Below are positions 1 to 36,948 of a DNA stretch of 36,948 nucleotides, piece by piece (the first letter of the stretch is position 1; each line of letters starts with the position of its first letter). A program made the translations under genes and the position numbers. This stretch comes from Candidatus Phocaeicola faecipullorum (GTDB lineage Bacteria; Bacteroidota; Bacteroidia; Bacteroidales; Bacteroidaceae): the NCBI GenBank assembly GCA_018884025.1, contig JAHLFB010000262.1:1-36948 (forward strand), read 5' to 3'. The notes below the pieces were generated by a model that did no database searches, had not been told where the DNA came from, and saw nothing but the letters and a program-made list of their open reading frames with translations.

Positions 1-320
1 ACATCTTCTTTTGAGCACCATCCATTTTCAGGGTCAACCCATACACGTAGTCTTATTGCGTTCATTCCAAGTTCGCGGAGCAGTTCCATGCATTCACGTT
101 CTTTACCTTTTGAGTCGTAGAATTTTCTGCCTGATGCTTCCATTTCTGTCAGCCAGCTTACGTCTGCTCCTCTTGCAAATCCGGTCATGTCATAACCACC
201 TGTAGGATCATCTGTTCCTTCTGTTTCAGGAAATGTAGGTTTTTCATCATTATTACATGATGTTGTCATGGCTCCGCAAGCTATTGCCAATGCCATGAAT
301 ATGTATTTTAGTTTTTTCAT
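1..320 (-). CDS. GH53 endo-beta-1,4-galactanase lipoprotein, 3' part missing
   Basis: Cleaves internal beta-1,4-galactosyl bonds of pectic galactan, probably at the cell surface. The start codon is at 318-320 and the frame stays open to the left edge, so only about 106 N-terminal residues are present. They show a lipoprotein signal with lipobox TTSC (Cys22) followed by NNDEK, an acidic stretch typical of surface-exported Bacteroidota lipoproteins. The mature start matches the GH53 N-terminus: FARGADVSWL, then a kinase-like-free linker with ELGMNAIRLRVWVDP, the first beta-strands of the TIM barrel. The catalytic glutamates lie in the missing part. The gene starts 13 bp after the SusE-like gene and is the last visible gene of the left operon. 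In the related B. thetaiotaomicron galactan locus a GH2 beta-galactosidase comes next, so one may lie just outside the window (inference). Family assignment is confident; activity is inferred from family. Confidence 0.88.
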   Translation of the reverse strand, partial: MKKLKYIFMALAIACGAMTTSCNNDEKPTFPETEGTDDPTGGYDMTGFARGADVSWLTEMEASGRKFYDSKGKERECMELLRELGMNAIRLRVWVDPENGWCSKED

Positions 321-333
321 AATGTTATTAAGT

Positions 334-2124
334 TTATTCGGTTATATCTTCGTAATCCCATGTCTTAGAGTTCAGATCAACAGTTATTTTTACATGAACA
401 TTTTCAGGCCAATCATTGCCAGTAAGTTTCCAGAACCATGTATCACTACCTGATGTTGATAATTTATCAGGGTTGTCACCATCTTGAGCTCCATACCAAT
501 TTTCTCCTTCTACAAATTTAAATTTTAGATTGGCTCCTTCATATTCTCCTACATAAATATTTTCTTCAGTTTCATATAAAGTACATATAGTTTTGTTTCC
601 TTCTTCCTCACCAAACCAATGGCTCATTGTAATTTGAGCTTTAGGCTCTTCAACTGTACCAGTTTCTTGTGAATTAATTACATAACTCCAACTTAATTCT
701 TTCAAATTTATAGTTATTGTAACATTAATGCTTGTAACATTGTCATCTGCTTTATCAAAGTAGAACTTACTAAGAGCATTATTACTTATTGCCAATTTGG
801 TATTATCGCTTGCGTCTGCTCTATACCATGTTCCATCTACTATAAATTCAAATCCATAATATTCATTCTTCTGATAAGGTCCATCATAAGTACCCTCATA
901 TATTCCATTCTCAGAGTCAGTCCTCTGGAGTGTTATCATACTTACCATTGATGTTCCATCCCATCTTTGCATGTCTATTGTTTCAGGATATGATTCTGGT
1001 TCTGGAATATCCGAACTACCACTCTCAATGGTCACTGTTCTGTTTGTTGGTACCGAAAGGTCAAGTTTTATTGTACATTCACCAGCCTGAGGAATTGTTA
1101 CAGAAATATTTCCTGCATTTTCAGCAAGTACAAGATTATTGTTTTCATCAGTAGCGAAATTAACATTAGTCTCAATGCTACTTGAAGTTCCTGTTTCTAT
1201 ATTATATTGTTGTCCTAAACCTGTTATGGTTATTGTCTTTTCTCCTGCCTCGCTCGCTTCAAAATTGGCAATCCATAATTTGTTATCATTATCCAATGTC
1301 AACTCAATAGGAGAATCGGTTAAGCCATTAACATTCAAAGAAGATATATACAATGCATCCCATGTCTTATTTACTGTATTTACATTTACATAAAAACATC
1401 CTTTATTCCCTGGGAACCACATGTTTATCTTGTTCTCTCCAGCGTCACTTGTGATATGGAATTCTCCTACATTATCATCTGTTCCCCACATAGTTTCATC
1501 TGCTTCTTTCAAGAAATAATTGTACCATTCCCATCCTGTGAACATAAAACCACTATATATACCGTTATCTTCCTGTGAATATAAGAAATAACCAGTGTCT
1601 GTAAGATCTGTATTAGTACTGCTTGATTGTATTATTTTACCAATTCTCATGTCTAAAACATACGGAGTTACAGCTACCTTTACAACATTACTGTAAGCGT
1701 AAGGAATATTCTCGCCTGTTGCACTTCCTAGACGGAAGAATACATTATTAACTTCACCAACTTTTGCTCCAAGGCCGTTTACTATTGAATTGAGTTCGCC
1801 ACCTTTATAAGCTATTGAGTTTGAGGTTGTTTCATCCTTATATATTTGTCCGGAGAAATCTTCTGACAATGAAATCTCCATATAGTTTTTAGCTTTTGCA
1901 GCAGTACCTACTGTCGTATCGTTTATCTGTACGTCCTGTCCTTTCCATGCAAATGAAAGAACTACTTTCTGCGATGTTTCAATAGATAATACTACATTAT
2001 CTGTAGTGGCAATAAGTTCATCTGAACTTAAACTCTGGAGATAAATTTTCTCTCCGTCCTTCTCGCAAGATATTAATGCAAGGATTGATGCGAGGGTTAG
2101 TAATATTTTATTTAAAGTTTTCAT
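334..2124 (-). CDS. SusE-like surface glycan-binding lipoprotein
   Basis: A 596-residue outer-membrane lipoprotein expected to capture galactan at the surface for the neighbouring SusC/SusD pair and GH53 enzyme. The signal peptide ends in lipobox ALISC (Cys20), followed by EKDGEK, which suggests surface display. Residues about 25-155 resemble the SusE N-terminal Ig-like domain. The rest looks modular: about 155-265, 385-500 and 505-596 are aromatic-rich beta modules that end in similar strands (VNTVNKTWDAL, INLKELSWSYV, VDLNSKTWDYE), as in SusE/SusF starch-binding-type tandem modules and DUF5111/DUF5114-type proteins. Tryptophan pairs such as FTGWEWYNYF and SHWFGEEEG may contact sugar. It lies 86 bp after susD and 13 bp before the GH53 gene. 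No catalytic motif is visible. Binding role is inferred from position and family. Confidence 0.82.
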   Translation of the reverse strand: MKTLNKILLTLASILALISCEKDGEKIYLQSLSSDELIATTDNVVLSIETSQKVVLSFAWKGQDVQINDTTVGTAAKAKNYMEISLSEDFSGQIYKDETTSNSIAYKGGELNSIVNGLGAKVGEVNNVFFRLGSATGENIPYAYSNVVKVAVTPYVLDMRIGKIIQSSSTNTDLTDTGYFLYSQEDNGIYSGFMFTGWEWYNYFLKEADETMWGTDDNVGEFHITSDAGENKINMWFPGNKGCFYVNVNTVNKTWDALYISSLNVNGLTDSPIELTLDNDNKLWIANFEASEAGEKTITITGLGQQYNIETGTSSSIETNVNFATDENNNLVLAENAGNISVTIPQAGECTIKLDLSVPTNRTVTIESGSSDIPEPESYPETIDMQRWDGTSMVSMITLQRTDSENGIYEGTYDGPYQKNEYYGFEFIVDGTWYRADASDNTKLAISNNALSKFYFDKADDNVTSINVTITINLKELSWSYVINSQETGTVEEPKAQITMSHWFGEEEGNKTICTLYETEENIYVGEYEGANLKFKFVEGENWYGAQDGDNPDKLSTSGSDTWFWKLTGNDWPENVHVKITVDLNSKTWDYEDITE

Positions 2125-2129
2125 GTAAT

Positions 2130-2192
2130 TGAGTTTTTAAGTTTTTGAGTTTTAAGTTTATTGGGTTAAGTATCTATAAACTGATAAACTTA
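2130..2192 (-). repeat. A-tract leader repeats and stem between susD and the SusE-like gene
   Basis: Read on the minus strand, the 86-bp gap ends with two near-tandem copies of AAACTTAAAACTCA: a 15-bp version with one more A at 2130-2144, and the 14-bp version at 2146-2159. The start codon follows 5 bp later. The nine-base arms 2153-2161 and 2184-2192 are perfectly complementary (TAAGTTTAT/ATAAACTTA) and could fold over the leader. The 15-mer also occurs before the SusD start. There is no Shine-Dalgarno sequence. Confidence 0.5.
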
Positions 2193-2210
2193 CCTACTTA
2201 TAAACTAATA

Positions 2211-3788
2211 CTAATACTCTTCATTCTTCAGATTTGGATTGGCTGTAAGTTCTGCCGATGGAATAGGATAGTAATTGTATTTACTTTCAACAGATGTTCC
2301 ATCACTTGTACCACCCTTGAACTCCCACAAATATTCGGCCTTAGTAAAGAGGTCAAAGCGTATAAGGTCTGTACGTCTGGTGCATTCCCAATAAAGCTCA
2401 CGTGCACGCTCGTCAAGGAAGAAACGGAAGTTATTTCCTGTTAAATCTGTTTCTGTTATATTCTGACTGTTATCACCAAAGGCACGTTCTCTCAAATCAT
2501 TTACATATCCTACAGCAGTAGCCATATCTCCGTTTCCGCCACGAGCGGTAGCCTCAGCATACATCAGATATACATCTGCCAGTCTGAATAACGGATAATC
2601 GGTATTTACTCCACTTTGGTCTGTATTTGATGCAGCCTCACCATTATCCTTAAGGTTTGTCCATTTAGTTGAAAGATAGCCTGTAGAGGCATCCTCTATA
2701 GAGGTAACTTTAGCAGTCTGTCCTTCTGTATAGAAACCACCTCTTCTATCATTGGCATCAAAAAGGCTTGATACAGCTTCACATATTCTCATAGACCCCC
2801 ATCCTTTAGTTACTCCATAATCAGCAGGATTCTGTGTTGCAGAAGTCTGGCTTACTGCACCGCATACCATGTATGTTGATGAGCCCCAAGATACAGTAGT
2901 ATTGGCATCTACAGGAAGTGTGAAGATTATTTCGTTTGTACGCAGATGATTGTCAGCATTGAAAAGTTTCTTGTAGTCTGATTCCAGTGAATATCCCTGT
3001 CCTATAGCACTTTGGCATGCTGCAACACATTCATTATATCTTGTTTCGCCAATATAAGTCTGGGCATTCAGATATAGTTTTGCAAGCAGTGTATATGCAG
3101 CACCTTTAGATGCACGACCATAAGGACATTCGTCTTTGCTCAGAAGGTCATTCTCTATCGCTTTAAGTTCTGACTCAATGTATCCGAACATATCCTTTGC
3201 CATATAGCGTGGAGGAATATAGCTTCCCACAGGGTCGTTTTCTGTTACGAAAGGAATGTTTCTGAACAAGTCCATTGCATGGTAGTAGAAAAGGGCACGC
3301 ATGAAACGTGCTTCTGCACGATAATGTAGTATTTCGTTGCGTTCACTTTCTGTGAAACCGCTTATCTTCTCGTCTGTTGCATTACGCAGAAACTCGTTGC
3401 AGAGAGCAATGTTATAGTATATACGATAATACATATCTGCTACCCATGGGTCGTTTGCATCCCATGACAGATTACTGATATCAGTCAGATTTTCACCGCT
3501 GAGCCATGTATAAGCCACCTCATCTGTTCCTACTTCCTGAAGATTGAAATAGCATCGCATATAATCTTCTCCACGGTTACTTGAAAGGTCCAGATTTCCG
3601 TCTTTCTCCTGGCCTTTGGTTACCATTGATACATATATTTTACCCAACACGCTTTTATAGTTCTGCAGGCTGGTATATACACTTTCCGAAGTAATTTCTT
3701 CATGCGGATACTGGTCAAGGTCGCCTACACACGATGTAGCAAACATTGCGGCAGTACACATTGACAATATATAGATATATTTTTTCAT
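2211..3788 (-). CDS. susD: SusD-family outer-membrane nutrient-binding lipoprotein (galactan PUL)
   Basis: A 525-residue SusD/RagB lipoprotein that caps the SusC channel and binds glycan at the cell surface. I chose the start at 3786-3788 because it gives a clean lipoprotein signal (MKKYIYILS..FATSC, Cys20); the frame extends 13 residues further upstream but those residues are translated from the A-tract leader repeat. SusD-like N-terminal helices with TPR-type pairs occupy the first half (for example RAEARFMRALFYYHAMDLF at about residues 152-170), and the C-terminal RagB/SusD region carries the usual YPLFRLADVYLMYAEATARGG and the RARELYWECTRRTDLIRF stretch. The C-terminus YYPIPSAELTANPNLKN is the standard SusD ending. 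It follows susC by 95 bp and precedes the SusE-like gene, so it belongs to the galactan operon. Confidence 0.95.
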   Translation of the reverse strand: MKKYIYILSMCTAAMFATSCVGDLDQYPHEEITSESVYTSLQNYKSVLGKIYVSMVTKGQEKDGNLDLSSNRGEDYMRCYFNLQEVGTDEVAYTWLSGENLTDISNLSWDANDPWVADMYYRIYYNIALCNEFLRNATDEKISGFTESERNEILHYRAEARFMRALFYYHAMDLFRNIPFVTENDPVGSYIPPRYMAKDMFGYIESELKAIENDLLSKDECPYGRASKGAAYTLLAKLYLNAQTYIGETRYNECVAACQSAIGQGYSLESDYKKLFNADNHLRTNEIIFTLPVDANTTVSWGSSTYMVCGAVSQTSATQNPADYGVTKGWGSMRICEAVSSLFDANDRRGGFYTEGQTAKVTSIEDASTGYLSTKWTNLKDNGEAASNTDQSGVNTDYPLFRLADVYLMYAEATARGGNGDMATAVGYVNDLRERAFGDNSQNITETDLTGNNFRFFLDERARELYWECTRRTDLIRFDLFTKAEYLWEFKGGTSDGTSVESKYNYYPIPSAELTANPNLKNEEY

Positions 3789-3795
3789 GAGTTTA

Positions 3796-3810
3796 TGAGT
3801 TTTTAAGTTT
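3796..3810 (-). repeat. 15-bp A-tract leader repeat before susD
   Basis: The same 15-mer found before the SusE-like start (2130-2144) lies 7 bp upstream of the susD start codon. It sits in a run of (A)AACTNA-type units and occupies the place where a ribosome binding site is expected. It may aid translation; this is inference. Confidence 0.45.
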
Positions 3811-3883
3811 GTTAGTTTGATAGTCATAAGTTTATCATCCGGAAGGAGAACATTGTATGCTTATAACTGAGGCTTTATCAACT

Positions 3884-6844
3884 TTAGAAATTAAGACCAA
3901 TGTTTAAAGAGAATGTTCTTGGACGAGGATAAAACGTATTGTCCATTCCGTTCGGTACTTCCGGGTCCACTCCGCTATATTTTGTTATGCAGAATACGTT
4001 CTGTACCATTGCGCTGACATTCAGATTGCAGGTATTGAATATCTTTCCGAAATTATATCCCAAAGTAAGGTTGTCCATTTTCAGGAATGATGCATTCTCT
4101 ACATAATAATCTGACAAGTGCTGGCGTGTCTGGAAACCTGTTTCAAGATAACTTGCCGACAGATTGTTGAGTTGTGCAGCATTGTAGCTCATTGTTTCCA
4201 TAGCTCCGGTGTTCATTGCCATTCCGTTATATACATAGTTGCCTATGTTTGCCCTGAAACTCATTCCGAGGTTCCAGTTCTTCCAGTTTAGCGATGTGCT
4301 CAGTCCCATGATATAGTCTGGTGCCGGAGAGTGATAACGGTATAAGTCGTCCGAGTTTATCACACCGTCCTTGTTGAGGTCCGCATATGCTCCTTCGATA
4401 GGCTTTCCGGTCTTTTCATCGTAAAGTTGTTTGTAAACGTAGAACATATAAGGTTCATATCCTTCAGTAAGTGTCTGGAACTGATATCCGTCTATTGAAG
4501 GACCTACTGGAGTGTTTGTTACTTCCCCTCCTTCGACGATAGAAAGATTCTTAACCTTCATTTTCTGCCATGTCATGTTGAAACTGATATCCCAGCTGAA
4601 GTCCTTTGTCTTTATAGGAGTGGCATTCAGTGAGAATTCTATACCCTGGCTGTCAACATTACCTACGTTTGTAGTGATAGTCTTGTCGAATGTAGAACCT
4701 GCTGCCGCCGGAACAGTGGCGATAAGGTCTTTTGTCTGGCGTGTATAATAGTCGAAACTACCTGTGATGCGGTCTTCAAGGAATCCGAAATCGAAACCAT
4801 AGTTCCATGAAGTTGTAGTTTCCCATTTTAGGTCTGATACATACGATTCAGGGCGATAAGTATAAATATATTCATCTCCCATTATAGCCTGTGCGCCGTC
4901 CTGGCTCAGTGTATATACCGGAAGATAGTTGTAGTTGCCTATACCGTCCTGCTGTCCTGTGACACCATAGCTGGCACGCAGTTTCAATGTACTCAGCACA
5001 TTCTGGTTTTTCATGAACTCTTCTTCTGAGATTCTCCATCCTAGAGCTACAGAAGGGAATGTACCCCATCTCTGTTCTTTTGCAAAACGTGAAGTGGCAT
5101 CACGGCGTACAGTAGCTGTGAGCATATATTTTGAACCGAATGAGTAATTCAAACGTCCATAGTATGACAGAAGAACGTGTCTTTCGTCTGTAGCCTTATA
5201 CGAAGTCTGTATTTCGCCTGCCGCATTCATGCTTGCCGAAGCCGGATTTACGGATTTCCAGTACTGATAGTCGTAACCTACAGTCGCGTCGAAACTGCTG
5301 TTCAGTGACTCTACCATCTTGTTATAGTTGGCATAGATTGTAAGAAGTCTGTTTTCATTTTTCTGAGGTCCGTATGGATAGTAGTAACCGCCTGTAGTAT
5401 AATATTGTGCAGCTTCAGGATTAACATAGTCTGAGCCTTCGCCCTGTGCATAGTCGTAACCTAATGTAGCATGGAGTTTCAATTCCGGAAGGAAATGCAT
5501 ACGATAGTCAACATCGAAGTTACCGATGAAACGTATGACCTTACTGTGTGCATCGCGCTGTTCCAATAATCCGAGAGGGTTTAATACACCACCTGTTACA
5601 GGATTTCCGTCGCTTGCAAGTCCTTCGGTATATCCGCCGAATGCGTCATTCCCGGAATAAACCGGTATGGTAGGATTCATGGTAGAAGCTCCCCATATTG
5701 CACTGGTATTTGCAAACTGGTTTTTGTTCATTGAAGCCTTGGCATTGATGTTGAATTTCAGATGGTCGTCAAAGAATGACGGCGACAATGACAAGCTACC
5801 TGTTACTCTGTTTGCGTTGTCAGTCTTGAGCAGACCGTCCTGATTGTAGTATCCTACAGAAACACGTACAGGAAGATTAGGAAGCACTTTACCTGATAGA
5901 CTAAGGTTATTATCAGTACCAAAGGCATTATGATAAATATAGTCGTTCCAGTCAGTCCTTTCAGAGCCTAACAAAGCCTGTTGTGCAGCTGTTCCCTTAG
6001 TCTTCACTACATTTACAAAATCGTCATAGCTCAGCATATCAGCCATGCGTGTACGTGTCTGAATAGAGTTTGTTGTACTGAATGTCACTTTCAACTTGTC
6101 CGAAGCACCTTTCTTGGTTGTTATAATGATAACACCGTTTGAGGCACGCGAACCGTAGATTGCTGTAGATGAGGCATCCTTAAGGATTGTCATGCTCTCG
6201 ATGTCGTTTGGATTGATGAGGCTTAGGAAATTACCGTCATTACCGCTGATACCTCCCTGTTCCAAAGGTACACCATCGAGTACGATAAGCGGGTCGTTGC
6301 TGGCATTAAGTGAAGCACCTCCACGTACACGTATTGTGCTACCTGCAGTTGGCGAACCACTGTTTGACATAATCTGTACTCCGGAAATTTTACCGTTGAT
6401 AAGCTGTTCAGGAGAGCTTACCAGACCGGTGTTGAAATCTTCGCTTGAAACGTTGGTTACAGAACCCGTAAGGTCACTCTTTCTTTGAGTACCATATCCG
6501 ATAACGACCACATCGCTAAGCATCTGTGTGTCCGGTACAAGCTTTATGCTCATAGTCTTCTGGTCGGAGCCTAACACCTGAGTATTATATCCTATATATG
6601 AAAACTGGATATTGCTTCCCTTAGGAACTTCAAGAGTGAATTTTCCGTCGAAGTCAGTAATAGTACCTATAGTAGTACCTACTGCAAGAACACTGGCCCC
6701 GATAAGCGGCTCGTTGTTTTCGTCTAAAACTGTACCTGTGATAATTACGTTTCCTGCTTGTTGCGCGAGGACTGCGAAAGTATTTCCGGCCCATATTACC
6801 GAGAGTAACAATACTTTCAGAAGAATTTTAATGTTGCCTTTCAT
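3884..6844 (-). CDS. susC: SusC-family TonB-dependent glycan transporter (galactan PUL)
   Basis: A 986-residue outer-membrane TonB-dependent channel that imports galactan oligosaccharides with its SusD partner. I start it at 6842-6844 (MKGNIKILLKVLLLSVIW), a good signal peptide ending near VLAQQ; an upstream in-frame ATG would add 27 residues that lack signal character and would overlap the promoter region. After the signal comes a carboxypeptidase-D-like regulatory domain (about 30-115; VIITGTVLDENNEPLIGASV), then the TonB-box/SusC signature MLSDVVVIGYGTQRKSDLTGSV, the plug domain (about 120-235) and the 22-strand barrel, which ends with the terminal aromatic strand RTFSLNIGLNF. No STN domain is present, as expected for HTCS-controlled systems. 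Promoter and operator elements lie in the 135-bp gap to the HTCS gene. Confidence 0.95.
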   Translation of the reverse strand: MKGNIKILLKVLLLSVIWAGNTFAVLAQQAGNVIITGTVLDENNEPLIGASVLAVGTTIGTITDFDGKFTLEVPKGSNIQFSYIGYNTQVLGSDQKTMSIKLVPDTQMLSDVVVIGYGTQRKSDLTGSVTNVSSEDFNTGLVSSPEQLINGKISGVQIMSNSGSPTAGSTIRVRGGASLNASNDPLIVLDGVPLEQGGISGNDGNFLSLINPNDIESMTILKDASSTAIYGSRASNGVIIITTKKGASDKLKVTFSTTNSIQTRTRMADMLSYDDFVNVVKTKGTAAQQALLGSERTDWNDYIYHNAFGTDNNLSLSGKVLPNLPVRVSVGYYNQDGLLKTDNANRVTGSLSLSPSFFDDHLKFNINAKASMNKNQFANTSAIWGASTMNPTIPVYSGNDAFGGYTEGLASDGNPVTGGVLNPLGLLEQRDAHSKVIRFIGNFDVDYRMHFLPELKLHATLGYDYAQGEGSDYVNPEAAQYYTTGGYYYPYGPQKNENRLLTIYANYNKMVESLNSSFDATVGYDYQYWKSVNPASASMNAAGEIQTSYKATDERHVLLSYYGRLNYSFGSKYMLTATVRRDATSRFAKEQRWGTFPSVALGWRISEEEFMKNQNVLSTLKLRASYGVTGQQDGIGNYNYLPVYTLSQDGAQAIMGDEYIYTYRPESYVSDLKWETTTSWNYGFDFGFLEDRITGSFDYYTRQTKDLIATVPAAAGSTFDKTITTNVGNVDSQGIEFSLNATPIKTKDFSWDISFNMTWQKMKVKNLSIVEGGEVTNTPVGPSIDGYQFQTLTEGYEPYMFYVYKQLYDEKTGKPIEGAYADLNKDGVINSDDLYRYHSPAPDYIMGLSTSLNWKNWNLGMSFRANIGNYVYNGMAMNTGAMETMSYNAAQLNNLSASYLETGFQTRQHLSDYYVENASFLKMDNLTLGYNFGKIFNTCNLNVSAMVQNVFCITKYSGVDPEVPNGMDNTFYPRPRTFSLNIGLNF

Positions 6845-6869
6845 ATTATGTATTAATTTTTTGTCAGCA

Positions 6870-6936
6870 CAAATATATGAAACACAAGAAAAGCACAGGG
6901 AAAAATATTGGACATATAAAGACATAAATAGGACAA
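6870..6936 (-). promoter_or_regulatory. Putative HTCS-activated susC promoter: 21-bp direct repeat plus -7 box
   Basis: On the minus strand, TTGTCCT begins at 6936 and ATGTCCA at 6915, two half-sites with a TGTCC core spaced 21 bp. A perfect Bacteroidota -7 box TATATTTG begins at 6877, 38 bp after the second half-site. No clear -33 TTTG element is seen at the usual distance, which fits an activator-dependent promoter. Transcription would start near 6864, giving a leader of about 20 nt before the susC ATG. The same 21/38 geometry occurs at three promoters in the right-hand PUL. Operator role is inference from geometry. Confidence 0.6.
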
Positions 6937-6958
6937 TCGCGCATTTTGTCCTATTTAT
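6924..6958. repeat. Perfect 13-bp inverted repeat in the HTCS-susC gap
   Basis: Arms 6924-6936 and 6946-6958 are exact reverse complements (ATAAATAGGACAA and TTGTCCTATTTAT) around a 9-bp centre. One arm contains the upstream TTGTCC half-site of the proposed operator, so the element places a third TGTCC core on the opposite strand. It could also form an RNA hairpin between the HTCS and susC messages, but no U-tract follows on the minus strand, so a terminator is less likely than a binding site. Confidence 0.6.
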
Positions 6959-6979
6959 TTCCTTTTTTCTACCATTACA

Positions 6980-9900
6980 TTACTGTCCGGTGTCCGATAT
7001 ATATTGTTTCGGAGTCTTTCCGAAAACACTCTGGAAGCATTTCGAGAAATAAGAAGGGTTGGAATATCCCACCATATACATAACCTCCGCTATGGTGAAT
7101 TTTTTCTGTTGCAGCAGCATAGCCGCCTTTTTCATTCTTATTGATTTTATGTATTCCACGGGCGACATTCCTGTAAGCTGCTTTATCTTCCTGTATATCT
7201 GTTTGCTTCCCGTACCGGACAGTTCACACAATCCGTTTACATTGAGATTGCTGTCTGCCATATGGTCTTCAATAATCTGTGTGATGTTTATCAGAAACTT
7301 CTCGTCAGACGATGTGCTGTCCTCTACCGGTTTCGGAGAACCGATAGTTTCAATTCTGGCCTGTGCCTCAAAAGTTTCCTTCTTGTGTATGAGCATCTCT
7401 ATTTTTCCAATCAGTATTTCCGCATTGAAAGGCTTCTGTATGAAAGCATCTATCTGCAGCTTTATACTGTTCTTTATGGTTTCCGTGTCATCCTTTGCAG
7501 AAAGCATAATTATCGGAATAGTGACCGTAGGCATATTCTTTTTCAGAATCCTGCACATTTCCAGTCCGTTCATCATCGGCATCATATAGTCCGTTATTAT
7601 AAGGTCCGGTTTTACGGTTTCCACCATGCTCAGTCCTTCCTTACCGTTCGATGCATATACGCATCTGAATTTACCTGCCAGTATATGCTTTATCATTTCG
7701 TACGCATCCCTGTTGTCGTCCACTACGAGTATTACCTGCAACTGTGAGTTGGCATCGTCAATATTCTCATTTTTATCAGAGTCTGTACTGTTCAGTTCTC
7801 TGTCCACAGGGAATGTCAGCGTAAAGGTCGTTTCACCGTTGGCAGACGATGCTTCCACGTTTCCCTTATGCAGTTCCGTATATGTCTTGACTAAATAAAG
7901 CCCTATTCCTGTTCCCTCAAAATGGTTCTTTGTGGCCGACGACTGGAAAAATCTCTGGAAAATATACGGCAGTTCATTCTCCGGTATTCCTATTCCATTG
8001 TCCGAGACCCTTATGTCCACCCTGCTGTTTTCCTCGCTATAGTCTATTGACACAGATATGTTTCCTTCCGAAGGAGTATATTTTATAGCATTTGTCAGCA
8101 GATTGCTCATTATGGATTCCAGTTTTATGACATCCATATCCACAAACAGCTTGTCTGCATTCGATGTAAAGTTCCAGTTATGCCTGTTTACACTTTCTTC
8201 ATCCCTTAATTTCAGATATATCTCTCTGGTAAACGATACGAGTTCTATTCTGGAGGTTATGAGTATATGCTCACTGTCCTCCATTCTGTTCATTTCTATC
8301 AGTTTATGTATCTTGGCATTCAGATTTACCGCATTTCTGTACACTATATCCAGCATTTCTTTCTGTTCCGGGTCCTTTACGTCAAGCAGCAGTTTGCTTA
8401 CAGGTGTAACTATCATTCCCACAGGACTTTTCAGGTCATGCGAGAGGTTCGACATAAACTTTATCTTTTGTCTGGTCTGTTCCAGTATCTTCTTCTTTTC
8501 CAGTTTCTCCAGATGCAGCCTGTTCTTGACAATAAAGAAATTTATTACCCAGCAGACTAATCCTACAGTCAGCAGAAAATATATAACTTTGGCTGCTACA
8601 GACAGATACCATGGCGGCAGAATATTTATTGAAGCTATTCTGTATCCGGCATCATCGTTATCGCTATGTTTGACATATAGCTCAAACTTGCCGTAAGGCA
8701 TATTATTATAGACTATTATATTTGAGTTGCTGTTCACGTAATGCCATTCGGAATCTATTTCAGGCATCATATACATGAATCCGCTTCTTTGTGACTCGTT
8801 ATACCTGAAATCGGAAAACTCAAATACAAGGTTATTTTCCGTATGATCGAGCGTAAAACTATTGTTTTCTATAATGCCTTTCGATATATAGTTGTTGTTG
8901 GCGGACAATGCTGTCAGATATATCCGTGGAGCGTAGTCTGTGGTATGTATTATTTCAGGCTCGCAGAAACCTATACCATCATAACTGCCCATATAAACCT
9001 TCCCTGCAGGCTTGTCATAATATATACTGCTGAATATCTTATCGTTGATATTTATTCTTTTTATTCCGGCTGTTTGCCTGTTTATATAGTACAGACCTTT
9101 GGCAGATGCTACCCATATGTTGTCTTCCACCTCTACCAGATGCAATATATTATTATCCTTCCAGTCCGTATCAATCCTTGTCATGTTTCCGGAGTACGGG
9201 TCTATCTTCGATACGCTGATGTTGGTACTTACCCATACCATACCGTCCGAATCGCAAATAAGAAATTCCGGAAACTCGTCATTCTCCGTACATACCGAGT
9301 AGTTATATATCTTTTTGTTGTTTCTGCTTATCCTCTGTATCTCTTTAGTGTTATACATCAGGACCCACGCATCCCCGTTTTTGTCTATCAGTGCCTGTTT
9401 CACGAACATGCTTTTCAATCCGTTATCGGTCGAAAAATTCCTGTCTGCAATACATATTCCTGATTCCGAAGCCTTTAATTTGTCCTTGTTTACTACAAAC
9501 AGCCCTCCCAGGCAACTGCTTATCCAAAGGTTATTGTCATTGTCCTCCGAAATATAATAAGCCCAGTTGGAATTGCATGTATGCGTAGAATCCATAATAG
9601 TATAATGCACAAACTGTCTGGACTTTTCGTCATACCGCTCTATGCTGCCGTCTGTGGCAATCCACAGATTCTGCGAACTGTCCTCGAATATGTGTCTTAT
9701 TCTGTTATGAGATAACTCCGAACCCTTCTTCCCGACCTTGAACCATCTGCTGTTGGCCGTATCCCTATGTTTCTCGGTAAGCAGTAGTCCGTCGGTACCT
9801 CCAAACCAGTTTCTGCCTCTACTGTCCGTAAGAATGGTGTAAAACATATTACCGTCGTTGGTATTGCTCAGCTCCCATACAGGTATGAATGTGTATTGTC

Positions 9901-10858
9901 TGTTATTGTCGGTAAATGAAATGCCATTATCGGTTCCCAACCATATATTCTGTTTGTTGTCGGTAGTTATACACCATATTATATTGTTAGGTATGGAATT
10001 GCTGTTTCTTGAATCGTGCAGATAATGTCTTTGCGTATTTCCATCGGCCGAATAGATATATAGTCCATTGTCTGTTCCGATAAGAAGATTCTTTTCCGAG
10101 TCATAGTTCAGCGACTTTATTGAGTTGTCGGCAAAGTATGGCACAAGCTCTGCACTCTGCTTTTGCACATCATAGCAAAACAGATTACCCTCAGTGCCAA
10201 TCCATATACACTGCCTGCCCTTGTCCTCGAAAAGGACATTTACAAATATATTCTTCCATTTGTTGTCAGACGGGATATTTATAATCCTTACATCATTGTT
10301 TTCATCTATACTGCACAATCCATTATAAGTACCTACATACACCGTACCGTTTTCAGACCTTATAATCGAATAGACAGCCTTATGAGGCAGTTTTTCTGAA
10401 GGAAATTCATAAACCTCAGCCGTTTCAGTGTTATATCTGAACAATCCGTTCAGCGTACCTATCCACAGTTCGTTGCCGGACATTGCCAGACATCTTATAT
10501 CCTTAATATTCTCCGTAGCAAGATTATGGTATTCCCCCAATCTCATATCATATGAAATCAGCCCGTTGTCAGTACCTAAGAATATAGAGTCCGAACAAAT
10601 CAGTCCGCAATATATCCTTATTTCATAATATCCCTTGTCCTGTCTGTGCTGAAAAAAGGAATATCCGTCGTAGCTGTAAAGCCCCTTGTTTGTTCCCAAC
10701 CACATCATACCGGTGGAATCCTGCATTATGCAGCCTATTACAGATGCATCCGTATTGGTATGCATCCTGTTGAACTGCATATATGGGGATGACTGCCCGT
10801 AAAGTGCTGATATAGCAACGGTTATGAATATTATAACTGCGGTAAGGATATTTCTCAT
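6980..10858 (-). CDS. Hybrid two-component system sensor/regulator (HTCS) of the galactan PUL
   Basis: A 1292-residue one-protein signalling system: it senses an oligosaccharide in the periplasm and activates PUL transcription through its cytoplasmic DNA-binding domain. Order of parts: signal peptide (about 1-21); two beta-propellers built from repeats such as MWLGTNKGLYSYDG and NIWLGTDNGISF (about 25-660); Y_Y_Y domain (about 670-755); one membrane span near 755-777 (VIYFLLTVGLVCWVINFFIV); HisKA with phospho-acceptor His807 in NLSHDLKSP; HATPase with NLLTNAIKYTP and DNGIGIP; receiver domain with VVDDN and phospho-acceptor Asp1090 in ITDYMMP; C-terminal AraC-type helix-turn-helix (GYSNPSYFSKCFQSVFGKTPKQY). 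The length is usual for the family. It lies just upstream of susC on the same strand and is divergent from the small Spy-like gene. By context its ligand should be a galactan oligosaccharide. Confidence 0.95.
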   Translation of the reverse strand: MRNILTAVIIFITVAISALYGQSSPYMQFNRMHTNTDASVIGCIMQDSTGMMWLGTNKGLYSYDGYSFFQHRQDKGYYEIRIYCGLICSDSIFLGTDNGLISYDMRLGEYHNLATENIKDIRCLAMSGNELWIGTLNGLFRYNTETAEVYEFPSEKLPHKAVYSIIRSENGTVYVGTYNGLCSIDENNDVRIINIPSDNKWKNIFVNVLFEDKGRQCIWIGTEGNLFCYDVQKQSAELVPYFADNSIKSLNYDSEKNLLIGTDNGLYIYSADGNTQRHYLHDSRNSNSIPNNIIWCITTDNKQNIWLGTDNGISFTDNNRQYTFIPVWELSNTNDGNMFYTILTDSRGRNWFGGTDGLLLTEKHRDTANSRWFKVGKKGSELSHNRIRHIFEDSSQNLWIATDGSIERYDEKSRQFVHYTIMDSTHTCNSNWAYYISEDNDNNLWISSCLGGLFVVNKDKLKASESGICIADRNFSTDNGLKSMFVKQALIDKNGDAWVLMYNTKEIQRISRNNKKIYNYSVCTENDEFPEFLICDSDGMVWVSTNISVSKIDPYSGNMTRIDTDWKDNNILHLVEVEDNIWVASAKGLYYINRQTAGIKRININDKIFSSIYYDKPAGKVYMGSYDGIGFCEPEIIHTTDYAPRIYLTALSANNNYISKGIIENNSFTLDHTENNLVFEFSDFRYNESQRSGFMYMMPEIDSEWHYVNSNSNIIVYNNMPYGKFELYVKHSDNDDAGYRIASINILPPWYLSVAAKVIYFLLTVGLVCWVINFFIVKNRLHLEKLEKKKILEQTRQKIKFMSNLSHDLKSPVGMIVTPVSKLLLDVKDPEQKEMLDIVYRNAVNLNAKIHKLIEMNRMEDSEHILITSRIELVSFTREIYLKLRDEESVNRHNWNFTSNADKLFVDMDVIKLESIMSNLLTNAIKYTPSEGNISVSIDYSEENSRVDIRVSDNGIGIPENELPYIFQRFFQSSATKNHFEGTGIGLYLVKTYTELHKGNVEASSANGETTFTLTFPVDRELNSTDSDKNENIDDANSQLQVILVVDDNRDAYEMIKHILAGKFRCVYASNGKEGLSMVETVKPDLIITDYMMPMMNGLEMCRILKKNMPTVTIPIIMLSAKDDTETIKNSIKLQIDAFIQKPFNAEILIGKIEMLIHKKETFEAQARIETIGSPKPVEDSTSSDEKFLINITQIIEDHMADSNLNVNGLCELSGTGSKQIYRKIKQLTGMSPVEYIKSIRMKKAAMLLQQKKFTIAEVMYMVGYSNPSYFSKCFQSVFGKTPKQYISDTGQ

Positions 10859-10896
10859 CGATATGTGTCTTTATGTATGGATAATAGTTACAAACA

Positions 10897-10904
10897 CAAA
10901 AATA
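10897..10904 (-). promoter_or_regulatory. Putative -7 box for the left HTCS gene
   Basis: TATTTTTG on the minus strand matches TAnnTTTG and ends 38 bp before the HTCS start codon, which gives a predicted leader of about 32 nt. No convincing -33 TTTG is visible upstream, so support rests on the -7 match and position only. Confidence 0.4.
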
Positions 10905-10998
10905 GAAAATATATTTCGTATTTTTGCAGTTTACCACTACATTCTGTATGTTTGCCACTATATCAGCAAGGTCAGTTTTCATAAAATGTTTTTATCAC

Positions 10999-11006
10999 TA
11001 ACTTTG
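10999..11006 (+). promoter_or_regulatory. Putative -7 box for the Spy-like gene
   Basis: TAACTTTG is a perfect TAnnTTTG match, 40 bp before the start codon. A TTTT at 10976-10979 lies 19 bp upstream, the usual distance for the -33 TTTG element, with one mismatch. Predicted leader is about 34 nt. Confidence 0.5.
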
Positions 11007-11046
11007 TATCAGACAACAGAAGTTAAACATCTAAATTTATACGATT

Positions 11047-11580
11047 ATGAAAACAAGATTAATGACATTGGTAGTTATGATGGCTGTTTCTATGGGCAGC
11101 TTCGGTTTAATGGCACAGAATACATCTGACGCTCCTGCACAGAAACGTGCAAAGCAGAAACCTACACTGGAACAGATGATGGACATGCATGTTAAGATGA
11201 TGGAGAAAAAACTTGTTATGGACGATGAAACTGCTGCAAAGTTCACTCCGCTGTACAAGGAATATCTTCAGGCCATGAAAGATTGCCGTCCTGCTGTGAA
11301 CAAGGAACTGAAAAAGGCTGAAATGACTGATGCCGAAATAGAAAAAGCTATTCAGGACAGATTTGATGCAAGACAGAAAGCTCTTGACGTACAGAAAAAG
11401 TATTTCAAGAAGTTCAAGGAAGTGCTTAATGCCAAGCAATTGGAGAAGGTTTTCCAGCAGCCATGTATGGGCGGCAAGATGAAACCGGGAATGCACGGTC
11501 ATAATATGATGAAACACTCTGACAGACAGGGATGTATGAATCGTCCTGACTGCGGAAAATGTCCTATGCAGAGGAACTGA
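11047..11580 (+). CDS. Small periplasmic Spy/CpxP-like protein with Cys/Met/His-rich tail
   Basis: A 177-residue exported protein. The signal peptide (MKTRLMTLVVMMAVSMGSFGLMAQ) ends near residue 24. Residues about 35-135 are charged, helical and rich in Lys/Glu, with the pattern LEQMMDMHVKMMEKKLVMDD, a helix hairpin like that of Spy/CpxP/DUF4890-type periplasmic proteins that act as chaperones or metal-stress factors. The last 38 residues (140-177) hold four Cys, seven Met and three His (CMGGKMKPGMHGHNMMKH, then CMNRPDCGKCPM), which suggests soft-metal (copper or similar) binding; that is inference. It is divergent from the left HTCS gene, has its own -7 box and ends in a strong hairpin. It is not an obvious PUL component and probably an independent housekeeping or stress gene lying between the loci. 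Confidence 0.7.
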   Translation: MKTRLMTLVVMMAVSMGSFGLMAQNTSDAPAQKRAKQKPTLEQMMDMHVKMMEKKLVMDDETAAKFTPLYKEYLQAMKDCRPAVNKELKKAEMTDAEIEKAIQDRFDARQKALDVQKKYFKKFKEVLNAKQLEKVFQQPCMGGKMKPGMHGHNMMKHSDRQGCMNRPDCGKCPMQRN

Positions 11581-11628
11581 TTTTTGAATGGGAAAACAGG
11601 GGTAAAAAAATGACCCGTCGTTTTAACT

Positions 11629-11670
11629 AAAATGCTTCGTCGTTTTGAATCAAATGACGAAGCATTTTTT
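11629..11670 (+). terminator. Rho-independent terminator after the Spy-like gene
   Basis: Arms 11629-11641 and 11656-11668 (core ATGCTTCGTC/GACGAAGCAT) pair over 13 bp, and four more base pairs can form inside, leaving a 6-nt loop. A T-run follows, and A residues precede the stem, so it could stop transcription in both directions. It starts 49 bp after the stop codon and isolates this gene from the downstream lyase/HTCS unit. Confidence 0.85.
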
Positions 11671-11778
11671 CTTAGTATATTTTGAGAAATAATTTCATTG
11701 CCCGATTAGGTATTTTATCCGATATATCCGTATATATTTATATCATATCAGAAAAACAGATAAAGAAAATATTATACA

Positions 11779-14490
11779 ATGAAGAAACGACTATTGTCAT
11801 TAGCATTAGGTTTGGTAGTGTGTGTTCTGTCGTTTGGGAATAACGATCATCCACGATACTTTACAACAGAATCTGGCAAGAAAGAAACCCTTAATCTCAT
11901 AAAGAAAGAGAAATGGGCGAAAGATGTGTTCGACGGCCTTACATCGAGAGTAGAGAAATATTCATCAAAAGGTCCTGAGTGGCTTAGTTCCAGACTTCAG
12001 ATGTACTGGGATACGCATTCTACTGATGTGTATATCAAGGGAGAATACTATGACCATGCCGGTGGAGAGAAAGCACCTGCACCGACTGTTATGTACACTG
12101 GCTCACGTAGTCATGCTACCATATACCGACGTCCTAAACTGGAGGATATAACTCCATATCATGAAGATTCAAAAGGTATGTATCTGGCTAATACATCTTT
12201 GAAAGGTGAACCATTTGAATGGGCTTCAATAAGCAAAACCGGCAGGATGATAGAAAGTATAAACAGCGAGATTGTCGGTATAGCACGTGATGCCGCTTTC
12301 TTGTGGTGGCTTACCGGAAAAGAAGAATACGCTTCTATGGCCGCATCTGTGTTTGATACTTATATGACGGGTATATATTATCGTAATGTTCCAATAGACT
12401 TGAATAACGGACATCAGCAGACACTTGTCGGAATGTCATCTTTCGAGGTGATACACGAGGATATTATAAAATCGTTGGTTCCGCTTTACGATTTCCTGTA
12501 CCAGTATCTTTATAATACAAGACAGGATAAAATGCAGATATATGCTTCTGCTTTTAAGAAATGGGCAGAAAATATTATAGCCAACGGCGTTCCGCATAAT
12601 AACTGGAATCTTATGCAGGCACGTTACGTGATGGATATTGCATTAATACTTGAGGACAATGCATATTATGCTGATGGTAAGGGACGTGAGTATTATATTG
12701 ATTATATTATTAATAAATCATCAATCCGACAATGGTCTCTCAAACAGCTTGCAGAATATGGATATGACAGCAATACGGGAATATGGGCTGAGTGTCCCGG
12801 TTACAGTAGTGTAGTAATAGGTGATTATGCACAATTTGTTAATCTGTTCGACCGCAACTTAGGACGTGACCTTACGAAAGATATTCCCGTTATTAGCAAG
12901 GCTGTGTCCGCCATGCCACAGTACCTCTTTCCTAACATGATGCAGGTAGGCTTTGGCGATACACATCCTTCATATCTGCGTACAGACATATTCAAATATA
13001 TGGTAGTCAACGCTCAGCAGCACGGCAAGAAAGACGAAGAAGAACATTTCACACGAATGCTGAAACTTTTTGACCCCAATGCCGAAAAACTGTCCGACGG
13101 ACAGGCAAAAATGCCGGTTGCCGTATCTTCATTCTTCTCTGACAAACCGCTGAAACTCAACCAGAAAACCAAGGCAGGTACAATAGATGACTATGTCACA
13201 CCTTCATTCTATTCTCCTAACGTAAGCTGGCTGGTTCAGCGCAATGGAATGAACAGGGAAAACAGTCTTATGATTTCACTTAACGGAAGTGACGGCAATC
13301 ATATGCACGCCAACGGTATCAGCATGGAACTTTACGGAAAGGGCTATCCGCTCGCACCTGATGCAGGAATAGGTACTATGGGATATTCCGGACTCGACTA
13401 TCTGGAATATTACAGCCAGTTCCCTTCGCATAACACAGTGTGCGTTGACGGTATATCTTCATACCCCGTAATGAAGAGCAACCATGCCTTCAAGCTTAGG
13501 AACATGTATCCTGCATCGGCTGCAAAAGTACCTTATCAGCCTGTAAGCTACAGTGAGGTGTATTTCCGCGAGCCTGAATCAAACTCAGACCAGACCCGTC
13601 TGAACGGTATAATAAACATATCCGACTCTACAGGATATTATATTGACATATTCCGTAGCAAAAAGGTAGAGGGTGGCGACAAGATGCACGACTATTTCTA
13701 TCACAACATGGGACAGGTTATGACACTCAAGGCTGCCGACGGAACAGACCTTAATCTTCAGCCTACACAGGAATTGGCCTTTGCCGGAGCACATCTGTAT
13801 GCCTATTCATATATCTACGATAAGAAAAGTGCACAGACAGATAAAAACATCAAGGCTGAATATACTATAAACATGCCCGACAAGAACGACATAACCATGA
13901 ATATGTGGATGAAGGGCGAGAAAAACAGAGAAGTATTTTCAGCACTGAGCCCTATGACAGAAGGTCTTAGTCGTATAAAAGGAATGCCGTACGATATAAA
14001 GAAACAGCCTACACTGACATTTGTGGCACGCCAGAAAGGTGAGGCATGGACACGTCCGTTTGTAAGCATATTCGAACCTGTAACCAAATCATCTCCTTCG
14101 GTAATAAGTTCGGTGGAATATCCTTCGGTTAAGTCGGAAGGCGGTTCAGGCAGCAATGTGGCCGTTAAGGTAAATCTCAAAAGCGGAAACTGCGATTTGA
14201 TTTTGTCATCCGACGCTAATTCTTATCTTTGCAGTTCAGAGGATGCCGAAACAAAATCCACATACAGCATATGCCGTACAAAAGAGTGCAGTCCGGTGTT
14301 GGTATTTATGGGTAACGGTACATACTACAAGTGCGGAACAATGGAAATCAAGGCTTCTGTACCGGGTGATGTACTTGTATATATCGAAAACGGAAAGTGG
14401 AAATGTACATCATCGTCCGATGCCGTAGTAACTTTGGGTGGTGTAAGCCATGAAGTCAAGGCTGGCGAAGGTGAAGTGATACTGAAATAA
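11779..14490 (+). CDS. Heparinase II/III-type polysaccharide lyase
   Basis: A 903-residue exported protein predicted to cleave a uronic-acid-containing glycan by beta-elimination in the periplasm. It has an ordinary signal peptide (about 1-20) with no lipobox. Residues about 60-440 form an alpha/alpha-toroid-like domain with the NNW motif (Asn274-Asn275-Trp276) and Tyr342 in ECPGYSS, candidates for the charge-neutralising Asn and catalytic Tyr. Residues about 480-620 match the heparinase II/III beta-sandwich: NHMHANGISMELYGKGYPL with His508 and His510. The remainder is beta-rich. It is longer than typical PL12/15/17/21 enzymes. PL27 (rhamnose-glucuronate lyase of arabinogalactan PULs) is one candidate, but I cannot assign the family from sequence alone. 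It starts 108 bp after the terminator and ends 14 bp before the second HTCS gene, so the two are very likely cotranscribed. Confidence 0.78.
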   Translation: MKKRLLSLALGLVVCVLSFGNNDHPRYFTTESGKKETLNLIKKEKWAKDVFDGLTSRVEKYSSKGPEWLSSRLQMYWDTHSTDVYIKGEYYDHAGGEKAPAPTVMYTGSRSHATIYRRPKLEDITPYHEDSKGMYLANTSLKGEPFEWASISKTGRMIESINSEIVGIARDAAFLWWLTGKEEYASMAASVFDTYMTGIYYRNVPIDLNNGHQQTLVGMSSFEVIHEDIIKSLVPLYDFLYQYLYNTRQDKMQIYASAFKKWAENIIANGVPHNNWNLMQARYVMDIALILEDNAYYADGKGREYYIDYIINKSSIRQWSLKQLAEYGYDSNTGIWAECPGYSSVVIGDYAQFVNLFDRNLGRDLTKDIPVISKAVSAMPQYLFPNMMQVGFGDTHPSYLRTDIFKYMVVNAQQHGKKDEEEHFTRMLKLFDPNAEKLSDGQAKMPVAVSSFFSDKPLKLNQKTKAGTIDDYVTPSFYSPNVSWLVQRNGMNRENSLMISLNGSDGNHMHANGISMELYGKGYPLAPDAGIGTMGYSGLDYLEYYSQFPSHNTVCVDGISSYPVMKSNHAFKLRNMYPASAAKVPYQPVSYSEVYFREPESNSDQTRLNGIINISDSTGYYIDIFRSKKVEGGDKMHDYFYHNMGQVMTLKAADGTDLNLQPTQELAFAGAHLYAYSYIYDKKSAQTDKNIKAEYTINMPDKNDITMNMWMKGEKNREVFSALSPMTEGLSRIKGMPYDIKKQPTLTFVARQKGEAWTRPFVSIFEPVTKSSPSVISSVEYPSVKSEGGSGSNVAVKVNLKSGNCDLILSSDANSYLCSSEDAETKSTYSICRTKECSPVLVFMGNGTYYKCGTMEIKASVPGDVLVYIENGKWKCTSSSDAVVTLGGVSHEVKAGEGEVILK

Positions 14491-14504
14491 AAAAATATTA
14501 TATT

Positions 14505-17500
14505 ATGATAAAGTCATACATAGCTATATTGTTTATGTTTTTGTGCTCCAATTTTATTGGGGCACAAAGTGTTTCAGAGTACACCTTCCGTCCGATAGGT
14601 GTATCTCAAGGTCTGCCCGACAATTATGTAAAGACAGTTTTCGGTCTGCCTGACGGAAGACTCGGCGTACGCACAACGATATTGCTCAGTCTGTATGACG
14701 GTCATAATTTCAAGAATTTTTCTCTTCTCGGCGGTGAGGTCTATTCTCTTGAATATATCTGCCAGATACCTACACAATATATCGACAGGTCCGACAGGCT
14801 GTGGATAAAGGACCGCGACCATTTACAGGTATTCGACCTCAATACCGAGAAATTCATTTCTCCTGCAGAAGTTTTCCGGTCATTGGGAGTCAATGATAAG
14901 GTATCCGATTTTTTTGTCGATTCTGAAGGAATAATCTGGATAGTTACTTCCGACAAGTCGCTTTATTGCCTGTATCCTGGAAATGAGTCTGTTACCAATG
15001 TATATAGTGAAGATACCTTTGTGGAGAACAACGGCCGACTTTTCGTTCTTGACACATATTCCGGTTTTACATGGATGGTACACGAGAACGGGGTATTGAG
15101 ATGCTACGACAGCAATCTCAAGAAGTTCATCCGTCAGGAAAAGTTTCTCGAAGGAAGAATCAGCAACAAGGATAACGTAAGAATCAAACTCCTTGAAAAT
15201 GGTGATTTCTGGCTGTTGTACAGTCACGGCCTGGCATATTATAACAGTTCAGTGAAAGAATGGACAGATATAAACTTAGGTATGCTTGGTGACTACCAGG
15301 AGCTTGTAGCCATTGACACAGACAAGTCCGGAAATGCATGGGTAGGAAGTATCCGTAAAGGATTGTTTATAGTAAACAGATTTACAAACGACATTCAGCC
15401 ATGCTCTGTTTTATCATATTCTGCTACTGATAGTTTTGACAATGTGCACAGTGTTTACATAGATAAAGATACAAATATAGTCTGGATAGGACTTTTTAAT
15501 AGCGGATTGGCATACTATCACCCGTCAATGAGTAACTTCAGTGTCTATAACAGTAAGTCTGTAACAGGGGGATGGACAAATTCTGACGTACATTGTATGT
15601 TGGAGATGGATAAGTCATCACTATTGTTAGGAACAGACAATGGACTTAGTATATATGATATAAGTTCAAACAGAATAAGTTATTCTTATCCGCAGACAAA
15701 AGGAATAGTATGCAAATCGATTATAAAAGATAAGTCAAACAATATATGGCTTGGAACATATCAGAACGGAATATTCAGGATTGACAATAATTCAGCTTCA
15801 AGCATAAAGCATATTACTTTGCCCGAACATAAAGGTTATGAAACAAACGGTATAAGATGCTTGACTATCGATTCTAATAATAATATTTGGGTAAGTTTCC
15901 ATGGTGGAGTGGGAAAGTTAAACCATAAATGCGATAGCCTATTTATATTGCCGGAACGTCATCCTGAATTAAAGAAATACCGTCTTTCAAATACGATGCT
16001 GATAAGCCGTTCCGGTAAATTGGTAGTAGGTTCTGACAACGGACTCTACTTCTATGATATTAAGAATGACAAAGTTATTATTCCACAATATAAGGATGTC
16101 AGCTTTTCAGGTGTGACATTGGATAATAACAAGTATAACTGTATGCTTGAGGACAGTCGTGAGATGTTGTGGCTTGGCACCCAATATGGTCTGATTATCC
16201 TTGACCGTTCAGGAAATATGTATTACCTTGGCGAAGACCATGGGCTGGAAAATGCCACTATTCAGAGTATCCAGGAGGACAATAATCATGATATATGGAT
16301 TTCTACAATAAGTTCTATATATAAGATAACAGTAGGCAAAACAGATAACGGACTTCCTGACTTCAGGGTTGTATGCCTTGAATGGAGCAGTAAAAAGGAA
16401 TTTTCTGACTTATATGAATTCTGTTCGCTGAAATCTAAAGATGGCGAACTGTTCTTCGGACGAATAGACGGTTTTTGTCGTTTTATACCTGAAAATGTGG
16501 TTCTTACATCATGTAAGTCAGCACCATTCTTCACAGCATTCAAGCTTTTTAATAAGACTATCTCAAGCGGTGAGGAATTTAACGGTAGAACACTTTTCAA
16601 TGAAATAGTAAATAAAAGCCGATATGCAGAACTTGATTATGACGAGAACTTTGTCACAATAGAGTTTTCCAGTCTGAATTTCCTCCATCCGTCACAAACC
16701 CATTTCAGATATCGTTTGGACGGAGCTGACAAGGAATGGACCCAATTTGTGTCTGATAATAGCAACGGTAGCGCTACCTACAATCATCTGCCTCCGGGCA
16801 AATATACCTTTAGAATACAGTCTGCCGGTAATGATTATATCTGGAGCCCTGAAGCGACATTTGTTATAAAGGTAAATCCACCGCTATGGTACACCTGGCC
16901 GGCATTTATGTTATATTTCATAATCTTTGCCATTATCGTTTTCGGTGTAATAAACTATATACACCGAAAGAATCTTCATCGTCTGGCCCGTATGCAGGAA
17001 AAGGAAAGTATGCGCCAGAAAGAAGAATTGAATCAGATGAAGTTCCGTTTCTTTACCAACATAAGTCATGAACTTCGTACACCGTTGACACTGATTATGA
17101 CTCCTTTGGAGGTTCTGATGAAGAAAGACAATGATGAGAAAACCATGCGCCAGCTTAATGTCATACATAAGAACGCAACTGACCTTTATAATCTTGTCAA
17201 CCAGCTGTTAGACTTTAGAAAGGCTGAAATGAGGATGGAAAAACTTCATCTGTCGTCAGGCAATATTGTCGAATTCATAGACTCTATATACGCTTGTTTC
17301 CAGCCTTTTGCAGAAGAAAAACATCTGAAGTTTATGATAGAGAATCTTCCTAAAACCACAAATATGTATTTTGACCATGATAAGATGCATAAGATTCTCA
17401 ATAATCTGCTTTCTAATGCATTTAAGTTTACACCTGAGAACGGAAGCGTGTCACTTAAAGTGAATGAAAGCCTGATTGGCGGTAGACGTATGCTGTCTTT

Positions 17501-18563
17501 AACTGTTCAGGACACAGGTACAGGTATGAGCGAAGAGGACATAAAACATATATTCGAACGTTTCTATCAGGCTTCAAACAATGCTGAAGGTACAGTAGGC
17601 AGCGGTATAGGACTTCATCTTGTAAAAGAATATGTACGCATGCACCATGGAGAAATAGAAGTTGAAAGCAAGCAGAACGAAGGAACCATGTTCCGTCTGC
17701 TTATCCCGATGGATTTAAAACCGGCAGGTGAGAATGTACATGAGAATAATGAAACCACTGGTGATACACCTGAGGAACATACTCAGTTACAGGAAGATAC
17801 CAAACAGAAAATCCTTGTGGTAGAAGACAATAACGATATGCGTGCTTTCCTTGCCGAACAGTTGGAAGAACAATATACGGTATTCACGGCAGCTGATGGT
17901 GAGGAAGGATATAAACTTGCACAGGAACATAATCCGGACCTGATAGTCAGCGATATAATGATGCCTAAGGTGGACGGAATAGAACTTTGCCGCATGATTA
18001 AGACCAATGTACAGACATCGCATATACCTGTCATACTGCTGTCTGCACGTACTGCCGATAATGTAAAAATCAGCGGTTATGAGGTTGGTGCGGATTCTTA
18101 TATCTCCAAACCTTTCAATTTTGAGCTTTTGCTTGTCAGAATAAAGAAACTGATAGAACAGCAGGAAGACAGACGCAAGGAGTTCAAGAAGAATATATCT
18201 GTCGATCCGAGTGCGATAACCATAACCTCGCTCGATGAACAGTTGGTGAAGAAAGCCCTTGAACTGATAGAAAAGAATATGGACAATACATCATACAGCG
18301 TTGAAAGCCTCAGTAGCGACATGGGTATGAGCAGAATGAATCTGTACAGAAAAATCCAGTCAATAACCGGTCAGACACCTACAGAATTTATACGTTCCAT
18401 ACGCCTTAAACGTGCTGCACAAATACTCTCGGCAGACAACAAATTGTCCATGGCCGAAGTGGCAGACATGGTAGGTTTCAGTTCTTCCAGTTACTTTACA
18501 AAGTGCTTTAAGGAGCAGTTCGGGGTTTTGCCTACGCAATATGCAGCCGAACATCAAGGATAA
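14505..18563 (+). CDS. Hybrid two-component system sensor/regulator (HTCS) of the right-hand PUL
   Basis: A 1352-residue membrane sensor with fused response regulator. Order of parts: signal peptide (about 1-20); two beta-propellers with repeats such as MLWLGTQYGLIIL and NIWLGTYQNGIFRI (about 25-690); Y_Y_Y domain (about 720-790; HLPPGKYTFRIQSAG); one membrane span near 797-818 (AFMLYFIIFAIIVFGVINYI); HisKA with His855 in NISHELRTPLTL; HATPase with NLLSNAFKFTP and GSGIGLHLVKEYV; receiver domain with VVEDNND and Asp1150 in VSDIMMP; AraC-type helix-turn-helix at the C-terminus (GFSSSSYFTKCFKEQFGVLPTQY). All key residues are intact. It shares an operon with the lyase gene and precedes the fimbrillin-like and sigma/susCD units. 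I infer that it binds the TTGTTAC direct repeats found upstream of those units. No clear terminator follows it. Confidence 0.95.
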   Translation: MIKSYIAILFMFLCSNFIGAQSVSEYTFRPIGVSQGLPDNYVKTVFGLPDGRLGVRTTILLSLYDGHNFKNFSLLGGEVYSLEYICQIPTQYIDRSDRLWIKDRDHLQVFDLNTEKFISPAEVFRSLGVNDKVSDFFVDSEGIIWIVTSDKSLYCLYPGNESVTNVYSEDTFVENNGRLFVLDTYSGFTWMVHENGVLRCYDSNLKKFIRQEKFLEGRISNKDNVRIKLLENGDFWLLYSHGLAYYNSSVKEWTDINLGMLGDYQELVAIDTDKSGNAWVGSIRKGLFIVNRFTNDIQPCSVLSYSATDSFDNVHSVYIDKDTNIVWIGLFNSGLAYYHPSMSNFSVYNSKSVTGGWTNSDVHCMLEMDKSSLLLGTDNGLSIYDISSNRISYSYPQTKGIVCKSIIKDKSNNIWLGTYQNGIFRIDNNSASSIKHITLPEHKGYETNGIRCLTIDSNNNIWVSFHGGVGKLNHKCDSLFILPERHPELKKYRLSNTMLISRSGKLVVGSDNGLYFYDIKNDKVIIPQYKDVSFSGVTLDNNKYNCMLEDSREMLWLGTQYGLIILDRSGNMYYLGEDHGLENATIQSIQEDNNHDIWISTISSIYKITVGKTDNGLPDFRVVCLEWSSKKEFSDLYEFCSLKSKDGELFFGRIDGFCRFIPENVVLTSCKSAPFFTAFKLFNKTISSGEEFNGRTLFNEIVNKSRYAELDYDENFVTIEFSSLNFLHPSQTHFRYRLDGADKEWTQFVSDNSNGSATYNHLPPGKYTFRIQSAGNDYIWSPEATFVIKVNPPLWYTWPAFMLYFIIFAIIVFGVINYIHRKNLHRLARMQEKESMRQKEELNQMKFRFFTNISHELRTPLTLIMTPLEVLMKKDNDEKTMRQLNVIHKNATDLYNLVNQLLDFRKAEMRMEKLHLSSGNIVEFIDSIYACFQPFAEEKHLKFMIENLPKTTNMYFDHDKMHKILNNLLSNAFKFTPENGSVSLKVNESLIGGRRMLSLTVQDTGTGMSEEDIKHIFERFYQASNNAEGTVGSGIGLHLVKEYVRMHHGEIEVESKQNEGTMFRLLIPMDLKPAGENVHENNETTGDTPEEHTQLQEDTKQKILVVEDNNDMRAFLAEQLEEQYTVFTAADGEEGYKLAQEHNPDLIVSDIMMPKVDGIELCRMIKTNVQTSHIPVILLSARTADNVKISGYEVGADSYISKPFNFELLLVRIKKLIEQQEDRRKEFKKNISVDPSAITITSLDEQLVKKALELIEKNMDNTSYSVESLSSDMGMSRMNLYRKIQSITGQTPTEFIRSIRLKRAAQILSADNKLSMAEVADMVGFSSSSYFTKCFKEQFGVLPTQYAAEHQG

Positions 18564-18799
18564 ATCAGTAATAGATTGACTACAGACAAACGTTACATAT
18601 TTTTATTATTAAATATAGTATATCTGTTCTCGGATAGTGAACTATTTTCCTTATGATAAGGATACAAGAGTAATACCGATTAATACATCATTATATTTCT
18701 CACACCATGCAGCGAAAATAATAGTTACGTTTGTTTCTTTGACAGAAGTGTCTATTCGGAAAACGCAAAAGTAACACTGTACTATCATTCTAACACTAT
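18564..18799. other. Non-coding stretch after the HTCS gene
   Basis: This is the first part of a 336-bp gap. I see no gene, RNA or convincing terminator in it. GTAACA at 18771-18776 is an inverted partial copy of the TTGTTAC half-site; its meaning is uncertain. The operator and promoter for the next gene fill the rest of the gap. Confidence 0.6.
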
Positions 18800-18866
18800 T
18801 TGTTACATCCGTTTTATCAATTGTTACGAATATTATATTTGTTAATGTGTATATATTTTAATTTTG
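18800..18866 (+). promoter_or_regulatory. Putative HTCS operator/promoter, copy A (fimbrillin-like unit)
   Basis: TTGTTAC at 18800-18806 and again at 18821-18827 (21-bp spacing) is followed after 31 bp by the -7 box TAATTTTG at 18859-18866. A further TTGTTA lies at 18839-18844. The predicted transcription start is near 18873, about 27 nt before the ATG. Copies B and C upstream of the sigma gene and the second GH28-like gene have the same spacing. The match is seen directly; HTCS binding is inferred. Confidence 0.7.
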
Positions 18867-18899
18867 CAGCATGAACAAATAATCTTAGAATAATAAATT

Positions 18900-19898
18900 A
18901 TGAGACGAAAAACATTTTTAATTTCTTTGGCGGTATCATTTATGTTTATCGCCTGTTCCGAAGAAAATGTTTCTACGCCTGGTGGCTCAGGAGATGCTAC
19001 TACTCCGGGAGAGGAAGTAACAGATTCGGCTGTAGTATTGAAAGCCAATATTAATGGCTTGAAATACTCAAACACGAGAGCAACTTCAGGAGGAAACTGG
19101 GAAAATCTGGAAGATACTTTGGTGGCAATCAAAATCGGCGATGAAGTAAAGAGCTACGGTGTGGACGAAGAAGGATTGCTGACTTGTAATGAACCTTTCT
19201 ATTGGGGCGATAATGATAAACTTACTATCGAAGGTTGGTATCCCTATAATGACGGAGAAAAGCCTGCCGAGGTTTCAGTGAAATCAGACCAGTCCGTTGA
19301 AGAAAACTTCCAGGCAAGTGATTTCCTTGAAGCACTTCCGGCAGAGATAGAAAAGGTATATCCAAGAATTTCATTCACCCACAGAGTATCAAAAGTGATA
19401 TTTTCCATCTCTGTAGAAAACGGAACTTCACAGGGAGCTGAACTTAAAATAATGAATCTTGTCGGTGTAGAAAATGGCAATGAAGTTACCCCTAATGATG
19501 AAAATACAGCTTTGATAGCTCCTCAAACGATACAGGAAGGAATAGAGTTTCTGAATATAAATCTTCTCTCAGGTGTATCAGCTGTTTATGAGGCTGATAA
19601 AGAATTCATTTTTGAACAAGGATATATATACTTTGTTGATGTAAAGATTTCAGAGGTTGGAGGTGTGACAGCAGAAATTGCAGATACTGTACTTTGGACA
19701 GGGGAAGATATAGATTTGCCGGGTGAGTCTTCAAAAGTGAATCCTGATACTTATGATAATGGCTGGTCCGGTGGTGATGATGAAAATTTAAATGGTGAAT
19801 CATCTAATGTATCATCACCGGGGATAACTGCTCCGGGATGGAATACTGATGGAGAAAGTACGGAATTACCGGCAACAAAAGATAGTTCTAACCAATAA
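18900..19898 (+). CDS. Fimbrillin-like surface lipoprotein
   Basis: A 332-residue lipoprotein with lipobox FIAC (Cys19) followed by SEEN, a surface-export type signal. Residues about 45-270 fit the fimbrillin/Mfa-like fold: after NGLKYSNTRAT come the characteristic KIGDEVKSYGVDEEG and a segment PRISFTHRVSKVIFSIS equivalent to the ISFxHxLSKV core of fimbrillin family proteins. The last 60 residues are low-complexity, rich in Gly, Ser, Asp and Thr. Members of this family form pili or act as stand-alone surface proteins; here no other pilus-assembly genes are present. It is the first gene of a unit with the following fimbrillin-like gene and has the TTGTTAC promoter (copy A), so it is likely made together with the PUL. 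Family call is moderately confident; a glycan-related role is inference. Confidence 0.72.
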   Translation: MRRKTFLISLAVSFMFIACSEENVSTPGGSGDATTPGEEVTDSAVVLKANINGLKYSNTRATSGGNWENLEDTLVAIKIGDEVKSYGVDEEGLLTCNEPFYWGDNDKLTIEGWYPYNDGEKPAEVSVKSDQSVEENFQASDFLEALPAEIEKVYPRISFTHRVSKVIFSISVENGTSQGAELKIMNLVGVENGNEVTPNDENTALIAPQTIQEGIEFLNINLLSGVSAVYEADKEFIFEQGYIYFVDVKISEVGGVTAEIADTVLWTGEDIDLPGESSKVNPDTYDNGWSGGDDENLNGESSNVSSPGITAPGWNTDGESTELPATKDSSNQ

Positions 19899-19965
19899 AC
19901 ATCTTTAGCTTAATAATCAACTAATTATAATAATAACATTAATTTGAATTTAAAATTTTGAATAT

Positions 19966-21618
19966 ATGAAAAGCAATTTTTTGAGATTATCTTATTTTGC
20001 AATAGCAGCTGCAGGAATGTTGACTGCATGTAACCAGGAAAATGTAAGTTCTGATATGGCGAACTCAGGCAATGTTCTGTCAATATCAGTAAGTCAAAAT
20101 GATTTCTCACCTGTTGATGCCGAAAGCCGCGCAGTAACAAATTTGACAAATAGAACAACCACTTTTGAGAACGGAGATAAGTTAGGACTTTATGTAGTAT
20201 CAAATGCAGACGGAAGCTATCATTACGAGAATGTTCCGTTTACTTACAATGGAGAATCATGGGAATCTGAATCTGCTTCTACTATATATTACTATAAGAA
20301 TTCTGATTATATAGTTTATTATCCTTATATTGAAGATTTGCAGCTTACAGTAGGTGAAACAGGAGTTTCAGGAGCTATAAAAACAGTATTTGAAAGTAAA
20401 TCAGATTTCTACACACAGAATACAGCCGATGCTTACGAGGCTGTTGATTTGATGATGGCAGAAGTTGAAAACCCAAGTGATGCGAATGTAACTTTCAACC
20501 TTGCTCATAAATTCTCAATGATTGAGATTTCTGTTCCGGTGCGTAAATACATTACGGAAAGAACATATAATGATGAGAAATTTGAATATAACGCTCCTGT
20601 AAAATTGGAATGGACTTCACCTTTGGCATATGGAGATAATGAAGTAACTCCGTATGCTGCTGGAAAAGGCGTTTATCGTTTTATTGTAAAGCCTGGAACA
20701 GATGTTGCTGTTAATATCGATGGCTATGTACAGTATGAAGAAGAACCATTTAATTTTAGTAATAACAATGCTGCATTAACTCTAACTGAAGGAAGTTTCA
20801 AGCATTATAAGGTAACAGTTGACGGTATTTCTAACGATGTAACAGTACGTGATTTGGAAGTTGGTGACTATTATTATTCAGATGGCAGTATCTATCCTTA
20901 TGGAAATCAAGAAGGAGACAATGATTTGAACAATCCGATGGTTGAAGGATGTATCGGGGTGATATATCAGGTAGCAGACCATACTTATGGAGATAATGAA
21001 AGAACAGCAGTTGTGGGAGTTAATGGAACAGAGTGGATACACGGAAATGTTATTGCATTGGAAGACTTGCAGGGTGATAAGATTGCTTGGGGTTCACATT
21101 CTACAGGTTTAGAAGGTAATATTTACTCAGGTACTGATGAAAATAGTCATATAGATATTAATTTTGTTACAGATATGCGTGGTTATGAATTATCTCATAA
21201 TGACAATCTCAGAGATGAAGCTTCAGTCAAGTCTGCATTAGATTATACCAAAGAATATCCTTCCACCTCATCCGGCTGGTATTTGCCTTCTGCAGGACAA
21301 ATGATGATGCTTTGGATTAATTTAGGAGAATATAATCTGAATATGAATGATGATTTGATGATTGGTGATAATAATTTGGAAGATCAGAAAGATGATTGCT
21401 ATACAAAATTATTATCACATTTTACAGCTATCGGCTCATCATTAGGAAATGTACAGCAATGGTGGACGGTAACTGAGAATTATGACTCTGGAGCAAATCA
21501 GAATAAAGCATGGACCTTTAAAATTAACACTCAATATAATAATGGTGATAAAACAGGTTTTCTTGATAGAAAGAAAGATACAAACCAAGCAGTAGTTCGT
21601 CCTGTATTATCATTCTAA
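19966..21618 (+). CDS. Fimbrillin-like lipoprotein with Lcl/DUF1566-like C-terminal domain
   Basis: A 550-residue lipoprotein with lipobox LTAC (Cys22) followed by NQEN. Residues about 30-290 fit the fimbrillin fold: ESRAVTNLTNRTTTFENGDKLG at the start, then VTFNLAHKFSMIEISVP, the family's usual 'FxHxLSM' strand. Residues about 300-550 look like a separate domain of the Lcl C-terminal/DUF1566 or FISUMP type, a C-type-lectin-like fold: SSGWYLPSAGQMMMLW, QWWTVTENYDSGANQNKAW and the ending AVVRPVLSF. Such domains often end surface proteins and may bind ligands. It lies 67 bp after the first fimbrillin-like gene with no promoter seen between, and is followed by two hairpins. Domain calls come from motif recognition only; the ligand is unknown. 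Confidence 0.72.
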   Translation: MKSNFLRLSYFAIAAAGMLTACNQENVSSDMANSGNVLSISVSQNDFSPVDAESRAVTNLTNRTTTFENGDKLGLYVVSNADGSYHYENVPFTYNGESWESESASTIYYYKNSDYIVYYPYIEDLQLTVGETGVSGAIKTVFESKSDFYTQNTADAYEAVDLMMAEVENPSDANVTFNLAHKFSMIEISVPVRKYITERTYNDEKFEYNAPVKLEWTSPLAYGDNEVTPYAAGKGVYRFIVKPGTDVAVNIDGYVQYEEEPFNFSNNNAALTLTEGSFKHYKVTVDGISNDVTVRDLEVGDYYYSDGSIYPYGNQEGDNDLNNPMVEGCIGVIYQVADHTYGDNERTAVVGVNGTEWIHGNVIALEDLQGDKIAWGSHSTGLEGNIYSGTDENSHIDINFVTDMRGYELSHNDNLRDEASVKSALDYTKEYPSTSSGWYLPSAGQMMMLWINLGEYNLNMNDDLMIGDNNLEDQKDDCYTKLLSHFTAIGSSLGNVQQWWTVTENYDSGANQNKAWTFKINTQYNNGDKTGFLDRKKDTNQAVVRPVLSF

Positions 21619-21631
21619 AAAAACTGATATT

Positions 21632-21666
21632 TCATATAATGTCTCCAGTGATGAGACATTATATGA
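21632..21666 (+). repeat. Perfect 14-bp hairpin after the fimbrillin-like unit
   Basis: Arms 21632-21645 and 21653-21666 (TCATATAATGTCTC and its exact complement) enclose a 7-nt loop, starting 13 bp after the stop codon. There is no T-run directly after it. It may protect the mRNA 3' end or form a double terminator with the next hairpin. Confidence 0.6.
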
Positions 21667-21672
21667 CACTTC

Positions 21673-21720
21673 AAATGGCGTTCGAACGGTATTATAACAC
21701 TGTTCGAACGCCATTTTAAG
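21673..21720 (+). terminator. Strong hairpin terminator of the fimbrillin-like unit
   Basis: Arms 21673-21687 and 21702-21716 (AAATGGCGTTCGAAC and its exact complement) pair over 15 bp and can extend inward by three pairs. The 3' arm ends in four T residues, a short tract. It separates the fimbrillin-like unit from the sigma/susCD operon, whose operator begins 15 bp after the hairpin. Confidence 0.75.
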
Positions 21721-21734
21721 TAATAATCTTTATC

Positions 21735-21801
21735 TTGTTACGATATTTACATCATTTGTTACACCTTTAATCCATCATAAAATGCTTTATTGATACTTTT
21801 G
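21735..21801 (+). promoter_or_regulatory. Putative HTCS operator/promoter, copy B (sigma/susCD operon)
   Basis: TTGTTAC at 21735-21741 and at 21756-21762 (21-bp spacing), then 31 bp, then the -7 box TACTTTTG at 21794-21801. No -33 TTTG is present at the usual distance. The predicted start near 21808 leaves only about 14 nt before the sigma-factor ATG, a very short leader. Confidence 0.7.
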
Positions 21802-21821
21802 TAATCGGAAAAACATGAATT

Positions 21822-22349
21822 ATGGAAAATACAAGTATCATATCCCAGGAAAAAATCGGTAAATTGGTTTCCGAAACTTATGAACATGATAAAGACACTG
21901 TACTTTATTATGTCTATAAGCGTATAGGTAATTACGAAGATGCGCAGGATATTACGCAGGATGTTTTTCTCCGCATGATGGAATATGGCAAGATGCTAAG
22001 AAGTGATACGGTGAGAAGCCTTATGTTTACCGTTGCAAGAAATCTCGTTACAGACTATATGCGCAGGCTGATTAGCAAACAGGAAGTTGGCGTTTATTCA
22101 ATGGAGGGTCTTGACATGACTTACGATGATGTGGAATGTAAAGTATTTGCCAAGGAGATATCCAAGTTGGAGATAATGAAAGCTAACAGTCTTCCCGAAC
22201 AGCGTCGGGTGATATATATGAAAAGCAGATTCGAATGTCTTTCCACAGAAGAAATAGCAGCTGAAATGTCACTTTCCAAACGTACAGTTGAGGGGCATCT
22301 GCTGATGGGAAGAAAACAAGTGAGAGAATTTATAAAACAATGTATATAA
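21822..22349 (+). CDS. FecI-like ECF sigma factor
   Basis: A 175-residue ECF sigma-70 factor that would redirect RNA polymerase to selected promoters. Region 2 lies at about 20-90 (YKRIGNYEDAQDITQDVFLRMM, then SLMFTVARNLVTDYMRR), and region 4 at about 120-172 (LPEQRRVIYMKSRFECLSTEEIAAEMSLSKRTVEGHL), with a normal helix-turn-helix. There is no signal peptide or membrane span. It is the first gene of the operon and ends 15 bp before susC. In most Bacteroidota ECF-controlled PULs a FecR-like anti-sigma gene follows and SusC carries an STN domain; neither is seen here. An out-of-frame ATG at 21815 lies just upstream and could affect initiation. The family call is secure; its targets are unknown. 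Confidence 0.9.
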   Translation: MENTSIISQEKIGKLVSETYEHDKDTVLYYVYKRIGNYEDAQDITQDVFLRMMEYGKMLRSDTVRSLMFTVARNLVTDYMRRLISKQEVGVYSMEGLDMTYDDVECKVFAKEISKLEIMKANSLPEQRRVIYMKSRFECLSTEEIAAEMSLSKRTVEGHLLMGRKQVREFIKQCI

Positions 22350-22364
22350 CAAAACTAAAATCGT

Positions 22365-25300
22365 ATGAAAGATAGAATTTATGGTTCTTCACCCAGAAAA
22401 GGGTTACTGGCAGTCCTTATAGCCTCTTCGATGATGGCAGGAGGAATAGGTCAGATTTATGCGGAATCGGCAGGAGTTTCTTCTGTCACCCAGTCTGTAT
22501 CAGTACAAGGTACTGTGCTCGATCCTGACGGATTTCCGGTGATTGGTGCAAGTATTCTTGAAAAGGGAACAACAAATGGTGTCATTACTGACATTGACGG
22601 TAATTTCGTTCTGAATGTATCATCATCAAAAGCTGTTGTCGTAATATCTTATATTGGTTTTAAAACAATAGAAATATCTGCATCGAATAAACAGGCATTA
22701 CAGAAGATTGTGCTTAAAGAGGATTCTGAAATGCTGGAAGAGGTCGTTGTAGTAGGTTATGGTACTCAGAAGAAAGCTACCCTGACAGGTTCTATCGAGC
22801 AGGTAAACGGAAAAGCCCTCGAAAGCCGTGCAGTAACCAATGTGGGTCTTGCATTGCAGGGACAGACTCCTGGTCTGACGGTAACACGTTCATCTCCACG
22901 TCCGGGTAATGAAGATATCAGTTTTCAGATTCGTGGTGCTACTTCTATCAATGGTGGTTCGCCACTTATCATTATAGACGGGGTTCCTGCACTTAATGCA
23001 CAATCTTTCCAGAATATGAACTCCGACGATATTGCCAGTATTTCTGTCTTGAAGGACGGTGCTGCATCTATCTATGGTGCAAAAGCGGCTAACGGTGTTA
23101 TTCTGGTAACAACCAAGAAAGGTAAAGGAAAACTGACTGTGGATTATAACTTCAACATGCGTTTCAGCACTCTTGGTATTACAGACTATTCTGCAACAAT
23201 GCAGCAGTATGCACAGATGTGGCTCGATGCGAACGACCAGGAAGAAGTGGAAGACTGGTGGGTATGGGTATCAAGAGAGAATATGGAAAAAATGGCTGCC
23301 GGATATGAAGGTATATACGAGACACGAGACTATGGAGATATCTTTATAGGTAATGCCAACCGTATAGACGAAATGTTTGCTACGAGATTCTCGTATCAGC
23401 ATAACTTGAGTTTGTCCGGAGCTACAGACAAGTCTGATTATCGTATCTCATTAGCTTACGCCGACAATCAGGGTAACCTTGCTACTGCATACGACGGACA
23501 GAAACAGCTGAACTTCCGTCTGAACTATGGTAACCAGCTTACAAAATGGTTAAAGTTGGAAACAGGTGCCAGCATGTTGCAGACTATTACAGAAGGCCCT
23601 TCTGTGGGACTTGACGCTTCACTGTATGCACAGGAAATGCCGCTCTTCCCGGCAAAGAACCCTTACGGACAATGGTATGCCGACTATGGTACTGTGGGAG
23701 ACCGTCAGCCAGCTGCAGCTACAGCCGATGGTGGTCGTGATAAGAAAAAATCACTGACAAGCCGTATCGACATGAAAGCGATTGTAGATATATGGAATGG
23801 AATAACATTCGAAGGTATGGCATCATTCCAGAACGAGGAATTCAGAAGAGAAAGATATGTGACACCGGTACAGACATATGACTGGTTCGGTAATCCTGCT
23901 GAGCAGCAGGTAGCAGTTACAGTCCCTACATTAAGTCTTACTGACCCGTCTAATCTTGCTCACAACAATCCAGGTTATCTGAATGTGGCAGAGAACTATT
24001 TCTACCAGTATTATTCTGCACTGCTGAAATATGCCAAAAAATTCGGTGACCATAACGTATCAGCTATGTTTGGTATTAATGCTGAAAAATATAATGTTAG
24101 TAAAACTGCTGCAGCCAGACTGAATTTTGTGGATGATGGTGTTTATGACCTTAATGCAGCCGAAAGTGATATGCTTGCCAACAGTGGTGGAAAATATCAT
24201 AACGGAACATACTCTTATATTGCAAAAGCAAATTACGACTATAAAGAAAAGTATCTTCTGGAACTTATGGGACGCCGCGACGGTAACTCCAAGTTTGCTC
24301 CTGGATACAGATTTAAGAATTATGGCTCTTTCTCATTGGGTTGGGTATTCACTCAGGAAAAATTCCTTGAACCTGTAACTAAATTTATAGGTCTTGATTT
24401 CGGTAAGGTACGTCTGAGCTATGGTGAATCAGGTAATGATGTCGGACTCGGCAATTATGACTATGTGTCTACCATAACTCAAGGAACTGCAGTATTAGGT
24501 TCACCGGCAGCATCTGTAATTGCTACAGGTCTTAACAACTCCGGTCTGATAAGTTTGACACGTACTTGGGAAAAAGTTACACAAAAGAATATCGGTGTAG
24601 ATCTGAATTTCCTTAATAACAGACTTGTTTTCAACTGGGACTACTTTATAAAGGAAAATATCGGTATGCTTTCGTCTGTGTCATATCCGGCCGTACTTGG
24701 TGGAACAGCTCCAAAAACAAACAGCGGTCATTTGCGCGTTAGAGGATGGGAAGTCTCTTTGACATGGAGAGACAGCTTTAAAGACTTCTCATATTTCATT
24801 ACAGGAAACCTGAGCGACTCAAGAAGTAAGCTTATGGACCTTGAAGGTGCTGACACATTTGTGGCTGGCAAGAACAACCTGAATGGCTATCCTCTTAATT
24901 CATGGTTTTTATTCAAGACTGACGGAGTATTTAAAGATCAGGCTGAAGTGGATGAATATTATGCTAAATACGGAAATCAGGGCGGTGCAATGTCTTTGCT
25001 ACCATACGGTAGCCAGACAGAATTGAGACCTGGTGATACCAAACGTCTTGATTTAAGTGGTGACGGATGTATAAATGCCGACGGAAGTGCATCAAGCGAC
25101 CTTATATATATGGGGGATGCAAATCCTCATTTCGTATTTGGTGTAACTGTTGGTGCCAACTGGAAAGGATTTGATTTCAATGCACTGTTCCAGGGTGTTG
25201 GAAGACAATATATCATGCGTCAGGGATGGATGGCCTATCCGTTCTCTGCGGGATACACTAACCAGAACCCGAGCTTTATCGGAAAAACATGGACAGAAGA

Positions 25301-25613
25301 AAATCCTAATGCTGAATATCCGCGTCTGACTGTTTACAAGGACAGAGCTGCATGGAACTATGCAAACAATGACTTTATGCTTCAGAACAACAGATATGTG
25401 AGATTGAAATCATTGGTATTCGGATATACACTTCCTAAAGAATGGACTACTAAAGTAAAATTACAGAAAGTAAGAGTTTATTTCTCAGGTAATGACCTGT
25501 GGGAAGCAACAAACATAAAAGACGGATTCGACCCTGAAATGGGAGAAATGGCACAGAACTCAGGTTATCCTTTCTCCAGAACATGGTCTTTCGGTCTGAA
25601 TGTCACACTTTAA
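22365..25613 (+). CDS. susC: SusC-family TonB-dependent glycan transporter (right-hand PUL)
   Basis: A 1082-residue outer-membrane channel that imports glycan fragments with the adjacent SusD protein. The signal peptide is about 1-34 (MKDRIYGSSPRKGLLAVLIA..IYAES), with a longer basic N-region than usual. The carboxypeptidase-D-like domain is at about 45-125 (VSVQGTVLDPDGFPVIGASI), followed directly by MLEEVVVVGYGTQKKATLTGSI, the plug (about 130-245; DDIASISVLKDGAASIYGAKAANGV) and the barrel, which ends in RTWSFGLNVTL. There is no STN domain, so it should not signal to the neighbouring sigma factor by the FecA/FecR route. It lies 15 bp after the sigma gene and 27 bp before susD. Confidence 0.95.
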   Translation: MKDRIYGSSPRKGLLAVLIASSMMAGGIGQIYAESAGVSSVTQSVSVQGTVLDPDGFPVIGASILEKGTTNGVITDIDGNFVLNVSSSKAVVVISYIGFKTIEISASNKQALQKIVLKEDSEMLEEVVVVGYGTQKKATLTGSIEQVNGKALESRAVTNVGLALQGQTPGLTVTRSSPRPGNEDISFQIRGATSINGGSPLIIIDGVPALNAQSFQNMNSDDIASISVLKDGAASIYGAKAANGVILVTTKKGKGKLTVDYNFNMRFSTLGITDYSATMQQYAQMWLDANDQEEVEDWWVWVSRENMEKMAAGYEGIYETRDYGDIFIGNANRIDEMFATRFSYQHNLSLSGATDKSDYRISLAYADNQGNLATAYDGQKQLNFRLNYGNQLTKWLKLETGASMLQTITEGPSVGLDASLYAQEMPLFPAKNPYGQWYADYGTVGDRQPAAATADGGRDKKKSLTSRIDMKAIVDIWNGITFEGMASFQNEEFRRERYVTPVQTYDWFGNPAEQQVAVTVPTLSLTDPSNLAHNNPGYLNVAENYFYQYYSALLKYAKKFGDHNVSAMFGINAEKYNVSKTAAARLNFVDDGVYDLNAAESDMLANSGGKYHNGTYSYIAKANYDYKEKYLLELMGRRDGNSKFAPGYRFKNYGSFSLGWVFTQEKFLEPVTKFIGLDFGKVRLSYGESGNDVGLGNYDYVSTITQGTAVLGSPAASVIATGLNNSGLISLTRTWEKVTQKNIGVDLNFLNNRLVFNWDYFIKENIGMLSSVSYPAVLGGTAPKTNSGHLRVRGWEVSLTWRDSFKDFSYFITGNLSDSRSKLMDLEGADTFVAGKNNLNGYPLNSWFLFKTDGVFKDQAEVDEYYAKYGNQGGAMSLLPYGSQTELRPGDTKRLDLSGDGCINADGSASSDLIYMGDANPHFVFGVTVGANWKGFDFNALFQGVGRQYIMRQGWMAYPFSAGYTNQNPSFIGKTWTEENPNAEYPRLTVYKDRAAWNYANNDFMLQNNRYVRLKSLVFGYTLPKEWTTKVKLQKVRVYFSGNDLWEATNIKDGFDPEMGEMAQNSGYPFSRTWSFGLNVTL

Positions 25614-25640
25614 TAAAGATACTTTAAAACAAGAACTTAT

Positions 25641-27452
25641 ATGAAAAAGAAATATATATCAATATTTGCCGGTCTGATGCTTGGATTGACAAGTTGCGTA
25701 AATACATTCCTCGACCTCGATCCATTGGATCAGAGAACGGATGCCATTTACTTTAAGAAAGCTGAAGATTTCAAAAACTATTCTGCTTCTTTCTATGGAC
25801 AACTCTTAGGATGGAGAACGCCATACGGAAGTTTCTCAATATACAACTTTATGGATGCCTCTACAGACCTTGCCGCTAACTTTATGGCATCAAGTGATGT
25901 GGGTAGAGGAACTATAATGGTACCTACAAATGATGACAGATGGACAAAATGTTATAACTATATCCGTACGGTAAATATCCTGCTGCAAAAAGCGGAAGAT
26001 TACTCTGGAGATAAATCTGAAATAGCTCAATACATAGCTGAAGCTTATTTCTTTAGAGCCTACAACATGTTTATGCTGCTTAAAACATTTGGAGGTGTAC
26101 CTATTGTAACAACAGTTATGGACACAGATTCACCAGAACTTATGGCTCCACGTAACAGCAGATACGAGGTAACAGACCAGATTCTTGCCGACCTGACTAA
26201 AGCTATTCCTGACCTTCCTATTGAACAGAGTATTCCTGCTGAGGAGAAAGGACGTGTGAGTCAATGGGCTGCTAAAGCTTTTAAAGCAAGGGTATTGCTT
26301 TATGAGGCAACTTGGAGAAAATACAACGGAACATCTACTGACTTTGAAGGTTCAAAAGGACCTGAAAAGGACCAGATAAATGAATTCCTTGATGAGGCAA
26401 TTCTTCTTTCGGAAGACGTAATAAATAATGGTGGCTACAGAATATGGAATCAGAACAGCAACGGTAGCATACCTAACCAGAGCAGTTACTATCTGTTCAA
26501 TCTTGAGGATGCGGGAAGTAATCCTGCCGGACTGACAAAAGAATCGAATAATGAATTCATACTCTATGGCGTATATGATGTTGTTCTACGTCCGGGAAAT
26601 ATCAACCTAAGTCATACTGTAGGACAGATGTACCCAAGCCGTAAAATGATTGACATGTATTTATGTAAAGACGGACTGCCTATAGAATATTCTACTTTGT
26701 TTCAAGGATATCATAATACAGGCGATGAATATAAAAACCGTGATTATCGTTTGAAAAACTATACAAACCAAGGAAATGACATCACTTCAGGCTCTGTAAA
26801 ATTAACAACAGGTTTACCAGGTTATGGATGCTCGAAGTTTTATTCGTATAATTATCCTGATTATAGAAGAGAAAAGGAAGAATCGGCCAATTATCCTGTA
26901 CTAAGACTTGCAGAGGTATATCTTAATTATGCGGAAGCATGCTATGAAAGATATGGCGAGGTTACAAATGCCCAACTTGACGGTATAAACGAGTTGCGTT
27001 CAAGAGGTGGTGTCGCATCATTGACCAACGAGTTTATTGCGGATTGTCAGTCTAAAGGCTATGAGATGGATATGCTTTCTGAAATAAGAAGAGAAAGAGC
27101 TGTGGAACTCTATATGGAAGGCTTCCGTTTTGACGACCTTAAAAGATGGGGTATAGCAGAATCAGCCTTGAATGCTTCACGTTGCGGTATGGTAGTAGGC
27201 GGTGATGGATACGAAACTGAATTTATGACATCTGATGGTACAATAAAGAAAGATTCAGACGGTAATGATATGTATAAACCGGGAACATATCCATGGGGCG
27301 TAGAAAAGGTTAAGACAGGAGAAGGTGAATTGACCTGCGTAGTAATAAGCAGCAAGAGCAACCACACTTTCCAAAAGAAACATTATCTTTGGCCTATACC
27401 TCAGAAACAGATAGAACTAAATCCGAATTTGAAGCAGAATCCGGGATATTAA
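25641..27452 (+). CDS. susD: SusD-family outer-membrane nutrient-binding lipoprotein (right-hand PUL)
   Basis: A 603-residue SusD/RagB lipoprotein that lids the preceding SusC channel. The signal peptide ends in lipobox GLTSC (Cys19), followed by VNTFLDLDPLDQ, a standard SusD mature start. The N-terminal TPR-like helices include AEAYFFRAYNMFMLLKTFGGVPIV, and the C-terminal region carries YPVLRLAEVYLNYAEACYERYG, RRERAVELYMEGFRFDDLKRW and the ending YLWPIPQKQIELNPNLKQNPGY. It is longer than the left-hand SusD, mostly by insertions in the middle (about 255-330) and before the C-terminus. It is cotranscribed with susC and the two IPT/TIG lipoproteins. Confidence 0.95.
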   Translation: MKKKYISIFAGLMLGLTSCVNTFLDLDPLDQRTDAIYFKKAEDFKNYSASFYGQLLGWRTPYGSFSIYNFMDASTDLAANFMASSDVGRGTIMVPTNDDRWTKCYNYIRTVNILLQKAEDYSGDKSEIAQYIAEAYFFRAYNMFMLLKTFGGVPIVTTVMDTDSPELMAPRNSRYEVTDQILADLTKAIPDLPIEQSIPAEEKGRVSQWAAKAFKARVLLYEATWRKYNGTSTDFEGSKGPEKDQINEFLDEAILLSEDVINNGGYRIWNQNSNGSIPNQSSYYLFNLEDAGSNPAGLTKESNNEFILYGVYDVVLRPGNINLSHTVGQMYPSRKMIDMYLCKDGLPIEYSTLFQGYHNTGDEYKNRDYRLKNYTNQGNDITSGSVKLTTGLPGYGCSKFYSYNYPDYRREKEESANYPVLRLAEVYLNYAEACYERYGEVTNAQLDGINELRSRGGVASLTNEFIADCQSKGYEMDMLSEIRRERAVELYMEGFRFDDLKRWGIAESALNASRCGMVVGGDGYETEFMTSDGTIKKDSDGNDMYKPGTYPWGVEKVKTGEGELTCVVISSKSNHTFQKKHYLWPIPQKQIELNPNLKQNPGY

Positions 27453-27483
27453 TAAGATTTTTAATATAAATTCTTAAGAAGAT

Positions 27484-28677
27484 ATGAGAAATTTATTCAA
27501 TAACAATATAAAAGGGGTATTCCTGAGTGTGTTGGCTCTTTTATCTTCCGGATGTGAACCGGAAGCTAACATAAAGGAATATGTTTATCCTGCTCCAGTA
27601 ATAACAGAAGTAAGTCCATTGGAGGGCTATGAAGGCGACCAGGTTATTATCATTGGAGAAGATTTTGGCGATAGAGTAGAGGCTGTTTCGGTAGATTTTG
27701 GCGGAATACCTGTAGAGAATATCTACTCATGTAAAAATAATATGCTTGTAGTGCAAGTACCCGAAGGAGCACAAAGCGGTAAAGTAGGCGTAACCGTGTG
27801 GACAAACAAAACGAACTCAGAATCAGACTTCAAAGTAATACCAACCCCCTCTATTATCAGTATGACTTCTGATAATCCCTCTGGTAATCTTTTTGCACAA
27901 GGTGGTGATAAAATAACTGTAAGAGGGGTTAATTTTGGTGAAGATGCTTCAAAATTCAAAGCTTATGTTAATGAAACGGAGGCAGTTATCTTATCTGCAT
28001 CTAATACAGAAATTATTTTGGAATATCCTTCTGGCATAACTTCAGGTATAGTGTATCTGGACTTGAACGGATATAAACTTGAAGGTTCTGCATTCATTGA
28101 TTCTTCAATTGAGGGAGATGTTACAAGCCTTTTCATAAAGAACTATAAGCAACCATTCTTGAGAAGTGATATAACAGACGGAGAATGGGGTACTGCAATG
28201 TATTGGAATACTACATCCGGATTTGGAAGTTCATTGAATTTCCCTTTAGGAAATACTGACGGATTTATTGCAATACAGGCAGGTGATGGTCAGGGAATAA
28301 AGGATAATGCATCATTATATCAGAATACGACACTTCCATCAGGTAAGTATAAATTCACGATAAATGTGGAAGAAAATACTAAAGTAACAGGACGTTACGG
28401 CTGTGTTTTTGCTGTGGCCAATGGAAGTACCCTTCCAGGATTAGATTCTGAAAAGGATGTAAATGGAGTTAAGCAGTTTACATATACAGAAGAACATACA
28501 GAACTGTTGGGATATGTGCAGATAACTACTAACACAATATCTGAACCTGTAACTTATACTCTGGAACTGAATTTGACTGAAACAAAATCCGTCGCTATAG
28601 GATTTGTGGCAATGTTCCACGGAACTAACAGCTTAAAAATATCAGAGATAAAAATAGAAAGAAGTATTAATCAATAA
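27484..28677 (+). CDS. IPT/TIG surface glycan-binding lipoprotein, short form
   Basis: A 397-residue lipoprotein (lipobox LSSGC, Cys24, followed by EPEAN) likely to bind the PUL's glycan at the surface. Two Ig-like IPT/TIG domains are visible at about 35-116 (PVITEVSPLEGYEGDQVIIIGEDFGD) and 117-205. These act as a rigid stalk in SGBPs of xyloglucan and mixed-linkage-glucan PULs. The C-terminal part (about 215-397) is a beta-rich module that contains SLYQNTTLPSGKYKFTINV and ends in LKISEIKIERS; the next gene ends in a similar module, so it is probably the glycan-binding domain (DUF5013-like). It lies 31 bp after susD and 11 bp before the long form. Confidence 0.82.
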   Translation: MRNLFNNNIKGVFLSVLALLSSGCEPEANIKEYVYPAPVITEVSPLEGYEGDQVIIIGEDFGDRVEAVSVDFGGIPVENIYSCKNNMLVVQVPEGAQSGKVGVTVWTNKTNSESDFKVIPTPSIISMTSDNPSGNLFAQGGDKITVRGVNFGEDASKFKAYVNETEAVILSASNTEIILEYPSGITSGIVYLDLNGYKLEGSAFIDSSIEGDVTSLFIKNYKQPFLRSDITDGEWGTAMYWNTTSGFGSSLNFPLGNTDGFIAIQAGDGQGIKDNASLYQNTTLPSGKYKFTINVEENTKVTGRYGCVFAVANGSTLPGLDSEKDVNGVKQFTYTEEHTELLGYVQITTNTISEPVTYTLELNLTETKSVAIGFVAMFHGTNSLKISEIKIERSINQ

Positions 28678-28688
28678 AATGAATTACA

Positions 28689-30659
28689 ATGAAGATATAT
28701 AGTCTAATAAGTGTAATAGCTCTTTCTTCTGTATTCTATTCATGCGAAAGCGAAATAGATGATAAGATAGTCAACTTGGAAAATCCTGCTTCAGTCAGTG
28801 TCTCTGTTACAGGTATTGATCCTGAATATGGATGGAGAGGTGATCAGTTTAATGTAGTAGGAGAGAATTTTGGAGGAGCAACAAGCTTTTTTAAAGTTTA
28901 TATAGGAAAGAATGAAACAGAGGTCCTTTCATGCAGCGACAAGCAAGTGAAAGTCGTAGTTCCTGAAGACGCTACCAGCGGAAAAGTATATGTAGAGTTT
29001 ATGGGAGATACTATTTCATCAAGTTTCTTTTATAAAGTAATGGGACAACCATCTGTAGAAGCTATGTTCCCATTATTCGGTGAAGATGAAGATACAAAAT
29101 GTTGGACTATGCCGGGCAATGAGATAACACTCATGGGTGAAATGCTTGGAGGAACAAAGGATGATGTTTCGCTTAGATTTAATAAGTCGGCAACTGATGC
29201 TGAAATAACCTCATGGTCTGAAAATGAGATTAAGGTAAAAGTTCCTGCTGATGCACAAAGTGGAGCTATTACACTTAAGATTGGTAGCCAGGAAGTTAAT
29301 ATTCCATACGAGTTACTTCTTGTGAATCCTTTAACCATAGAATCTGTAACTCCGGAAGAGGGATATGCCGGATGTGAAGTTCAAATAATAGGTAAAGGAT
29401 TTGGAGATGCCTCTACTTTGGAAGGAACAAAAGTTTGGTTTGGTGAAAAGGCTGGAACTGTGAAAGATGTGAAAGATGAAACAATAACGGTTTTGGCACC
29501 TCAAAACCTGTCAGAAGGTGAATATGCGATAAAAGTCCTTACTCCGTTCGAGGAAAAGACTTCAGAACTTAAGTATACAGTCAATCCCGATCCTACTGAA
29601 CTCACAGCAAAAGGGGTTGAAGAAGGTTCAGGTTATCTTGGTAACATTATTACCGTTACAGGAAATAATCTTCCGGAATCTGTAGAAGATATTATAGTTA
29701 ATGTCGGTGGTATTGATACAGAAGTTATTGAAAAAACAGAGAATGGATTTAAGGTTAGAATACCTGCTGAGGCTACTACAGGAAAAGGGAATCTGTTATT
29801 CAAGTATGCCGGAAGAAAATTTACGATAGACACCGGGTTTGAGGTAAAGGCAGCTCCTATAGTAAATAAATATGACGTTATTACTGTAAGTGGCGAAACA
29901 TTCACTATTGGCGGAACTAATCTTGATGAATTAAAGGAGAATCTTATTATAAAATTTAATGGAACAGCCATAGGTTCACCTAATATTAATGAAAGTGAGA
30001 TTACATTTACTGTTCCTACAACAGATGAATATCAGGAATCTGTCGAAGTTGAGCTTTCATATGGAGAGAATCTTATAGAACCTATAAAATTCAATGTTGC
30101 TGTTATACCTGCAACTTCAGGAAATAACGATATAACTTCTTGTGTTCTCAAAAATGCAGGTCCAACATTTGAAAATGAAGGTGGAAATGCAAGATATTGG
30201 GAAAAGAACTCCAAATTCTATGGAAATTCGTTGATTACTGTGGAAAATGGCAGTACTTATCTGTCGATGATAGGTAATGGTTCAAATAATTATGACGGAG
30301 CATTGTATCAAAATACTATGCTTCCAAAAGGTGACTATACAGTTACAATAACTGTAGCTGGTGATGATAATGCAGTAGTGGACGCAGGAGGACGTGATGG
30401 TGTGGTATTCGGTATAATGGATGGACATGATATTGAGTTCCCGGCATTAACAGATCAAGGTAGTCCTTGGTATTTTAGTGATAAAACAAATGTTTTGGCT
30501 GAAATGAATATTACAGAAGGTAACAATTCGGTTCCTAATGAACATGCTGTAACTTTCTCACTAATTGAAGCTAAAGAAGTAAAAATCGGTTTTGCAACAA
30601 TGCTCAACCCTAATAATTACCTGTATATCTCACAAATAAAGATTGAACGTACTAATTGA
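28689..30659 (+). CDS. IPT/TIG surface glycan-binding lipoprotein, long form
   Basis: A 656-residue lipoprotein (lipobox FYSC, Cys19, followed by ESEIDD, a strong surface-export signal). About five IPT/TIG-type Ig domains follow one another at about 33-117, 118-205, 213-303, 304-385 and 386-470; the clearest is IESVTPEEGYAGCEVQIIGKGFGD. The C-terminal module (about 480-656) contains ALYQNTMLPKGDYTVTITV and ends in LYISQIKIERTN, parallel to the preceding protein. The longer stalk would hold the binding module farther from the membrane. The next gene begins within 10 bp of its stop codon, so translation may be coupled. Binding role is inferred from position after susCD and domain makeup. Confidence 0.83.
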   Translation: MKIYSLISVIALSSVFYSCESEIDDKIVNLENPASVSVSVTGIDPEYGWRGDQFNVVGENFGGATSFFKVYIGKNETEVLSCSDKQVKVVVPEDATSGKVYVEFMGDTISSSFFYKVMGQPSVEAMFPLFGEDEDTKCWTMPGNEITLMGEMLGGTKDDVSLRFNKSATDAEITSWSENEIKVKVPADAQSGAITLKIGSQEVNIPYELLLVNPLTIESVTPEEGYAGCEVQIIGKGFGDASTLEGTKVWFGEKAGTVKDVKDETITVLAPQNLSEGEYAIKVLTPFEEKTSELKYTVNPDPTELTAKGVEEGSGYLGNIITVTGNNLPESVEDIIVNVGGIDTEVIEKTENGFKVRIPAEATTGKGNLLFKYAGRKFTIDTGFEVKAAPIVNKYDVITVSGETFTIGGTNLDELKENLIIKFNGTAIGSPNINESEITFTVPTTDEYQESVEVELSYGENLIEPIKFNVAVIPATSGNNDITSCVLKNAGPTFENEGGNARYWEKNSKFYGNSLITVENGSTYLSMIGNGSNNYDGALYQNTMLPKGDYTVTITVAGDDNAVVDAGGRDGVVFGIMDGHDIEFPALTDQGSPWYFSDKTNVLAEMNITEGNNSVPNEHAVTFSLIEAKEVKIGFATMLNPNNYLYISQIKIERTN

Positions 30660-30667
30660 TAATGATT

Positions 30668-31984
30668 ATGAAAACTAAAAATATGCTTTTATTTGGTTTG
30701 TTGTTTTTTGTTTCATCCTGCGGTGATGACATTGACCCTATAGAAAGGGATTGGCAGACACCGTCTGATAATGTTAATGAAGAAATACAACATGACATTA
30801 CTTTAAAACCTGAAGGTACTGCTTTTATTCATCCGGGTGCTTTACATTCTCAAGAAGATATTGATAGAGCAAAGTCTAAAGTCGCTGCTAACGAATCTCC
30901 ATGGATAGACGGATGGGAGAAGATTGTCACTACAGGATTCTTTGATGGCGAACGTAAACCTTCACTGTCTCCAAATGCTACAGTGAAGATAATCAGAGGT
31001 GGTAATACTATCTGGGAACCTGAACCTGATAACTATAATAATGCGGCAAAACAGGCCCATGCTGCGTATCAATATGCGTTAGCATGGAAAATTACTAATG
31101 ATACACAATATGCTCAAGCTGCAATAAATATTCTGAATGCATGGGCTCAAACATGTAAGTCACTTAATGGTGACTCCAATGTTTCATTGGCAGCAGGATT
31201 ATACGGATATCAGTTTGCAAATGCCGGAGAACTAATGAGAGATTATGCCGGATGGGCAGCAGAAGATTTGGCTGCATATCAAAAATGGATGGTTGATGTG
31301 TTCTATAAAGTAAATAATGATTTCCTGGTGAGACATCACGATGCTGATGTTATGAACTATTGGGCTAACTGGGATCTTGCAAATATTGCTTCAATGTTGG
31401 CAATAGGTATCCTTGCAGACAATAGAAGTATATATAACCAGGCTGTTGAGTACCTTTTGGAAGGTGAAGGTAACGGATGTCTGAAAAATACAATCGTACA
31501 TGTATTCGATGGAGATAATGAAGGATTGGCTCAGATACAGGAATCCGGTCGTGACCAGGGACATGCTACTTTGGTAATTGGACTGTTAGGAGTAATAGCA
31601 CAACAGACATGGAACCAAGGGGATGATTTCTATGGATATAACGATAATGTTATACTAAAGGCTTCTGAATATACTGCCAAGTATAATGTAGCCATGCTTG
31701 ATGTCCCGTTTGTGTATTATAACAACCCAATACATGGACTACATACAACGATAGCCGAAGACCAAAGGGGAAAACAAAGACCAATGTGGGAAGTATTATA
31801 TGCCCATTATTCATCAGTGAAAAATGTAGAACCTAAATGGACACAATATACACTTATGGGCGTTAACCAGCAACGCCCGGAAACATGTGCAAATGCAAGT
31901 ACAGGTGGAGGAGATTTGGACTTGTTAGGCTGTGGTACACTGATGTATGCAAGACAGACTACTGTAGAAAGCCCCGTTGAATAA
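30668..31984 (+). CDS. Alginate-lyase-fold polysaccharide lyase lipoprotein (PL38-like)
   Basis: A 438-residue lipoprotein expected to cleave a uronate polymer at the cell surface. I start at 30668; an ATG at 30662 and a TTG at 30656 are in frame but add nothing to the signal peptide. Lipobox VSSC (Cys18) is followed by GDDID. The rest is helical, with an alginate_lyase-type (PF05426) alpha/alpha barrel: KQAHAAYQYALAWKITND, MNYWANWDLANIASMLAIG with Asn230 and Asn234, and QESGRDQGHATL with Arg295 and His299. These are the conserved polar positions of the PL5/PL38 group. PL38 members act on glucuronan or alginate-type polymers; the true substrate here is not determined. It is cotranscribed with the SGBPs and the GH51 enzyme. 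Confidence 0.75.
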   Translation: MKTKNMLLFGLLFFVSSCGDDIDPIERDWQTPSDNVNEEIQHDITLKPEGTAFIHPGALHSQEDIDRAKSKVAANESPWIDGWEKIVTTGFFDGERKPSLSPNATVKIIRGGNTIWEPEPDNYNNAAKQAHAAYQYALAWKITNDTQYAQAAINILNAWAQTCKSLNGDSNVSLAAGLYGYQFANAGELMRDYAGWAAEDLAAYQKWMVDVFYKVNNDFLVRHHDADVMNYWANWDLANIASMLAIGILADNRSIYNQAVEYLLEGEGNGCLKNTIVHVFDGDNEGLAQIQESGRDQGHATLVIGLLGVIAQQTWNQGDDFYGYNDNVILKASEYTAKYNVAMLDVPFVYYNNPIHGLHTTIAEDQRGKQRPMWEVLYAHYSSVKNVEPKWTQYTLMGVNQQRPETCANASTGGGDLDLLGCGTLMYARQTTVESPVE

Positions 31985-32006
31985 AGATTAACAATGTTTA
32001 TAAACC

Positions 32007-33977
32007 ATGAAAAACAAGAATACATACATGGCTATTGTGCTGTCGCTACTGGCAGCCAATAGCTCTTTTATGGCTAAAGAAAATGTTATGACTGTGCATG
32101 CCAACAAAATAATATCTGACGTAAGTCCTACAATGTACGGACTATTCTTTGAGGATATAAATTTTGGGGCAGACGGAGGTTTATATGCGGAATTAGTGAA
32201 AAACAGATCATTTGAGTTTACGCAGAATCTGATGGGATGGAACATATTCGGAAATGTAACTCTTATGAATGACGGACCGTTTAACCGTAATCCTCACTAT
32301 GTACGCTTAGGCAAATCCGCTCATCCACATAAACATTCCGGAATAGAAAATGAAGGATTCTTCGGGATGGGACTTAAAGCCGGTAATGAATATCGTTTCT
32401 CTGTTTGGGCAAGAGGTAAAGGACAAAGAATCAGAGTTGAACTTATTGATAATGACAGCATGGGTGAAACTCAAGTTATCACTTCTAAGAAACTGGAAAT
32501 TAGTTCTGACGACTGGAAGAAATATCAGATTATCCTGAAACCGGAAGTGGAAGAAAAGAAAGCTCACCTTCGTATATTTCTTGAAACAGAAGGTAATGTT
32601 GATTTGGAGCATGTTTCATTATTCCCTGTTGACACATGGAAAAACAGGGAAAACGGATTAAGAAAGGATTTGGTACAGGCTTTGGCTGATTTGTCGCCGG
32701 ACGTATTCAGATTTCCGGGAGGATGCATAGTGGAAGGTACTGACATGGGCAACCGATATCAATGGAAAGAGACTGTGGGGCAAGTGGAAAACAGACCTAC
32801 AAACGAGAACAGATGGCACTATACTTTCCCTCACAGATTCTTTCCGGACTACTTTCAATCATACGGTTTGGGATTCTATGAGTATTTTCAGTTATCAGAA
32901 GATATAGGTGCAGAACCTTTGCCTATACTGAATTGTGGACTATTGTGTCAATATCAGAATAATGATGACTGTCAGATTCCGGCAGACAGCCTTGATTTAT
33001 TTGTGCAGGATGCTTTGGACCTGATAGAATTTGCCAATGGGGATATTAACACCAAATGGGGAAAACTTAGAGCTGAAATGGGGCATCCTGAACCATTTAA
33101 CCTTAAGTATCTTGGTATTGGTAACGAACAATGGGGGCAGATATATGTGGATAGGCTGAAAGTTTTTGTAGATGTTATTAGAAAACAGCATCCTGAAATT
33201 AAAATTGCAGGTTCGTCAGGACCATATCCTGAAGGCGAAGAGTTCGAATATTTATGGAAAGGTATGAAAGAACTGAAAGTTGATTTAGTTGATGAACACT
33301 TCTATCGTCCTGACAACTGGTTTATCTCGCAGGGGAAACGATATGACAATTATGACAGAAAAGGCCCTAAAGTATTTGCAGGAGAATATGCATGTCATGT
33401 TCCTGGAAAGAAATGGAATCATTTCCGTGCTGCATTACTTGAAGCTGCATTCATGACAGGACTGGAAAGAAATGCAGATATGGTAAGGATGGCAACCTAT
33501 GCTCCTCTGCTTGCACATATCGACGGATGGCAATGGCGTCCTGACTTAATATGGTTCGACAATCTGTCAGTAATGAAGACTTGTAGCTATTATGTCCAGC
33601 AGCTTTATGCAACAAATAAAGGAACACACTCGCTGAAACTTACTATGGACGGTAATGTTGTATGTGGCGATAAAGAACAGAACGGATTATTTGCAAGTGC
33701 CGTATGGGATGAAAACAATAAAACATATATTGTTAAAGTAGTAAATACATCAGAAAACGCACAAGATATCAAGATTGACTTCAAAGGACTAAAGAAAAAA
33801 CTTCAAACGAAAGGTGAGTGTATATTGCTGCATTCTGAAAAGATGGAAGCTGAAAATACACTTGAGAACCCTAATCTGATAGTTCCTAAGAAAGCAGATG
33901 TAATGGTAGAAAAGAATGCAATAAACGACATTCTGCCGCCTATGTCATTTATGGTATATAAACTGACTGCTATTTGA
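32007..33977 (+). CDS. GH51 alpha-L-arabinofuranosidase
   Basis: A 656-residue periplasmic enzyme that removes alpha-L-arabinofuranose side groups from arabinan, arabinogalactan or arabinoxylan fragments. The signal peptide is about 1-23 with no lipobox. The N-terminal segment ISDVSPTMYGLFFEDINFGADGGLYAELVKNRSFEF is typical. A CBM4_9-like beta-sandwich is inserted at about 75-215. The barrel shows DVFRFPGGCIVEG, the acid/base Glu374 in LGIGNEQWG and the nucleophile Glu430 in VDEHFYRPDNW. The C-terminal beta domain (about 500-656) is complete. Length fits the bacterial GH51 group with a CBM insertion. It lies 22 bp after the lyase gene and is followed closely by the GH28-like gene. Confidence 0.93.
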   Translation: MKNKNTYMAIVLSLLAANSSFMAKENVMTVHANKIISDVSPTMYGLFFEDINFGADGGLYAELVKNRSFEFTQNLMGWNIFGNVTLMNDGPFNRNPHYVRLGKSAHPHKHSGIENEGFFGMGLKAGNEYRFSVWARGKGQRIRVELIDNDSMGETQVITSKKLEISSDDWKKYQIILKPEVEEKKAHLRIFLETEGNVDLEHVSLFPVDTWKNRENGLRKDLVQALADLSPDVFRFPGGCIVEGTDMGNRYQWKETVGQVENRPTNENRWHYTFPHRFFPDYFQSYGLGFYEYFQLSEDIGAEPLPILNCGLLCQYQNNDDCQIPADSLDLFVQDALDLIEFANGDINTKWGKLRAEMGHPEPFNLKYLGIGNEQWGQIYVDRLKVFVDVIRKQHPEIKIAGSSGPYPEGEEFEYLWKGMKELKVDLVDEHFYRPDNWFISQGKRYDNYDRKGPKVFAGEYACHVPGKKWNHFRAALLEAAFMTGLERNADMVRMATYAPLLAHIDGWQWRPDLIWFDNLSVMKTCSYYVQQLYATNKGTHSLKLTMDGNVVCGDKEQNGLFASAVWDENNKTYIVKVVNTSENAQDIKIDFKGLKKKLQTKGECILLHSEKMEAENTLENPNLIVPKKADVMVEKNAINDILPPMSFMVYKLTAI

Positions 33978-34006
33978 TGTATGATCTTATAATTGAATAT
34001 TTTAAT

Positions 34007-35404
34007 ATGATGAAGAATAGATTTATTGTAACGATATGCTTATTGCTTACCGTTACATTTACAATTAACGCACAACTTTATACTTATCCGGAAGGTCTTA
34101 GAACAGGAATTCCTCATAATGATGACTTTACCGTAAGGGTAAGGACTAAAGGGGGAGAATGGAAGGAGACTTTCGAGTATAAAGTACAAGTGGATATGGA
34201 CAGGGTGCAGGATGCGTCTATGGTACAGTTCGACATGAACGAGCCTGTGGAGGTAATGGTGAAGAAGAACAACGGGATTATCCAGACTGTGGATATCAGA
34301 CCAAAATCGAAAGGTGTTGAGTATAAACAGGTGGAAAATTGTATTCTGTTTACTCTTGACAAACCGCAGTATCTTTCTGTGGAATTCAATGGTGACCGTC
34401 TGCACAATCTACATCTGTTTGCAAATCCTGTAGAGAAAGAAGTTTATACAGAAAGCAAGGAAGGGGTGATGTATTTCGGTCCGGGAACTCACAGACCCAA
34501 AGACCTTCCTAACAATCAGATAAGTATTCCAAGCAATACTACAGTGTATCTTGCTCCGGGAGCTGTTGTTGAGGCTAAACTTCTGGTAGACCATGCTGAA
34601 AACGTAAGAATTATAGGTCGTGGTATTATCTATAAAGGTATTAGAGGTATCGAGGTTACAGACTCTAAGAATGTTTATATCGATGGTATTACTGTTATCA
34701 ACCCTGACCATTATTCAATATTCGGAGGTGGTTCCAAGGATATTACAGTAAGAAATTTCAAGGCTTTCAGCTGTCGTGGATGGTCGGACGGTATAGATAT
34801 GATGAGTTGCCAGAATATTGATATCGATAATATCTTTATGCGTAATAGTGACGACTGTATGGCTTTCTATAATCACCGCTGGAACTGGTGGGGTGGTACA
34901 AACAATGTGAATGTGCGTCGTGCTGTGCTTTGGGCTGATATCGCTCATCCTATAAACATTGGTGGCCATGGTGACCCGGAAGCTGAGATAGGTGAGAATA
35001 TAGAAAACCTTTCATTCAAGGATATCGACATATTGGAACACGATGAGGATGATTATCCTTATCAGGGATGTATGGCTGTGGTTTGCGGCGACAAAAATCT
35101 GGCAAGGAACATCTTGTTTGAGGATATACGCATAGAAAGCATTCAGGAGGGTATGATGTTCAATATCCGTGTAAACTATAATCCTAAATACGACAAGGCT
35201 CCCGGACGAGGAATAGACGGACTTACTTTCAGAAACATCAGATTCAACGGCATAGGTGAGAACCGTCCTGTCATTTACGGATTCGATAAAGACAGAATAG
35301 CAAGGAATATCACTTTTGAGGATATATGGATTAACGGAAAGAAACTCAAAGGGCTTGATTATTTCCTGATGAATGAGTTTGTGGAGAATGTTGTTGTAAA
35401 ATGA
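34007..35404 (+). CDS. GH28-like parallel beta-helix glycosidase A
   Basis: A 465-residue exported enzyme of the polygalacturonase-type fold. I start at 34007 (MMKNRFIVTICLLLTVTFTINAQ), a good signal peptide; the frame is open back to a TTG that overlaps the GH51 stop, but those 11 residues lack signal character. Residues about 25-140 form an N-terminal beta-sandwich, as in GH49 and some GH28 enzymes. The beta-helix follows, with WSDGID (Asp261), NSDDC (Asp282, Asp283) and GGHGD (His321), matching the GH28 catalytic pattern NTD / DD / GHG in order and spacing. It probably cleaves galacturonic- or rhamnogalacturonan-type linkages, but GH49-like specificity cannot be excluded. It is the last gene of the long operon and 29 bp after the GH51 stop. 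Confidence 0.78.
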   Translation: MMKNRFIVTICLLLTVTFTINAQLYTYPEGLRTGIPHNDDFTVRVRTKGGEWKETFEYKVQVDMDRVQDASMVQFDMNEPVEVMVKKNNGIIQTVDIRPKSKGVEYKQVENCILFTLDKPQYLSVEFNGDRLHNLHLFANPVEKEVYTESKEGVMYFGPGTHRPKDLPNNQISIPSNTTVYLAPGAVVEAKLLVDHAENVRIIGRGIIYKGIRGIEVTDSKNVYIDGITVINPDHYSIFGGGSKDITVRNFKAFSCRGWSDGIDMMSCQNIDIDNIFMRNSDDCMAFYNHRWNWWGGTNNVNVRRAVLWADIAHPINIGGHGDPEAEIGENIENLSFKDIDILEHDEDDYPYQGCMAVVCGDKNLARNILFEDIRIESIQEGMMFNIRVNYNPKYDKAPGRGIDGLTFRNIRFNGIGENRPVIYGFDKDRIARNITFEDIWINGKKLKGLDYFLMNEFVENVVVK

Positions 35405-35409
35405 TTGTA

Positions 35410-35476
35410 TTGTTACAAGTTAGTCATAGATTGATACATATTTTATATACACAACCAACATACGAGTATAATTTTG
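35410..35476 (+). promoter_or_regulatory. Putative HTCS operator/promoter, copy C (second GH28-like gene)
   Basis: TTGTTAC at 35410-35416 and TTGATAC (one mismatch) at 35431-35437, 21 bp apart, then 31 bp, then the -7 box TAATTTTG at 35469-35476. Predicted start near 35483 gives a leader of about 20 nt. The first half-site lies only 5 bp after the preceding gene's stop codon. Confidence 0.68.
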
Positions 35477-35502
35477 CTGCATAAATTTTAAAAGTTATAC
35501 TT

Positions 35503-36905
35503 ATGAAAAAGATATATGCAATTTTTGTTATTATAATATTAGGATTTCCTATAGTGTCGGCGGCTTCTTCATTGAATACTTATAATGCTCCTGAAGGTGC
35601 AACCTTGAATGATAAATTTAATGTGTTTGTAAAACTTGCCGATAAAAAAGACTGGACGCAAATCCCATCGTATATGATATATGTGGACGAAGTGGTTGAT
35701 ACCAAACATCATGTAAGAAACTCGTCTATGGCTACATTTGATTTTGAAGGTAGCGTAGAGGTAAAGATTGTATGCAGAACGGAGAATATTAATAAGGCAA
35801 AGGTGCGTCCTTTGTCTTATTCAATATCTCATTCTATAGTGAATGACAGTACACTGATGTTCAGATTAGACAAACCTGCAAATCTTTCTGTAGAGGTGAA
35901 CGATGATATTTTCGGGAACCTGCATCTGTTTGCCAATCCTATAGATAAGTATAATATATCTGAAAGTTCCAAGAACGTAGTTTATTTCGGTCCTGGCATT
36001 CATGAGTTTAAGGATGGGGTATATAGAATAGAATCAGGAAAGACTGTCTATATTGCTGGTGGAGCGGTGATGAAGGGGCAGATGCTCATAGAAAATGCAC
36101 ACGATGTCAAACTGATAGGTAGGGGAATAATCGACCCTAAAGTGAAAATGGGTATCAGGATAGCAAATTCCAGGAATGTTTATGTGGAAGGACTATTCGC
36201 TACCCAATGTGCTACTGGAGGTTCAGAGAATGTTACAATCAGAAACGTAAAAGTAATAAGCTATTATGGCTGGGGTGACGGAATGAATGTATTTTCAAGC
36301 AGGAACGTTACTTTCGACGGGGTATTCTGTCGTAACTCGGACGACTGTACCACGGTTTATGGAACTCGTTTGGGTTTTGAGGGACCAAGCAGTAATGTTA
36401 CAATGAAAAATTCAACTCTTTGGGCTGATGTAGCTCACCCTATATTCATCGGCATTCATGGTAATCCGGACAAACCGGAAGTGCTGGAGAATCTGAATTA
36501 TATCAATATAGATATACTCGACCATAAGGAAAAACAGATTAATTATCAGGGATGTATGGCTATAAACGCTGGAGATGATAATTTGGTACGAAATGTACGT
36601 TTTGAAGATATAAGGATTGAGAATTTCAGACAGGGACAACTGCTAAATCTGCGCATCTTTTATAATAAGAAGTATTGTAAATCGCCGGGTAGGGGAATAG
36701 AAAATGTTCTCTTCAGGAATATTTCATATAACGGGGATAATGCGGAGCTTTCTATCATTGAAGGATATAACGAGGAACGTGGAATAAAGAATATAAGGTT
36801 TGAGAATCTGAAAATAAACGGAGAACTTATATATGATGGGATGCCTGGAAAGCCTAAGTGGTATCATACAGGTGATATGGGAAGTATATATGTAGGTCCT
36901 CATGT
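35503..36905 (+). CDS. GH28-like parallel beta-helix glycosidase B, 3' end lost at contig edge
   Basis: A paralogue of the preceding enzyme, with about 467 genuine residues and no stop before the adapter sequence. The paralogue is 465 residues, so little of the C-terminus may be missing. The signal peptide is MKKIYAIFVIIILGFPIVSA. The N-terminal beta-sandwich is shared (GNLHLFANPIDKYN against HNLHLFANPVEKEV in A). Catalytic positions are retained: WGDGMN (Asp259), NSDDC (Asp280, Asp281) and GIHGN (His319). Asn262 replaces the Asp264 of A, a non-catalytic position in GH28, and the GGHGD loop is GIHGN, so subsite specificity may differ. It has its own TTGTTAC promoter (copy C) rather than relying on the upstream operon. 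Confidence 0.78.
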
Positions 36906-36948
36906 CTGTCTCTTATACACATCTCCGAGCCCACGAGACCGGAATATT
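36906..36948 (+). other. Illumina Nextera adapter and index remnant (not genomic)
   Basis: 36906-36924 reads CTGTCTCTTATACACATCT, the Nextera transposase mosaic end, and 36925-36939 reads CCGAGCCCACGAGAC, the rest of the read-2 adapter. The last nine bases (36940-36948) fall where the i7 index begins. The reading frame passes through it without a stop, so an automatic annotation would add about 14 false residues to the GH28-like protein. Confidence 0.97.

Follow-up and report, generated by a model that had tools for sequence, protein, structure and literature searches.

Three tandem half-site promoters as probable operators of an HTCS regulator at a Phocaeicola PUL

Three promoters within a 36,948-nt stretch of DNA from Candidatus Phocaeicola faecipullorum (hereafter the window) carry the half-site TTGWTAC twice, as a direct repeat with a period of 21 bp, and at each of them the -7 box starts 38 bp after the start of the second half-site. 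We propose that these sites are the operators of HTCS-A, which would bind them in tandem and activate three transcription units. Judged from sequence, this explanation as a whole has a probability of roughly 0.87; the observation holds, and the reading placed on it is very likely correct. The regulator, the sites and the predicted targets are as follows.

14505..18563, plus strand: HTCS-A, with Reg_prop propeller, Y_Y_Y, HisKA, HATPase_c, receiver and HTH_18/AraC domains
18800..18827, plus strand: operator 1, TTGTTAC-N14-TTGTTAC, half-sites at 18800 and 18821
18859..18866, plus strand: -7 box of promoter 1, TAATTTTG, starting 38 bp after half-site 2
18900..21618, plus strand: predicted target 1, a fimbrillin-like gene (18900-19898, plus strand, Mfa_like_1) and the gene of a 550-aa protein without Pfam match at E 0.001 (19966-21618, plus strand)
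21735..21762, plus strand: operator 2, TTGTTAC-N14-TTGTTAC, half-sites at 21735 and 21756
21794..21801, plus strand: -7 box of promoter 2, TACTTTTG, starting 38 bp after half-site 2
21822..35404, plus strand: predicted target operon 2, with intergenic gaps of at most 31 bp
35410..35437, plus strand: operator 3, TTGTTAC-N14-TTGATAC, half-sites at 35410 and 35431
35469..35476, plus strand: -7 box of promoter 3, TAATTTTG, starting 38 bp after half-site 2
35503..36948, plus strand: predicted target 3, a second GH28-family gene, which continues past the contig end

The pattern TTGWTAC-N14-TTGWTAC has three matches in the window, all on the plus strand and all with period 21, and it arose in none of 100 shuffles of the window. 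An earlier note on this DNA had placed the pairs at 18800, 21735 and 35410 and the boxes 38 bp downstream; the former are exact to the base, and the latter were found again at 18859, 21794 and 35469. All three boxes read TAnnTTTG, the -7 consensus of the Bacteroidota sigma-A promoter as given in PMC7366714 and PMC9723704. The spacer sequences of the three sites are unrelated, in agreement with the note's statement that no segment had been duplicated. An inverted repeat (AAATGGCGTTCGAAC / GTTCGAACGCCATTT, window 21673-21717) separates operator 2 from the fimbrillin-like pair and is possibly a terminator.

HTCS-A combines a sensor, HisKA, HATPase_c, a receiver and an AraC-type helix-turn-helix in a single protein, that is, a complete hybrid two-component system, and the first recognition helix of its DNA-binding domain reads SRMNLYRK (Ser-Arg-Met, SRM). 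The operon at 21822..35404 encodes an ECF sigma factor, SusC, SusD, two TIG-domain proteins, an alginate-lyase-family protein, GH51 and GH28. Its first gene is that of the ECF sigma factor (21822-22349), no anti-sigma family was matched among the scanned neighbours of this gene, and the sigma-susC order is conserved in the related genomes G012 and G198. Heading the susCD operon with no anti-sigma match, the sigma factor would therefore be under the control of the HTCS.

The draft genome comprises 3.82 Mb in 289 contigs and is 86% complete; the window is its contig C225. A scan of the draft for stray pairs, as the earlier note had advised, gave three matches, all in the window and none outside the PUL in this 86%-complete assembly, with one match for the reversed control. 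When the half-sites were fixed as TTGTTAC and the two spacers allowed to vary (8 x 26 combinations), 61 genomes of the genus gave five matches, every one with the spacing (14,31), two in the window genome, two in G227 and one in G198, and the reversed control gave one. In a class sample of 149 genomes with one mismatch allowed there were six matches in four genomes (reversed control, five): three in the window genome, one in G198 and two chance-like ones with one mismatch. Three genomes with an SRM regulator (G144, G154, G186) gave no site match in this sample with one mismatch allowed. An order-wide search with free spacing yielded nine matches in 7 of 295 genomes, four with the (14,31) spacing and two that deviate from it by no more than 1 bp; since the reversed control gave 15, it is only the spacing that speaks for the geometry here. 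Five further genomes came from this search. Near-canonical sites occur in G041 and G585, whose SRM regulators have open frames of 1381-1387 codons, and off-geometry ones in G553, G577 and G591, which carry no SRM regulator. Regulator and site are 15 kb apart in G585 and on separate contigs in G041. A variant in these two genomes (L250:568, L251:9376, L252:9155), with near-canonical geometry and SRM regulators that are not adjacent, carries, between its two TTGTTAC copies, first TAC and then a T run.

Conservation in orthologous PULs, another check proposed beforehand, was found for two of the three sites. The PUL of G012 is syntenic with the window (HTCS-A 52%, SusC 66%, sigma 47% and fimbrillin 38% identical), and site 1 (L139:12429, upstream of the orthologous fimbrillin-like gene) and site 2 (L139:15819, upstream of the orthologous ECF sigma-susCD genes) recur there, each with one half-site mismatch and the 21/38 geometry. 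Site 2 is present without mismatch at the orthologous ECF sigma-susCD promoter of G198 (L165:1736 minus, which is the same as L072:6735 minus), about 45 kb away from the HTCS. For site 3 the only recurrence found is in the close relative G227 (L169:13941, the same record as L090); G012 and G198 gave none. In G028, the C-terminal part of an HTCS is 74% and its DNA-binding domain 86% identical to that of HTCS-A, and a pair with one mismatch, in the box, lies directly 3' of the HTCS gene and 5' of a susC 29% identical to that of the window. Because this pair precedes a different susC, the site travels with the HTCS and not with the PUL genes. In G054 (L142), an HTCS 40% identical to HTCS-A has SRV instead of SRM, and the susC and GH28 promoters read, by eye, ATGTTAC-N15-CTGTARC with period 22 and the box at 38-39, which may be a shifted operator.

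The earlier note had named the adjacent HTCS as the likely binder. HTCS-A stands as the candidate, and the window holds two HTCSs rather than one.

6980-10858, minus strand: HTCS-B, a second complete HTCS
10930-11006: another 21-bp direct repeat, TTTRCCACTAYAT at 10930 and 10951, with TAACTTTG at 10999

That another regulator binds the three sites, either HTCS-B or an unlinked AraC-type protein, is unlikely. It would suit the presence of a complete second HTCS in the same window and the SRM regulators of G585 and G041, which are not adjacent to their sites. However, the first helix of HTCS-B reads GSKQIYRK, and a different 21-bp direct repeat, CCACTAYAT at 10934 and 10955, occupies its divergent promoter region; on these two grounds HTCS-B was rejected as the likely binder. 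In G028 the site remains with the HTCS-A relative despite different PUL genes, and a search by coding pattern shows no SRM regulator besides HTCS-A in the 86%-complete draft. The repeat at 10930-11006, which lies between the divergent HTCS-B gene and a small ORF (11047-11580), is a candidate operator for HTCS-B, whose own susC showed no such pair upstream. The receiver of HTCS-B has VTIP where most HTCSs have S/CHIP, a deviation that PMC11253607, in the part considered here, links to a different control mode.

We scanned 84,980 species genomes with the full pattern and obtained 103 stretches (loci L004-L106), of which 98 bear Bacteroidota names in their titles; the exceptions are L024, L043, L066, L068 and L104 (the name 'Thermobacterium' denotes a flavobacterium). 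By an arithmetic estimate about 2 stretches are expected at uniform base composition, and more in AT-rich genomes. Some loci encode proteins 93-98% identical to those of the window, and L004, L041 and L090 represent its close relative. Chance or a duplicated promoter segment as the source of the three sites is hardly credible: the sites are just three and AT-rich DNA favours such strings, but the shuffles gave no pair, the spacers are unrelated, and the 103 stretches compare with about 2 expected. Conservation in G012 and G198 with exact spacing rules this origin out.

An AraC-type domain is visible in 44 of the 103 loci, which extend to at most 8 kb. The first recognition helix is SRM in 38 of these 44, a count that retains near-identical loci, and in 30 of 35 after loci with similar sites were merged; the other six of the 44 are non-SRM. 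At 18 loci the site lies 9-178 bp past the stop of the SRM regulator. Among the 80 loci listed, SRM occurs in 29 of the 32 with a domain, and in 14 the site is just past the regulator's stop. The regulators come in at least three builds, propeller-kinase-receiver-AraC (HTCS-A, L007), propeller-AraC (L039, L018) and TPR-kinase-receiver-AraC (L049), so the site and its geometry are common to regulators of differing sensor architecture. The propeller-AraC regulators, from Prevotella (L039:4651-6342, 564 aa; L018:1935-4127, 731 aa), have the SRM helix and the same operator layout, no kinase or receiver match was found in either, and they are apparently one-component forms of an HTCS.

For a sequence logo we took 77 rows (L004-L083 minus L024, L043, L066 and rows near a locus end, with L084-L106 outside) and reduced them, together with the three sites of the window, to 66 dissimilar ones by merging. 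Each half-site is followed by A in 88% of these, and A stands at position 16 in 74% and at position 37 in 77%. The extra A at 16 and 37 would fit a domain whose two helix-turn-helix motifs are spaced by one turn. The geometry also emerges when half-site letters are left unused. Among 24 repeats anchored on 283 intergenic boxes near AraC-type regulators, nine have period 21 and four period 22, the other periods from 14 to 30 total 11 with at most two each, and six of the nine period-21 repeats start 37-40 bp upstream of the box. This peak at 21 agrees with the HTCS motifs published in PMC3878776.

The earlier note's remark that a clear -33 element is missing holds for sites 2 and 3, whose promoter sequences, read directly, lack TTTG there, and fails for site 1, with TTTG at 18838-18841, 17 bp upstream of the -7 box. 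A -33 TTTG occurs in 2 of the 66 dissimilar sites, as against 62 occurrences over 449 general boxes (depletion p 0.009, if the 62 occurrences are counted as boxes). The absence of a -33 element was rejected as a mark of these promoters, the depletion being weak and TTTG being present at one of the three sites.

The association with SRM was then assessed in regulators sampled without regard to the site. A search for SRM-coding sequence that ignored the site found it in 5 of 149 class genomes and in 14 of 296 phylum genomes, the latter with 16 matches; G451 was left out for an in-frame stop, and the phylum-search match in G440 (L163) is not an SRM helix. We fetched 80 stretches around AraC-type regulators among the matches listed from 16 genomes, together with stretches around SRM matches and HTCS-A relatives; at least four listed full-range matches (in G479, G186, G439 and G520) lie outside this sample. 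It comprises 133 different DNA-binding domains, 20 with Met, four of them HTCS-A orthologues, and 113 without, which include AraC-type proteins other than HTCSs. We scored a period-21 pair within about 6 kb and a box at 37-39, allowing each no more than one mismatch. Among the matches listed, a pair lies near 12 and a pair with box near 11 of the 20 Met domains; without the four orthologues these counts are 9 and 8 of 16, the latter in 6 of 12 genomes. Three of the 16 are neighbours in G340, and eight of these unselected SRM regulators are without pair and box within about 6 kb. Among the matches listed, no pair with box lies within about 6 kb of any of the 113 non-Met domains, and a pair without box lies near three, all beside a single pair in L241. 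Fisher's test, which ignores kinship, gives for the matches listed p = 1.2e-9 (pair) and 4.5e-11 (pair and box) on the full counts, and 1.0e-7 and 8.4e-9, respectively, without the orthologues.

On these counts the site is tied to a DNA-binding-domain subfamily. The tree of the domains contains only one supported independent pair. Convergent evolution of SRM was considered and did not gain clear support: the quick tree needs seven changes and its supported branches force two, and a tree with SRM held as a single clade was retained by the AU test (p-AU 0.57) and even scored better. One old clade could explain the link between Met and half-site. A stronger statement would be that Met at the SR-M position of the first recognition helix goes with the half-site TTGWTACA, arranged as a direct repeat with a 21-bp period some 38 bp upstream of the -7 box, whatever the sensor and signalling architecture; this we put forward tentatively, at not quite even odds.

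The sites of LytTR proteins are direct repeats of about 21-22 bp, and global regulators act on PULs too. These two points would suit a regulator outside the AraC family, such as a LytTR protein or the Crp-like BT4338, the SRM link being then mere neighbourhood. We consider this quite improbable. TTGWTAC presumably does not fit the LytTR consensus. The consensus of BT4338 is given in PMC11501099 as the palindrome TATGTTnTAnAACATA, with which the three sites do not agree. A global regulator should have many sites per genome, whereas a strict free-spacing search of 40 genomes picked for having a site gave 35 matches in 32 of them, with at most two each; and 38 SRM helices in 44 is more than neighbourhood alone would give.

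The tandem-bound HTCS activator put forward in the earlier note is well supported: an orthologous PUL retains sites 1 and 2, the site accompanies the HTCS, the association with SRM domains is phylum-wide, and the layout matches published motifs. From these observations we infer binding, phosphorylation and activation by HTCS-A, which might proceed as follows. The periplasmic propeller of HTCS-A would sense an oligosaccharide, and phosphorylation would free the DNA-binding domains of the HTCS dimer. These two domains would then bind in head-to-tail order on one face of the DNA, separated by two helical turns; each would recognise TTGWTACA and, roughly one turn downstream of it, make a second, weaker contact. 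If TAnnTTTG occupies -12 to -5, where PMC9723704 places the -7 box, the downstream domain would cover about -50 to -34, beside the -33 region, where it could help RNA polymerase in a class-II-like activation. All three transcription units, from the fimbrillin-like pair through the sigma-susCD-enzyme operon to the second GH28 gene, would be switched on in this way.

Bacteroidota possess many HTCS regulators per genome, whose targets are mostly guessed from the neighbourhood. If the fixed geometry and the residue-half-site link are true, regulons, including distant genes, would become predictable from protein sequence. At this locus, a fimbrillin-like pair and an ECF sigma gene would be placed under the same glycan sensor as pectin-type enzymes.

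MarA, an AraC-type class-II activator, binds as a monomer, and a Trp of its recognition helix contacts DNA. In an alignment of the MarA structure (1bl0) and the domain of HTCS-A, this Trp is matched by the Met of SRM; unlike monomeric MarA, two domains in tandem are proposed for HTCS-A. The part of PMC11253607 (mBio 2024) considered here reports the S/CHIP sequence for most HTCSs, and HTCS-A, like these, carries SHIP; by our own mapping, the helix described there as buried in the off state is the one that holds SRM in HTCS-A. That work treats BT4124 and BT4663 and, in the same part, gives no operator code. Our search of the open-licence PMC literature found no half-site, -7 distance or residue link of this kind. 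According to the text of PMC3878776 (Ravcheev et al. 2013), HTCS motifs in Bacteroides are direct repeats with an average tandem distance of 21 bp (examples are 12+9, 16+5 and 14+6 bp), and motif similarity generally tracks the tree of DNA-binding domains. Its text gives no half-site letters, distance to the -7 box or residue-level link, and the present regulon is absent from those described in its section 8. Like the operators in that text, each of the three sites consists of two direct half-sites and precedes susCD or other PUL genes, and the locus encodes an AraC-type HTCS. The direct-repeat layout is already known from PMC3878776, which limits the surprise; what is possibly new here is that the -7 box keeps a fixed distance of 38 bp and that the recognition-helix Met is linked to the half-site.
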